Of a stretch of DNA of 64,000 nucleotides, positions 1 to 64,000 are shown one piece after another. The stretch is taken from NCBI GenBank assembly GCA_948144175.1, contig CANXME010002122.1, forward strand, positions 186,001 through 250,000. Direction: 5' to 3'. Every line of letters starts with the position of its first letter. Position 1 is the stretch's first letter. The position numbers and the translations under genes were made by a program. The DNA comes from Closterium sp. NIES-65 (Eukaryota; Streptophyta; Zygnematophyceae; Desmidiales; Closteriaceae). The notes beneath the pieces were generated by a model, which was not told the DNA's origin, did not search any database, and saw only the letters and a list, made by a program, of their open reading frames with translations.

Positions 1-1128
1 GATTGGCAGCTGCGGGAGCCTTCTACAGTCACCCCCCGTAGTCGAGCCAGCCGAGCTTGCAGCAAGGGTCAGCAAGCAAGCCCTCCATTCCTCTGGTGCG
101 GCTGCAAAACCCTTCAACGCGAGCCTAGCAGGCCCTTTGCCGCCCAGTCTCGTTGTGAGCTCCGCCATGGTTTTCAGCGACCAGCTACCATCCGGTAGTT
201 GCTTCACCATGTCTCCTAGCCAAAAATTCAAGAGCGATTCTGCAGCTTTTTGCCCTCCCACGGGCGTGGCGACGCCGACCATAATATCTCCGTAGAACAC
301 CAGCCTCTCCTCCGCGATCACCTCCCGCACCACGTTTACCGTTCTAACACGCAGTGGTGACTTCATAAAAGTTTCACAGGTCTGCTTCCACCTTTGACTC
401 CTCCCTTCCCAGTGCTGCAGGAGACGATCGTGCGACGTGAAAGTGTCCAGCTTCAGCGGGAGGTCCGCAGCTTGAATCATCAGCTTTTGCTTCAGCTGAT
501 TTGTCTCCGTCAGTAACAGGCCGACCCTTCTGGCTGACAGACACACGACGGTTATGCTCGGGTCCCGTACCCCGAGGCCACCTTCACTCCGGGGGGTGTA
601 CAGTAGTTCCTTACTCCAGAGGAAAAAGCCCCTCGTTGCTATAGCCTTGTTCCCCGAGACGAAGTTAGCCTTCTCTCCAGCTCTCCCCAGATTTTTGCGG
701 GTGGCGGGTAGACTTGCGCTTGAAAGACCATGATCGGCTAAATGTAGACATTTGCCACCGCTCCCCTTGCTTTTTCTGTGAGGTACTTCTGCTTCCACTT
801 CACCAGCCTCTTTGCGATCTCCAGTACCTTTTCCTAGGTGGGGAGCTCGCTTCCGTCCGGGGTGATCCACACTCCCAACAGTCTCTCGGCGTCGTCCGAT
901 TTCGCCCATTTGAAGGTACTGCTTGCCGGCGCCTTGTACCCGCGGTTCCATCCGAGCGGTAAGACCACGGTCTTGTCTACATTCATGCAGAGCCCTGACT
1001 TATCCACAAACCTCTTCAGAATCCCCTCCGCTCTGACAATCTGGTGTTTCCCTTGTAGGGCTAACGTGGTATTGTCTGCGTAGCCGAGGTACGCCAGCCG
1101 TTTACCCTCGATTTCCAGCCCCAGTTTT
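1..1128 (-). pseudogene. LINE ORF2 reverse transcriptase, C-terminal half
   Basis: Reading from 1128 downward, the minus strand encodes a palm motif GYADNTTLALQG (YADD with the last Asp changed to Asn), then a region typical of L1-type RT thumbs, ending in GGLGVRDPS, a motif common downstream of plant and algal LINE RTs. At least three in-frame stops are present (after SELPT, after VANVYI, and after SRGTRL). The fragment continues the RT at 7652-8510, from which copia A separates it. It leaves the window at position 1 with no stop or poly(A) tail visible. It would once have reverse-transcribed LINE RNA at a nicked target; it is inactive now. Confidence 0.85.
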
Positions 1129-1258
1129 TGTCAGAATGAACAAGAGTGAATGAACTAGGAAAGAGGTGGGTACAAGTAGGAAAACCTAAACTTACTGTAC
1201 CCCATAGTAACTAACCCACTACATCCTAAACCAGCTGTAGCAGATATAACATTTGACA
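1129..1258 (-). repeat. Copia A 3' LTR
   Basis: This 130-bp LTR matches 7522-7651. On the minus strand it starts TGTCAAATGTTATATC and ends CTGACA. The purine tract ATGGGGGTG (plus-strand complement at 1259-1267) lies directly upstream in the element's sense. The left target duplication GTTTT is at 1124-1128. Confidence 0.95.
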
Positions 1259-1471
1259 CACCCCCATAGGCAAAGTGGGGAAGAGCAAGGAGAAAGGCAA
1301 AGCAAGCTCAATGTGGATCACAACATCACCATACTCACTGAGCACAAGCAAAGGGCCACAAGGCCAGTTCACATGCAGAGGCATATATGCAACACAAACA
1401 CCACAGTGATCTCTACCTAGCAAAGCAAGCATGCAAGTATATATATGTATAGCTCACAGGACAAACAAAGC

Positions 1472-3290
1472 CTACAGCAAGTGAGGAAAAGTGGGCACAA
1501 GCCCTAGCATAGTGCAGAAACGGTGATGATCACCAGACTAAAGTGCCTTGGTGAATATATCAGCAGTGTTGGCCTGAGTTGTCACTTAAGCAAGACGAAA
1601 CTGACCACGCTGCTGCAACTCTCGAGCCAGGAAGTAACGCAGAGTGATGTGCTTTGTTCTGTGCTCCAGTCTGTGCTCCTCACACAAGGCAATGACAGCC
1701 TTGTTGTCGACGTACAGCACTGGAGGAGAATGAGGCAGCTCTCCCAAGTTAGTTGGCAGGTAGGTGAACTAGCGTAACTCCTGTGCACCCATGGCTGTGG
1801 CTTAGATATCAGCCTCACAACAGGAGCTGAGAACTAAAGACGAGCGTGTAGAACCCCAAGAAACTGAACCAAAGCCAAGGTTGAAGGTGTAACTCTGTGA
1901 CGACCGCTGTGTAGCCTGGCCGTCAACCCAAGAAGCGTCTGAGTGTCTAGTGAGAAAAACTGAGCTCCTCCCTCCAAGCACGAACCCCATGCCAAATGTA
2001 CTGCACAAGTAGCGCAGTACCCTCTTAGCAGCATCCATGTGCACCTTTCGGTGCCGACCAGGAGCCACGTAGAAGGCTAAGAAGGAACGCGAGGTCAGGA
2101 CGAGTGCAAGTCATCAGGTACATGAGGCAGCCAACTAGCCTTGGGTAAGGACCACTCGGCTCTACAGACTGGTCCGAAGGTGGAGCTGAGAGCGAATGAC
2201 CTATAGCCAAAGAAGTCGGCTGTGCCGAGGACCAGGTGAAGCCGAAGCGCTGAAGAACCTGCTGCACCATGTGTGACCAAGTCAGTGTGATGGTGCGGCG
2301 TGCTCTGTCCCGGGTGATCTGCAAGCCAAGGTAGCTGCGAAGCTCACCCAGATATGTGCACGTGTGTCTCTTCTACAGCTCCGACTTCACCAGGGCGAGA
2401 GCCTCAGTGTCAGCAATGGCAAAGACCAAGTCGTTGACGTACACGTGGATGTAGAATGGCGACAGCGAAGTGTCGGTGCGTAGAAACAGCGACGGGTCAG
2501 CAGTAGAAGGAGCAAACTCAAGAGCCGCAAGTGTAGTCCTCATTGTGTCGTGCCACTCACGTGGCGCTTGGCGGAGACCGTAGACCGGCCGCCGGAGGCT
2601 CCACTGGATACCAGGGGGGGACGACCAAGTGAAGCCAGAAGGGTGGCGCAGCTAGATCTCCTCGTGCAGGCTGCCCTATAAGAAAGCTGTGCTGAAGTCA
2701 AGAAAGCGAAGCTCGTAGTCACGCTGAGCGGCAACGTGCAGCAGCACCTGAAGAGTGGTCATCTCTTGGGGTCGGGGAGAAGGTATGGAAGAAGTCTACT
2801 CCCTCTCGCTGACTGAAGCCTCTAGCAACGTAATGAGCCTTGAAGAGAGGCGGAGAACCTTGCGGCCGCTTCACCCTGAAAATCCACCTACCACTGACGA
2901 TGTTCGCCCCAGGAGGGGGAACCTCGTCGACGTAAGTGCCAGTGGACTTCCAGGATGCCATTCCTGGGTCCATGGTTGTCTGCCACTCAGAGGAGTACTT
3001 ACCCGCGATCGCCTCTTCGTACGAGCACGGGGTGGGGATGTCTGGTGCATCCGAGTCTCCCTCAGGTGCAATCAGCGAAGACACGAGATGAGGTACAGCA
3101 GCAGCAAAGCACTCAAACTCCTCCTGCGTGTCATCAAGGACGTCCGTGCCAAGAGCACACTCACCCCCGACGGACGGAGGACAGACAGACTGTGACTCAG
3201 CAACAAGACTCGCGGCGTAGTCTAGATGATAGTGAGCAGCAAATTCGACAAGCTCAGCAACTAAGGTAGACGGAGCAGTGGACTCAAAGG
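1472..3290 (-). pseudogene. Copia A reverse transcriptase and RNase H
   Basis: The RT begins at the conserved stretch around YVDEVPPPGANIVSG, followed by WIFRVKRP and ARGFSQREG, then shifts frame near 2755 (TPKMTT expected, TPRDDHS read). Downstream pieces show QAPREWHDT, the catalytic box as YVND rather than YVDD, LGLQITRDRA and YLMTCTRPDLA. RNase H follows with LYVDNKAVIALCEEH, LEHRTKH and ANTADIFTKAL, ending at a stop at 1472. The Asp to Asn change in the metal-binding pair, the frameshifts and several stops make it inactive. It is the C-terminal part of a copia polyprotein that would copy element RNA to DNA. Confidence 0.9.
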
Positions 3291-4750
3291 AAGGGTCAGT
3301 GGGAGCAGTCGCCAGGAGACGCGTGAGAGTAGGATTAGCAGCACGAAGAGAGTCAGACTCTTGGTCAGCAAAGGCAGGAAGAGAGGATGCAGGAGGAGAA
3401 GGCAGAGGGACTCGCTGTGGAGCAGTGGAAGGACGAAGCGTCATATGGTGCGTGCCTGGGACATTAGGAGGACGCTGACGCGGGACACAACGATTAGTGG
3501 GAGCAGCACAAACAGGTGACGCAAGACGAGACTCAGGCGACGCAGGACGAGACTCAGGCTCACGACGCTCCGTAAGACCTCCGGTCGGACCAGTGTAGGG
3601 AGAAGGACCAGGGAGTGGCGAGGTAGGCTCTAAATGTGACTGCGACCGGACAGGCGGAGGACACTCTAAGGAGGGAGCATGACAAGTAGTAGGCGGCTGA
3701 CCAAGAACCTGCTGAAGGAGCGGAACGAAGTATGGCCGCGGCTGTGGAGTGCCCCAAGAACCAGTAGAGATAGCACCACAACCTCCAGCAGGAGCTCCAA
3801 CTCCTGCAGCACCACCAGTAGCTCCAGTGGCGCCAACCCTAGGACCCCCAGGAGCACCAGCTCCAGCCGCACCGTCAGCTCCAGCTCTAGGTGTTGTAGA
3901 ACGAGACTCAGGCGACACAAGACAAGACTCAGGCCCACGACGCTCCGTAAGACCTCGTGTCAGACCAGTGTAGGGAGAAGGACCATGAAGTGCGAGGCAG
4001 GCTTTAACTGTGACTGCGACTTGACAGGCGGAGGACACTCTAAGGAGGGAGCAGGACAAGGAGGAGGCGGCTGACGAAGAACCTGCTGAAGGAGCGGAAC
4101 GAAGTACGGCAGCGGCCGTGGAGTGTCCCCAAAACTAGCAGAGAGAGCACCAAAACCCCCAGCAGAAGCTACAACTCCTGCAGCACCACCAGCAGCTCCA
4201 GTAGTGCCAACTCCAGTACCCCGAGTAGCACCAGCTTTAGCCGCACCGTCGGCCCGAGCACCCGCAGGAGGACGAGCGTTAGCACCTCCAGCTCCGGCCC
4301 CTACAGCACCACCAGCCCCAGTACCAGTAGCACCTCTACCAGCTCTAGTAGCTCCTCCACTCCTAGCAGCTCTAGTACCGCCAGTACGAGCACCTCCAGG
4401 ACTAGTGGCTCCAGCACCTCCAGCGCCAACACCAGGGTCAGCAGCCACACCAACTTTTGTAGGCTCAACGTCCTCAGCTTCAGCTCCAGCAGCACCTCCA
4501 GCTCCCACAGCACCACGTCGGTGGCGATAGTACCAAGAGTACCACTCACGCAACTGCTGAGAAGAGAGAGCGCCCCCAGGCGCAGCACCCCTAGGCTCAG
4601 GACCTCCAGGCTCAGCACCCCCAGGCACAGCATACCCAGGCTCAGCACCCCCAGTCTCCGCACCCCCAGGCTCAGCACCCCCAGTCTCAGGACCCCCAGA
4701 CCCAGCACCACCAGGCCCAGCACGCTCAGGCTCAGTACCTCACGCAGAAC
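3291..4750 (-). repeat. Copia A integrase-RT linker of 15-bp repeats
   Basis: Between the integrase tail and the RT lies a low-complexity coding region. The part at 4560-4740 is a tandem array of a 15-bp unit, plus strand CTCAGCACCCCCAGG, coding on the minus strand for runs of GAEPG-like pentapeptides. The rest is Ala/Gly/Thr-rich. The C-terminal part carries the conserved block RPYFVPLLQQVL, then SPYTGPT, then the module LVAELVEFAA ... EEFECFAAA just before RT. Two copies of the RPYFVPLL block occur (about 3720-3740 and 4090-4110), so part of the linker is duplicated. Confidence 0.8.
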
Positions 4751-5870
4751 CATAGTCGACAGCTACCTCGACAGGCTCAGCCGGGTCTACCTGGGAAACA
4801 CCTGAGGGAGCAGGACCCTGGGGAGGCAGGGGGTCTACCGACAGGACACGTGGGGTGAGGAAGAGCGGCGGGGGGGGGGGGGGGGGGAGCGGGGCAGTGG
4901 AATAGGGGAAGAGACGGCAAAAGGGGACCGACTCATCAAACCTGACGCCCTGAGAGGGGAAGACACGACGCGAGGTGGGGTGGTAGAACTGCCAGCCAGG
5001 CGCGTCAGGGACAAAGCCCAGGAAGGCACAAGAAACGGTGTGAGAGGAGAGCTTGTCCGCGGACGTATCTCTGACAAAGGCACGAGATCCCCAGACCCGG
5101 AACACGGACGCATCGCCAACCTCTCCTGTCCAACGCAGTGTCGGCAAGGTCTCCGTAACGGAGACACGGGGCCAGAGGTTAGGCTGATGCATGGCGTACC
5201 GGACCGCAAACGGCCACAGGAAATGGGGGCAGCCGCATGGATCAAGGAGGTACGAGCGACCTCCATGACCAAGCCAATGCGGTGCTCAGCAACCCCATTC
5301 TGCCGCGGAGAGGCCGGAAGCATGAACGTTTGCTCAATGCCTTCCCCCTGACAGAAGGCCCTTAAGAGGCTGGAGGAAAACTCACCAACTCTGTCAAAGT
5401 GCAGTCGCAGGATGGGAAGGTCCGTGCAAAAGCGCCTCTCCAGCTGGAGACAGGTAGCGCGGATCCAAGGGATCAAAACATCAGGGACCTCTCCCTTGGT
5501 GCGCAAGGGGAAGACCGTGGTGTAACGCGTGTAGTCTTCAACTACCAGCTAGAAGTAGCGCTCTCCGCCCTGTCCACGGACGCAGGCTGGGCCCCACACA
5601 TCCATGTGAAGGGTCTGCAGAGGAGCCTCCGTCGAGGGGAACTCAGAGGAGTGAGGGGTGGCACACTGCCGCCCCTTGACACAGGGAAGGGAGGGAGGTG
5701 CAAGGGACGGTGGCAGGGTAGGCAGTGACCTAGGGAGACCAGAGACAAGGAAACGGGAGTGCATGCCACGAAGGTGCTGCATCGAAGGGTGACCAAGGTG
5801 GTGGTGCCAGAGGACCGTCCGGTGCGACAAAGTGCGACACGAGCAGAGGACAAACAACTGACCTGACGCA
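4740..5870 (-). pseudogene. Copia A integrase
   Basis: The zinc-binding HHCC domain is visible (LWHHHLGHPSMQHLRG, later PCVKGRQ), followed by the first catalytic Asp region (HMDVWGP) and the second in a mutated form (HFDRVGEF where relatives have SDRGGEF). The third lies near PRQNGVAEHRIG. After the core come WGSRAFVRD, FLGFVPDAPGWQFYHPTSRR and LFPYSTAP, the copia integrase C-terminal region, ending in a proline run coded by an 18-base G run (plus strand 4870-4887). Frameshifts split it into several frames. It would have inserted element DNA into the genome. Confidence 0.88.
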
Positions 5871-5897
5871 AACGCAGACGCAGCTACCTAAGGGGAC

Positions 5898-7292
5898 TCA
5901 GTGGTTAGTGTGTACAGGTCCAACCCCGGCTGCCGGGTGAAGGTAGCGAGGTGACGACCTGTCTGAGCACACGTGCAGTGTGTCACATGCTCGTAAGTAG
6001 GGTGAACTGGGAACACCCGCGTCCTGGAGCGCGAAACCCACAACCAAGTTCGTAGAGAATGTGGGGAGGTAAAGACCCGACAGTGTGCCGGACGGGACAG
6101 CAGGACAAGGGAGGGCAGTGGTGGAGGTCGCAAGGACCGGACCCTCGGAGGGGTCAGCCAGGGAGATAGCAACAGGCCTAGGGAGCTGCGCTAGGGCAGT
6201 GCGGTCGCAAAAGAAACAGCGGGAAGCACCCGAGTCCAGTGTGAAGGTGCAATGCCTCAGCAGACGCAGTACCTGAAGGCAAAGATTCACGACCACCTGA
6301 AGCAGTAGACACACCATTACCTAGAGCAGCAGCCTCACAAGGACCAGGGGCAGCAGATGCACTAGCACCTAGAGCGGCAACACTGGTCGCAGTGCCTGGG
6401 TCTAGCGGGACACACAAGTAACAGTCACCCTCAACACTAATAGTCAATGGATACATGGCTCCAAGGATAACATCAAAATCAAGAGCAAAGATATCAATGT
6501 TCTTTTTAAGCAGATCAGCCCAGCGGGGCAGCTCAGAGGCGTGAGGGAACTGTCACGCCAGGCGTCGTCGAGACGGGAGAAGCAGCGCTGCTGCGTGTGG
6601 GACCTCCCATCCGTCTGACCAGCACGGTCACCTGTGTGGATGACATACATGCAGGTACCTCCAACCCCAGACCCCCTATGCGGAGAGTACCACTCACGAA
6701 GCTGCTAGGGCGGCGGGGTCTCTTCGAGACGCTGCTGCTGGCGCTGGACACCACCCGAACCTCCACGCTGTGCCGGTCCACCCCGACCACCACCCCAGCC
6801 ACCGCCAGCACGCCCACTGCCGCCACCACCACCGCCTCCACCCCGGCCTCCACCACCACTGCCGCCACCACCCCCGCCGCTGCCACTGACCCCCCCAGCC
6901 CCGCCAACACCCTCACCACCTCCACCACCCCCACCGCCCCCACCGCCTCCACCTCCACCTCCCCCGCTGTCACCGCCACCACCCTTGCCCCCCTTGCCCT
7001 TGCCGCCCTTGCGCCTCCCACTAGGAGCAGACGCAGCCCCGACTTTCTCAGCACCAAGGTAGTCGACAGCGGTAGTAGAGGCGACCAAAAGGAGAAGGGG
7101 GGGAGGGGAACACCCGTCAAAGAAGGGCATGCGGGGGTCGCTACGAGAGGCACCTACAGCAAATATGCTAGCCTCAGCTGCAAGTAGATGCTTCTCAAGG
7201 AAATCTTCGTATCTTCTCAGTCGACGTGCGCGAGAAACGAGCCACGCGCGGGCGGCTAGCGGGCTGCGCGCGCAAAAAAATGGGCCGCGCAC
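5898..7292 (-). pseudogene. Copia A gag (N-terminus missing) and protease
   Basis: The gag begins abruptly at YEDFLEKHLLAAEAS; the first 150 or so residues present in copia D and F are absent and leader DNA replaces them. A long glycine-rich stretch (6705-7060) follows, then QLREWYS, the Cys/His motif with YVIHTGDRAGQ and RCFSRLDDAWR, and after a frameshift ISVEGDCYLCVPLDPG. The aspartic protease active site is FTLDSGASRCFF near 6230. Gag would coat element RNA and the protease would process the polyprotein. Several frame changes make both nonfunctional. Confidence 0.85.
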
Positions 7293-7321
7293 GTGCGGCT
7301 AGTGGGCTGTGCACGGGCAGC

Positions 7322-7323
<2 letters not shown>

Positions 7324-7388
<65 letters not shown>
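7324..7388. repeat. (GA)n microsatellite in copia A leader
   Basis: About 65 bp of almost perfect GA dinucleotide repeat lie between the primer site and the truncated gag of copia A. It reads (CT)n in the element's sense. Confidence 0.97.
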
Positions 7389-7391
<3 letters not shown>

Positions 7392-7507
7392 CGCGAGGGC
7401 GCACTAGCAGAGAGGCGCACGAGGGCGCGAAGGCGGTAGGGTGCTCGAGGGCGCTTCTAGCGGAACGGTGGGCCCGTAGGACTAAGCGGTCCTAAGTTCC
7501 TAACCTA

Positions 7508-7651
7508 GGCTCATAATACCATGTCAGAATGAACAAGAGTGAATGAACTAGGAAAGAGGTGGGTACAAGAAGGAAAACCTTAACTTACTGTACCCCATAG
7601 TAACTACCCTACTACAGCGTAAACCAACTGTAGCAGATATAACATTTGACA
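7508..7651 (-). repeat. Copia A 5' LTR and primer-binding site
   Basis: The LTR is 7522-7651. Next to it on the minus strand is TGGTATTATGAGCC (7508-7521), a close match to the usual copia primer site TGGTATCAGAGC that pairs with initiator tRNA-Met. The right target duplication GTTTT is 7652-7656. Confidence 0.93.
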
Positions 7652-8510
7652 GTTTTTTCCGCTCCACATCCTGCACCAACGATTCCACCGCGCACAGAAA
7701 CAGGTAGGGGGCCAGCTGGCAGCCCTGGCGAACGCCGAACACCACTTCAATGCCCTCTCCCAGCCAACTGTTTAACAACATTTTTGTTGTGGTGTGCGAG
7801 TGCACGCCTTCTATCCAGTTCACGAACCGCTCCGGAAAGCCTATGCGCCTCAACACCTGGAAGATGAAGCCTCTCAAAACCGAGTCGAAGGCTTTCTGGA
7901 AATCAATGAGTAGCAAAAACCAATCCTCGCTCTTATTTTTTGCTGCGTCAATAATGTCTGCAACCAAAGCGACCCTATCGGTGAGTCTCCTCCCAGGTAT
8001 GAAACCATACTGCTCCACAGAGATCACCCGGCGCAACACCTTCTTCATCCGTTCCGTGAGCACTTTGGCAAGAATTTTATACGTGAAGTTCAGGAGCGTG
8101 ATTGGCCGATAGTTCCCCAGCTGATCTCTGTCTCCTTTTTTGTGCATGAGAATGGTTACCGCACCCTTCACCTCATCTGGGAGTTCTGCCATCAGCAATA
8201 AATCTTTGACCAAGGCCATGAAACTCTGCCCCAAGAGGTCCCAATTGACCTCGAAGAACTCCTTCGGCATTCCGTCAATGCCTAGCGACTTATTTTTTGC
8301 CAGCGACGCGAATGCAGCGTATACTTTCTCCTCAATCCAATCCGCATCCAGCCCTTCCGTATCCCATATTCTCAGCTGCCTGTCTTTCACGGGTTTCTAG
8401 TCCCTAAAGTCCAGTCTCCTGTCCTACCCGAAGATTTCCTTGAAATACGCAGAGGCCGCTGTGAGTATTCCACGCGCATCCGACACGGTAGATCTAGGGC
8501 TCTAGATTGG
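7652..8510 (-). pseudogene. LINE ORF2 reverse transcriptase, N-terminal half
   Basis: The longest open part starts near 8390 and shows classic non-LTR RT motifs in order: KNKSLGIDGMPKEFF, MHKKGDRDQLGNYRPITLLN, SVEQYGFIPGR, LLIDFQKAFDSV (motif A with its Asp), and GVRQGCQLAPYLF (motif B). It stops at copia A and resumes at 1128. Upstream, 8390-8510 continues as DARGILTAASAYFKEIFG with two stops in frame. The palm and fingers would copy LINE RNA by target-primed reverse transcription. It is well conserved at protein level but split and dead. Confidence 0.93.
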
Positions 8511-8511
8511 T

Positions 8512-8751
8512 TTCGGGCCACCCTTTCTAATCAGGGTTCTAGGTAGTCCCAACCCTGACTCATAGGGTAAAACTTTTCGCTCCCTGACAAATACAGGGTA
8601 AAAAAACTAATTGTGTGATCAGGCGGAGTAATATATATATACATATGTATTAAAAAAAATGTTTCGAAAACGTATTTTGTAGAGGCTCAAAAAGTGTTTC
8701 GACTTGCTAGGGAGCATTCGGTATTAGTGTAGTTGTAACGTACCCTGTACA
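8512..8751. mobile_element. Small unclassified insertion in the LINE, left part
   Basis: LINE coding similarity stops near 8510 and resumes near 21546. The non-LINE DNA between, apart from copia B, is 8512-8751 plus 21386-21545, about 400 bp. Its two ends carry inverted copies of a short motif: AGGGTAAAA at 8575-8583 and again at 8604-8612, and TTTTACCCTGAT at 21532-21543. This looks like a short inverted-repeat element (MITE-like) that entered the LINE first and was then hit by copia B. No coding capacity is seen; an AT-rich stretch lies at 8630-8680. Confidence 0.4.
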
Positions 8752-8882
8752 TGACGAGAAGTGAGAATGGATGAATGAACTATGAAACAGTTGGGTACAA
8801 GTACAAACCCTAATTGGGTTGTACCCCCTATGGGCTACCCCACTACAGCCTACACAAATGTATAAGCCATAATGTTCTGACA
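8752..8882 (-). repeat. Copia B 3' LTR
   Basis: This 131-bp LTR reads TGTCAGAACATTATGGC at its start on the minus strand and ends CTTCTCGTCA. It is nearly the same as the copia E 5' LTR. The purine tract (complement CATCCCCATAGG) adjoins at 8883. Confidence 0.93.
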
Positions 8883-9205
8883 CATCCCCATAGGCAAAGT
8901 GGGGGAGAACAAGAGGTCACAAGACCAGTCAAGCAAAGCAAAGCAAGCTTAGGGTGGATCACAAAGTCACCACACAATCCGAGCACAAGAGTAAGGCCAC
9001 AAGGCCAGTTCACATGCAAGATCAGATATATAAAGGTAAACGAGCAAGTGCAGGTATAGAAAGAATACAGTACAAACAAGATCAAGAAAGGAGCAACTGA
9101 GGCTAGGTAGGCACAAGACCTAGCAAAGTACAGAAGCACTGATGATCACAAGGCGGAAGGGCCTTGGTGAAGATATCAGCAGTGTTGGCCTCAAAGGCCA
9201 CGTAG
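8883..9205 (-). pseudogene. Copia B RNase H tail and 3' untranslated region
   Basis: On the minus strand from 9205 this reads YVAFEANTADIFTKAL then PPCDHQ and LGLVPT before a stop, the C-terminus of the copia RNase H whose upstream part is at 15136 and beyond. The target site of copia C, CGTAG at 9201-9205, falls within the codons for YVA. The rest, 8883-9090, is untranslated DNA leading to the purine tract. Confidence 0.9.
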
Positions 9206-9322
9206 TGAGAAGAAACGAGAATTATGCACTAAGGAATGAAAGTGGTACAAATATGCAACCCTGAAAATGTGTACCCCATATAGGCTACCCCACTACAGCC
9301 TACACAACATTATAATTTGACA
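9206..9322 (-). repeat. Copia C 3' LTR
   Basis: This 117-bp LTR reads TGTCAAATTATAATG at its start on the minus strand and ends CTTCTCA. It is followed outward by the CGTAG target duplication at 9201-9205. The purine tract complement CACCCCCATAGG begins at 9323. Confidence 0.95.
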
Positions 9323-9530
9323 CACCCCCATAGGCAAAGTGGGGGAGAACAAGGGGTCACAAGACCAGTCAAGCAAAGCAAAACAAAGCTCAGGGTGGAT
9401 CACGATGTCACAACACATTCCGAGCACAAGTTTAAGGCGAGTAGGCCAGTTCACATGCAGGAGCACATATATATATAAAAAGCTAAACAAACAAGAGCAG
9501 GAGTATAGATATGTGACAGTACAAGCAAGG

Positions 9531-10103
9531 TCAAGAAGTGAGCAAGTGAGGCAAGATAGCCACAAGACCAAGCTGAGTACAGAAGCGCTGATGATCACAA
9601 GGCGCAAGTGCCTTAGTGAAGATATCAGCAGTGTTGGCCTTAGAGGCCACGTACGCAAGTCTCAACTGACCAAGCTGCTGCAGCTCACGAGCAAGAAAGT
9701 AGCGGAGAGCAGTGTGCTTCGTTCTGTGCTCCACGCGCTGCTCCGGACACAAGGCCAGCATGGCCTTGTTGTCCACGTACAGCACTCGAGGAGAACGAGG
9801 CGGCTCTCCGAGGTCAGTCAGCAGGTAGGTGAGCCAGCGAAGCTCCTGAGCAGCCATGGCTCTAGCGTAGATCTCAGCCTTAAAACTGGAGCCGAGAACG
9901 GAAGACGAGCGAGTAGCCCGCCACGAAACAGAGCCGGAACCAAGGCTGAAGGTGTAGCCCTGTGACGGCTGCTGTGTAGCTTGGTTGTCATCACACGAAG
10001 CGTCTGCGTCTCCATTGAGGACCACTGGACTGTGCCCTCCAAGCACTAGCCCCATGCCCGACGTACTGCACAAGTAGCGCAACACCTTCTTCGCTACAGC
10101 CAT
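9531..10103 (-). pseudogene. Copia C RNase H
   Basis: An open frame of 190 residues covers the last RT helices (AVAKKVLRYLCSTSGMG) and RNase H: VVLNGDADASCDDNQ (first catalytic region), SFKAEIYARAMAAQELRW, LYVDNKAMLAL and ANTADIFTKAL, ending at a stop near 9531 past the usual C-terminus. It is the longest undamaged reading frame of copia C. RNase H would degrade template RNA during reverse transcription. Because upstream RT and integrase are broken it is listed as part of a dead element, though this domain alone keeps most motifs. Confidence 0.88.
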
Positions 10104-10319
10104 GTGCTCCGGTTTGTGTCTCCCAGGAGCAACGTAGCATGCAAGAATGCTAAAAGGGTGTGCAAGGTCAGGTCATGTGCACGTCATCAGGTACATGAGG
10201 CAGCCAACAAGCTCTGGGTACGGGCCACCCGACTCTACGGACTCATTCGAAGGAAGAGCTGAGAGCGACTAGCGAGTAGGCATAGGAGTGGCCTCAGGCG
10301 AGGAGTACATGAAGCGGAA

Positions 10320-10835
10320 ACGCTAAAGGACTTGCTGCACCATGTGTGAGTGAGTCAGGGTAATGGTGCGATGTGCTCTGTCCCGGGTGATCTGCAAGCC
10401 AAGGTAGTTGCGCAGCTCACTGAGGTCTGTGCACGTGTATCTCTTCTGCAGCTCGGACTTCACGTGGGCGAGTCCAGCAGTATTAGCAGTGGCAAAGACC
10501 AAGTCTTTGACGTACACGAGGATGTAGAACGGCGGCAAAGAGGTGTCGGTATGTAGAGACAGCGACGGGTCGGCAGTAGAGGGAGCAAACCCAAGAGCCA
10601 TAAGCGTAGTCCTCAGTGTGTCGTGCCACTCACGCGGTGCCTGGTGGAGACCGTAGAGTGGCCGTCGCAGGCTCCTGTGGGTTCCAGGAGGAAAAGTCCT
10701 AGTGAAGTAAGGTAGACGGCGCAGCCAGATCTCCTCGTGCAGGCTACCCTGCGAGAAAGCAGTGCTGAAGTCAAGGGAGTGAAGCTCGTAGTCACGCTGA
10801 GCGGCTATGTGCAGCAGCACCCAAAGAGTGGTCAT
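10320..10835 (-). pseudogene. Copia C reverse transcriptase core, N-terminus deleted
   Basis: The frame opens at MTTLWVLLHIAAQRDYELHS, the RT palm region, and runs through LDFSTAFSQGSL (motif A), PLYGLHQAPREWHDT, ILVYVKDLVFA (YVDD changed to YVKD) and LGLQITRDRA to a stop near 10323. The preceding 150 or so residues, present in copia B, D, E and F, are missing: the linker sequence PLPSLPP runs directly into this frame. Between 10104 and 10320 the RT tail continues with stops. It is not catalytically competent. Confidence 0.9.
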
Positions 10836-12159
10836 CTTCGGGGTGGGAGAGAAGGCAAAGGGGCACGCAGAGGAGCAGTGGACGGACGCAGAGACATCCG
10901 GTGCGTGCCAGGGACAGGAGGAGGACGCTGACGCGAACCGCGACCACTAGCGCGAGCATTACAAACAGGCGACGCAGGACGAGACACAGACTTACGACGC
11001 TCAGCAAGACCTCTAGTAGGACCAGTGTACGGAGAAGGAGCAGGCAGTGGGGAGGTCGGCGGTAACCGTGACTGTGACTGGACAGGCGGTGGACACTCTA
11101 AGGGAGGACGAAGTACGGCGGAGGCCGCGCGGCGACTCAAGACATAGCAGGGATAGCACCAGCACCCTCACTGGCAGCACCAGCGCCAACAACACCTCCA
11201 GCTGCAGTACCTCCAGCAGCACCAGCAGTAGGACCGCCGCTAGGACTGACAGCAGTAGCCTCAGCGCCAACACCCTCACCAGCTCCAGCTCCAGTCGTAC
11301 CCGCAGGCCCAGCAGCTCCTGCACTCCCAGGACGAGCACCTCCGAGACCGGCGGCACCACCACCCTCAGCAGCGGAAGAAGCTCCAGCTCTAGCAGTACG
11401 CCTCCAGCGCCGGGCAAACCACTCGCGCAGCTCCTATAGAGAGAATGGCTCCCGCCAAGTCGAAGCACCCGGAGAGCCTCTAGACCCAGCACCGCCAGAC
11501 GCCAGACGAGCAGGTCTAGCGGCCGCTGGCTCCGCACCCCTAGGCTCAGCAGCTCCAAACGTGGCACCCGCAGGCTCACCAGCTCCTGACGTAGCACCCC
11601 CAGGCTCAGCACCCCCAGGTGTAGTACCCCCAGGCTCAGCACCCCCAGTCTTAGCACCCCCAATCTCAGCACCCTCAGGCTCAGCACCCACTCGCGCAGC
11701 AGCCCCAGAGTCAGCACCCCCAGGCTCACCTGCAGCAGTACCAGAGTCACCAATAACCTCAACGGGCTCGACTGCGTCTACCTGGGACACACCTGAAGGG
11801 GCAGGACCCTGAGGGGGGAGGGGGTCTACCGGGGGGGGGGGACCTGGCACAAGGAAGAGCGGAGGCGGGGGGAGGGAAGGAGTGCGGTAGGGGAAGAGAC
11901 GGTAGTAGGGAACAGACTCGTCAAATGTGACGTCCTCGGAGGACAGAACACGACGAGAGGTCGGTGGTAGTTCTACCAGGCCCCAGAGGAAGGGGAGGGA
12001 GGGACCGGGGAAGACCGGAGACAAGGACACGGGAAGCCATGCCTCGGAGACGAGGCAGGGAGGGGTGACCAAGACGGTGGTGCCACAGAAGAGTCTCGTG
12101 AGACAAAAGGCGACACAAGTAGGGGGCAGACTCACGACCAGACCTGGACGTTGCAGCAA
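10836..12159 (-). pseudogene. Copia C integrase remnant and repeat linker
   Basis: From 12159 the minus strand gives the frame-shifted zinc-domain region (LWHHRLGHPSLPRLRG is readable in one frame near 12070), then jumps to LPPTSRRVLSSEDVTFDESVPYYRLFPY, the integrase C-terminal tail. About 230 residues holding the D,D,E core are absent. The linker follows, with runs of GAEPGGAE-type pentapeptides (11560-11720), then Ala/Gly/Thr-rich sequence and the conserved SPYTGPTRGLAERR block near 11020. It ends by deletion into the RT. Confidence 0.88.
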
Positions 12160-12181
12160 ACACCTGACCCGACGCAGCTAC

Positions 12182-12766
12182 CTAGCCAGACGTAGGGACA
12201 GGAGGAGACTCAGTGGTCAGGGTGTAGAGGCTCGACCTCGGCCGACGCGTAAACGTGGCCAAGTGCCGGCCTGTGCGAGCGTCCGAGCAATGGGTCACCC
12301 GCTGACTTGCAGGTGATAACTGGTGAGCCCCCGCATCCTGTAGGTCAGCATCACTCAACAAAATCTTAGAGAACAAGGGGAGGTAAAGACCAGACAAGGT
12401 GCCAGAGGGGGCAGTCGGACACGGTAGGACAGTGGAGAAGTGAGAGAGGACAGGACGCCCAGAGGGGTTTGCCAGGGAGACTGCAACCGGCCGACCAAGC
12501 GGCATGAGTGTGCTGCAGTTTCGAAAGAAGGAGCGAGAAGCCCCTGAGCCAAGTGTGAAGGTGAGGGAGGCCGAAGTCGACGCGGTACCTGAGAGCGCAG
12601 ACTCACCAGCACATGAGGACGCGGACGCACTGGCACTGAGAGCAACAGCCTCAGAGGCACCTAGAGCAGCAGCCTCACCAGCACCTAGAGCAGCAGTCTC
12701 AATGCCCGGGTGGGGCGGGAAACACCGGTAACAGTCACCCTTATCACTAACATTCACATTATACAT
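12182..12766 (-). pseudogene. Copia C gag C-terminus and protease
   Basis: One open frame of 194 residues. It begins with the gag C-terminus (MYNVNVSDKGDCYRCFPPHPG), passes through an Ala-rich stretch, and holds the retropepsin site as FTLGSGASRSFF: the catalytic Asp of DSG is changed to Gly. The following PVAVSLANPSG and GTLSGLYLPLFS match the flap and core regions of its relatives. The end (ARTGRHLATFTRR, LYTLTTESPP) is the pre-integrase region. The loss of the Asp makes it a dead protease despite the intact frame. Confidence 0.88.
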
Positions 12767-12826
12767 GACAGCAAGAATTGCATCAAAGTCAAGATCAAAG
12801 AAAGCTACACCTGCCTTGGACAGCTC

Positions 12827-14100
12827 TCACCAGCGGGGGATCTCAGTGGCCTCTGGGAAGTGGTGACACCAAGCGTCCGTCAGGCAGCCAAAGCAACGCT
12901 GGGTGGGGTGGGCACCCCCACACTGCTCACCCGCGTGGTCGCCGGTGCGAAGGAGGTAGGTGCACGGACCAGAACCCCCACCGCGCTGACGTGCAGCGTA
13001 CCACTCACGGAGCTGCTGAGGGGTGGGGGATGTCCCGAGAACGCTGCTGCTGCTGCAGCTGGCGTTGACCACCACCGGAGCCGCTCCGCTGCGAAGCGCC
13101 ACCCCAACCAGCTCCACCTCCTCCACCACCGCCTCCTCCATCTCCGCTACCACTGCCGCCTCCGCTCCCACCGCTACCGCCTCCGCCGCCTCCTCCTCCA
13201 CTACTGCCACCGACACCTCCACCCCCGCCACCACTCCCACCGCCACCCCCACTCCCTCCGCCGCCTCCACCGCCACCTCCACCACCCTTGCTAGCTCCTC
13301 CCGCGCCCTTGCCCCCCTTGCCCTTGCAAGAGCGGCGTCTCCCGCTAGGGGCAGACGCCGAACCGACCGACTTAAGACCAACGAGGTCGGCCGCAGCAGT
13401 AGAGGCGACAGAGGGCAAAAGGGGGGAAGGGGAACACCCTTCAAAGATGGGGGTGCGAGGGTCACCACGAGAGGCTCCTACAGCGACTATGCTCTTCTCT
13501 GCTGCTAGGAGGGCCTTCTCTAGGAGGTCAACAGTGAGAGTGGTGGGACAGACTGAGAGGAAGTGGTCTCTGACTACACGAAGGGAGTCAGGGAGGCGGG
13601 TAACTATATAATAGAGAGTGATGTACATGGCGGGGGGGTTCTTGGCGCAGAAATCAGCAAGAAGCGCAGCTCGGTAGCGAGTGTCACTAGTGCGGAGGTG
13701 CGTAATGAGGTCAGCGACTGCGGGAAAGGCAGCAAGGTCAGGGAAGAGGTACGGTAGCATGAGGCGGCTCAGTGCAGCAGTGGCAGGGGGAAGAGTAGCG
13801 CGCAACTACAGCGTCGTACAAGGTCTGAGCACTCTTGTACTAACTAAAGTGCGCGCGCTCAGTGGTAGGCAGGTGGCGACGCACAGCAAGACGTGCAGCA
13901 GCATGGCGAGTGGCCCACTGTGAGCGAACAGTGGCGTCGGCATCAGCTGCAGGGGAAGGGAAGGCACAAGAGGTGAGGTCAAAGAGGGAGAGACCGTCTG
14001 CCCTATCGTACTGTAGGAAAAGCTGCTGGTCATCTACCCAGACCTCAAAGTCAATGGCCAGAACCTCAGCGTCAAAAGCGAGAACACTGGGGTTAGCCAT
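12827..14100 (-). pseudogene. Copia C gag
   Basis: The likely start is ATG at 14098-14100 (MANPSVLAFDAEVLAIDFEV), matching the gag starts of copia D and F. An in-frame TAG follows AHFS, where relatives have Gln. After it come RYSSP, LMLPYLFPDLAAF, ADLITHLRTSDTRYRAAL and TLTVDLLEKALLAAEKSIVAVGASR, then a glycine-rich stretch (13080-13300) and the Cys/His motif CTYLLRTGDHAGEQCGG with HPTQRCFG. Gag forms the virus-like particle around element RNA. Frames change near the Gly stretch and near DAWCHHF. Confidence 0.88.
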
Positions 14101-15001
14101 GACCGCAGTAAACTAGCAGCGCTAACTGTAGGGCAGGGGCAGTGCAGTGGCAAAGACGATGCTCTCACCAGACAGTGCGGTTCGGGTAGCTTGGTAGTAC
14201 AGCAGCTCAGCAACACGGCCGCTCGGGCGACTCGGTAGCAAGTGCGACTCGGCGGCACACGCGGTTCGGCTCCTCGGTTGCTCAGGCGGCTCGGGCGGCT
14301 CGGGTGGAACCGGCGGCTCGGGCGGCTCAGGCGGCACGGGCGGAACGGGCGGCTCGGGCATCTTAGCGGCGCGGGCGGCTCAGCTGTGTAGGGCGGCAGG
14401 GCCGCTGGTAGGGCGGCGAGGCCGTTGGTAGGGCGGCGGGGTCACACGTAGGGCGGCGGGGCCACTAGAGGGCGGCGGGGCCGCAGGTAAGGTGGCGGGG
14501 CCGCAAGTAGGGCGGCGGGGCCGAAGGTAAGGTGGCGGGGCCGGAGCGAAAGGCGGCAGGGCCACAAGTAAAGGGCGGCGGGGCCACGGGTAAGGTCGCG
14601 GGGCCACAGCGAAGGGCGACGGGGCCGCAGGTAAGGTGGCGGGGCCGCAGGCAAGGTGGCGGGGTCGCAGGTAAAGGGCGGCAGGGCCGCAGTCAAGGTG
14701 GCGGGGCCGCAGGTAAGGTGGCGGGGCCGCAGCGAAGGGTGGCGGGGCACCCGGTAGGGTGGCGCGCCCGCAGGTCGGTGGTAGGGCCGCGGGTGAGGGT
14801 GGCGCAAGGGGGGCAACGGGCCGAGTAAGGGCGGCACGAGGGAGGCCGCTAGGGGCGACGCGATGGGGCCGAAGGAGGCCTAGGATGGGTGCGTAAGTAG
14901 AGAGGGCACACGAGGCGTGACTCAGGCCTAAGCGAAGTGCGCTACGGGCAGAAAAAAAATTCGACTTGGAGGGCCCTAGGAACAGTTCCCATAAGGGAAC
15001 C
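14101..15001 (-). repeat. Copia C leader of GC-rich tandem repeats
   Basis: No gene is present between the primer site and gag. About 14280-14360 is a CGGCTCGGG-type repeat, and 14390-14760 is a degenerate array of about 12-18-bp units of the form GGCGGGGCCGCAGGTAAGGT on the plus strand. The antisense open frames here are by-products of the repeat. Confidence 0.85.
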
Positions 15002-15130
15002 TACTCGATACCATGAGAAGAAACAAGAATGATGCACTAAGGAATGAAAGTGGTACAAATATGCAACCCTAGAAACGTGTACCCCATATAGGCTACCCCA
15101 CTACAGCCTACACAGCATTATAATTTGACA
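15002..15130 (-). repeat. Copia C 5' LTR and primer-binding site
   Basis: LTR 15014-15130. The primer site TGGTATCGAGTA (minus, 15002-15013) adjoins it. The target duplication CGTAG is at 15131-15135, directly in the RNase H codons of copia B. Confidence 0.95.
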
Positions 15131-15135
15131 CGTAG

Positions 15136-16957
15136 GTGAGGCGGAGCTGACCACGCTGCTGCAGCTCACGAGCCAGGAAGTAGCGGAGAGCAATGTGCTT
15201 CGTTCTGTGCTCCAGTCTGTGCTCCCGACACAAGGCCAGCATGGCCTTGTTGTCTACGTAGAGAACTGGAGGAGAACCAGGCGGCTCTCTTAGGTCAGTC
15301 AGCAGGTAGGTGAGCCAGCGTAGCTCCTGTTTAGCCATGGCCCCTGCGTAGATCTCAGCCTCACAGCTGGAGCCGAGAACAAAAGACGAGCGGATAGACT
15401 GCCATGAAACGGAGCCAGAGCCAAGGCTGAAGGTGTAACCCTGTGACGACCGCTGCAGAGCCAGGTCGTCAGCCCAAGAAGCGTCAGCGTGACCTGTGAG
15501 GACCACTCGACGTCGCCCTCCAAGCACTAGCCCCATGCCCAACGTACTGCACACGTAGCGTAACACCCTCTTTGCCTCAGCCATGTGCTCTAGTCTGTGT
15601 CTCCCAGGAGCAACATAGTGTGCCAAGATGCTAAGAGGGTATGCAAGGTCAGGTCGTGGGCAGGTCATCAGGTACATGAGGCAGCCAACAAGCTCTAGGT
15701 ACGGGCCACTCGACTCTACAAACTTATCCGAAGGCAGCGCTGAGAGCGAGTGGCGAGTAGCCAAAGGAGTGGCCTGAGGCGAGGAGTACGTCAAGTCGAA
15801 GCACTGAAGGACCTGCTGCACCATGTGTGACTGAGTCAGGGTAATGGTGCGCTGTGCTATGTCTAGGGTGATCTGCAAGCCAAGGTAGCTGCGCAGTTCA
15901 CCAGGTTTGTGCACGTGTGTCTCTTCTACAACTTGGACTTCATCTGGGCGAGTCCAGCAGTATCAGCTGTGGCAAAGACCAAGTCGTTGACGTACACGAG
16001 GATGTACAACGGCGGCAAAGAAGTGTCGGTGCGCAGAAACAGCGATGGGTCGGCTGTAGAAGGAGCAAACCCAAGAGCCGCAAGTGTAGTCCTCAATGTG
16101 TTGCGCCACTCACGGGGCGCCTCGCAGAGACCGTAGACTGGCTGCTGGAGGCTCCACTAGGTACCAGGAGGAAACGTTCCAGTGAGGCCAGGAGGGTGGC
16201 GTAGCCAGATCTCCTTGTGCAGGCTGCCATTCAGGAAAACTGTGCTAAAGTCGAAAGAGTGAAGCTCGTAGTCACGCTGAGCGGCTATGTGTAGCAGCAC
16301 CCGAAGAGTGGTCATCTTCAGAGTGGGAGAGAAGGTCTGAAAGTAGTCAACTTCCTGCCGCTCACTGAAGCCTCGAGCCACGTAACGCGCCTGGAAGACA
16401 GGCGGAGATCCCGGCAGCCGCCTCACCCTGAAAATCCACATCCGACTGACAATGTTCGCCCCAGATGGGGGAACCTTGTCGACGTAGATGCCTGTGGACT
16501 TCTAGGAAGCCATCGCTGCGTCCATGGCTGACTGCCACTGAGAAGAGTAGGGACCCTTGATTGCCTCAGCGTACGATCGAGGAGTCGGGATGTCTGGTGC
16601 ATCGGGGTCTCCCTCAGGGGCAATCAGCGTGGACACGAGATGGGGCAAAGCAGCCGCAAAGCACTAGAACTCCTCCTGCCTGTCCTCATGGACGTCCATG
16701 CTAAGAGCACACTCACCCCCGACGGACGGAGGACAGATAAACTCAAACCCAGCAACAAGACTAGCAGCGTTGTCTAGACGAGTGCAAGCAACGAAGTCGA
16801 CAAGCTCAGCAACTAGAGCAGACGCAACAGTGGACTCAAAGGAAGGGTCAGTGACAACAGTATAAAAAAGGCGCGTGACCGAAGGAGTAGCAGCACGAAG
16901 GGAGTCAGAGTCCGGGTCAGCAAGAGAAGGAAGAGAGGACTCTGGAGGAGACGGCAA
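15136..16957 (-). pseudogene. Copia B reverse transcriptase and RNase H, main part
   Basis: From the left the minus strand holds an open frame of about 260 residues ending where copia C inserted (RLTYV, then LTR sequence). It covers LGLQITLDIAQRTITLTQSHMV, YLMTCPRPDLAYPLSIL, GHADASWADD, SCEAEIYAGAMAKQELRW and LYVDNKAMLALCREH. Upstream, 16157-16441 encodes WIFRVRRLPGSPPVF, ARGFSERQEVDYFQTF and LHSFDFSTVFLNGSLHKEIW. The catalytic box near 15990 is YVNDLVFA. The module with LVAELVDFVA and CPPSVGGECAL precedes it (16664-16957). A TAG replaces Trp in MASWKST near 16507. It is inactive because of the Asp to Asn change and stops. Confidence 0.9.
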
Positions 16958-17900
16958 AGGGACACGCAGAGGAGCAGTGGAAGGACGCAGTGCAATCTGG
17001 TGTGTGCCTGGGACCGCAGGAGCACGCGACGCGCAGTACGACGACTAGTGCGAGCAGCACAAACAGACGACGCAGGACAAGACGCAGGCTCACAACGCTC
17101 ACCAAGACCTCTAGTAGGACCAGTGTACGGAGAAGGAGCAGGTAGCGGGGAGGCAGGTCGTTGCTGTGACTCTGATAGGACTGGCTACGAACACTCTAAG
17201 GGAGGAGCACGACCAAGAGAGGGCGGGAGCAGAAGTAAGTACGGCCTCGGCTGCTGAGCGCCTCCAGAACCAGCAAGGACGGCACCAGTACCCCCAACGG
17301 CAGCACCAGCGCCAGCAGAACTCAGCTCCAACAGCGCCAACTCTAGTACCCTCGGAAGCACTGGCGCCAACAGCACTGCTAGGGCCAACACCCCGAGCAG
17401 CTCCAGCTCCAGCAGCACCAGCTCCAGTAAAACCGTCAACACCAACAGCCTCAACAGCACCCCTAGACGCACCAGCACCAGTAGAAACACCATCGCCAAC
17501 ACCCTTAGCAGCTCCACCTCTAGCAGCACCAGCTCCGACAGCAGCTCCAGTAGAACAAACTCCAGTTGCTCCATCAGCACCCCCTGACTCAGCAGCACGT
17601 CTCCAGCGGCGGGTGAACCACTCGCGCAGCTCCTATGGAGAGAGCGGCTCCCGCCTCAACGAAGAACCACCGGTGGCCACACTAGAAGAACCAGCACCCC
17701 CAGGCTCCGCACCCCCAAGCTCAGCACCCCCAGGCGCAGCACCGCCAGACTCAGCACCCCTAGGCTCAGCACCCCTAGTCTTAGCACCCCCAGACCTAGC
17801 ACCCCCAGACCCCGCACCCGCAGGCTCAGCACCTCTAGCAGCACCAGAGTCAATAGCTACCTCAACAGGCTCGACTGCGTCTACCTCCGATACACCTGAG
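16958..17900 (-). repeat. Copia B integrase-RT linker
   Basis: The part at 17690-17850 is an array of the 15-bp unit CTCAGCACCCCCAGG (plus strand), coding for Gly/Ala/Glu/Pro pentapeptides on the minus strand. The remainder is Ala/Gly/Thr-rich with GAGA-type repeats, followed by the SPYTGPTRGL block near 17120. Confidence 0.82.
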
Positions 17901-17949
17901 GAAAGAGGAGGTCTACCTTGGGAGGACCTGGTGCAAGGAAGAGCAACGG

Positions 17950-17985
<36 letters not shown>

Positions 17986-19179
17986 CGCAGTGCGGTAGGG
18001 GAACAGATGGTAGTAAGGCACCGACTCGTCAAAGGTGACGTCCTGGGAGGACAGAATACGGCGCGAGGTGGGGTGGTAAATTTCCCACCCGGGAGCGTCG
18101 GGGGGGAAGCCAAGGAAGACGCAAAGAACAGCACGGGGGGACAACTTGTTCGCAGACAAGTCGCCGACAAACGCCCGAGATCCCCAGACCCGAAACGCAG
18201 ACGCATCGCCAACCTTCCGTGTCCACCGCAAGGCGGGGGAGGTCCGTGGCAAGGAGGCCCGGAGCTGAAGGTTGAGCTGATGCGCGGCGTACTGAACCGC
18301 AAACGCCTACAGAAAATGGTGGGCAGCCGCATGCATCATGGACGTACGAGCGATGTCCATGACCATGCCAATGCGGTGCTCACCAATCCCATTTTGCTGT
18401 GGAGAGGCCGAAAGCGTGAAGGTCTGGCGGATGCCCTCTGCACTATACAAGGTTCCTAGAGGGGCAGAGGAAAACTCCCCGCCTCTGTCCAAGTACAAAC
18501 GCAGAACAGGAAAGTTCGAGCCGAAACTCTCTCTGAGCTCAAGACCAGCTGCGCAGATCCAGTCGATCAACACCTCAGTGACGTCACCCTTGCTGCGCAA
18601 GGGGAAGACTGTGGTGTAACGCGAGTAGTCGTCAACGACCAGCAGAAAGTACCGCTCTCGCCCCTGCCCACTAATGCGGGCTGGGCCCCACTCGTCCATG
18701 TGTAGCGTCTGCAGCGGAGCCTCTGTCAGAGGAAACTCGGAGGAGTGAGGGGCGACGCGCTGTCGCCTCTCGACGCAGGGGACGCAGGTAGGGCCAGGCC
18801 CTGGAGGAAGGGGAGGGAGAGACCGAGGGAGACCAGAGACAAGGACACGGGAGGCCATGCCTCGGAGACAAGGCAAGGAGGGGTGACCAAGGCGGTGGTG
18901 CCAAAGGAGAGTCTGGTGGGACAGCAGACGACACAAGCAGGGGGCAGACTCAGGACCACACCTGGACGCCTCAGTAAACACCTGACTCGACGGAGTTACC
19001 TGGGCAGGCTCAAGAGTAGGAGGAGACTCAGTTTCAAGGGTGTACAGGCTCGACCCTGGCCGACGCGTGAACGTGGCCAAGTGTCGGCCTGTCCGAGCAC
19101 ACATGCTGTGGGTCACTGGCTGAGTCGCAAGAGCAAACTGGTCAACCCCTCGATCATGTAGGTCCGCTCCACTCACCAA
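17881..19179 (-). pseudogene. Copia B integrase
   Basis: A single frame of 290 residues (18307-19179) carries the pre-integrase tail (CARTGRHLATFTRR), the HHCC domain (LLWHHRLGHPSLPCLRG, then CVPCVERRQR), the first Asp region (MDEWGP, VDDYSRYTTVF), the second (YLDRGGEFSS) and the third (ASPQQNGIGEHRIG). The tail continues in another frame (17881-18252) with VWGSRAFVGD, FLGFPPDAPGWEIYHPTSRR and VPYYHLFPYRTAP, ending in a proline run from a 35-base G run (plus 17951-17985). It is the best-kept integrase core among the minus-strand copies. Two frameshifts or stops still break it. Confidence 0.9.
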
Positions 19180-20440
19180 GTTTGTAGAGAACGAGGGGAG
19201 GTAGAGACCTCACAGGGTGCCAGAGGGGGCTGGAGGGCACGGAAGGACAGTGGAGAAGCTAGCAAGGACAGGACCCCCAGAGGGCTCTGCCAGGGAGACT
19301 GCAACCGGCCGACTAAGCGGCGTAAGAGTGGTGCGGTCTCAAAAGAAGGTGCGGGACGCACCCGAGTCCAGGGTGAGGTGTGGAAGGCCTGAGCCAACGT
19401 AGTACCTAAGATAGCAGACTCACCAGCACCTGGGGCGGCAGACGCACAGGCACTTGGGGCAGCAGACGCACTAGCACCTAGAGCAGCAGCCTCACTAGCA
19501 CCTAGAGCACCAGCCTCAATGCCCGAGTCAAGCGGTACACATAGGTAACAGGCACCCTCAACACTATCAGCAACAGCATACATGGCAGCAAGAATAGCAT
19601 CAAAGTCAAGATCAAAGATCGCAACCCCCGCCTTAGCCAGATCTCCCCAGCGAGGGATTTGTGACGCCTTAGGGAACTGGCGACGCCACGCGTCCGTCAG
19701 GCGACCAAAGCAGCGCTGGGTGGAGTGCGGGCTTCCGCACTGCTCAGCAGTGCGGTCGCCGGTATGGAGAACGTACGAGCAGGGACCAAAACCCCCACCG
19801 CGCTGGCGTTCATTCTACCACTCAGGAAGCTGCTGAGGGGACAAGGTCACACCACTCCGCTGCTGCTGCTGGCGCTGACCACCACTAGCGCCACTCCTCT
19901 GCGTAGAGTCGCGACTCGCTCCACCACCGACGCCTCCGCCGCCGCCGCCTCCGCCGCCTCCGCCGCCTCCTCTGCCTCCGCCTCCTCCACCACCTTCGCC
20001 GCCTCCGCTCCCTCTGCCAGCTCCACCGCCTTCGCCGCCTCGATTGCTGCCGCCGCCGTCGCCACCCCTAGCACCACTCCCACCACTACCCCAACTCCTT
20101 CCACCGCCTCCACCACCACCTCCACCGCCCCCTCTAGCCCCTCCAGCGCCCTTGCCCCCTTTTCCCTTGCCGGTGCAGCATCTCTCGCTTGGGGCAGACG
20201 CAGCGCTAACCGACTCGAAACCAACAAGGTTGACCGCTGCAGTAGAGGCAAAAGAGGGCAAGAGGGGGGAGGGAGAACACCCCTCAAAGACGGGGGTGCG
20301 AGGGTCACCACAAGAGGCTCCTACAGCGACTATGCTCTTCTCTATCGCTAGGAGGGCCTTCTCAAGGAGGTCAATGGTGAGAGTGGTGGGGTAAACTGAG
20401 AGGAAGTGGTCCGTGACTACTCGAAGAGAGTTGATGGGCG
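19173..20440 (-). pseudogene. Copia B gag (N-terminus missing) and protease
   Basis: Gag begins at TDHFLSVYPTTLTIDLLEK near 20400, directly after GC-rich leader DNA, so the N-terminal half seen in copia D is deleted. It continues SIVAVGASCGDPRTPVFEG, a long glycine-rich run (19910-20150), then the Cys/His region near 19780 (CSYVLHTGD, CGSPHSTQRCFGRL) and VEGACYLCVPLDSG. The protease (LTLDSGASR near 19350) lies in a shifted frame and has a stop after TFF. Neither protein can be made intact. Confidence 0.85.
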
Positions 20441-21253
20441 GCTCAGGCGGTCGGGCGGCTCAGCTGGCCGGCGGTTCGGCTGCTTGGCGCTGCGGGCGCT
20501 GGGCGGCGGGGCCGCTGGTGGCGGCGAGGCCGCAGGTGGCAGCGGGGCCTTAGGTGGCGGCGAGCCGCAAGGGTGGGCGGGGCCGCAGATGGCGACGGGG
20601 CCGCAGTGGGCGACGGGGCCGCAAGGGTGGGCGGGGCCGCAGGTGACGACGGGGTCGTAGGTGGCGGCGGGGCCGCAGGTGTCTGCAGGGCCGCAGGTGT
20701 CTGCGGGGCCGCAGGTGTCGGCGGGGCCGCAAAGGGGCCGCAAAGGGGGCCGAAGCGGGGCTGTAAAGGAGCTATGCGGGGCCGTTGAGGGGCCAGTAAG
20801 GGGCCAGACAGGGCCGCGGAGGGGCCTAGGCGGGGCCGCAAAGGGGTCCGTAAGGGGCCAGACGGGGTCGCGAAGGGGCCTAGGCGGGGCCGCAAGGGGT
20901 ACGACGGGGCCGCGGAGGGGCCTAAGCGGGGCCGTGAAGGGGCCGTGAGGGGCCTAAGCGGGGCCGCGACGGGGCCTAGGCGGGGCCGCAAGGGGTACGA
21001 CGGGGCCGTGAGGGGCCTAAGCGGGGCCGCGATGGGGCCGTAAGGGGCCTAAGCGGGGTTGCGACGGGATCGTAAGGGGTCAGACGGGGCCGTAAGGGGC
21101 CGTAGAAGGCGGCACGAGGGGCCGTAAGGGCGGCCAACGGGGGCCACTAAGGGCGGCTCGAGGCGCTACCCGGGTTAGGAGCAAAGCGCGCTTCGGGCAA
21201 GGAAGAAAAAAAAGTTCGTGGTGGGCCCTAGGCTGTATTCCCACTCGAGAACC
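20440..21253 (-). repeat. Copia B leader of GGCCCCG repeats
   Basis: About 800 bp with no gene: a degenerate tandem array of units such as CGGGGCCGCAGGTG and CGGGGCCTAAG on the plus strand, which is GGCCCCG-rich in the element's sense. It joins truncated gag at 20440 and the primer site at 21254. A purine tail (AAGGAAGAAAAAAAAGTT) lies at 21199-21216. Confidence 0.85.
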
Positions 21254-21385
21254 TGCTCGATACCAGGATGAGAAGTGAGAATGGATGAAACAGTTGGGTA
21301 CAAGTACTAACCCTAATTGGGTTGTACCCCTTATGGGCTACCCCGCTACAGCCTACACAAATGTATAAGCTATAGTGTTCTGACA
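21254..21385 (-). repeat. Copia B 5' LTR and primer-binding site
   Basis: LTR 21266-21385, starting GG rather than TG on the plus strand; the primer site TGGTATCGAGCA (minus, 21254-21265) adjoins it. It matches the 8752-8882 LTR except for an 11-bp gap and a few changes. Confidence 0.9.
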
Positions 21386-21545
21386 GCACAGTCAGAGAAA
21401 CAAATCCCTTACACTGTTATTCAAAGTGGAAAAAAAACTTACACTTTCTGGCCTAGGGTAAATATTCCACTACCTTTTTGGGAAAGGGTAACTGAGAAAA
21501 GCGGCCGCCAGTCAGGGCAATCAAGGTGTTTTACCCTGATAATGA
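21386..21545. mobile_element. Small unclassified insertion in the LINE, right part
   Basis: Right half of the short insertion described at 8512-8751. It holds TTTTACCCTGAT at 21532-21543, inverted with respect to the AGGGTAAAA motifs at the left end. No coding sequence is seen. Confidence 0.4.
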
Positions 21546-22698
21546 GAGCTCTGGATAGATCCCCCAGCCTTGATATCACTTACCATCGTCTTGCTTTTCC
21601 GCGCCTTAGTCAGCGCAGACAGCTGCTTCCAAGTGACTTCCCCGGTAAGTTCCTTGTCGAGACCCGCCATCAGGTGTTGCCGATCCCGCTTGCTGGCAAG
21701 GTACTCCTTTAGCGACCCCTCTTTCTCCTCCACCACCGCTCGCAGATGGCTGCAGCTAGGATCCGCCATTGCTGCCTGCCATAACATTGCGACAGCCGAC
21801 ATTAGGTGCGTGAATATCGCCCGTACCCTCTTGTTCTTCTCCCTTGTGTGTGCTCGAAGTGTCACGTTGAGCCTTGCAATCATCATCTCGTAGCCCTTCC
21901 CGTCAATCATCTGTATCTTTGATAACACTTCTTCGATGATCCGTCTTACTCCAGGTTTATTTGCCAAGGAAGCCTCCATCCTCCAAATACCTGGATCCAT
22001 TCGCGATTTGGGGCCAAGGAAGCCTCCATCCTAACCCTAAACCTTGTCCGCCGGAGTGATATGCGAGGAGTCAGCAAGGAAAGGTAAAAGGGAGAGGGAG
22101 ACCAGGGCTCTGTTGATCCGAGAACTGGCCTTCTGACACGGTGAGTAGAATGTGTATTCTCTGCAGCGAGGGTAGAGCGTTCGGAAAGCGTCAGAGAGCT
22201 GGAATGCTTGGCAGCAATTGAAAAGTCTGTCATTTTCGGCTGATGTACCATGTCCTGATGTGCGGTCCAGATCTGGATCCTCCACCATGTTCAAATCTCC
22301 TAGGATTAGTAAGTGGGAACTTGGAGGTACTTGATGAACTACCGGATCGAGAACATGAAGGACAAAAGGAGTTCTGTTAGCGAGGTCTGGTGGAAGGTAA
22401 ACAGCTAGTAAGGTAAATTGAATGCCATGACCGTGGACATCTGTGTTAATGATGCAATCTGATGCGTGAGGAGAGGTGTTAGAGACTACTAAGGACGGGT
22501 TTCTTCAGAGGACATCTACACCGCCGGCTTTCGTTCTAGGTGAGGCTGCTGCGACCGTTTGAAATTTGTGTGATCACCAGTACGGGTGAGTGTCTACTAA
22601 TCTAGTGTTAGTTAGGACTACTATGTTTGCTGCGTCCTTCAACCAATCAGTGACTCTGTCTTGCTTAACGCCATCTCCTAAACTATTGACGTTGAGAC
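21546..22698 (-). pseudogene. LINE ORF2 endonuclease and endonuclease-RT linker
   Basis: Read from 22698, the minus strand gives LNVNSLGDGVKQDRVTDWL (the start of an APE-type endonuclease), TNTRLVDTHPYW then a stop, and later HLLILGDLNMVEDPDLDR (the GDxN motif), LSDAFRTLYPRCREYTFYSP and SSRINRALVSLSLLP, ending near the HIT of the catalytic SDH region. A 160-residue helical linker (21521-22000; NKPGVRRIIEEVLSK, TWKQLSALTKARKSK) leads toward the RT. The enzyme nicks target DNA for LINE integration. Stops (after HPYW and after VDVL) and copia D separate it from its start codon at 29260-29262. Confidence 0.88.
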
Positions 22699-22840
22699 TG
22701 TCAAACACTATATATGTGTTATTGCTGTGTAGGCTATAGTGGGTTAGCCTTTAGGCGGTACACAACTCTAGGGTTTCATACTTGTACTGCAATCTTTTGT
22801 AGTTCAATCACTTCTTGTTTCTGACATGGTATTAAGAGCT
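22699..22840 (+). repeat. Copia D 5' LTR and primer-binding site
   Basis: LTR 22699-22826; primer site TGGTATTAAGAGCT at 22827-22840. A TATATATG run at 22709-22716 could serve as a promoter element. The left target duplication GAGAC is 22694-22698. Confidence 0.94.
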
Positions 22841-23397
22841 TAGGTTCTAGACCTAAGGGCCCACCGTTCCGCTAGAGGTGCCCTCGTGCGCCTTTCCCCT
22901 ATTGCGCCCTCGTGCGCTCTCCTCTCACGCTGCCCATGTGCAGCCCGCTAGCAGCCCGAGCGCGGCCCCGCCGTTTTAGCGCATGTAGGAAAACCGCCGC
23001 CTAGGGCAGCCTGATTTTTCGCACGAGCCCCAGCAAGCCGTCGCCCAAGCAAGCCGTCGCCCGTAGGCCCCTGCTAGCCCCTAGGCTGACGCGCGACCCA
23101 CAGCCGCCCACCCGCAGGTCGCAGCCAGCGCGCCGCGACGATCGTGCGTTGGCTGCTGCAGCGCGCGACCCACTTCAGCCGCTAGAACGCAACCGCGGCC
23201 CGCGCGCAGCTGCACCCTAGGCGCTGCCGCGCACCCAGCCTAGGCCCGCCGTCGCACCACCTTACCTACACGACCCGCGTCGCCCGAGTCGCGCCGCCCG
23301 AGTTGCACCGCCCTGACTGAGCCGCGCCGCCCTACCTGGTGCAACTGCTCTTCCTGCTCCTACTGCTTCTGCTACTTCTCCTTCTGCTGCTGCCACT
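22841..23397 (+). other. Copia D untranslated leader
   Basis: GC-rich DNA with no open frame of note. It holds CCGTCGCCC- and CGCGACCCAC-type short repeats and, near 23270-23335, CCGCGCCGCCC-type repeats, and ends with a CT-rich run ahead of the gag ATG. It lacks the long GGCCCCG arrays of copia B and E. Confidence 0.7.
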
Positions 23398-24770
23398 ATG
23401 GCCAGTCCCACTGTTCTCACCTTTGACGCTGAGGGCCGCCCGATTAGGTTCGATGTCTGGCTTGATGACCTCCACCTATTCCTCCAGATCACTGCCAAGG
23501 ATGATGTCTCCCTGTACGACCACACGTCAGGCGCTGCTCCCGCACCTCCCGCTGCTGCTGACAGTACTCCTCGCTCCCAGTGGCAGACCTGTGATGCTCA
23601 CGCCCGCCTAGCCGTTCGCAACCACCTGCCGGTAGATGAGCGCGAACACTTCGGCCAGCATAAGACTGCTAGGGAGCTATACAACGCAGTAGTCGCACGC
23701 TACTCCTCCCCTACCACTGCTGCCATAGGCCGTCTCTCACTGCCCTACATCTTCCCCGACCTGTCCGCCTTTACGACTGTCGCTGACCTCATCACCCACC
23801 TCCGTACCAGTGACCTCCGCTACCGTGCCGCACTCCCCCTAGATTTCCTCGCCAAGAACCCCCTCCCCCCCGATGTACCTCACACTGTACCACCTTGTCA
23901 CACGCCTCCCTGACTCCCTTCGCACAGTCAAGGACCATTTTCTTGCCCTCTCCCCCACTGACCTCACTGTCGACCTCCTCGAGAAGGAACTCCTAGTAGC
24001 TGAGAAGAGCATTATAGATGTAGGTGCCTCTCGTGGTGACCCCCGCACCCCCTTCTTTGAGGGGTGCTCCCCCTCCCCCCTCCTCCCCTCCATTGCATCT
24101 GCTGCTGCTATCGACTTCCTCGGAGCTGAGGGGGTCGGAGCTGCGTCCGCTCCTAGTGGGAGGCACAAGGACGGCAGGGGCAAGGGGGGCAGGGGTGGTG
24201 GAGGTGCAGGCGGGGGCGGCGGCAGTGGAGGGGGTGGGAGGGGCAGGGGTGGCGGCGGAGGTGGGAGTGGCGCGGGTGGTGGGGGGGTCGGTGGCGGCAC
24301 AGGGGGTGGTGGCGGCGGAGGTGGTGGGGGTGGTAGGGGCGGTGGTGGTAGTGGTGGCGGTAGTGGAGCGGGTGGCGGTCGCGGTAGAGCGGTGCAACGT
24401 GGGGGGCTCGGCAGTGGCCAGAGGCAGCAGCAGCACCGTCCCGGCGAGACTCCCTCGCCCCAGCAGCTCCGTGAGTGGTACTCTCAGCGTGGGGGGTCTG
24501 GGGGTGGGGGTACCTGCTCGTACGTCATCCGCACAGGTGACCACACTTGTTAGATTTGTGGGAGGTTTCACACAGTGCAGCGCTATTTCTTTCGCCTCGA
24601 TGACGCCTGGCGCGAGCAGTTCCCTGACACCTCTAAGCTGCCCCGCTGGGCTGATCTGCTTAAGAAAGGAATTGATATCTTTGCTCTTGATTATGATGCT
24701 ATCCTTGCTGCTATGTATGTATTGACTATTAGTGTTGAGGGTGACTGTTACCTGAGTGTACCGCCCGACC
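23398..24770 (+). pseudogene. Copia D gag
   Basis: The start ATG at 23398 gives MASPTVLTFDAEGRPIRFDV, matching copia C and F. The UBN2-like gag domain follows: WLDDLHLFLQITAKDDVSLY, RSQWQTCDAHARLAVRNHL, LYNAVVARYSSP, LPYIFPDLSAF and ADLITHLRTSDLRYRAAL. A frameshift in a C-rich run near 23866 moves the frame to 23873-24553 (LYHLVTRLPDSLRTVKDHF, TDLTVDLLEKELLVAEKSI), then a glycine-rich stretch of about 80 residues and CSYVIRTGDHTC, broken by a TAG at 24551-24553. The gag C-terminus, FRLDDAWREQF and LPRWADLLKKGIDIFALD, runs in the next frame. It is a capsid and RNA-binding protein in origin. Confidence 0.88.
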
Positions 24771-25250
24771 CAGGTATTGCGACCGGTAAGGCTGCAACTC
24801 TAGGTGCTAGTGCGTCTGCTGCTCCAGGTCATGGTGAGGCTACTGCCCTAGGTGCTAGTGCGTTTGCGTCTGCTGGTACCGCACCTACTGAGGCACTGCA
24901 CACCTTCACACTGGACTCAGGTGCTTCCCGCTGTTTCTTTCGTGACCGCACTGCCCTAGAGCAGCTCCCTAGACCAGTTGCTATCTCCCTGGCTGGAGGT
25001 CCGGTCCTTGCTACCTCCACCACTGCCCTCCCTTGTCCTGCTGTCCCGTCTGGCACGCTGTTGGGCCTCTACCTCCCCTCGTTCTCTACGAACTTGGTGG
25101 CGGGTTCCGCGCTCTAGGACGCAAGTGTTCACCAGTTCACCCCGGCCTACGAGCGTGTTACGCACTGCATGTGTGCCCGGACGGGTCGTCACTTGGCTAC
25201 CTTCACTCGGCAGCCGGGGCCGGACTTGTACACAATGACCATTGAGTCCC
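24575..25250 (+). pseudogene. Copia D gag C-terminus and protease
   Basis: A frame of 180 residues carries the gag C-terminus (ISVEGDCYLSVPPDPG), an Ala-rich spacer and the retropepsin active site FTLDSGASRCFFRDRTALEQL with an intact DSG. It continues through ATSTTALPCPAVPSGTLLGL to a TAG at 25115-25117, where relatives have Gln (ALQD). The pre-integrase segment (HQFTPAYERVTHC, CARTGRHLATFTRQPG) follows in the same frame. The protease domain itself looks chemically intact. Confidence 0.88.
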
Positions 25251-26390
25251 CTCAGGTAGCAGCGTCTACCTCTGCGTCAGGTCAGCTGTCTGCCCCCTGC
25301 TCGTGTCGCTCCCTGTCGCACAGGACTGTCCTCTGGCACCACTGCCTTGGTCACCCGTCGGTGCAGTGCCTTCGCGGCATGCACTCCAAGTACCTTGTCT
25401 CTGGCCTTCCCAGCGTTCTCCCTCCCCTACCACCCTCGCCTGCTCCTCCATGTCTTCCGTCTGTCGAGGGGCGGCAGCGCACCGCTCCTCACTCCTCCTC
25501 GTTCCCTCCCACAGAGGCTCCCCTGCCGACTCTCCACCTGGACGTGTGGGGCCCCGCCCGCGGCCGGGAAAAGGGCCACGAGCGGTACTTTCTGCTAGTA
25601 GTCGACGACTACACGCGCTACACCACGGTCTTCCCCTTGCGTACCAAGGGTGAGGTCCCTGATGTATTGATCCCCTTGATCCACGCTGCTCGTCTCCAGC
25701 TCCGCTAGCGGTTTCAGTTGGACTTTCCTGTCCTACATCTGCACTCTGACAGAGGAGGCGAGTTTTCCTCTGACCTCCTAGCAGCCTACTGTGCAGAGCA
25801 CGGCATTTGCTAGACGTTCACTCTCCCAGCCTCTCCGCAGTAGAATGAGGTTCCTGAGCGCCGCATTGGTCTTCTCATGGAGGTCGCTCGTACCTCCATG
25901 ATCCATGCGGCTGCTCCCCATTTCCTATGGCCGTTTGCAGTGCAGTACGCTGCGCATCATATCAACCTCTGGCGCTGTGTCTCTGTTCCGGAGACCTCGC
26001 CTACCCTGCGTTGGACGGGGGAGGTTGGCGACTCGTCGGTGTTACGAGTCTGGGGATGTCGAGCCTTTGTCCGCGATACGTCCGCGGACAAACTCTCCTC
26101 CCGTGCGGTTCCTTGTGTCTTCCTAGGCTTTGTCCCTGACGCGCCTTGCTGGCGGTTTTACCACCCCACCTCGCGCCGTATCTTCGCCTCTCAAGACGTC
26201 ACCTTCGACGAGTCGGTTCCCTTCTACCATCTCTTCCCCTACCGCACTGCCCCGCTCTCCCCCCCCCCCCCGCCGCTCTTCCTCACCCCAAGTGTCCCAT
26301 CGGTAGACCCCCTCCCTCCCCAGGGTGCCACTCCCTCAGATGTTTCCTATGTAGACCCGGTCGAGCCTGTCGAGGTAGCTGTTGACTCTG
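25169..26390 (+). pseudogene. Copia D integrase
   Basis: The zinc domain LWHHCLGHPSVQCLRG with LPSVEGRQR (first Cys of the pair changed to Ser) is followed by LHLDVWGPARG, VDDYTRYTTVF, HSDRGGEFSS and RRIGLLMEVARTSM. In-frame TAG codons lie at 25706-25708, 25811-25813 (Gln in relatives) and 25841-25843 (Gln in relatives). The C-terminal part (25877 onward) is open: VWGCRAFVRDTSADKLSSR, FLGFVPDAPCWRFYHPTSRR, DESVPFYHLFPYRTAP. It then runs into the linker in frame. Confidence 0.9.
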
Positions 26391-27325
26391 GTCCTACGCG
26401 ACGTACTGAGTGTGCTGAGCCTGGTGGTGCTGGGTCTGGGGGCACTAAGACTGGGGGTGCTGAGCCTGGGGGTGCGGAGACTAGGGGTGCTGAGCCTGAG
26501 GGTGCTGAGACTGGGGGTGCTGAGACTGGGGTTGCTGAGCGTTGGGGTACGGAGACTTTGGGTGCTGAGCTTGGAGGTGCTGCGACTAGGGGTGCTGAGC
26601 CTGGGGTTGCTGAGACTGGGGGTGCTGAGCCTGGTGGCGCTCCCTCTTCACAGCAGCTGCATGAGTGGTTCTCTCAGCGCTACAGCCTCCGTCGTGGGGC
26701 TGCTGGAGCTAGGGGGTCTGCTGGAGTCGGGGCTGGTGGCCTAGCAGGTACAGTGCCCCAGCTAGAGCCTCCCTCCCCTCAGCAGCTAAGTGAGTGGTAC
26801 GCTCGGTGCTGTAGCCTCAGGAGTGGAGCTCCTCGTGTTGAGGCACCACCACCTCGAGGCCCTGCTGCTGGAGGTACTACTGGCACTGGTGCTGCTGGAG
26901 GTGCTGCTGGTGCGACTGGAGATCTTGGAGGTACTGCTGGTGCTACTGGAGGTTTTGGAGCTGCTGGAGATGCTGCTAGTGCTGGTGGAGGCTCTAGAGC
27001 TGTTGGAGGTGCTGCTGGTACTAGGTTGGCTGGAGGTTCTGGTGCTGTCCCTGCAACTTCTGGGGGCGCTTCACGGTCGCGGCCGTACTTCGTTCCGCTC
27101 CTTCGGCAGGTTCTTGGTCAGCCGCCTCCTCCTAGTCCTCCTCCCTCCTTAGAGTGTTCTCCGCCTGTCCAGTCGCAGTCCCAGCTCCCACCTGCCTCGC
27201 CACCTCCTGGTCCTTCTCCCTACACTGGTCCGACACGCGGTCTTACAGAGCGTCGTGAGCCTGAGTCTCGTCGTGTATCGCCTGTGTTGCGTCGTGTGTC
27301 ACCTGTTCGTGCTGGTGACACCTGA
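26391..27325 (+). repeat. Copia D integrase-RT linker
   Basis: In frame with the integrase tail. The part at 26415-26640 is a tandem array of the 15-bp unit GGTGCTGAGCCTGGG (GAEPG/GAETG). Then come two QQLxEWYxxR blocks (near 26655 and 26780), an Ala/Gly/Thr region (26870-27050) with repeated GGTGCTGCTGGT-type units, and the conserved RPYFVPLLRQVLGQPPPP and SPYTGPTRGLTERREPES blocks. The frame ends at a TGA at 27323-27325, and the pre-RT module seen in copia B, E and F is deleted here. Confidence 0.85.
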
Positions 27326-27360
27326 CCACAAGCACTTATGCTGACCACAGTGACCAGTGG

Positions 27361-28866
27361 CAGTCAGCCATGGATGCAGAGATGGCATCCTGGAAGTCCA
27401 CAAGCACTTACGTTGACGAGGTTCCCCCTCCTGGGGTGAACATCGTCAGTGGCATGTGGATTTTCAGGGTGAAGCGACCACCACGTTCTCCGCCTTTCTT
27501 CAAGGCTCAAGGCTTCAGTCAGCGAGAGGGAGTAGAGTTCTTTCAGACCTTCTCCTCCACCCCGAAGATGACCACTCTTTGGGTGCTACTGCACGTTGCT
27601 GCTCAGCGTGACTACGAGCTTCTCTCTCTTGATTTCTACACAGCTTTCTTACAGGGCAGCCTACATGAGGAGATCTGGCTGCGCCACCCTCCTGGCTTCA
27701 CTGGGTCGTTTCCTCCTGGTACCCAGTGGAGCCTCCGGCGTCCAGTCTACGATATCCGCCAGGCGCCACATGAGTGGCACGACACACTGAGGACTACTCT
27801 TGCGGCACTTGGGTTCGCGCCATCTACTGCTGACCCATCGCTGTTTCTGCGCACCGACACTTCGCTGCCGCCGTTCTCCATCCTTGTATACGCGGACGAC
27901 TTCGTCTTTGCCACTGCTGACACTGATGCTCTTGCCCAAGTGAAGTTGGAGGTGCAGAAGAGACACATGTGCACAGACCTGGGTAAACTGCGCAGCAACC
28001 ATGGCTTGCAGATCACCCGGGGCACAGCACGCCGCACCATCACACTGACTCAGTCACTCATGGTGCAGCAGGTCCTTCAGCGCTTCGGCTTCACCTGGTC
28101 CTCACCACAGGCCACTCCTCTGGCTATAGGTCACTCGCTCTCAGCTCTCCCTTCGGATGAGTCCGTAGAGCTGACTGGTCCTTTCCCATAGCTAGTTGGT
28201 TGCTTCATGTACCTGATGACTTGCACTCGTCCTGACCTAGCATACCCTCTTGGCCTTCTGGCCCACTACGTGGCTGCTGGTAGGCACTGAAAGGTGCACT
28301 GGGATTCTGCAAAGAAGGTATTGCGGTACTTTCGCAGTACATCGGGCATGGGGCTCGTGCTTGGAGTAGGGAGCTCAGTTGTTCTTACTGGGCACTCAGA
28401 CGTTTCTTGGGTTGACGACCAGGCTACTCATCGGTCGTCACAGGGTTACACCTTCAGCCTTGGCTCTAGTTCAGTTTCTTGGCGTTCTACTCGCTCGTCT
28501 TCTGTTCTCAGCTCCAGTTGAAAGGCTGATATCTACGCCACAGCCATGGCTGCACAGGAGTTACGCTGGCTCACCTACCTGCTGACCGACTTGGGAGAGT
28601 GGCCTAGTTCTCCTCCAGTGCTGTACGTCGACAACAAGGCTGCCATTGCCTTGTGTGAGGAGCACAGACTGGAGCACAGAACGAAGAACATTGCTCTGCG
28701 TTACTTCTTGGCTTGAGAGCTGCAGCAGTGCGGTCAGCTTTGTCTGCGCTACGTGGCCACTCAGGCCAACACCGCTGATATATTCACCAAGGCACTTCAG
28801 TCTGGTGATCATCAGCGTTTCTGCACTTTGCTAGGGCTTGTGCCCACTTTTCCTCACTTGCTGTAG
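27361..28866 (+). pseudogene. Copia D reverse transcriptase and RNase H
   Basis: An open frame of 273 residues (27370-28191) contains YVDEVPPPGVNIVSGMWIF, RVKRP, GFSQREGVEFFQTFS, LDFYTAFLQGSLHEEIW, RQAPHEWHDT and the intact catalytic box ILVYADDFVFA. A TAG at 28189-28191 interrupts it. RNase H continues with stops (TGA after GRH, TGA after VLSSS, TGA after YFLA): GHSDVSWVDDQATHRSSQG, AAQELRWLTYLL, LYVDNKAAIALCEEH, ANTADIFTKALQSGDHQR, ending at the proper stop 28864-28866. Several TGA and TAG codons match CGA or CAG in relatives. A short deletion (KAQGFSQ, where relatives have KARYVARGFSQ) removes four residues of RT. Confidence 0.9.
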
Positions 28867-29095
28867 GCTTTGCCTGTACTGTGATCTCTATATATCTATA
28901 CCTTCCTGTTTGCTTTGCTAGGTTCAGATCACCTTGCTGTTCTTGTTGCATATATGCCTCTGCATGTGAACTGGCCTTGAGGCCCTTTGCTTGTGCTCAG
29001 AGTTTGTGATGACGTTGTGATCCACCCTGAGCTTGTTTGCCTTTCTTGACTGGTCTTGTGACCCCTTGCCCTCCCCCACTTTGCCTATGGGGGTG

Positions 29096-29223
29096 TGTCA
29101 AACATTATATATGTGTTACTGATGTGTAGGCTGTAGTGGGTTAGCCTTTAGGGGGTACACAACTTTAGGGTTTCTTACTTGTATTGCAATCTTTTGTTGT
29201 TCAATAACTTCTTGTTTATGACA
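29096..29223 (+). repeat. Copia D 3' LTR
   Basis: 128 bp, preceded by the purine tract CCTATGGGGGTG (29084-29095) and followed by the GAGAC duplication at 29224-29228. Confidence 0.95.
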
Positions 29224-29358
29224 GAGACCGGTGACTATAAGAAGGTTTTTCTTGTTAATCATTTAACTACAGACTCGCAGCCCCTTGACATCCATAGGCT
29301 TATAAAAGGTATGATACAAACTACACTGACTACCGAACAAGCACATGCCGCGGTTACA
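29224..29358 (-). pseudogene. LINE ORF2 start
   Basis: On the minus strand an ATG at 29260-29262 opens MINKKNLLIVTG, which reads across the copia D insertion site directly into LNVNSLGDGV at 22698. This is the expected N-terminus of the APE endonuclease. A TAA just precedes the ATG in frame. The segment is bounded on the other side by copia E (target TTACA, 29354-29358). Confidence 0.85.
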
Positions 29359-29502
29359 TGTCAGAACATTATAGCTTATACATTTGTGTAGGCTGTAGTG
29401 GGGTAGCCCATAAAAGGTGCAACCCAATTAGGGTTAGCACTTGTACCCAACTGTTTCATAGTTCATTCACTCCATTCTCACTTCTCGTCATGGTATCGAG
29501 CA
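29359..29502 (+). repeat. Copia E 5' LTR and primer-binding site
   Basis: LTR 29359-29490 starting TGTCAGAACATTATAGC and ending CTTCTCGTCA; primer site TGGTATCGAGCA at 29491-29502. Confidence 0.95.
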
Positions 29503-30290
29503 GGTTCCCGAGTGGGAATACTGCCTAGGGCCCACCACGAACTTTTTTCCTTCCCTGCGCGGAGCACGTTTAGCTCCTAACCCGAGTAGCGCCTCGAGCC
29601 GCCTTAGTGGCCCCTGTTGGCCGCCTTTACTGCCCCTCGAGCCGCCCTCTACGGCCTTGCTTAGGCCGCATATGGCCCCGCTTAGGCCCCGCTACGGCCC
29701 CGCTACGGCCCCGTCGGCCCCGCTACGGCCCCGCTACGCCCCCGCTACGGCCCGGCTTAGGCCCCGTCGGCCCCGCTACGGCCCTGCTTAGACCCCGCTT
29801 CGGCCCTGTCGGCCCTGCTTAGGCCCGGCTACGGCCCGGCTACGGCCCCGCTACGGCCCCGTCGGCCCCGCTTAGGCCCCGCTACGGCCGCGCTACGGCC
29901 CCGTAGGCCCCGCTGCGTCCCCACATAGGCCCCGCTTAGGCCCCGCTCCGGCCCCGTCGGCCCCGCTACGGCCCTGTCGGCCCCGCTTAGGCTCCACTAC
30001 GGCCCTGCAACGGCCCCGCTATGGCCCCGTCGGCCCCCCTACGGCCCCTCTTAGGCCCCGCTTTGGCCCCGTCGGCCCCGCTATGGCCCCACTTAGGCTC
30101 CGCTACGGCCCCGTCGCAGCCCCGCTACGTCGCCCACTTCAGCCCCGTCGCCACCGCGGCCCCGCCCACCCTTGCGGCCCGCCGCCACCTTAGGCCCCGC
30201 CGCCACCTGCGACCTCGCCACCACTTGCGACCCTGCCGCCCAGCGCCCGCAGCGCCGACCAGCTGAACCGCCGGCCCGCTGAGTCGCTGA
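29503..30290 (+). repeat. Copia E leader of GGCCCCG repeats
   Basis: No gene. From 29650 to 30230 this is a degenerate tandem array of GGCCCCGCTACGG and GGCCCCGTCGG units, then GCCGCCACCTGCGACC-type units. It corresponds to the leaders of copia B and F and joins gag in mid-domain. Confidence 0.88.
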
Positions 30291-31210
30291 CCTCATTACG
30301 CACCTCCGCACTAGTGACACTCGCTACCGCGCTGCGCTTCCTGCTGAGTTCTGCGCCAAGAACCCCCCCGCTCATGTACATCACCCTCTACTACATAATC
30401 ACCCAGCTCCTTGACCCTCTTGGAGTAGTCACGGACCACTTCCTCTCAGTTTGCCCCACCACTCTCACCGTTGACCTCATCGAGAAGGCCCTCCTAGCGA
30501 TAGAGAAGAGCATAGTCGCTGTAGGAGCCTCTTGTGGTGACCCTCGCACCCCCGTCTTTGAGGGGTGTTCTCCCTCCCCCCTCTTGCCCTCTGTTGCCTC
30601 TACTGCTGCGGCCGACCTTGCTGGTTTCGAGTCGATTAGCACTGCGTCTGCCCCAAGCGGGAGATGCTGCACCGGCAAGGGCAAAGGGGGCAAGGGCGCT
30701 GGAGGGGCTAGAGGGGGCGGTGGAGGTGGTGGTGGAGGCGATGGAAGGAGTGGGGGTAGTGGTGGGAGTGGTGCTAGGGGTGGCGACGGCGGCGGCAGCA
30801 ATCGAGGCGGCGAAGGCGGTGGAGCTGGCGGAGAGAGCGGAGGCGGCGGAGGTGGTGGAGGAGGCGGAGGCGGAGGAGGCGGCAGAGGCGGCGGAGGCGG
30901 CGGCGGCGGAGGCGCCGGTGGTGGAGCGAGTCGCGACTCTACGCAGAGGAGTGGCGCTGGTGGTGGTCAGCGCCAGCAGCAGCAGTAGAGTGGTGTGACC
31001 TTGTCCCCTCAGCAGCTTCCTGAGTGGTAGACTGAACGCCAGCGCGGTAGGGGTTTTGGTCCGTGCCCGTACGTTCTCCATACCGGCGACCACACTCGTG
31101 AGCAGTGCGGAGGCCCGCACTCCACCCAGCGGTGCTTTGGTCGCCTGATAGACGCGTGGCGTCGCCAGTTCCCTAAGGCGTCACAAATCCCTCGCTGGGG
31201 AGATCTGGCG
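30291..31210 (+). pseudogene. Copia E gag fragment
   Basis: Gag starts abruptly at LADLITH LRTSDTRYRAAL without its N-terminal half. It continues MYITLYYIITQLLDPLG, TTLTVDLIEKALLAIEKSI, GASCGDPRTPVFEGCSPSP, a glycine-rich stretch (30700-30960), a TAG at 30986-30988, QQLPEW, then PYVLHTGDHTREQCGG and HSTQRCFGRLIDAWRRQF. At RWGDLA (near 31210) it is joined by a deletion to RTGRHLATF, so the gag C-terminus and all of the protease are gone. It is a nonfunctional relic. Confidence 0.88.
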
Positions 31211-31225
31211 CCTCCGCCGCCGCCG

Positions 31226-32460
31226 GCGGACAGGCCGACACTTGGCCACGTTCACGCATCGGCCAGGGTCGAGCTTGTACACCCTCACTGCTGAGTCTCC
31301 TCCTACTTCTGAGTCTGCCCAGGTAGCTACGTCGAGTCAGGTGTTTGCTACAGCGTCCAGGTCTGATCCTGAGTCTGCCCCCTGCTCGTGTCCTCTGCTG
31401 TCCCACCAGACTCTCCTTTGGCACCACCGCCTTGGCCACCCCTCCTTGCCTCGTCTCCGAGGCATGGCCTCCCGTGTCCTTGTCTCTGGTCTTCCTCTGT
31501 CTCTTCCTCCCCTTTCCTCCGGGATCTGGCCCTACCTGCATCCCCTGCGTCGAGCGGCAACAGCGCGCTGCCCCTCACTCCTCCGATTTTCCTTTGACAG
31601 AGGCTCCACTGCAGACTCTACACATGGACGTGTGGGGCCCAGCCCGCGTCAGTGGGCAGGGGAGAGAGCGGTACTTTCTGCTGGTCGTTGACGACTACTC
31701 GCGTTACACCACAGTCTTCCCCTTGTGCAACAAGGGTGACGTCACTAAGGTGTTGATTGATTCGATCCGCGCAGCTCATCTCCAGCTCAGAGAGAGTTTC
31801 GGCTCGAACTTTCCTGTTCTTCGTCTGTACTCGGACAGAGGCGGGGAGTATTCCTCTGCCCAACTGGGAACCTTCTGTCGTGCACAGGGCATCCGCCAGA
31901 CCTTCAGGCTTCCGGCCTCTCCACAGCAAAATGGGATTGCTGAGCGCCGCATTGGCATGGTCATGGACGTCGCTCGTACGTCCATGATGCATGCGGCTGC
32001 CCCCCATTTTCTGTGGCCGTTTGCAGTTCAGTACGCCGCGCATCAGCTCAACCTTCAGGCCCAGGTTTCCTTGCCAGAAACCTCCCCCGCCTTGCAGTGG
32101 ACAGGGAAGGTTGGTGATGCATCTGCGTTTGGGGTCTGGGGATCTCGGTCGTATGTTCATGATTTGTTTACGGACAAGCTATCCCCCTGTGCTGTTCCTT
32201 TCGTCTTTCTTGGCTTCCCCCCCAACGCGCCTGGCTGGCAGTTTTACCACCCCACCACGCACCGTGTTTTGTCCTCCCAGGACGTCACCTTTGACGAGTC
32301 GGTGCCTTACTACCGTCACTTCCTCTACCGCACTGCCCCCCTCCCCCCGCCGCTGCTCTTCCTTTCGACAGTTGCTACCCAGGTAGACCCCCTCCCTCCT
32401 CAAGATCCTGCCCCTTTAGGTGTGTCCCACGTAGACGCAGTCAAGCTTGTCGAGGTAGCT
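31226..32460 (+). pseudogene. Copia E integrase
   Basis: The pre-integrase and HHCC region (LWHHRLGHPSLPRLRGMASR) is followed by a frameshift. The long frame 31345-32697 then carries CIPCVERQQR, HMDVWGPARVSGQGRERYF, VDDYSRYTTVF, YSDRGGEYSS and ASPQQNGIAERRIG, which are the zinc Cys pair and the D, D, E catalytic set, and the tail VWGSRSYVHDLF, FLGFPPNAPGWQFYHP and PYYRHFLYRTAP. This is the most complete integrase catalytic core among the copia copies here. It would join element DNA ends to the host chromosome. Confidence 0.92.
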
Positions 32461-33640
32461 GTTGACTCTCGTGGTGCTAGAGGTGCTGAGCCTGCGGGTG
32501 TCGAGTCTGCGGGTTCCATGTCTGGGGGTGCTGAGTCAGGGGGTGCTAAGACTGGGGGTGCTGAGCCTAGGCATGCTGAGCCTGGGGGTGTTGAGCCTAG
32601 GGGTGCGGAGCGTGGGGGTGCTGGGTATGCTCGTTTGGCCGCCGGCGGTGCTTCGTCGAGGCGGGAGTCGCTCTGTCCACACGAGTTGCGCGAGTAGTTC
32701 CCCCGCCGCTGGAGACGTGCTGCTGAGTCTGGGGGTGCTGCTGGAGCTGCTATCGGTGCTGGTGCTGCTGGAGGTGGAGCTGCTGGAGGTGTTGGCGCTG
32801 GTGTCTCTACTGGTGCTGGTGCGTCTCGGGGTGTTGCTGAGGCAACTGGTGTTGATGGTCCTACTGGAGTTGCTGGTGCTGGAGCTGGAGCTGCTTGGGG
32901 TGTTGGCGTTGGCGGTGCTGCTAGCGCTGGTGCTTCTAAGGGTACTGGAGTTGGCGCTGTTCAAGCTGGAGGTTCTACTGGCGCTGGTGCTGCCGCTAGG
33001 GGTAGTGGTGCCGTCCTTGCTGGTTCTGGAGGCGCTGAGCGGCTGAGGCCGTACTTCGTTCCGCTCCTAGAGCAAGTTCTTGGTCTCCCTCCTTCTCCTG
33101 GTCCTGCTCCTCCCTTAGAGTGTCCACAGCCTGTCCAGTCGCAATCCCAGTTACAGCCCGCCTCCCCGCTACCTGCTTATTCTCCCTACACTGGTCCTAC
33201 TGGTGGTCTTGGTGAGCCTCGTGAGCCTGCGTCTCGTCCTGCGTCGCCTGTTCGTGATGCTCGCACTAGTTGTCCTACTGCACGTCCGCGTCCTCCTACG
33301 GTCCCCGGCACACACTAGATGGCACTCCGTCCTTCCACTGCTCCTCTGCGTGTCCCTTTGCCGTCTCCTCCACAGTCCTCTCTTCCTTCTCTTGCTGACC
33401 CGTAGTCTGACTCCCTTCGTGCTGCTACTCCTTCGGTCACGCGCCCTCTTGCCACTATTGTCTGCGACCCTTCCTTTGAGTCCACTACTGCGTTGGCTCT
33501 AGTTGCTGAGCTTGTCGACTTCGCTGCTCGCTGACGTCTAGACTACGTTGCCAGTCTTGTTGCTGAGTTTGAGTCTGTCTGTCCTCCGACCGTCGAGGGA
33601 AAGTGTGCTCTTAGCACGGCATCCTTGAGGACAGGTTGGA
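32461..33640 (+). repeat. Copia E linker and pre-RT module
   Basis: GGTGCTGAGCCTGGG-type 15-bp repeats occur at 32470-32630. Ala/Gly/Val-rich sequence with GCTGGTGCTGGT units follows to 33040, then the conserved LRPYFVPLLEQVLG, SPYTGPTGGLGE and ALVAELVDFAA ... CPPTVEGKCALS module. Stops occur at 32695, near 33317, 33404, 33533 and near 33627, so the module is not read continuously. Confidence 0.82.
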
Positions 33641-35303
33641 GGAGTTCCAGTGCTTTGCGGCTGCTTTGCCCCATCTCGTGTCAACACTTATTGCCCTTGA
33701 GGGAGACTCGGATGCACCAGACATCCTGACTCCTCGATCATACGCTGAGGCGATTGAGATTCCCTACTCCTCTCAGTGGCAGTCGGCCATGGACGCAAAG
33801 ATGGCTTTCTGCAAGTCCACACGCACCTACATCGACGAGGTTCCCCCACCTGGGGCGAACATTGTCAGTGGGATGTGGATCTTCAAAGTGAAGCGGCCGC
33901 CGGGCTCTCCGCCTGTCTTCAAGGCGCGTTACGTCACTCGAGGCTTCAATCAGCGGCAGGGAGTTGACTACTTTCAGACCTTCTCTCCCACCCCAAAGAT
34001 GACCACTCTTCGGGTGCTGCTGCACATAGGCGCTCAGCGCGACTACGAGCTTCACTCTCTTGACTTCAACACAGCTTTCCTGCACGGCTGCCTGCACGAG
34101 GAGATATGGCTGCGCCGCCCTCCTTGCTTCACTAGGTCGTTTTCTCGTAGTACCCAGTGGAGCCTCCGGCGGCCAGTCTACAGTCTCCGCCAGGCGCCCC
34201 GTGAGTGGCACGACACACTGAGGACTACACTTGCGGCTCTTGGGTTTGCTCCTTCTACAGCCGACTCATCGCTCTATCTACGCACCGACACTTCTTTGCC
34301 GCCGTTCTACATCCTCGTGTACGTCGACGACTTGGTCTTTGCCACTGGTGACACTACTGGACTCGCCTACGTGAAATCTGAGCTGCAGAAGAGACACACG
34401 TCCACAAACCTGGGTGAAGTGCGCAGCTACCTTGGCTTGCAGATCATCCGGGACAGAGCACAGCGCACCATTACCCTGACTCAGTCACACATGGTGCAGG
34501 AGGTCCTTCAGCGCTTCGGCTTCACGTACTCCTCGCCTGAGGCCACTCCTCTTTCTACTCGCCACTCGCTCTCAGCTCTGCCTTCGGATGAGTCCGTAGA
34601 GCCGAGTGGCCCGTACCTAGAGCTTGTTGGCTGCCTCATGTACCTGATGACCTGCAGACGACCTGACCTTGCATACCCTCTTAGCATCTTGGCATGCTAT
34701 GTTGCTCATGGGAGACACAGACCAGAGCACATGGCTGCAGCGAAGAGGGTGTTGCGCTACGTGTGCAGTATATCGAGCATGGGGCTAGTGCTTGGAGGGT
34801 GACGTCGAGTAGTCCTCACAGGTCACGTTGACGCTTCTTGGGCTGACAACTAGGCTACGCAGCGGTCGTCACAGGGTTACACCTTCAGCCTTGGCTCTGG
34901 CTCTGTTTCGTTGCGATCTACCCGCTCTTCCTTTGTTCTCGGCTCCAGCTGTGAGGCTGAGATCTACACAGGGGCCATGGCTGCAGAGGAGCTACGCTGG
35001 CTCACCTACCTGCTGACTGACCTAGGATAGCTGCCTCGTTCTCCTCCAGTTCTCTACGTAGACAACAAGGCCATGCTGGCCTTGTGTCGGGAGCACAGAT
35101 TGGAGCATAGAACGAAGCACACTGCTCTTCGCTACTTCCTGGCTCGTGAGCTGCGGCAGCGTGGTCAGCTCCACCTCACCTACGTGGCCTCTGAGACCAA
35201 CACTGGTGATATCTTCACCAAGGCCTTTCCGCCTTGCGATCATCAGCGTTTCTGTACTGTGCTAGGTCTTGTGCCTACCTGGCCTCACTTGCTCACTCCT
35301 TGA
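33636..35303 (+). pseudogene. Copia E reverse transcriptase and RNase H
   Basis: One uninterrupted frame of 388 residues (33636-34802) carries EEFQCFAAALPHLVS, YIDEVPPPGANIVSGMWIF, ARYVTRGFNQRQGVDYF, LDFNTAFLHGCLHEEIW, RQAPREWHDT, ILVYVDDLVFA (catalytic Asp pair intact), LGLQIIRDRAQ and YLMTCRRPDLAYPLS, ending at a TGA at 34800-34802 where relatives read GGR. RNase H follows with two more stops: GHVDASWADN, SCEAEIYTGAMAAEELRW, LYVDNKAMLALCREH and ETNTGDIFTKAFPP, ending near 35303. The RT domain could be structurally intact although the element is not. Confidence 0.92.
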
Positions 35304-35522
35304 TCTTGTTGTATTGTATTCTTTCGATACATGCCCTTGCTTGTTTTACCTTTATATATATGATCTTGCATGTGAACTGGCCTTGTGGCCTTACTCTTGT
35401 GCTCGGACTGTGTGGTGACTTTGTGATCCACCCTGAGCTTGCTTTCTTTTGCTTTGCTTTGCTTTTCTTTGCTTGACTAGTCTTGTGACCACTTGTTCTC
35501 CCCCAGTTTGCCTATGGGGGTG

Positions 35523-35627
35523 TGTTAGAACATTATAGCTTATACATTTGTGTAGGCTGTAGTGGGGTAGTCCATAAGGTGTACAACCCAATCATGGTTA
35601 GCACTTGTACATTCTCACTTCTCGTCA
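35523..35627 (+). repeat. Copia E 3' LTR
   Basis: 105 bp, starting TGTTAGAAC and ending CTTCTCGTCA. It is shorter than the 5' LTR because about 27 bp before the end are missing. Purine tract CCTATGGGGGTG at 35511-35522; duplication TTACA at 35628-35632. Confidence 0.94.
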
Positions 35628-35632
35628 TTACA

Positions 35633-36720
35633 AGGGTGGAGGTCAGATGCTGTAGTCTTTCTTGATGTTAGCAAGACTGATCTTCTCGAGAGAGCTCTTT
35701 GTCGCGGTGCCTGTCTTCTCTAGATTGGCCAGGTGAAAAGCAGAGATGATGTGTTCTGAGGCAGTCATGAAGCATTTGCCGTGAGCTTTCATGCAGCCGG
35801 CTTGGGTGCATAACCATTCTTCTTTGTTGCTTCCTGTAGAGATCAGAGCAAGAGCGGGATCTTGCAGGAGAGGGAGGATCAGCAACGAGGCCGGCAGAGA
35901 AGCAGCTGCGATCGTCAAGCAGAAGGTTAGTAAATGATAGATTGATAGAAAGCATGAGCGGGTTAGTATTGAGCTAGAACTGAGAGCTGTTACCGTTGAG
36001 CATGTGGGCTTTCCCCAGGGTCATGTTCCATTTCCCTACGTTAGTTTGGAGTTCAGTGACGAAAGCATCATGATACTTATCATAATGTTGACCGCCACAG
36101 AGCGCACAAGTTAGCGAAGGGTAATGGACCATGAGCCTGTTCGCGTTGTCAACGAGGTCAGTGATCGCGTGCAGCCAGTAGTGCTCATCACCAGGGTGAG
36201 CGTAGAACAAGCCTTTGACAGTATTCGTATCCGCACCAGTCACAGGGTGCAGCACGCGGTGGAAATTGGAGCTGTGCATGAAAGTCGTCCGCTTACGTCT
36301 GGTTATTAGGTACGTAGACATCCTCCTTGTAATCATATCCAGCTCCACCGTAGCCGAGACCCCTTTGATGATCACTTCAATGGCTTATGGGTGGAAAGCC
36401 TTCTCCCTCGAGAAAGCCGCATCCTCCATGTGCTTCCAGTGTAGGGTCACCAAATCTCCTTTCAGCCGCTGATACATCACATCCTTGCGTTTCACCACAT
36501 CCGCGTCAGATTCTAGGACGAAGGAGACCTGAAGCCTGCAGAAGCGTTCCTTGGCGAAATATGCAGCTGGTAACTCCTGGAACTTTGTTGAGGGCGTAGA
36601 TGTTTCTAAAGAGAGCTCTGCATTCCACCCCCGCTTAATAAGCATACGAATAGCAAAAATGATGCTTGAAATTTCATTGTCAATGCAAATGGAATGAGCA
36701 GGATAATGGCAGTTGTCGGA
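35633..36720 (-). pseudogene. LINE ORF1, C-terminal part (putative)
   Basis: Two open frames separated by a single TAA near 36380 give NEISSIIFAIRMLIKRGWNAEL, LHWKHMEDAAFSREKAFHP, then AIEVIIKGVSATVELDMI, SNFHRVLHPVTGADTNTVKG and LTCALCGGQHYDKYHDAFV (a Cys/Cys/His/His cluster). A third frame (35643-35918) carries a clear C2H2 finger: CTQAGC, 12 residues, H, 5 residues, H. The position upstream of the endonuclease and the nucleic-acid-binding motifs suggest LINE ORF1, which would coat LINE RNA. I do not recognise the family with certainty; the ORF1 call rests mainly on order and orientation. Confidence 0.5.
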
Positions 36721-36943
36721 AGTACTCGGTATGGCCCCTCTCTCCTGACTCCCCCACTCACCACACCCCTTGGCCTCCACTTGTCTCTTCACGGACTCTT
36801 CCCCCCCCCCCCCCCCCCCCCCCTTTCTCTTTACTCTCTCTAGCTCGTGCCAAAGGGGAGCCTTCCTCGTCCTGACTGCTGTATACTGTGCACCGGGTGG
36901 CAGCGTTCCAGGATGCATTCTCACTTGCCCCCTCTGGAGCAGA

Positions 36944-37320
36944 CTAGGGCTCCTGCTGGTTCTGATCCAGATCGCTCAAACTCTTGCACCGCGCCCTTGC
37001 TGTGTTGGTGGTGTGGTCCTGGACCCTCCTGCCCAACTGATTTTCCAGCACCACCACTCCAGACTCTCGGACCTCTACCACTTTCCAGCGCTCCTCGCTG
37101 AGGCCCCGGTCCAACGTGTGCCGCCGTGCCGTCTTGCGATACACTTCCTGCCCTTCCTGCAGCTGCCTACCACTTGCTGGCCTCTGGCCCCCGAGCCGCT
37201 GCTGGTACCGACGCGCATCTCGCAGCTGAGCCACATGAAGATTCTCTAAAGCTGAAGGCAGAAGCGCTCGTAGGTAATCCCCCTTGGCCTTCGCCAGTGC
37301 TGCCCACAACTCTGGGTACC
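36944..37320 (-). pseudogene. Gypsy integrase C-terminal tail, frameshifted
   Basis: After ILPVGAPKVLTDVV the pol frame goes wrong, ending at 37246. A second frame, 36944-37309, picks up with LWAALAKAKGDYLRALLP and continues LRDARRYQQR, QEGQEVYRK, SEERWKVVEVRESGVVVLENQLGRRVQD, the expected gypsy integrase C-terminal (GPY/F-like) region. A single-base indel near 37320 explains the break. The tail ends at 36944. This is the only frameshift seen in the element. Confidence 0.85.
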
Positions 37321-39894
37321 TGCTGTCACCACGTCAGTCAGCACTTTGGGCGCCCCTACTGGCAGGATCGGCTCTCTGCCATAGAGCAGATAGTAAGGGG
37401 ACAGATCTCGCAGCGCAGCCTGCTTGCTGAACCGGTACCCCGCCGCAACCCAGTGCAGATCCTCATCCCAGCTACACTTGTGGGCCTCTCCATATGCCCG
37501 CAGCCCTCGCTTGAGTGTCTGCACCATCCGCTCTGTGAGGCCATCCGCTTGCGGATGATACCGGGAGGTCCTTCTGTGTGTGATCCCGATGGCAGCCAGC
37601 GCCTTATCAAACTCTCCCCGAAACTCCGTGCCCTGATCCGTGAGCACTTCTCCACATTCCCCCATCCTGGTGAGCACTTGCTCCGTGAAGGCCTCCGTGA
37701 CTAGTGCCGCGCTCTTACTGCTCAGCGCGCGCACCTCCACCCATTTGCTGACATGCTCTATCATGACCAGAATGTACCGCTTGCCTCGCCGGCTGAGAGG
37801 CAATTCCCCCGCCAAATCCAAGGACCATCTGTAGCCCAACCCACGGATGGGGAGCGACTGTAGCTGTTGCTGGCTCTTCTCCAACTGGGCCTTGTTGCGG
37901 TCACAAGCCTCGCATTGCGCCACCCGTTCCTTAATCTGTCGCGCCATGCCTGCCCACCACCAGCCCGTGTTGACCAACTGGGTTGTCCTGACGTGCCCAA
38001 AGTGCCCCAACTGCCGGTGCACCCTGTCAATGATGCCTTCGCGATCCGCTGGCGCAGGCACTAGCTTCCATCCCTCTCTAGTCCTCAGCTGTACCTGCCT
38101 CGCATACCACCTGTAGTGCTGTCCCCTTGCCCGTGCTCTCTCTGAGGCAGGCTCCTCTGCCTCCGTCTCTCCCAGCAACCATCTGAGAGTTTCTTCATCT
38201 TGCCATATGTCGGCCGCTCCGCGTAGCTCCTGACGCTGCTCCCCCTGCTTTTCTGCTTCTCTTGCCAGAGCCATGAGCCCGGTCACTCGCTCTGCCGCAG
38301 GCGGGTTGCGCGATAGCCCATCCACGTGCTGCAACGCTCTGCCTGGCCTGTGCTTCACCACGAAATCGAACTCCTGCAACCGCATGGCCCACCGTGCGTT
38401 ACGGCCTGTTAGCGTGCGATTCGTCATCAGCCACAGCAGCGGCTGGTGGTCTGTCACCAGTGTGAACTCGCGCCCTTGCAGGTACACTCGGAAGTGCGTC
38501 ACCGCCCAGACCGCCGCCAACCCTTCTCCCTCGTAGGAGCTGTAGTTTGCCTCCGCGGCGTTGCAACTGCGACTCGCAAAGGCCACCACCCTCTCCCCCT
38601 GCTCAGTTTGTTGGCTGAGCACTGCTCCCATGCCTGCACTGCTCCAGTCAGTGTAGAGCACGAACCTGGCCCCTGGCATCGGCAGCAGAAGCACCGGTCC
38701 CGACTTCACGGCTTCCAGCAGGTCCCGTAGTGCCCCCTGCTCGGCCTCTCCCCATTTCCAGGCTACGTCTTCTCGCAGCAGCTTATTTAACGGAGCCGCC
38801 CGCCTACTGAAATTCGGCACGAACTTCCGGTAGTAGTTCAGGAAGCCCAGAATTGCTCTCAGTGCGGAGCGACCACTAGGGGTGGCCAGGTTGTCCAGCA
38901 CCGCAACCTTCGCCTGCTGAATGGTCATCTGGCCTCCACCCACTTCAAAGCCCAGATACCGCACCGAATTCGTGCCGAAACGGCACTTCTTGGGATGGCA
39001 TGTGAGTCCGGCACCGTGGATGGCCTCCAAGACCTGCCGCACATCCTTCACGTGCTGCTCGGGCGTAGCGCTGAACACTACTACATCGTCTATGTAACAG
39101 GCCGCGCAGTGCTGCAACGCGCGCAACACCCGGTCCATCGCCTTTTGGAACACTGCCGACGCATTCCTTAGTCCAAAAGGCATGAACAACCACTCGTATA
39201 GTCCGTCCGGCCCATGAAACGCTGTCTTCCTCACATCCGCCTCCTTGATTCGTATCTGATTAAATCCCTGGCGGAGATCCAGCGTGCTGAAAATCACTGC
39301 CCCCTGCAGCTTATCGAATATCTCCTCCGGTGTGGGCATGGGATAGCGATTCGCCACCGTCAGCTTGTTGAGGTCCCTATAGTCGCCGCACATGCGTCGA
39401 GACAGCACTTCCCCTGTAAGTTCCCTTCTCGCAGCCACCACGGTGGCCGCCGCGTACTCCGACTCAGAGGGCCTGATGAGTCCTGCCTCCAGCAACTCCC
39501 GGCACTTCTCTTGGCACAGCTCAAGATCCCCTGGGCTCATGCGGCGCTTGCGCTGGTACACCGGCATCTCCTCCGTCAGCCGAATCTCCATCTCTCCCCC
39601 GTTGTACTTGCCGAGCTCCTGCAGGGTGAAGGCAAATGCCTGTCGGAGCCTTTTCAACACGTTCCCCATCTGCTCCTGCAGGTTTCCCTTCAATCCCTCT
39701 CCTATTTCCCATGCTCCTTCCTCTTCTGCCGCTGGTCGGACTGCCGCTGTGCTCCCCCCTTCTTCTATCTCGGCTTCAGGTTCCGACCCCGCCCCTGGCT
39801 CTCGCTGCCCCGTGCTCGTCTCTGCCATCCCAGCCCTGCTTGGTGACACTGGCTCGCCGTCTGCCACTTCTTCTCTTCCTCCCGGCAACACTCC
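37246..39894 (-). CDS. pol: Gypsy pol: reverse transcriptase, RNase H, integrase
   Basis: This frame of about 881 residues follows a TAG in frame with the methyltransferase. There is no nearby ATG; the first codons are GGA GTG TTG, which favours translation as part of a longer polyprotein. Counting from that GTG: RT roughly 110-330 (CGDYRDLNKLTV, STLDLRQGFNQI, FMPFGLRNA, catalytic CYIDDVVVF at 265-273), RNase H (VLYTDWSSAGMGAVLSQ, SSYEGEGLAAVWAV, LVTDHQPLLWL), integrase zinc domain (HRQLGHFGHVRTTQL, QCEACDRNK), and D, D, E core (WSLDLAGELP, VLTDQGTEF, HPQADGLTERMVQTL). All catalytic residues are present. It copies element RNA and integrates the DNA. The C-terminus is lost to a frameshift near 37320. 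Confidence 0.95.
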   Translation of the reverse strand, partial: GVLPGGREEVADGEPVSPSRAGMAETSTGQREPGAGSEPEAEIEEGGSTAAVRPAAEEEGAWEIGEGLKGNLQEQMGNVLKRLRQAFAFTLQELGKYNGGEMEIRLTEEMPVYQRKRRMSPGDLELCQEKCRELLEAGLIRPSESEYAAATVVAARRELTGEVLSRRMCGDYRDLNKLTVANRYPMPTPEEIFDKLQGAVIFSTLDLRQGFNQIRIKEADVRKTAFHGPDGLYEWLFMPFGLRNASAVFQKAMDRVLRALQHCAACYIDDVVVFSATPEQHVKDVRQVLEAIHGAGLTCHPKKCRFGTNSVRYLGFEVGGGQMTIQQAKVAVLDNLATPSGRSALRAILGFLNYYRKFVPNFSRRAAPLNKLLREDVAWKWGEAEQGALRDLLEAVKSGPVLLLPMPGARFVLYTDWSSAGMGAVLSQQTEQGERVVAFASRSCNAAEANYSSYEGEGLAAVWAVTHFRVYLQGREFTLVTDHQPLLWLMTNRTLTGRNARWAMRLQEFDFVVKHRPGRALQHVDGLSRNPPAAERVTGLMALAREAEKQGEQRQELRGAADIWQDEETLRWLLGETEAEEPASERARARGQHYRWYARQVQLRTREGWKLVPAPADREGIIDRVHRQLGHFGHVRTTQLVNTGWWWAGMARQIKERVAQCEACDRNKAQLEKSQQQLQSLPIRGLGYRWSLDLAGELPLSRRGKRYILVMIEHVSKWVEVRALSSKSAALVTEAFTEQVLTRMGECGEVLTDQGTEFRGEFDKALAAIGITHRRTSRYHPQADGLTERMVQTLKRGLRAYGEAHKCSWDEDLHWVAAGYRFSKQAALRDLSPYYLLYGREPILPVGAPKVLTDVVTAGTQSCGQHWRRPRGITYERFCLQL

Positions 39895-39897
39895 CTA
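39895..39897 (-). other. In-frame TAG between methyltransferase and pol
   Basis: The sense sequence is ATG GCG TAG GGA GTG TTG, with the reading frame continuing on both sides. The context TAG GGA G resembles the readthrough signal at the gag-pol junction of murine leukaemia virus, which also depends on a downstream pseudoknot. It could equally be a decayed CAG codon. Confidence 0.6.
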
Positions 39898-41352
39898 CGC
39901 CATCAGAGCCCAGCCTCGCTCTCTCTGCTGCTGCCTTTCCACCCTCAAGTCCAACAGCCGCTGTTCCGCCCTCTGCTGACTGGCGCGCACCTCTTCTGCA
40001 CTTGCATCCCCTGGCCCTCCCACTTCCACTTCCATCTCCAGCTGCTTGGCGACCAGGTGCATCTGTATCACATGCATTAGCCAATGCACCGCCTCCACGT
40101 CCATTGCTCGCCCGAGCGCTTCCCTCCGTCTGACCTCCTCCACTCCTGGTGCTGCCGTGGCGTCAGGGACGAACCCCATCGCCAGTTCACGCTCCCTGGC
40201 CGAGGGCTCTTCCCACTGATCCTTCAGCCGGTCATACACCATGCCTGGGCCCGGCAGCCCTTCGCTCCACACGAAGCCATGGGCTTGATGGTGCGCCATC
40301 AGGGTGGGCCAGGCTTCTCTCGGCAGCCCGGGCTCATTGCACTGGAACTGACTCGGGTGATCCGGCTTTGTCACCGGCGCTGGCTCCCGATGCATCTCCA
40401 GAATATCCTCCACGGGGCGGGGCGAGGGTCGCTCAGTCTGTATGAGCTCCCATCTGAGCCTCCCTTCTGACACTCCATTTTGCCAGTACCGTCTAACCCT
40501 GTGCGCGTACGACCCTTGTTGTACCACATCCCATGCTACTCCTGGTCCCAGCGCTCCCGCCACCACTTCTTGCATTCGACGCACCGGCTCCCTGCAGTCA
40601 GTCGAGAAATCTGGATTCTCTAGGATGTACAAGTACTCCCCGTGCTGCTGGTAAATCAGCTTCATAACCCGCAGTAACTCCGCGAAGAGCGTGGACCGTG
40701 GGTCATCCAATCCTTTGCCCTTCCCAGCCCTCGACACCCCCTGACACTCCCAACCTGCCACCAGCAGATCTACCCGTCCCCATCGTCTTACGTCCTCTGC
40801 CGCCACCTCCCTAATGTCGTAGAGCGATTCTTCTTCCGCCTCCGCTTCTACTCCCAGCATTAGCTGAGTCGGGTAAATCCCTCTTAGCCTCCTTGCGTGG
40901 TTGAAGGCCATCCTGCGCACCACCGGATCTATCTCGACTAGCACCCACTTCTGTACTCTGCACCCTGCTTTTAATGCAGCCGCCAACCCCGTCCCGATTC
41001 CTCCGAACAGCTCAACAATGGTGAGTGGTTCCTGCAGGCGCGTTAAATCTGACAGCCTTGGGGGCAGCGCCAGGGACCGCTCGGTCCCTTCTTCTTCTGC
41101 TTTGCGCGTCTCCTGCTCCAGCACATACTGCTTCCAGGACCAGTCTTCGATCTGCTCTTCCACCTGCGCCATGCGCACTCGAAAGGCTTCCCTCGGCTCG
41201 CGTCTCACGAAGTGCACACGCAGGGTGCCTACGGGCCCATCATTCCTCCAGTACTGCGTCCGGTAAAGGACCTTCTCCTGCCAGGTGCAGATGGTGGCTC
41301 CCACACGATACAACAGCTCCATGCCTATCAGCAGATCAAAATCCTCTGACGG
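39895..41352 (-). CDS. Retrotransposon-borne DNMT3/DRM-like C5 DNA methyltransferase
   Basis: The frame between the two TAG codons has an ATG at 41320-41322 (475 residues). The first residues, with DFDLLIG just before the ATG, complete the protease. The methyltransferase shows motif I VELFGGIGTG (103-112), motif II VLVEIDP (127-133), motif IV LLVAGWECQGVS with Cys193 as likely nucleophile, motif VI YILENPDFS (232-240), motif VIII region YAHRVRRYWQN (272-282) and motif IX-X ERELAMGF plus EALGRAMDVEAV. AHRxRxxWxN and the LLGR-like end resemble DNMT3/DRM enzymes more than DNMT1 or CMT. The Pro of the usual PC pair is Glu here. It would methylate cytosine using S-adenosylmethionine, perhaps on the element's own cDNA. 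A charged helical tail (420-475) links to pol. Confidence 0.92.
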   Translation of the reverse strand, partial: PSEDFDLLIGMELLYRVGATICTWQEKVLYRTQYWRNDGPVGTLRVHFVRREPREAFRVRMAQVEEQIEDWSWKQYVLEQETRKAEEEGTERSLALPPRLSDLTRLQEPLTIVELFGGIGTGLAAALKAGCRVQKWVLVEIDPVVRRMAFNHARRLRGIYPTQLMLGVEAEAEEESLYDIREVAAEDVRRWGRVDLLVAGWECQGVSRAGKGKGLDDPRSTLFAELLRVMKLIYQQHGEYLYILENPDFSTDCREPVRRMQEVVAGALGPGVAWDVVQQGSYAHRVRRYWQNGVSEGRLRWELIQTERPSPRPVEDILEMHREPAPVTKPDHPSQFQCNEPGLPREAWPTLMAHHQAHGFVWSEGLPGPGMVYDRLKDQWEEPSARERELAMGFVPDATAAPGVEEVRRREALGRAMDVEAVHWLMHVIQMHLVAKQLEMEVEVGGPGDASAEEVRASQQRAEQRLLDLRVERQQQRERGWALMA

Positions 41353-41355
41353 CTA
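41353..41355 (-). other. In-frame TAG within the protease, before the methyltransferase
   Basis: The sense sequence is TGC GGC TTA TAG CCG TCA GAG. The frame continues into DFDLLIGMELL, which is the C-terminal strand of a retropepsin, so the stop falls inside the protease domain. That favours a CAG to TAG mutation over programmed readthrough at this site, unless the fold ends differently. Confidence 0.6.
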
Positions 41356-43173
41356 TAAGCCGCAGCGCATTCGGATTCGACACTCGTCCTTGGTGCCCAG
41401 CTGCAGGATCACTTCCACTGGCATGCGGGTGCAGGGCATCCACTTCGGCTCGCCTCCTTCTGCCGTCATCACCAAGATACCTCGTGTAATCAGCCGGCTC
41501 GGCAGGTCCAATTCCAGCCTCTGAGCCAAGCCTTTCCCCAGGAGGATATGATGTGCTCCCGTGTCAATGATGGCTTGCGCCACCGTCACCCCTCCCACCG
41601 TAATCACCCCCTTTTCGATGGTTAGCACCGATGGCTGACACACCATGCGCTCTTTGGGATGCCTTTCCGAAGTCATTTCTTGCTCTGGTTCAGCCGCGTA
41701 CCCCCGGAACCGCCTGACCCTCGGGGCGGGCAGCTCCCTCCTTATTCCTTGATCGCTCCTGAGCCCAATCTCTTCTCGCTGGCGTGGCGCCCGCACCATG
41801 AGCACAAACTCTGCCTCGCTACTCCCCTCCTCCTCCTCTCTTGCCAACATTGCGGACTCCTTGTGGGCCGAACCTTCCAACTCCCTGATCCGTGCTTGCA
41901 GCACCAGCAGCTGCGCCTCCAAGTCCTTCTCGTTTCTGGGACCCGCCGATCCTGGCCTCCGGCTGTAGCAATCCGATGTCCGATGCCCTCGCCGGCCGCA
42001 GTTCTCGCAGGTGGGGACTTCTGGGCACTCCCGTCGCAGGTGCCCTTCCTTCTGGCAGTGATCACACCTTGGCGGCCTGCTGCAGTCCCGCTGTAGATGC
42101 CCCTCCAACCCACACCGATGACACCTGCGCGTCTCTGCCTCCCGCGTGGCACGCCTGCTGGAGGCTTCTCTGGTTGCCACTGCCGCCCAAGCCGACCCCC
42201 GTCGTCCCTCGGCCTGCACACCGCCTCTCTCCATCTCATATAGGCGGAGTCCCAGCTCGTATTTCTTCGCCAGCTCATACGCGTGCTCCAGCGTTGCCGA
42301 TGGTCCCATCTCAAACACCCTTCCCCGGACATCCCCGGCCACCCGCTCGTCCAGGCAGTTGAGGAATTTGGAGACCAGCCTCCACTCGTCCCTGCACTCC
42401 ATATCCGCCGCCAGCTCGCGCAGTCTGCCGTACGTTGCTAGCAGAGATTCTCCCGTCTTTCTCCGGAACGACGCGAACTCCCTCATGCGCTCCGGCGTCT
42501 GTACTGGGAAGTGGCGCTTCAGTGTGTCGAAAAATTGTGCCACTATGTCCCAGGTCACCCCGCTGGCTTGTGCCCGTTCGCTCAGCATGCGCTCTAGCTC
42601 CATGCCATACGCGGTCTCCGCTTCTCCTGTCACGGTGTTCGATAGCCCCCGGAAGAAGTCCTCTGGTTCCAGCCCGTCCTTCATCCAGCGGTACTGCGCG
42701 TTGCGGATCTGCATCATGTAATTCTTCAGACTGCTGCCCACGCCTGGCGTGCCTGCGAACCGCTCGGGCACCTCTACCTTCGGCAGCGCAGCGTACTTTA
42801 CGTTGCCCGGGCGCGCCACCTCCGTCACTTGATGCTCTGACAAGGAGAGACGCCTCAGGCGCCCGAGCAGCTCTCCGTCGGTACCGCCCATTCCTTGCGC
42901 ATTAACCGTGCGCGACGGCGACCCTCCCATGGTGGCTTCCACCAGCGGTCTCCCCGTCGCGCTCTCTCTCGCCTCCCGACCCTCGCTCGGCAGGTCACCC
43001 ATGCTGTGCCTCCGATGCGGAGCCGTGTAGGCTTCCCTGCGGGCGCCGTCGTCCGTCTCGCCCGCCTGCGTCCTACTCTCGCTCCCCGTGACATCTCCTG
43101 CACGCCAGCCTGGCGTCGCCATCGCGGCTTGTTCTGGCGGCCGCTCGTAACGTTTCCCAGACCGAGTCTGCAT
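41353..43173 (-). CDS. gag: Gypsy gag and protease
   Basis: The ATG at 43171-43173 opens MQTRSGKRYERPPEQ and 606 residues follow without a stop. The N-terminal 100 residues are polar and probably disordered. The capsid-like gag domain spans about 120-320 (KVEVPERFAGTPGVG, LEPEDFFRGLSN, WDIVAQFFDTLKRHFP, REFASFRRKTGESLLATYG). Three CCHC zinc knuckles follow: CHRCGLEGHLQRDC, CDHCQKEGHLRREC and CENCGRRGHRTSDC. A coiled-coil-like stretch (NEKDLEAQLLVLQARIREL) precedes the retropepsin with AIIDTGAHHILLGKGLA. The product packages element RNA and cleaves the polyprotein. The frame ends at TAG 41353-41355. Confidence 0.94.
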   Translation of the reverse strand: MQTRSGKRYERPPEQAAMATPGWRAGDVTGSESRTQAGETDDGARREAYTAPHRRHSMGDLPSEGREARESATGRPLVEATMGGSPSRTVNAQGMGGTDGELLGRLRRLSLSEHQVTEVARPGNVKYAALPKVEVPERFAGTPGVGSSLKNYMMQIRNAQYRWMKDGLEPEDFFRGLSNTVTGEAETAYGMELERMLSERAQASGVTWDIVAQFFDTLKRHFPVQTPERMREFASFRRKTGESLLATYGRLRELAADMECRDEWRLVSKFLNCLDERVAGDVRGRVFEMGPSATLEHAYELAKKYELGLRLYEMERGGVQAEGRRGSAWAAVATREASSRRATREAETRRCHRCGLEGHLQRDCSRPPRCDHCQKEGHLRRECPEVPTCENCGRRGHRTSDCYSRRPGSAGPRNEKDLEAQLLVLQARIRELEGSAHKESAMLAREEEEGSSEAEFVLMVRAPRQREEIGLRSDQGIRRELPAPRVRRFRGYAAEPEQEMTSERHPKERMVCQPSVLTIEKGVITVGGVTVAQAIIDTGAHHILLGKGLAQRLELDLPSRLITRGILVMTAEGGEPKWMPCTRMPVEVILQLGTKDECRIRMRCGL

Positions 43174-43800
43174 GCGCTGTCCGAGGCGCTTTCCTCCGGA
43201 GATTTTCTTCGTTGTATGTCAGAAAACCTCCTACCCACTATCGGCTGACAAGCTGGTTCCCTAGCGTGCTCATGACTGCCTGTAAGTGAGTTAACAGGAT
43301 TACATTGGAGCAAACGGGAAACATACAACAAAGCAGTCTACACTAGGGCTTCAGCTTTGCTATGTACAGTCCAACCTTGCTGCCCTAGCCTAGCTGCAGT
43401 CATGCACACAACACATGGGCGAGGCTCGGGGTGCCGAGGCATATTTACAAACCGCAGGCGCTTTGGATCTGCATGGGCTCCAGCACAAGCCCTTCGCCAG
43501 CTGCAAGCTCGGCGTGCATGTTCAACTGCAGCCTTCTGCCACCTGTCGGCTGTGCTGCGCTTATTCGCGTCAACAGCTCCCGCCCTGCACAGGACACAAA
43601 CGAAGTATAAACCCACCCCAACTCATACACCCACCATACTCATGCAAACATTCTTGAGCTTTATTTACAATTATGTACACCCAGTCTTCTTTCCTCCACT
43701 CCTTATGGATTCTGCTCCTGCTGTATCCTCCCACTCTCCCTGCTGCCCACTCTCTGCGCTGTCTCGGTTCATATGTGGCCCTCTTGGCTACATAAACCGC
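43174..43800 (-). other. Gypsy 5' region, LTR not resolved
   Basis: About 630 bp upstream of gag without a supported gene. It should hold the 5' LTR, primer site and leader. I found no copy of the copia-type primer site TGGTATCAGAGC, and no stretch clearly matching the short 3' flank at 36725-36790. Antisense open frames here show no recognisable motifs. Confidence 0.4.
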
Positions 43801-44125
43801 GACACAGTGCGAAGACGACACTCAGCCTCCAGAGACAGTTTCATCTCCATGTCGTCCTCAGAGTCATCAATGAAGCCATCATCATCGATTGGTGAGTTGA
43901 CACTTGTTGCCTTGCCTTTGTCCGCATTTCAGCAGCTTTGTCAGCGACTGTGAGGCCGGAACCACCAGCCAAAGGCTTGTTGTTATTAGCATCTTCAAAG
44001 TTCAAATTGCTCCCCTTGTTCGGCATCAATGCAGGAGCATCCATAATGGTGACACCATTGTCAACCACAGAGGACGCAAAAGGATCAACGACAGCCTTGG
44101 AGCGTGATCCCTTAGGCGGAGCCAT
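43801..44125 (-). pseudogene. LINE ORF1, N-terminal part (putative)
   Basis: ATG at 44123-44125 opens MAPPKGSRSKAVVDPFAS, continuing SGLTVADKAAEMRTKAR. A frame change near 43905 switches from a Met-rich reading to an acidic one (PIDDDGFIDDSEDDMEMKL), which looks the more natural. The gypsy element begins soon after. Position and orientation make it the start of the LINE ORF1 continued at 35633-36720, but no domain is recognisable in this piece. A separate small host gene is possible. Confidence 0.4.
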
Positions 44126-46353
44126 AGCGTGATGCTGAGTGCAGAGCAGAAGAAGAAAAAGAGTTAGATGCTTCTGATGCCTGAACTATAAACGCACCAC
44201 CATTAAATAGCTTGATACTCTTGTCTAGGCCCTTCCGCTTCAGAAGAACATGAAACAAACTCGAGGAGTGAACCTCGGAAGCATAGGCCGTAATATTCTT
44301 GATAGATGCTGGTTGAAATGTAGACTGATTAAACTGTGAAGATCCATGATCTCGAGCTTGACGGACAGATCCCGAGGTAGCCTGACTAACATCTTAAACG
44401 AATGCCTGATAACTAGCGAAGCCGTGATTAGCATAAATGATGGGTCTTCTGGTAGGTGTGTTACAGATGAAGCGATTGGTAAAATCAGATGTTCGATATG
44501 AGACTCCTTGGAAGGACATTGACGGAGTCAAAGGAAGCGAAATCCATGGCGGCCAGCCTGTCATTGTCATTGTCATTATTGTCGTTGTTGTTGATTCGGA
44601 TGTTAGCTTTCACCCGCAATCAATTTCCCTAAGCATCGTTATCACCGTTTCCCTAATTGTCAAAACCCTAATCAACAGACGTTAGATTTGTGCATAGGTT
44701 ATTTTTTCTCTTTTTCCGTCAATCTACATATTTCCCGCTTGTCCGCTTTAAGCGCGTGCTGGTTCGCCCATGTCGTCAGCACTCTAATTGCTCAGCAAGT
44801 TGGTACTCACGTAGTGCGTATTCAGCATCCCCCGCCTTCTCTCCGTCGCCCTTGCATTAAACGGGCCGCGTCACTAGGTTTAGCCGCACACAAGCGACAT
44901 CGCCACCCTTAGGCATCACACGCACATGATGAAATCACTCCGCCTCGTCCTTATGCCACACACTTGGTCCTAGCCATCCCCCATCCTTCACTCGTCTGCC
45001 GCTCCACCCTCACAGCCACTAGTTGCCCCCACGTCCGAACCCTAATCAGCCACGGGCGTTACAAGTGTACTCAGAGCGTCCTAGTTTAGACACTTCGCGG
45101 CCAGAAGGCTCATGCAAGGCTTAACTTTGAGCATACGCACGTAGAACATTGAGGAAGCTTCGTCAACTCATTTGAAAAACAGTAGAAGAAATGAAAAAAG
45201 GAAAAAAAAAAAAAAAAAAAAAACATTCGAACCTTTCCTCCTAAGCTTCTTTCTCCCCACACAGCATCTTCACCCTATCCTTTCAATATCCCCTTGCTAT
45301 TCACCCTCTTACCCTACCCCGATCTACTCCATCCCTTCCCCAATCCCAACCGTCCCCTGGCCCCTTCCCTTGCCACTCTGTATCCCCCTTTACTTCCCAA
45401 TTATGGGAGCCCTTCCACGCAGCTTTCCCTCCCCCATCGCATGTAGCTATTGCCGCTGCCTCGCACTCTCCCCCCATCCTGCATCTGGTCCCCACTCTCC
45501 TGAATGCCCCTCCTCCCTATTCCGAGCTCCCTTGTCCATCCAGCACCCTTGTTCATAGTTCATCCACACCCCATTGCCTCCTCTCTCTCACTTCCCACGC
45601 CTCCCGTTTCCCCTTCCCTACCCACTCTCGCATCGCACTCCCCACTCCCTACCGTCCCTTCCCCCACCTTCCTCCTCACTACCTCCAAGCACTCGACCCA
45701 CTGAGACCAGGCCCTGCTCCCTCCCTGTCCCAGCAATGCATGTATACCTCAACTCTCCCCCACTCATACCTCCCTACCACGACCATGCAACCACCATAGC
45801 CATGCCACGCCGTCTGTGAGGATCTAGGATCGAGCTCAGGAAAGAGAGTTTGAATTGAATGATCCACTTGGGTACAACATGAGGCCATATATGGTCTCGA
45901 CACAAGACCAATTACCCAAGTGTTACGCGAATGTGCTGAGGGTCGCGAAGCGTCCCGAACAGAACCTTTCCGAACTCAGTAGAATGCAATTTGGTGGAAA
46001 CCGAATAGGCTTGAGTTTGGTACACGTAGCCTGGTGGTGCTATAACTATAGTAAAATATAGGAATGCACCTAACCTAGGAAATCAGACATAACTATGCAT
46101 GATAAAATAATCCCATGCTAGTAATAGCATAATAAAGTCCAAGCAAGCTAGCAAAGCTAGCATGAGTCGGCGTACTCTCACACCGTGCCCCCAATAGGGG
46201 AGAGGATGGCCCCAGTTCAACTCGACGCTAAAGCGCGACCCAATGCCGCCTTACCCCTTCCTCTGTTAAGTAAAAACATGTCACCAGCGACCACTCACCC
46301 ACAGGCGATACTGACACTGACCCTAGAGGTAAAACACAAGCCCTAGAAGGGAG
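44126..46353. other. Gene-free stretch
   Basis: No coding region, RNA gene or known repeat family is supported. It contains a 22-base A run at 45202-45223, a long C/T-rich region at 45224-45820 whose open frames are only Pro/Ser/Leu-rich, and an AT-richer part at 46050-46140. Part could be the 5' untranslated region of the LINE. The right end carries the ACAGC target of copia F at 46354-46358. Confidence 0.6.
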
Positions 46354-46358
46354 ACAGC

Positions 46359-46505
46359 TGTCGAACATTATATATGTTGTTGTGCTTGTTTAGGCTACAG
46401 TGGGTTAGCCTATAGGGGGTACACAATTTTAGGGTTAGGAACTTGTACTCTTTTCACTACTAGTTCATCCATTCCTGTTCGTTCATTTCAACATGGTATA
46501 GAGCA
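46359..46505 (+). repeat. Copia F 5' LTR and primer-binding site
   Basis: LTR 46359-46493, starting TGTCGAACATTATATATG and ending TTCAACA; primer site TGGTATAGAGCA at 46494-46505. The TATATATG near the start is a possible promoter element. Confidence 0.95.
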
Positions 46506-47253
46506 GCTCCTTCCTAGGACCGTTTTTTTTAGGGCCCACCACTACCTACCTACCTACCTGCGCCCTAGGGCGCCTCCGTTTTCACAGCCCTCTTAGGCCC
46601 CACGACCCGCGACCCGCCCCTTTGCGACCTGCGAGCCGCCCCTTAAGGCCCTGTCGGCCCACGCGCGTGCCCCTTACGGCCCCACGCTCGCCCCTTTACG
46701 GCCCCGCGCTCGCCCCTAGAGGCCCCGAACGGCCCACGCGCTCGCCCGTAGCGGACCTTGTCCGGCCCGCGATCTCCCCTAATGGCCCCGTCGGCCCCGC
46801 ACTCACCTCCCTAGAGGCCCCTTACGGCCGCGTCGGCCCCGCGCTCACCTCCCTAGAGGCCCCGTCGGCCCCGTGCTCACCTCCCTAGAGGCCCCTTACG
46901 GCCCCGTCGGCCCCGCGCTCACCTCCTTAGAGGCCCCGAACGGCCCCGACGACCCCTAGAGGCCCCGAACGGCCCCGTCGGCCCCTAGATGCCCCTTTAC
47001 GGCCCCGCGCTCGCCTCCCTAGAGGCCCCGAACGGCCTCATCAGCCCCGCGCTCACCGCCCCTAGAGGCCCCGAAGGCCTGTGACCGCCACAACCCAGGA
47101 CCGAACCGAGCCGCCCAGGACCGAAGCGAGCCGCGCGACCCGACCCGAGCCGAATCGAACCGCGCCGCCCTACCCGAGCCGCGCCGCCCTACGTGAAGCG
47201 AGCCGCCCTACCTGCTTCATCCTCCTACTCCTACTGCTACTCCTGCTGCTCCT
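46506..47253 (+). repeat. Copia F leader of GGCCCCG repeats
   Basis: No gene. A tandem array at 46650-47070 is built on units such as CTCACCTCCCTAGAGGCCCC and GGCCCCGTCGGCCCCGCG, then CCGAACCGAGCCGCC-type repeats to 47200. A (TACC)n run sits at 46543-46558. Confidence 0.85.
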
Positions 47254-48690
47254 ATGGCTAGCCCACAGGTGCTATTTTTTGATGCTGAGGGCCGCCCAGT
47301 GAAGTTTGACACTTGGCTAGACAACCTGCACCTCTATCAACAGCTCACAGCCAAGGACGACATCTCACTGTACGACCACGCCCTAGGCCATGTCACTGCC
47401 CTTGCTGCTACTACTGACAGCACTGCCCGCTCGTAGTGGCAGACTCGTGATGCCTACGCTCGCTTCGCTATTCGCAACTCTCTGCCGATAGACAAATGCG
47501 AGCACTTAGGCCAACACAAGACTGCACAAGCACTGTACACAGCTGTCGTTGCTCGCTACTCCTCACCTGCCTCTGCCGCGCTAGGCCGTCTCTCCCTCCC
47601 CTACCTGTTCCCCGACCTGGCCTCGTTCCACAAAGTCGCTGACCTCATCACGCACCTCCGTGCTAGCGAGGCCCGCTTCCGTGCCGCCATGCCTAATGAG
47701 TTGGTGGTGGTGGAGGTGGTGGCGGCGGGGGAGGGGGTGGTGGAGGTGGTGGCGGCGCTTGGGGTGGTGGTGGGACTCGTGGTTCTAGTGGTAGCGGTGG
47801 GGGTGGTGGCGGCAGCGGCGGGGGAGGTGGCAGGGGCGGAGGCGGTGGTGGGGGTGGCGGTGGACGCGGCGACAGCAGGGGTTGGGGTGGTCGAGGAGGT
47901 GGCGGTGGCGATGGTGGTCGTGGAGGCGCTGGCGGTGGCCAGGGCCAGCAGCACACTCCGTCGCCCCAAGAGGTCCGTGAGTGGTATTCTCAACACGGGG
48001 GGGGGGGGGGGGGGGGGGGGGCTGGGGGGCTTTAGCTGCACGTACGTCATTCACACGGGTGACCGCACTGGTCAGGCGTGTGGAGGACCGCACGCCACAC
48101 AGCGCTGCTTCGCTCGTCTCAACGATGCTTGGCGTGTTCACTTCCCTCAGGCCACTGAGCTGCCCCGCTGGATTGATCTCCTGAAGAAGAGGATTGATAT
48201 CTATGCTCTAGACTTTGATGCTTTTCTATCTGCTATGTATGTCATGTCTACTAGTGGAGAGGGTGCTGAGTACCTGTGTGTGCCGCACGACCCGGGCATT
48301 AGGACTAGTGCGTTTGCCGCTCCAGGTACTCGCGTGTCTGCTACCCTAGGTGCTGGTGAGGTAGCTGCTCTAGGTGCTTGTGCGTCTGCCCCCCTTGGTA
48401 TTGAGTCGACTGCAGCACTGCACACCTTCACACTGGACTTAGGTGCTTCTCGCTGCTTCTTTCGTGACCGCACTGCCCTTGAGCCGCTTGCTCAGCCAGT
48501 TGCTGTCTCCCTCGCTGACCCCTCTGGGGGTCCGGTCATTGCGACCTCCTCCACTGTCCTTCCCTGTCGTGCGGTCCCGTTGGGCACACTGTCAGGTCTC
48601 CACCTCCCCACGTTCTCTATGAACCTGGTGGCAAGATGTGCGCTCCAGGACGAGGTGTTCACCAGTTCACCCCTGCCTATGAGCGCGTGA
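47254..48690 (+). pseudogene. Copia F gag and protease
   Basis: ATG at 47254 gives MASPQVLFFDAEGRPVKFDT, the gag start of this lineage. A TAG at 47434-47436 replaces the Gln of RSQWQT. Gag continues DAYARFAIRNSLP, LYTAVVARYSSP, LPYLFPDLASF and DLITHLRASEARFRAAM; the 130 residues up to the helix found at TLTVDLLEK in relatives are missing. The glycine-rich stretch (47700-47940) is read out of frame, and a 25-base G run (47997-48021) restores it. Then come CTYVIHTGDRTGQACGG, HATQRCFARLNDAWR and LPRWIDLLKKRIDIYALD. The protease site is FTLDLGASRCFF (DSG changed to DLG), probably inactive. Confidence 0.88.
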
Positions 48691-50143
48691 CACACTGCAC
48701 GTGTGCTCGTACGGGCCGTCACTTGGCTACCTTCACTTGGCAGCCGGGGTCAGACCTGTACACACTAACCACTGAGTCCCCTCACGTCGCCGAGTCTGCG
48801 TTTGCGTCAGGTAAGCTGTCGACCCCGTGCCCGTGTCGCGTTTCAGGGTCTGGGGATCCCGAGATTTTGTCCGCAATACGTCTCCGGACAAGCTTTCCTC
48901 CTGTGCTATTCCCTGCGCCTTCCTCGGCTTTGTCCAGGACGCGCCTGGTTGGCAGTTTTACCACGCCACCTTGCGCCAAGTCTTGCCCTCTCAGGACGTC
49001 ACTTTTGACGAGTCCGTCCCCTACTACCGCCTCTTCCCCTACCGCACTGCCCCGCTCCCCCCCCCCCGGCCTCTCTTCCTTGCGCGAGGTGCTGCTGTCA
49101 TAGACCCCCTCCCTCCTCAGGGTGCTGCCCCCTTAGGTGTGTCTCAGGTAGACCTGGTTGAGCCTGTTGAGGTAGCTGTCGACTCTCGTCCTGCTGCGGG
49201 TGCGGAGCTTAGGGGTCCGGAGTCTGTGGGTGCGGAGCCTGGGGGTGCGGAGCCTTGGGGAGCTGAGCCTGGGAGTGCTGATCGTGGGGGTGCGGAGCCT
49301 TGGGGTGCAGAGCTTGGGGGTACTGAGCCTGGGGGTACTAAGCCTGGGGGTGCTGAGCTGCAAAGTCAGGGGTCTGGGGGTTCTGAGTCTGGTGGTGCTG
49401 AGCCTCGTAGTCCTACACGCGGAGGAGCACTCTCCTCGGAGCAGCTGCGTGAGTGGTACTTACAGTACTGTAGCCTTAGGAGAGGTACGTCTAGAGCCAC
49501 GCGTACTACTGAGACTGGTGCTAGTGCTTCTCCTCCTAGTCGGGAGCTCCCCTCCCGTGAGCAAATCCGTGAGTGGTACGAGCGGCGCTGCACTCTTCGG
49601 AGTGGTGCGCCTCGTATTGCGGACCCCGCTGCTGCTGCTGGTGCTACTGATGCTGGTGGCTCTAGTGGTGCTACTGGTGCTGCGGCCATAGAGGTTGGAG
49701 CTGCTCCTGGTACTGCGGACCCAGGCGTTGGAGCTGCTGCTGGTGCTGAGGACCCGGGCGTTGGAGCTGCTGCTGGTGCAGAGGACCTAGGCATTGGAGC
49801 TGCGGCTGGTGCTGAGGACCCAGACGTTGGTGCTGCTACTGGTGCTGAGGACCTTGACGTTGTAGCTGCGGCTGGTGCTGAGGACCCGGGCGTTGGAGCT
49901 GCGGCAGGTGCTGAGGACCCGGACGCTGGTGATGCTGCTGGTGCTGAGGACCCGGGTGTTGGAGCTGCTGCTGGTGCTGAGGACCCGGGAGTTGGAGCTG
50001 CTTCTTTTGCTGAGCACCCTGGTTCTGGAGTCGTTAAACGATCGCGGCCGTACTTCGTTCCACTCCTTCTACAGGTTCTTGGTCAGCTCCCTCCTCCTTG
50101 TCCTCCTCCCTCCTTAGGGTGTCCTCCATCTGTACGGCTGTAG
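48691..50143 (+). pseudogene. Copia F integrase remnant and 33-bp-repeat linker
   Basis: After CARTGRHLATFTWQPG and KLSTPCPCR the sequence jumps to FRVWGSRDFVRNTSPDKLSS: the zinc domain and D,D,E core, about 240 residues, are deleted. The tail FLGFVQDAPGWQFYHATLRQ and PYYRLFPYRTAP leads in frame (48827-50143, 438 residues) into the linker. This has GAEPGGAEPWG-type 15-bp repeats (49200-49360), QQLREWY and EQIREWYERR blocks, and about nine copies of a 33-bp unit coding for GVGAAAGAEDP (49720-50010), then RPYFVPLLLQVLGQLPPP. Confidence 0.88.
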
Positions 50144-50369
50144 TTGCAGCTACCGTCTGCCTCCTCTGTCCTTGGTCCTACTCCTTAGACTGGTCCGACT
50201 GGAGGTCTTACTGAGCGTCATGAGCCTGAGTCTCATCCTGCGTCGCGTGAGTCTCGTCGTGCGTTGCCTGTCAGTGCTGCTCTCACTGGTAGTCGTGTCC
50301 CACGTCAGCGTCTTCTTGCTGTCCTAGGCACTCACCGGATGGCGCTTTGTCCCTCCACTGCTTCACGGC

Positions 50370-51884
50370 GTGTCCCAGCGCTTTGTCCCTCCACTGCCGT
50401 CTCCTCCTGCGTCCTCTCCTCCTGCTCTTGCTGACCTGGGGTTAGACTCCCTTCGTGCGGCCAGTCCTGCTGTCACGTGTCTCCTAGCTACTGTTGTCAC
50501 TGTCCCTTCCTTTGAGTCTGCTGCTGCGTCTGCCTTAGTTGCTGAGCTTGTTGACTTTGCTGCCATGTGTCGTCTAGACTACGTCGCTAGCCTGGTTGCT
50601 GAGTCGGAGTCTGTCTGTCCTCCGTCCGTCAGGGGTGAGTGTGCTCTTGGCAGTGACGTCCTTGAGCACATGCAGGAGGAGTTTGAGTGCTTTGCTGCTG
50701 CTTTGCCCCATCTCGTGTCCATGCTTGTTGCCACGGAGGGAGACCCGGATGCACCAAACATCCAGACCCCACGGTCTTACGTAGAGGCGATGGCCAGTCC
50801 CTACTCCTCTCAGTGGCAGTCAGCCATGGACACAGAGATGGCTTCCTAGAAGTCCACAGGCACCTACGTCGACGAGGTTCCCCCGCCTGGGGCGAATATC
50901 GTCAGTGGCATGTGGATTTTCAGGGTGAAGCAGCTGCCCGGCTCTCCGCCTGTCTTCAAGACGCGTTACGTTACACGAGGCTTCAGTCAGCGAGAGGGAG
51001 TTGACTTCTTCCAGACCTTCTCCCCGACCCCGAAGATGACCAATCGTTGGGTTTGTGCTGCACGTCGCCGCTCAGCGTGACTACGAGCTTCACTCTCTTC
51101 ACTCCAGCACTGCGTTCCTGCAGGGCAGCTTGCACGAGGGGATCTGGCTGCGCCGCCCACTGGCTTCAGTGAGTTGTTTCCTCCTGGTACCCAGTAGAGC
51201 CTCAGGCGGCTAGTCTACGGTCTCCGCCAGGCGCCCCGTGAGTGGCATGACACACTAAGGACTACACTTGCGGCTCTTGGGTTTGCTCCTTCTACATCCG
51301 ACCTGTCGCTATTTCTGCGCACCGACACCTCTTTGCCGCTGTTCTACATCCTTGTGTACGTCGACGACTTCGTCTTTGCCACTGCTGACGCTGCTGCACT
51401 CGCCCACGTGAAGTTAGAGTTGCAGAAGAGACACACGTGCACAGACGTGGGTGAATTGTCAAGCTATCTTGGCTTGCGGATCACCCGGGACAGAGCACGC
51501 CGCACCATCACCTTGACTAAGTCATAGATGGTGCAGCAGGTCCTTTAGCACTTCGGCTTCACGTACTCCTCGCATCAGCCCACTCCTCTGCCTATCGGTC
51601 ACTCGCTCTCAGCTCTGCCTTCAGATGAATTCGTAGAGCCGAGTGGCCCGTATCCAAAGCTTGTGGGTTGCCTCATGTACTTGATGACCTGCACTCGACC
51701 TGACCTTGCATACCCTCTTAGCATTCGTGCACGCTATGTCGCTCCCAGCCATCACTGGAAGGAGCACATGGATGCAGCTAAGAGGGTGTTGCGCGACTTG
51801 TGCAGTACGTCGGGCATGGGGCTAGTGCTTGGAGGGCGAGTCCCAGTTGTTCTCACTGGGCACTTAGACGCTTCTTGGGCAGAC
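50370..51884 (+). pseudogene. Copia F pre-RT module and reverse transcriptase
   Basis: The frame 50370-50849 holds the conserved module: LPSPPASSPPALADLG, SALVAELVDFAAMCRLDYVAS, CPPSVRGECALGSDVLE, EEFECFAAALPHLVSML and TPRSYVEAMASPYSSQW. A TAG at 50847-50849 replaces Trp of MASWKST. RT follows with a damaged stretch (51040-51200) and then RQAPREWHDT, ILVYVDDFVFA (catalytic pair intact), LGLRITRDRARRTITLTKS with a TAG, a second TAG before HFGF, and YLMTCTRPDLAYPLS, ending with GHLDASWADK at 51890, where RNase H homology breaks off. Confidence 0.9.
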
Positions 51885-52940
51885 AAGTGGAGTGGACTTG
51901 AGAGGGATCAAGCGTGAACGCGGACTGGGGAGTGTCAACGGGAGTTTTGTGATGGCCCCGTCCACGCTTGGGCGGAGCCGACTTCGTGGTCGGGTGTGAA
52001 GGGAGCAGCCGACCTGCAGCAGTGGGCGAGCGGGTCGACGAGGAGGTCGACTTGCACGGTGACCACTGCACGGGCGCCGACTTTGAGGTGGCGCCAACTT
52101 TGGGGAGGTCGACCTAAGCGTCGACCTGCGGAGGACGTCAACTTGATGACGTCGACTTGGAAGCCGACTTCGGTGGTCGGCTGATGTGCTGGTCAACCTG
52201 CGGGTGGTCGACTAGACCCGGTGGTCGACGAAGGAGGGGCCGGCGTCGAGCAGTCGGTCGTCGAGAAGTCGGGCGTCGAGCGACATGGTCGTCGACCGAG
52301 GGGCATGGTCGACCCGGTGAGGTCGACAACGAGGTGGTCGTCGACTTGGGAGGTCGACGGACACGTACGGGAGTTGCTGGTCGATGTGGTTGCCCGGTCG
52401 ACCAGGTTACCTGGGTGACGAAGTGCTGCGGAGGTATGCAATGGTCGCCCAGGCGAAGTTGGCGAGACCGACCTCGGTTATGGTATCCCGAGGTCGTCGT
52501 GGCAGATCAGAGGCAGCTGTCAGCCCGTGGCTGACATGGTGTGTGTGCTGTGCAGGTGATGAGGCTCGGCATACCAATCATCTGCACGCACCTGCAAAGC
52601 GGGTGCACTGCTGGCACACCGTCGACCTGCAGCGTTGGCAAGCTGTCGACTTTGCACTGCTGGAGCGCGGTCGACCAAGTCGTGTTGGAACGCGGTCGAC
52701 CATGCTATGCTGGCAGTTGACCAACCTGAGTGCTAGCTCTGATGTAGTCTTGCATTGCCAACTTCATTGGATCATTGTTGTGATCTTTTCTTAGTGAAAC
52801 TCTTGCCAAATTGCCCCATGAATTGGCAAGGAGTGTGAGCACTAGGAAAACGTGTCTAAGGACCAACGAACGTAGAGATCACACGAGCACACGTGCCTAG
52901 CCAGTAGTCTAGCTCCCGTTGTAGTAGTTATCTCCGCAGC
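51885..52940. other. GTCGAC-dense block replacing RNase H
   Basis: Copia homology stops after ASWADK and resumes at QQHRDQLRLRYVASE. The 1.05 kb between is unrelated and takes the place of roughly 160 RNase H codons. From 52020 to 52700 it contains 17 copies of GTCGAC, about one per 40 bp, many more than chance. No convincing protein is coded. At 52736-52743 GCTCTGAT is the complement of ATCAGAGC, the core of a copia primer site on the minus strand, so the right part (52744-52936) may be an LTR fragment and the repeats its leader. Confidence 0.7.
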
Positions 52941-53068
52941 AGCATCGTGATCAGCTTCGTCTGCGTTACGTGGCCTCTGAGGGTAACACTGCTGATGTCT
53001 TCACCAAGGCACTTCAGCCTTGTGACCATCAGCGCTTTTGCACTCTTCTAGGCCTTGTGCCTACTTGA
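52941..53068 (+). pseudogene. Copia F RNase H C-terminus
   Basis: QLRLRYVASEGNTADVFTKAL, then CDHQRFCTLLGLVPT and a stop at 53066-53068. This is the standard end of the copia polyprotein, separated from the rest by the foreign block. The following 53069-53312 is 3' untranslated DNA. Confidence 0.9.
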
Positions 53069-53324
53069 CCTCACTTGCTTACTTCGTGAGTCTGTTTGTA
53101 CTGTGATCTCTATATACATATACCTGCATGTTTACTCTTGCTAGGCTGTGATCATTGTACCTCTTGTTCTATTATAAATCTGCATGTGAACTAGACTTGT
53201 GACCTCCTTCTTGTGCGCGGAATTTGTGTGGTATCCTTGAGATCCACCCTGAGCTTGTTCTGCCTTGCTTTGCCTTAACTCGTCTTGTGACCCCCTATTC
53301 TCCCCCACTTCGCCTATGGGGGTG

Positions 53325-53459
53325 TGTCAAACATTATATATGTTGTTGTGCTTGTTTAGGCTACAGTGGGTTAGCCTATAGGGGGTACACAATTCTAGGG
53401 TTAGGTACTTGTAGTGTTTTCACTGCTAGTTCATCCATTCCTGTTCGTTCATTTCAACA
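53325..53459 (+). repeat. Copia F 3' LTR
   Basis: 135 bp, preceded by the purine-rich tract CGCCTATGGGGGTG and followed by ACAGC at 53460-53464. Confidence 0.95.
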
Positions 53460-53464
53460 ACAGC

Positions 53465-53886
53465 AGCCCAGCCACCCCCGCAGGAACAGGAGCGTGAGGG
53501 TGCACTCCCACGCTCCAAGACTCGCCACATCCGAGCTGTCCCCCGACAGCCCCCCCCCCCCCCCCCCCCCCCCCCCCCCTTTCCAGGTGGCACTGACTGA
53601 ACAGCCCAGCAGTCAACCGATTCGCCCTTCACCACATCCACCTGCACTTATACCCAAAAAACTAAATTATGCAAAAAGCGCAAGCTATTGATTTAAACCT
53701 TGGGAACATAAGGCCAACCCCCACTAAGGGGCTGAAAGAGACAACATGTCAAGCCCCACTCGAGTCCAAGAGAGAAGAGGAGGGGCTAGGGAAAGCTAGG
53801 GCTCTGGACCTTGACGTGCATGCGCGTACTACTGAGCGCACGGTTTGAACTTCGCTGTAACAATGGAATGTACCCTTTAGAGTACA
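53465..53886. other. Gene-free stretch with long C run
   Basis: No gene is supported. It contains a 30-base C run at about 53550-53579. Removing copia F would join it to the DNA ending at 46358. Confidence 0.6.
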
Positions 53887-54160
53887 TGGATAGCCTAGGT
53901 TGTTTCGCATTCCTTTGTATTTCCTATATAAACTCGACGTATTCATGCTCTTATCATCTCACTCATTTACATTCACTTACATCTAAGGTCAACACCTTTG
54001 CTGTAACAAAGTATCTGCTTAAACCTTAGATGATCCTTTGCTAACTTCCTTTTAGGATTGTAACATGGTTTGAACACCACTCAAGAATTCGTTGCAATTC
54101 TACTACCGAAAAATTTCGCCGAACCAAAACCTGGTGAGCGGCACACGCTCCAAGACCAAG

Positions 54161-54961
54161 ATGACCAGAGGATCCAGATGCCAAATAAATCTAACGGGTG
54201 AAGGACAAACCAACCCGGCTGCGACAAATGAGGTGACAACTATGACCAGTACCACTGCACTCGAGGTGCGGTATCAACAATTGTCAACCGTGGAGAAAGA
54301 CCTCAAAGCAGTGCAGAAAGAAGACGCGGGAACCTCCTTGCAACTAGCACAGCCTGCTCAACCTGCTGCAAACGGCTATGATATCGACCCGCACATCTTC
54401 TCCCTAAACTCAAACAAATCAACACCAAAATCCCTCGGCCAAGTGATGAAGTTATTAAATATGCGCAAGCACACTTCTTCAACGTTTCAAAGATCAAGAC
54501 AAATACCGCGTTTGACGGCAAGAACTTTCATACATGGAGTTTTGAGCTAGAGCTCCCCCTATAGATATCGCACATCTACCATTACTTCGACGACTCCTAC
54601 CCTAAATCGGCTGAAGACACCAAAGACGCCCGAGCTCAGTACTACAGCGAGTCCCCCATGGCGTACAGTGTGCTGCTAAGAAACATGACGCCTGCGGAGC
54701 AACTCGGCATCCGCTCCTACAAAGAGCGCCCCGCTCCAGCCTTGGAAGCCTAGAAGCACCTCACTGAGGTATATCAGCCGAACGACTCAGTCACCTCCAG
54801 CAGGCTCCTAAAGCAACTCATGGAGACCAAGATGGGGCACAGGGAGAAAGCGAATCCGTTAATTGATCGCTGTCGGAACATCCGTGATCAAATCACAAAG
54901 CATGGAAGCGCGATATTGGAGGAAATCTTCGTCAACAGCATGCTCCAAGGAGCCCTTTAAG
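54161..54961 (+). pseudogene. Copia-type gag, copy 1
   Basis: The first ATG in a plausible context is 54161 (MTRGSRCQINLTGEG). After SLNSNKSTPKS a frame change near 54440 is needed to read VIKYAQAHFFNVSKI, TNTAFDGKNFHTWSFELEL, YPKSAEDTKDARAQYYSES, LLRNMTPAEQLGIRSY, HLTEVYQPND, SRLLKQLMETKMGH and SAILEEIFVNSMLQGAL. These match the UBN2-type gag of copia elements. Two in-frame TAGs lie after ELPL and after ALEA (the second where Trp is expected). Gag stops at 54959-54961, followed not by pol but by GC-rich repeats. It is a relic from a family different from copia A-F. Confidence 0.8.
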
Positions 54962-55291
54962 GCGCTACTCCGGCAGAGAGGAGCCGTAGCGGGGCCTAAG
55001 CGGGGCCGGAGCGGGGCCGTAGCGGGCCGTAGCGGGGCCGTAGCGGGGCCTGCTGAAGGGCAGGCAACGACGGGGCCGCTGAAAGGGGGGTGACGGGGCC
55101 GCTGAAAGGGCGGTGACGGGGTCGCGGAAGGGCGGTGACGGGGCCGCGAAGGGGCTGCGAGGGGCCTGAAAGGGTGGCAACGGGGCCGATAAGAGAAGGT
55201 TAAGGGGCACGCCACGGGGCGTGCCGAACACAGAGTAGCAGCGGAAGCAATGGGGCGGGTCCACAGGCTACGACCTATCGCTCTGATACCA
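54962..55291 (-). repeat. Minus-strand LTR-element leader and primer site, copy 1
   Basis: On the minus strand an LTR ending in TTTTAACA (to 55292) is followed by a perfect TGGTATCAGAGC primer site at 55280-55291 and then, at 54962-55260, GGCCCCG-rich repeats like the leaders of copia B, E and F. It converges on the plus-strand gag, so two different elements are joined here. The LTR's other end was not found. Confidence 0.8.
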
Positions 55292-56058
55292 TGTTAAAAT
55301 CTTGGCGAGGCTTAGGAGCCATAGCTAGTGAGGTCAAGTAAGTTGAGATCGAGGGTGAGGAGAACTGTCGAGAGAATGAGGAGGTTTCACTATAGAAAGT
55401 TGTACAAGATATAGTGAAGGAAAAGGGTGCACCACCTAACATGAAAGCAATATAACTACACTAAGTCTACACTATAGGCAGTTATAGTAATGTATACAAT
55501 TACATTCTGGCACTCGGAAGCTACACTATGCGCCGCACTCCTCACTGAACAACAAGACATGAACTCGAGCAAGACAAGCCCTAGGCCGCGAAGAGAGCGA
55601 CTCGCCTTCTACGCCGACAACCGTTGGAAGTACATCGCGAACATGGGCTGTCTTATTGGCTTCTCTGGCCCTCCTCCATTCGACCACCCTCCATGTGTGA
55701 ATAGAGCAACCATCATTCTCCACAATTCCCATTCCCTTTTTGTCTCGCCATCCCCATTCCCGACCTGGACCTAATCCCCGTCCCCCTCCCCTTCCCCTTT
55801 TTCACTCTTATCCCCATCCCCATTCCCTTCCCCTTTTCTATCCTCATGCCCTTTCCCCCCCCTCCTCATGTATTCATAGTCCATCCAAAAGCAAGCAAAC
55901 ATCGTTTGCCAACATTGATCTCTCATCGCGAGTGTTCCCGTTCCTCTCAACGACCAACCAGCCATGCATAGTCCAGCAATAGCATCTATACTCTATCGAT
56001 ACTACACTCACGCACTAATTGGATCACTCATCAATGTATTCCTCTTCTCCCTTGTCAC
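55292..56058. other. LTR-derived and unassigned DNA of copy 1
   Basis: The first part is the LTR of the minus-strand element (from 55292 rightward, beginning TGTTAAAATC). Beyond about 55750 it becomes pyrimidine-rich (CCCCATTCCC-type) with no gene. Small open frames here lack recognisable motifs and are shared with copy 2. Confidence 0.55.
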
Positions 56059-56919
56059 TGTTATAGTCACAGTAGGCTCCAATGTGCCTAAAACGAAAGA
56101 TAGAGTGCACAGTCGGATTTCTGCACAGCGGCTTCAAACGTTCATAGCGTTTTGGTCAAAGCTTCAAATGACTTGATTCAGCTTGGATCTGGAGCGCCTT
56201 ATTGTCGCCTACAATAGGCAATTTAGATCGCACGATTTGACCAAGTATTGACGACACAGGGTTGGTTTGAACGAACGGCACTATGGCAGCCACTATGGTC
56301 TTAGAAGACAAGATAGGAAGAGTTGGGAAGAGTTACGAGTTGGGAATGACTCCCAGCTCCTACAAACCCCAAGAGCCGAGGTACAGTGATGTGGAACAGT
56401 GCCACACTGTCCCCAACCACGAAGGGTCTCGAAACTACCCTTCACTAGGGCCTACACCAAGTGAAATGTTACACTACACAAAGTAATGTAACTATCTTCA
56501 ATATCTTGAGGTGTACCCTCTTGGCGAGCTTTGAAATCACTTGTGGATTGACACCAAGGCTCGGCTCTTTATCACAAACTCATCCTTGAGTTCTTGATGG
56601 GTCTGCTGCACACACCTGCGACACACCGAACGTTCGACACAGGACAAAAGAGAAACCGCGCACGACAAAATAAAAACCGCGCGCGAGACACAAACGACCG
56701 CGTAACACGCCTCTAGCGATAACTCGCTATTGACTCGACACATACACTCGACATCATGACTCAACATTCACACACAATTATAAGCATTAAATATATATTA
56801 TCCCATGCCCTCATACCATTCCATAGACACACACACATGCACGCACACGGACAACAAGCCGAGTGCAAACCATAGGGTTGCACCAACACACCACAGCTAC
56901 CGCCACTGTTGCAGGAGCG
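56059..56919. other. Unique spacer between duplication copies
   Basis: No gene is supported. It includes ACACACAC-type and TATATATT stretches near 56780-56840. The short open frames lack motifs. Confidence 0.55.
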
Positions 56920-57193
56920 TGGATAGCCTAGGTTGTTTCGCATTCCTTTGTATTTCCTATGTAAACTCGACGTATTCATGCTCTTATCATCTCACTCATT
57001 TACATTCACTTACATCTAAGGTCAACACCTTTGCTGTAACAAAGTATCTGCTTAAACCTTAGACGATCCTTTGCTAACTTCCTTTTAGGATTGTAACATG
57101 GTTTGAACACCACTCAAGAATTCGTTGCAATTCTACTACCGAAAAATTTCGCCGAACCAAAACCTGGTGAGCGGCACACGCTCCAAGACCAAG

Positions 57194-57994
57194 ATGACCA
57201 GAGGATCCAGATGCCAAATAAATCTAACGGGTGAAGGACAAACCAACCCGGCTGCGACAAATGAGGTGACAACTATGACCAGTACCACTGCACTCGAGGT
57301 GCGGTATCAACAATTGTCAACCGTGGAGAAAGACCTCAAAGCAGTGCAGAAAGAAGACGCGGGAACCTCCTTGCAACTAGCACAGCCTGCTCAACCTGCT
57401 GCAAACGGCTATGATATCGACCCGCACGTCTTCTCCCTAAACTCAAACAAATCAACACCAAAATCCCTCGGCCAAGTGATGAAGTTATTAAATATGCGCA
57501 AGCACACTTCTTCAACGTTTCAAAGATCAAGACAAATACCGCGTTTGACGGCAAGAACTTTCATACATGGAGTTTTGAGCTAGAGCTCCCCCTATAGATA
57601 TCGCACATCTACCATTACTTCGACGACTCCTACCCTAAATCGGCTGAAGACACCAAAGACGCCCGAGCTCAGTACTACAGCGAGTCCCCCATGGCGTACA
57701 GTGTGCTGCTAAGAAACATGACGCCTGCGGAGCAACTCGGCATCCGCTCCTACAAAGAGCGCCCCGCTCCAGCCTTGGAAGCCTAGAAGCACCTCGCTGA
57801 GGTATATCAGCCGAACGACTCAGTCACCTCCAGCAGGCTCCTAAAGCAACTCATGGAGACCAAGATGGGGCACAGGGAGAAAGCGAATCCGTTAATTGAT
57901 TGCTGTCGGAACATCCGTGATCAAATCACAAAGCATGGAAGCGCGATCTTGGAGGAAATCTTCGTCAACAGCATGCTCCAAGGAGCCCTTTAAG
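57194..57994 (+). pseudogene. Copia-type gag, copy 2
   Basis: It has the same frame change and the same two TAG codons as copy 1 (54161-54961), so the damage predates the duplication. Differences are few (for example HVFSLN for HIFSLN and HLAEVYQ for HLTEVYQ). It lies in the second duplication unit and again lacks any downstream pol. It would originally have formed the particle of a copia-type element. Confidence 0.8.
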
Positions 57995-58334
57995 GCGCTA
58001 CTCCGGCAGAGAGGAGCCGTAGCGGGGCCTAAGCGGGGCCGGAGCGGGGCCGTAGCGGGCCGTAGCGGGGCCGTAGCGGGCCGTAGCGGGGCCTGCTGAA
58101 GGGCAGGCAACGACGGGGCCGCTGAAAGGGCGGTGACGGGGCCGCTGAAAGGGCGGCGACGGGGTCGCGGAAGGGCGGCGACGGGGCCGCGAAGGGGCCG
58201 CGAGGGGCCTGAAAGGGTGGCAACGGGGCCGATAAGAAAAGGTTAAGGGGCACGCCACGGGGCGTGCCGAACACAGAGTAGCAGCGGAAGTAATGGGGCG
58301 GGTCCATAGGCTACGACCTATCGCTCTGATACCA
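57995..58334 (-). repeat. Minus-strand LTR-element leader and primer site, copy 2
   Basis: TGGTATCAGAGC on the minus strand at 58323-58334, next to an LTR edge at 58335, with a GGCCCCG-rich array to its left. The array is about 10 bp longer than in copy 1. Confidence 0.8.
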
Positions 58335-59101
58335 TGTTAAAATCTTGGCGAGGCTTAGGAGCCATAGCTAGTGAGGTCAAGTAAGTTGAGATCGAGGGTG
58401 AGGAGAACTGTCGAGAGAATGAGGAGGTTTCACTATAGAAAGTTGTACAAGATATAGTGAAGGAAAAGGGTGCACCACCTAACATGAAAGCAATATAACT
58501 ACACTAAGTCTACACTATAGGCAGTTATAGTAATGTATACAATTACATTCTGGCACTCGGAAGCTACACTATGCGCCGCACTCCTCACTGAACAACAAGA
58601 CATGAACTCGAGCAAGACAAGCCCTAGGCCGCGAAGAGAGCGACTCGCCTTCTACGCCGACAACCGTTGGAAGTACATCGCGAACATGGGCTGTCTTATT
58701 GGCTTCTCTGGCCCTCCTCCATTCGACCACCCTCCATGTGTGAATAGAGCAACCATCATTCTCCACAATTCCCATTCCCTTTTTGTCTCGCCATCCCCAT
58801 TCCCGACCTGGACCTAATCCCCGTCCCCCTCCCCTTCCCCTTTTTCACTCTTATCCCCATCCCCATTCCCTTCCCCTTTCCTATCCTCATGCCCTTCCCC
58901 CCCCCTCCTCATGTATTCATAGTCCATCCAAAAGCAAGCAAACATCGTTTGCCAACATTGATATCTCATCGCGAGTGTTCCCGTTCCTCTCAACGACCAA
59001 CCAGCCATGCATAGTCCAGCATTAGCATCCATACTCTGTCGATACTACACTCACGCACTAATTGGATCACTCATCAATGTATTCTTCTTCTCCCTTGTCA
59101 C

Positions 59102-60378
59102 CTGCTCACTTTTCCCTTATCATTCATCCACCCTTTCCTTACCATACATCCAGTCTTCCCCTCTCATTTATGCGCCCTTCCCTTATCATTCATCAGCCCT
59201 TCCCCGATCAGCCTATCTGCTCTTCCCCTGTGCCGCTGTGACCCATCCGCCCTTCGCCTGTCACCCATACACCCTTCTCCTACAACCCATACGCCCCTCC
59301 CCAGTCACCCATACACCCCTCCACGCCCCCTCCCTGCACCTCATTGTCTCGGCCTCGAAGTTTGTTGAAGTTAGTCCCTTTCTCGCTCTTCCCTCTCCCC
59401 CTCTTCCATCAGTCTTTTTTCCCTCTCTCCCCTCTTCTTCTGCTCCTCTTCTCTCCCCTTCTTGATGTTGAAATTAATGTATATATAAATATACATATTG
59501 CAATTGAAACAGGCGATTGTTGTTCGTATAAAGCAACGCTCACGCAGATTTCTATCTTGTTACATACTTAGCTTTAATTTGGTTATTCCGAATCATAGTT
59601 CAGCAACCCTTAGATGTCATGATTTTTTATGTATATTATATCCATTGTCCGTTGTTGTAGTGCGATGATATATTATAGAGTATTGAGTAGATAACTGCAA
59701 ATATATATGGTAACTATAATTGCACAAATCTGTAAGGAATTATATTAAAATCGGTGCTTTAGCTTTTTAGGGAAGACTGTACCGATAAGTTCGTGTTAGC
59801 GGGTTCGGCTTTCAAACTCGCCCCAAACCACCCCCGAGTCGTCCGCACTTTTCGCCACTTCCGAGCCTCGTTGTCCCGTGGTTTCGCCTAGCTAGGGTTT
59901 CCCCTGAATCATCCCATCATTTCAATTGTATCGTCACTCTCTTTGTAATTCCATTCCGAAATTCACTAATTCCGCGCACTATCCGCAATAGTGAGCCTGC
60001 TCCTAAGGGGCTGCTTTACGCTCATGGCGAACACGGCAGCGGATCGCAAGTGACATGGGGAACAGCAGGCAGCGCATTTTTTTATTGAAGAACCAGCAAC
60101 AAGGTTAGAAGTAGTTACGATAGACTTGGCCAGTTTCTTGGCCAGTCACGGTGGCAGCGGCGTCGCGCGGTGCTTGTCGGGTGCTGCTCGCCTCGCCTGG
60201 CGTCCGCCCACCGCCCTTCCGCCAGGCGCGCCTGCAGCCGCCTGGGCAGAACTGAAGCGGTAGATGCGCGTGTGACGAGGCGGGTGAGATACGCGCATTC
60301 ACGCACGAGCACCGTTGGCGGCCCCACCACTGGTGGAGAGTTTCGCGGGACGGTGGCACGGCGTGATGCGAGGTGGTA
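59102..60378. other. Gene-free stretch
   Basis: 59102-59470 is pyrimidine-rich with loose CCCATACACCCTTC-type repeats; 59480-59760 is AT-rich; 59790-60050 is mixed; 60060-60378 is GC-rich. Two overlapping minus-strand open frames at 60105-60408 have no recognised domain. If a host gene exon exists it would be here, but I see no splice or motif evidence. Confidence 0.5.
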
Positions 60379-60383
60379 CGGGA

Positions 60384-60948
60384 TGTTAGGGCTGGTTCGC
60401 CCAACCACGGAACCTAAGGCGAAAGCATCTACGACGGCGAAATGGAAGCGCGTGTGTGAAACGGTGGAAATCGGCCTACGGTGGGGAATAGAGGCTATGG
60501 CGTGAGAAGCGGGAGAGAAATCGAGAAGAAAAGTGCTAGAAGGAGGGAGAGAGAAGGAGAAGCATCAAGAATGAGATTGACGAGGGGAAAATTGTGCTTC
60601 GAGACCAAGGCACATTCGAGAAGGTTCCAGATTCGGTCTTGAGGAGTGTTCACCGCATTCGGTTCGGTTGCGTGTGCGACTCGGGGTGAAGCGAGGCGCA
60701 TACGGTTACTTCGGAAACAAGTGAAGTTACGAATCGCATTTTGTGTCTTGCCTGACTATAAAACTGCTTGTACTCATTCTGGAAATCATACCAATCAGAT
60801 TCTGGAAATTGCTGAAGTGTGTATTGACAACTTCAAGCAGAGCTGCGCATATCATTGGATTCGGGAGATCGTGGAGAACACGATAGGCAATAGCAAGTAG
60901 ACTATTCCCGACTAAGGTGCTTACGATCCTAAGAACTGGTATCAGAGC
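60384..60948 (+). repeat. TR-GAG 5' LTR and primer-binding site
   Basis: LTR 60384-60934 with a TATA-like CTATAAAA at 60756-60763. Two bases (AC) separate it from TGGTATCAGAGC (60937-60948), which is complementary to the 3' end of initiator tRNA-Met. Confidence 0.95.
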
Positions 60949-61035
60949 TTGGCAAACGAGCGCGTCGATCGTCGCGAATTCACTTGGTGTGCTAAGTGAA
61001 ATTAGTGGAGAAGAGGAGTCGTTCACGCCTACGCT

Positions 61036-62049
61036 ATGTGAGACGAGGCAAGTTCGGGTTCCAGTGTGAGTCTTGGAGACCCGCAGTTGAAGGCTCTTCT
61101 CGAGGCCCTTGTGAGTGGCCGAATGGTGGCAAAACCGACGATCGGACTCAGTGAAGCTCAGCGCTTCAATGGAAGCAACTACAACGTGTGGCGAAAGAAG
61201 TTCATTCGAAGGGCAGAGGAAGTGGACCTCTTGCCATACTACCGTCCTGATGAGGAGACGATGGAGGGAGTTGCGCCTTCCACGACGGACACGAAGGAGA
61301 AAATAGCGGCGTTTAAAAACCAAAGTAAGCAAGCTTTCTTTCAGGTTTGTCATTCAGTTGCCAATGGAATCGCTCTGGATTTGGACCAGTTTGCAGGGGA
61401 GCTGAACTCTGCACAGAAAGCGTGGGAGTACCTAGAGTCCACATACATGGGCACCAACGATGTTAACAAGAAGGCGATCAGGAAACAACTGCTAATGCTG
61501 AGCATGGAGAAAGGTGGGAAAATCATCACCAACATCAACAGGGCGAAAAGTTACAACGACGATTTGCGGGTGATGGGAGCCGTGGAGACGGAGCATGAGA
61601 TGTTTGACTATATCATCCAAGGCCTTCCTAAGGAGTGGGAATCCGACATCGGTATGTTTACGTACCAACCGCCGGAGAGTTTGATGAAGCTACAGGAGAT
61701 TCTGCAGTCGCTTGAGACGGTGAAGGAGATGAGGAAAAAGAAAGCAGCAGCAGCAGTAGCTAAGGAGTTTGATGAGGAGAGGCCCGCTCTGGTGAATGCC
61801 ACGAAGGCGTTTGGAACATGCTACCAGTGTAGAAAGCGCGGGCATAAGGCGATAAATTGCTATGAGAACCCACGGAGCAGAAACTATAAGGGCAAAGCGA
61901 TGGAGAATGAGAAAGGAGAAAATGCAGGAGCGGAGTGGCAGCAGAAACGAGGTTTTGGCGGCAAGTTTGATTATTGTGGGCGCTACGGGCATCGTGCCGT
62001 AGAGTGCTACTCCAACCCAAATAGCATGAGCTACAAGGGTCCGTCGTAG
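61036..62049 (+). pseudogene. gag: TR-GAG gag
   Basis: An ATG at 61036 is followed at once by TGA (61039-61041), readable as a decayed CGA, then DEASSGSSVSLGDPQLK in the same frame; after that the frame is open for over 330 codons. It shows the UBN2 gag domain (RFNGSNYNVWRKKFIRRAEE, AWEYLESTYMGTNDVNKK, MFDYIIQGLPKEWESDI, EILQSLETVKEM) and a CCHC knuckle CYQCRKRGHKAINC. A second knuckle, DYCGRYGHRAVEC, lacks its first Cys. It ends in TAG (62047-62049), but the frame continues into the protease. It would coat the element RNA; the early TGA probably disables it unless a later start is used. Confidence 0.9.
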
Positions 62050-63006
62050 CAGAGGAATGTGGTGGCAAAGGCGAATGTAGCAGAAGCGAACGAAGATGAT
62101 GTGATCCTTGGAGGAGTGCATCTTGCGAATGTGGTGCGTTTACCAATGGAGGTTCGTCAGACGGACGGACGTGAAAAGACGGCATGGTTCATGGACAGCG
62201 GATGCACGCGTCACATGACATTCAGGTCAGATTGGATGGAGAATGTGAAGGAGTCGAGTGAGGATTATATACTACAAGGTAACAGTGGGAAGTTACCAGT
62301 GATAGGAGAGGGTGATGTGGTGCTGCAGAGTCCGTATAGAGAGATGAGACCGGAGAATGTGCTGCTGGTTGAGGATTTAAAGGTGAACCTGGTCAGTCAG
62401 TCACAGCTTGATAACTTGGGCTGCAAGATATTCTATAACAGTGGCAAGGTTACTGTGTTTGGTTCTGAGTGGGAGAAGTATGCGGATGGTTATTTGAGTG
62501 ACGGTTTCTATGAGATGAACTTGGTCGCGATGAACGATAAGGATGAGATCTACGAGGATCCTGAATCTACTGAGGATGATGAGAGTGAGGACTCGGATGA
62601 TATGGCTGCGAGTGTGGAGGCAGCAGTGAAGCAGGAAGAGGAGATAGTAATCATGGAGGCAACAGCGGTAAACGGTGGAGATGGAGACGATGTCAACACT
62701 TTTGCAGCAGCGATCGTGGTTGAAGATGAAGCGGTAAATGCGAAGTGTGTGGGAGTTGAAGTTGTGAAAGGGGACATCATGGTGAAAGGATCAAAGGCGA
62801 ATGCAATTGCAAAGAGGCAAGTGCTTAAGGAGGATGAACACGTTGAAGGGTACGAGACCCGAGAGATGTTGAGTGTTAAGATGCTGAGGAGACGTGAGAG
62901 GCATAAGAAAATCTCTCAAGGTTTGGATGTCAAGGCGCTCAACTTCAAGACACGTAAGCAGAGGTTCAAGGTGCAGGAGCTGCAGGGGAGCGTGAAGCCG
63001 ACTTAG
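62050..63006 (+). CDS. TR-GAG protease with acidic C-terminal extension
   Basis: In frame with gag across a single TAG (TCG TAG CAG AGG). After a polar stretch comes the copia-type retropepsin: TAWFMDSGCTRHMTF with intact DSG, GKLPVIGEGDVVL, and LLVEDLKVNLVSQSQLDNLG. The following 140 residues are not integrase: an acidic run (YEDPESTEDDESEDSDD), a valine/alanine-rich part, and a basic end (LRRRERHKKISQG). The stop at 63004-63006 is 72 bp before the 3' LTR. In normal copia elements the pre-integrase domain would follow the protease, so the acidic extension is either a new domain or the scar of a pol deletion. Confidence 0.85.
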   Translation, partial: QRNVVAKANVAEANEDDVILGGVHLANVVRLPMEVRQTDGREKTAWFMDSGCTRHMTFRSDWMENVKESSEDYILQGNSGKLPVIGEGDVVLQSPYREMRPENVLLVEDLKVNLVSQSQLDNLGCKIFYNSGKVTVFGSEWEKYADGYLSDGFYEMNLVAMNDKDEIYEDPESTEDDESEDSDDMAASVEAAVKQEEEIVIMEATAVNGGDGDDVNTFAAAIVVEDEAVNAKCVGVEVVKGDIMVKGSKANAIAKRQVLKEDEHVEGYETREMLSVKMLRRRERHKKISQGLDVKALNFKTRKQRFKVQELQGSVKPT

Positions 63007-63078
63007 ACACTGTCAAGGCTACAAGGAGCAGGGGAGGAGTGCGAGTGGTGTTCGTGGTTGACAAACCACAGAGGAGAT

Positions 63079-63629
63079 TGTTAGGGTTGGTTCGCCCAAC
63101 CACGGAACCTAAGGCGAAAGCATCTACGACGGCGAAATGTAAGCGCGTATGTGAAACGGTGGAAATCGACCTACGGTGGGGAATAGAGGCTATGGCGTGA
63201 GAAGTGGGAGAGAAATCGAGAAGAAAAGTGATAGAAGGAGGGAGAGAGAAGGAGAAGCATCGAGAATGAGATTGACGAGGGGAAAATTGTGCTTCGAGAT
63301 CAAGGCGCGTTCGAGAAGGTTCCAGATTCGGTCTTGAGGAGTGTTCACCGAATTCGGTTCGGTTGCGTGTGCGACTCGGGGTGAAGCGAGGCGCACACGG
63401 TTACTTGGGAAACAAGTGAAGTTACGAATTGCATTTTGTGTCTTGCCTGACTATAAAACTGCTTGTACTCATTCTGGAAATCATACCAATCAGATTCTGA
63501 AAATTGCTGAAGTGTGTATTGACAACTTCAAGCAGAGCTGCGCATATCATTGGATTCGGGAGATCGTGGAGAACACGATAGGCAATAGCAAGTAGACTAT
63601 TGCCGACTAAGGTGCTTACGATCCTAAGA
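63079..63629 (+). repeat. TR-GAG 3' LTR
   Basis: 551 bp, matching 60384-60934. The purine tract CAGAGGAGA lies just upstream (63069-63077). TATA-like CTATAAAA at 63451-63458. Confidence 0.95.
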
Positions 63630-63634
63630 CGGGA

Positions 63635-64000
63635 AATAGTTGGCGGAAATAGGGACGAGAAATAGGCAGGCGGAAATAGGGACGGGAAATAGGCAGGCGG
63701 AAATAAGGACGGGAAATAGGCAGGCGGAAATAGGGGCGGGAAATAGGCAGGCGGAAATAGGGGAAATAGGCATTCGGAAATAGGGATGGGAAACAGGCAG
63801 GCGGAAATAGGGACGATGGAAGTATGCACGACTAGAGTAGGTACGGGGAGAGTTGGGACGGGGAGAGTAGAGACGGAGAGAGTAGGGACGGGGAGAGTAG
63901 GGACAGGGAGAGTAGGGACGGGGAGAGTAGGGACGGGGAGAGTAGGGACGGAGAGAGTAGGGACGGAGAGAGTAGTGACGGGGAGAGTAGGGACGGGGAG
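63635..64000. repeat. Two minisatellites at the window end
   Basis: 63640-63820 is an array of a unit of about 27 bp built from GGGAAATAGGCAGGCGGAAATA with small variants. 63840-64000 is an array of the 15-bp unit GGGACGGGGAGAGTA running off the window. No coding role is seen. The target site CGGGA of the TR-GAG element resembles the first array, so the element may have inserted at its edge. Confidence 0.95.

Follow-up and report, generated by a model that had tools for sequence, protein, structure and literature searches.

On the minus strand of the window, by which we mean the whole 64-kb stretch of DNA that was analysed, lies a Ty3/gypsy element whose gag-protease, methyltransferase (MTase) and reverse transcriptase (RT)-RNase H-integrase open reading frames (ORFs) fall into one common frame in the ORF map. 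Its features are as follows:

41353..43173, minus strand: ORF 1 (606 aa), encoding gag and the N-terminal part of an aspartyl protease (IDTGA), with its stop at 41353-41355
about 41968-42123, minus strand: three CCHC zinc knuckles in ORF 1 (Pfam zf-CCHC, three stretches)
41311..41601, minus strand: aspartyl protease domain, split by the stop at 41353-41355 (profile matches with X at the stop); its C-terminal part opens the 475-aa ORF
39895..41322, minus strand: 475-aa ORF, encoding the protease C-terminus, a C5 methyltransferase domain and a C-terminal helical tail, with its stop at 39895-39897
40048..41031, minus strand: C5 cytosine methyltransferase catalytic domain, ORF residues about 98-425
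40744..40746, minus strand: codon of Cys193, the presumed catalytic nucleophile, in a motif IV that reads ECQ rather than PCQ
37246..39891, minus strand: 881-aa ORF encoding RT-RNase H-integrase (Pfam and match to Ty3)
about 38941-39396, minus strand: reverse transcriptase (Pfam RVT_1) in the 881-aa ORF
about 38368-38754, minus strand: RNase H (Pfam RT_RNaseH) in the 881-aa ORF
about 37888-38049, minus strand: integrase zinc-binding domain (Pfam Integrase_H2C2) in the 881-aa ORF
about 37552-37833, minus strand: integrase core (Pfam rve) in the 881-aa ORF
36944..37309, minus strand: 121-aa ORF, in a different frame from the other three; candidate integrase C-terminal tail

The succession of protease, RT, RNase H and integrase is the pol order of a Ty3/gypsy LTR retrotransposon, and the best match of the 881-aa ORF is yeast Ty3 Gag-Pol (PDB 7q5b; 2.7e-84, residues 128-841), with foamy-virus integrase also matching (8.8e-15). 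No chromodomain was detected in the element ORFs by Pfam at E values up to 1. Since the 121-aa ORF has no Pfam match above the cut-off, the sole offering being Globin at 0.18, we can only infer that it represents the integrase C-terminal tail past a frame change. The first-pass annotation had placed a C5 methyltransferase in frame within the polyprotein of a Ty3/gypsy element, after the protease and ahead of RT, and the common frame, the Pfam matches, the protease profiles and the match to Ty3 all bear this out: the element is real and correctly placed, its polyprotein includes a C5 methyltransferase domain, and the copy is damaged.

The 475-residue region gave a significant match to the DNA_methylase profile (PF00145; 4.2e-9, 36.7 bits against a curated cut-off of 22), the best stretch of which spans residues 163-221 only; this score, together with the catalytic cysteine in motif IV, places it in the family. 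The ORF, first given as 39895-41352, actually covers 39895-41322; its length of 475 aa was correct, but the catalytic domain occupies only about residues 98-425, and the start of the ORF is the C-terminus of the protease. On ORF 1, Asp_protease_2 scored 24.2 bits, marginally below its cut-off of 24.3; when the protease was read with an X at the stop, the score was 26.0 bits (1.5e-5; cut-off 24.3). In the same reading gag-asp_proteas aligned over positions 4-90 of 92, spanning the stop, at 3.2e-5 and 24.9 bits, short of its 28.2-bit cut-off. As this profile crosses the stop into the 475-aa ORF, the ATG of that ORF is probably not a genuine start, to judge from the sequence.

The chance of 476 codons free of stops is about 8e-9, assuming independent bases of this composition. 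Third-position GC is 0.73 in gag-protease, 0.68 in the MTase and 0.70 in RT-integrase, near-equal values which fit the MTase being a long-standing part of the element. Synonymous codon use sets it slightly apart, as the correlations of the MTase with gag (r of 0.76) and with RT-integrase (0.71) are lower than that between gag and RT-integrase (0.85). These figures bear on the idea of a one-off chimera, in which methyltransferase sequence landed in a single copy and is no trait of the family. The element is indeed known here from one copy; however, the domain is in frame with both protease and RT, a continuity that a chance insertion would seldom preserve on both sides, neither a flanking duplicate nor an intact methyltransferase gene structure is present, and third-position GC is like that of the rest. 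We regard such a chimera as very improbable.

This copy had been described as having a complete layout, which it does not: the protease is interrupted by an in-frame stop (41353-41355), a second in-frame stop lies just past the MTase (39895-39897), the integrase frame shifts between about 37250 and 37330, and there is no detectable LTR pair. On account of the two stops and the frame change the copy is counted as broken, and is inactive. Four computations found no LTR pair in the window, and the element may have lost its ends or been truncated there; the sequences 43174-44200 and 36300-36943 have no exact 10-mers in common, about one being expected. The best match between the wider flanks (79 columns, 67%, about 45564-45640 against 36761-36838, E 9e-5) was considered as a terminal repeat and rejected, being taken for low-complexity sequence that adjoins a run of 23 G. 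Nothing except this one weak, low-complexity-like match links the flanks in the manner of a DIRS-like repeat layout. The G run itself (36801-36823, minus strand) is situated about 0.12 kb past the last ORF of the element, in purine-rich surroundings, and could be either a simple repeat or a polypurine tract.

The element sits in a 10.7-kb gap between stretches, reaching to 35610 and starting again from 46359, that match the other copia-like repeats of the window; neither Rfam matches nor tRNAs were found in the 64 kb. Two minus-strand ORFs with no Pfam match (36385-36924 and 35974-36375) lie immediately downstream. Gene-like sequence is present on both sides, and the element may be inside another gene or element. 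Copia-like stretches are numerous at 1171-35610 and 46359-53459, in both orientations and with about 71-95% identity; the ORF at 33636-34802 matches RVT_2 (1.8e-48), and that at 7548-8390 on the minus strand matches RVT_1 (1.9e-26) and is LINE-like by reading. This mixture of copia, LINE-like and gypsy elements, together with the high GC, would suit a plant or algal host, and the copia polyproteins may resemble those of streptophyte algae. Further along the window are two pairs of direct repeats. The first, of 2182 bp (53887-56058 and 56920-59101; 98.6% identity, about 0.86 kb apart), may have arisen by recent duplication or may represent LTRs flanking a non-autonomous element. The second, of 551 bp (60384-60934 and 63079-63629; 97.1%), encloses two ORFs, one a copia-type gag (61066-62049) and the other with Pol_BBD (62059-63006), leaving no room for RT or integrase; the whole resembles a copia element that is young and non-autonomous.

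The motifs of the MTase follow the conventional order, with I ahead of IV, VI, VIII and X, and were compared with those of 39 aligned viral C5 relatives. Motifs I, II, IV, VI, VIII and X, all of which had been recognised at first reading, align with the viral enzymes, whereas motif IX, also claimed then, is not clearly resolved. Cys193, already put forward as the candidate nucleophile, aligns with a cysteine in all 39 relatives, and Gln194, Glu235, Asn236, Arg275 and Arg277 are equally invariant. The catalytic motif is as unusual as it had been said to be: in place of the canonical PCQ and ENV, the query has ECQ and ENP. Glu192, directly before the catalytic cysteine, is found in none of the 39, every one of which has proline, and Pro237 in motif VI is likewise absent from all 39, which uniformly have valine. 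His274 is scarce among them (2 of 39), and Arg405 of motif X stands where 37 of the 39 have asparagine and DNMT3A has LGR. The DNMT3A, 3B and 3C chains have PCN in motif IV, against ECQ here; the glutamine after the cysteine and the DPRS after motif IV are those of the viral enzymes, the DNMT3 chains having asparagine and EGTG.

Going by the residues, Glu192 and Pro237 may mean that activity has been lost or changed. A domain that is catalytically dead or altered, and is either a DNA- or RNA-binding module or a passenger, would accord with these two substitutions, each without parallel in the 39 relatives. Also consistent with this are the structure model of the 475-aa ORF, confidence in which is low at residues 316-354, the expected site of the target-recognition part, and the KnitGypsy domain, which is reported in PMC5890265 to have shown no activity in yeast. 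Against it, Cys193, the Glu-Asn of motif VI and the arginine pair of motif VIII are retained, and the frame is open although the rest of the copy is damaged; we consider loss or alteration of catalysis distinctly unlikely.

Searches by sequence return a wide range of C5 enzymes. The PDB matches of the MTase are DNMT3C (9.2e-6), DNMT3A and 3B (about 2e-5), HhaI (1.2e-3) and DRM2 (0.083); in PHROGs, phrog_116 (2e-21) and phrog_363 (9.7e-14) match, and the NCBIfam dcm model scores 36.8 bits, far under its cut-off of 100.65. Matches by tblastn were found in 285 phage records, the best among the matches listed being Morganella phage Henu15 (3e-13), and 51 plasmid records encode matching enzymes, with scores of up to 72 bits. 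Scanning viral_contigs with an alignment (A1) gave at least 600 stretches, at least 463 of them encoding relatives; among the best 80 of these at least 463, which were retained, the top ORF reaches 82 bits and 32% identity over 185 columns. Three of the viral contigs have two close C5 methyltransferase ORFs each (L015 3001-4842, L029 2950-5061 and L048 2995-6461). Used as single sequences, the MTase and the RT-integrase ORF found no relative in viral_contigs, and a scan of genome_contigs with the MTase gave 15 stretches containing a single relative, from Mycoplasmopsis agassizii (29% over residues 100-236). In pairwise comparison with the query the 39 viral relatives have a median of 71 bits, against 48 for DNMT3A, 44 for HhaI and 42 for HaeIII. 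Scored against a profile built from these 39 viral sequences, the query reaches 72 bits, DNMT3A 144, HhaI 134 and HaeIII 133; with the lowest value, the query diverges furthest among the four. Pairwise scores thus bring it closer to the viral enzymes than to DNMT3A, yet in the profile comparison it is the outlier.

The ranking of folds similar to the predicted structure of the MTase leans towards DNMT3: all 50 of the Foldseek matches listed are DNMT3 entries, and the VIA list is also topped by DNMT3. DRM is not among the matches listed (50 rows, Foldseek and VIA), an absence that proves nothing. A tree of 50 sequences (the query, DNMT3A, 3B and 3C, HhaI, HaeIII and 44 viral enzymes; 251 columns, LG+I+G4) groups the query with DNMT3 at an SH-aLRT of 39.7 and a bootstrap of 67, with long branches and DNMT3 represented by mammals only; when HhaI, HaeIII and two divergent phages are removed the values are 51.7 and 93. 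The viral branch nearest to both DNMT3 and the query is L027 (3001-3876), a viral-contig C5 methyltransferase with the same motif VIII AHR as DNMT3 and the query. With full searches the AU test rejects none of four constrained alternatives (p of 0.45, 0.31, 0.50 and 0.39), the constraint joining the query to L027 having p of 0.50. An earlier AU test on trees from fast searches had excluded both the grouping of DNMT3 with L027 (p 0.0002, in the fast search only) and that of the query with L027 (p 0.03); these exclusions are poorly founded, because there even a tree constrained in agreement with the best one came out 29 log units worse.

The domain had been assigned to the DNMT3/DRM class. In DRM enzymes the motif order is rearranged. 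Membership of DRM was rejected on the conventional order found here, and DRM2 matches by sequence at only 0.083; the DRM rearrangement is mentioned in PMC5890265. The AHR of motif VIII was likewise discarded as a mark of eukaryotic DNMT3, because L027, alone among the 44 viral sequences of the tree set, has it too. What stands of the assignment is a DNMT3-like character, which is partly supported, being favoured by the ranking of predicted folds and by the AHR and LGR details of the motifs; it is weakened by a sequence nearer to viral enzymes and a weak tree. The domain appears to belong to a broad C5 set in which many viral enzymes stand beside DNMT3; among eukaryotic sources, DNMT3 is the likeliest.

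Alternatively, a C5 enzyme of phage, giant-virus or bacterial origin could have supplied the domain, in a capture separate from those of DNMT3 in Klebsormidium and dinoflagellates, the likeness to DNMT3 then reflecting convergence or deep common descent. The best sequence matches are of this kind (the viral-contig ORF at 82 bits, phrog_116, Henu15 and a plasmid enzyme at 72 bits, against 48 for DNMT3A), and the CQ and the DPRS past motif IV are in the viral style, as opposed to the CN and EGTG of DNMT3 chains. However, no close donor was seen, identity being at most about 32% in the best 80 of at least 463 viral_contigs relatives, and genome_contigs gave just one match, at 29%; DNMT3 comes first by fold ranking, and the tree weakly favours a sister relationship with DNMT3, represented there by mammalian and not by algal or plant sequences. 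Such an origin is a possible if unlikely one.

In working copies of the element, the polyprotein would consist of gag, protease, C5 methyltransferase, RT, RNase H and integrase. The methyltransferase would be made within Gag-Pol, packed into the virus-like particle and then freed by the protease; the likeliest step to follow would be de novo methylation of cytosines in cDNA newly made from the element itself, ahead of integration, such that the methylated cDNA would resemble the methylated host genome. Taken as a whole, the explanation of an inactive Ty3/gypsy copy with a C5 methyltransferase in its polyprotein, acting on cDNA and most likely derived from DNMT3 among eukaryotic sources, is one that we hold to be reasonably probable. 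The points against it are the single broken copy, in which no terminal repeats were found, the somewhat separate codon use of the MTase, Glu192 and Pro237, the divergence of the domain and the inconclusive inactivity of KnitGypsy in yeast. It is improbable, in our judgement, that a non-DNMT3 C5 enzyme, perhaps viral or from a phage, was captured independently, that its loop changed to Glu-Cys-Gln, and that it works in the particle with an altered choice of targets, perhaps RNA-DNA hybrids or single-stranded cDNA, for instance.

Methylation is a means by which many hosts silence transposons, and for that reason an element with its own methyltransferase is informative on the conflict between host and transposon. 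If the host lineage differs, this would be a second Ty3/gypsy case beyond the Klebsormidium set, implying either that a single capture spread widely or that capture happened more than once. Motif IV, being unusual, offers a test of which residues near the catalytic cysteine are dispensable.

Several known systems can be set beside this element. Yeast Ty3 Gag-Pol is alike in RT, RNase H and integrase, and is not known to have a methyltransferase between protease and RT. The phage and viral C5 enzymes (phrog_116 and phrog_363; IMG/VR L007-L086) are the nearest by sequence in the data searched and have the same motif order, but are stand-alone, share about 22-32% identity with the query, and have PCQ, ENV and GNG where it has ECQ, ENP and GRA. 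An orchid Ty3/gypsy element with an m6A RNA demethylase domain (PMC9289625) has similarly acquired a nucleic-acid-modification domain, although one acting as an RNA demethylase and not as a DNA methyltransferase.

Closer parallels come from algae. The precedent named in the first-pass annotation, de Mendoza et al. (2018; PMC5890265), was correct. In Symbiodinium, SymbioDIRS-Dnmt3 and SymbioLINE-Dnmt are also retrotransposons that bear a C5 methyltransferase, encoded in SymbioDIRS in one ORF with the RT; two SymbioDIRS-Dnmt3 enzymes perform de novo CG methylation in yeast, and self-methylation of cDNA is what those authors proposed for SymbioDIRS. These are DIRS (tyrosine recombinase) or LINE elements, unlike the present one with its Ty3-type DDE integrase. 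The closest case there is KnitGypsy-Dnmt3 of Klebsormidium nitens, an LTR Gypsy element whose Pol ORF contains Dnmt3 domains. It resembles our element, by description rather than by sequence comparison, in its LTR Gypsy domains, in the C5 methyltransferase inside Pol, and in a domain that is intronless and divergent from ordinary DNMT3; it differs in having DIRS-like repeats (according to the legend of Fig. 4) and several copies, against one broken copy with no terminal repeat found here. The KnitGypsy-Dnmt3 domain is under purifying selection (Ka/Ks below 0.2) and gave no methylation in yeast, a result its authors call inconclusive. PMC12344493 confirms retrotransposon-embedded DNMT3 in streptophytes and dinoflagellates, giving the LTR class as Copia, against Gypsy in PMC5890265. 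Among the literature matches listed, from a scope that excluded most subscription journals and all bioRxiv preprints, no other gypsy element was described as bearing a C5 methyltransferase. Since such hybrids have already been described in a green alga, the element introduces no new principle: the combination of gypsy and Dnmt3 in Pol is known from K. nitens (PMC5890265), and the present element adds one more case, a rather divergent one whose motif IV is unusual.
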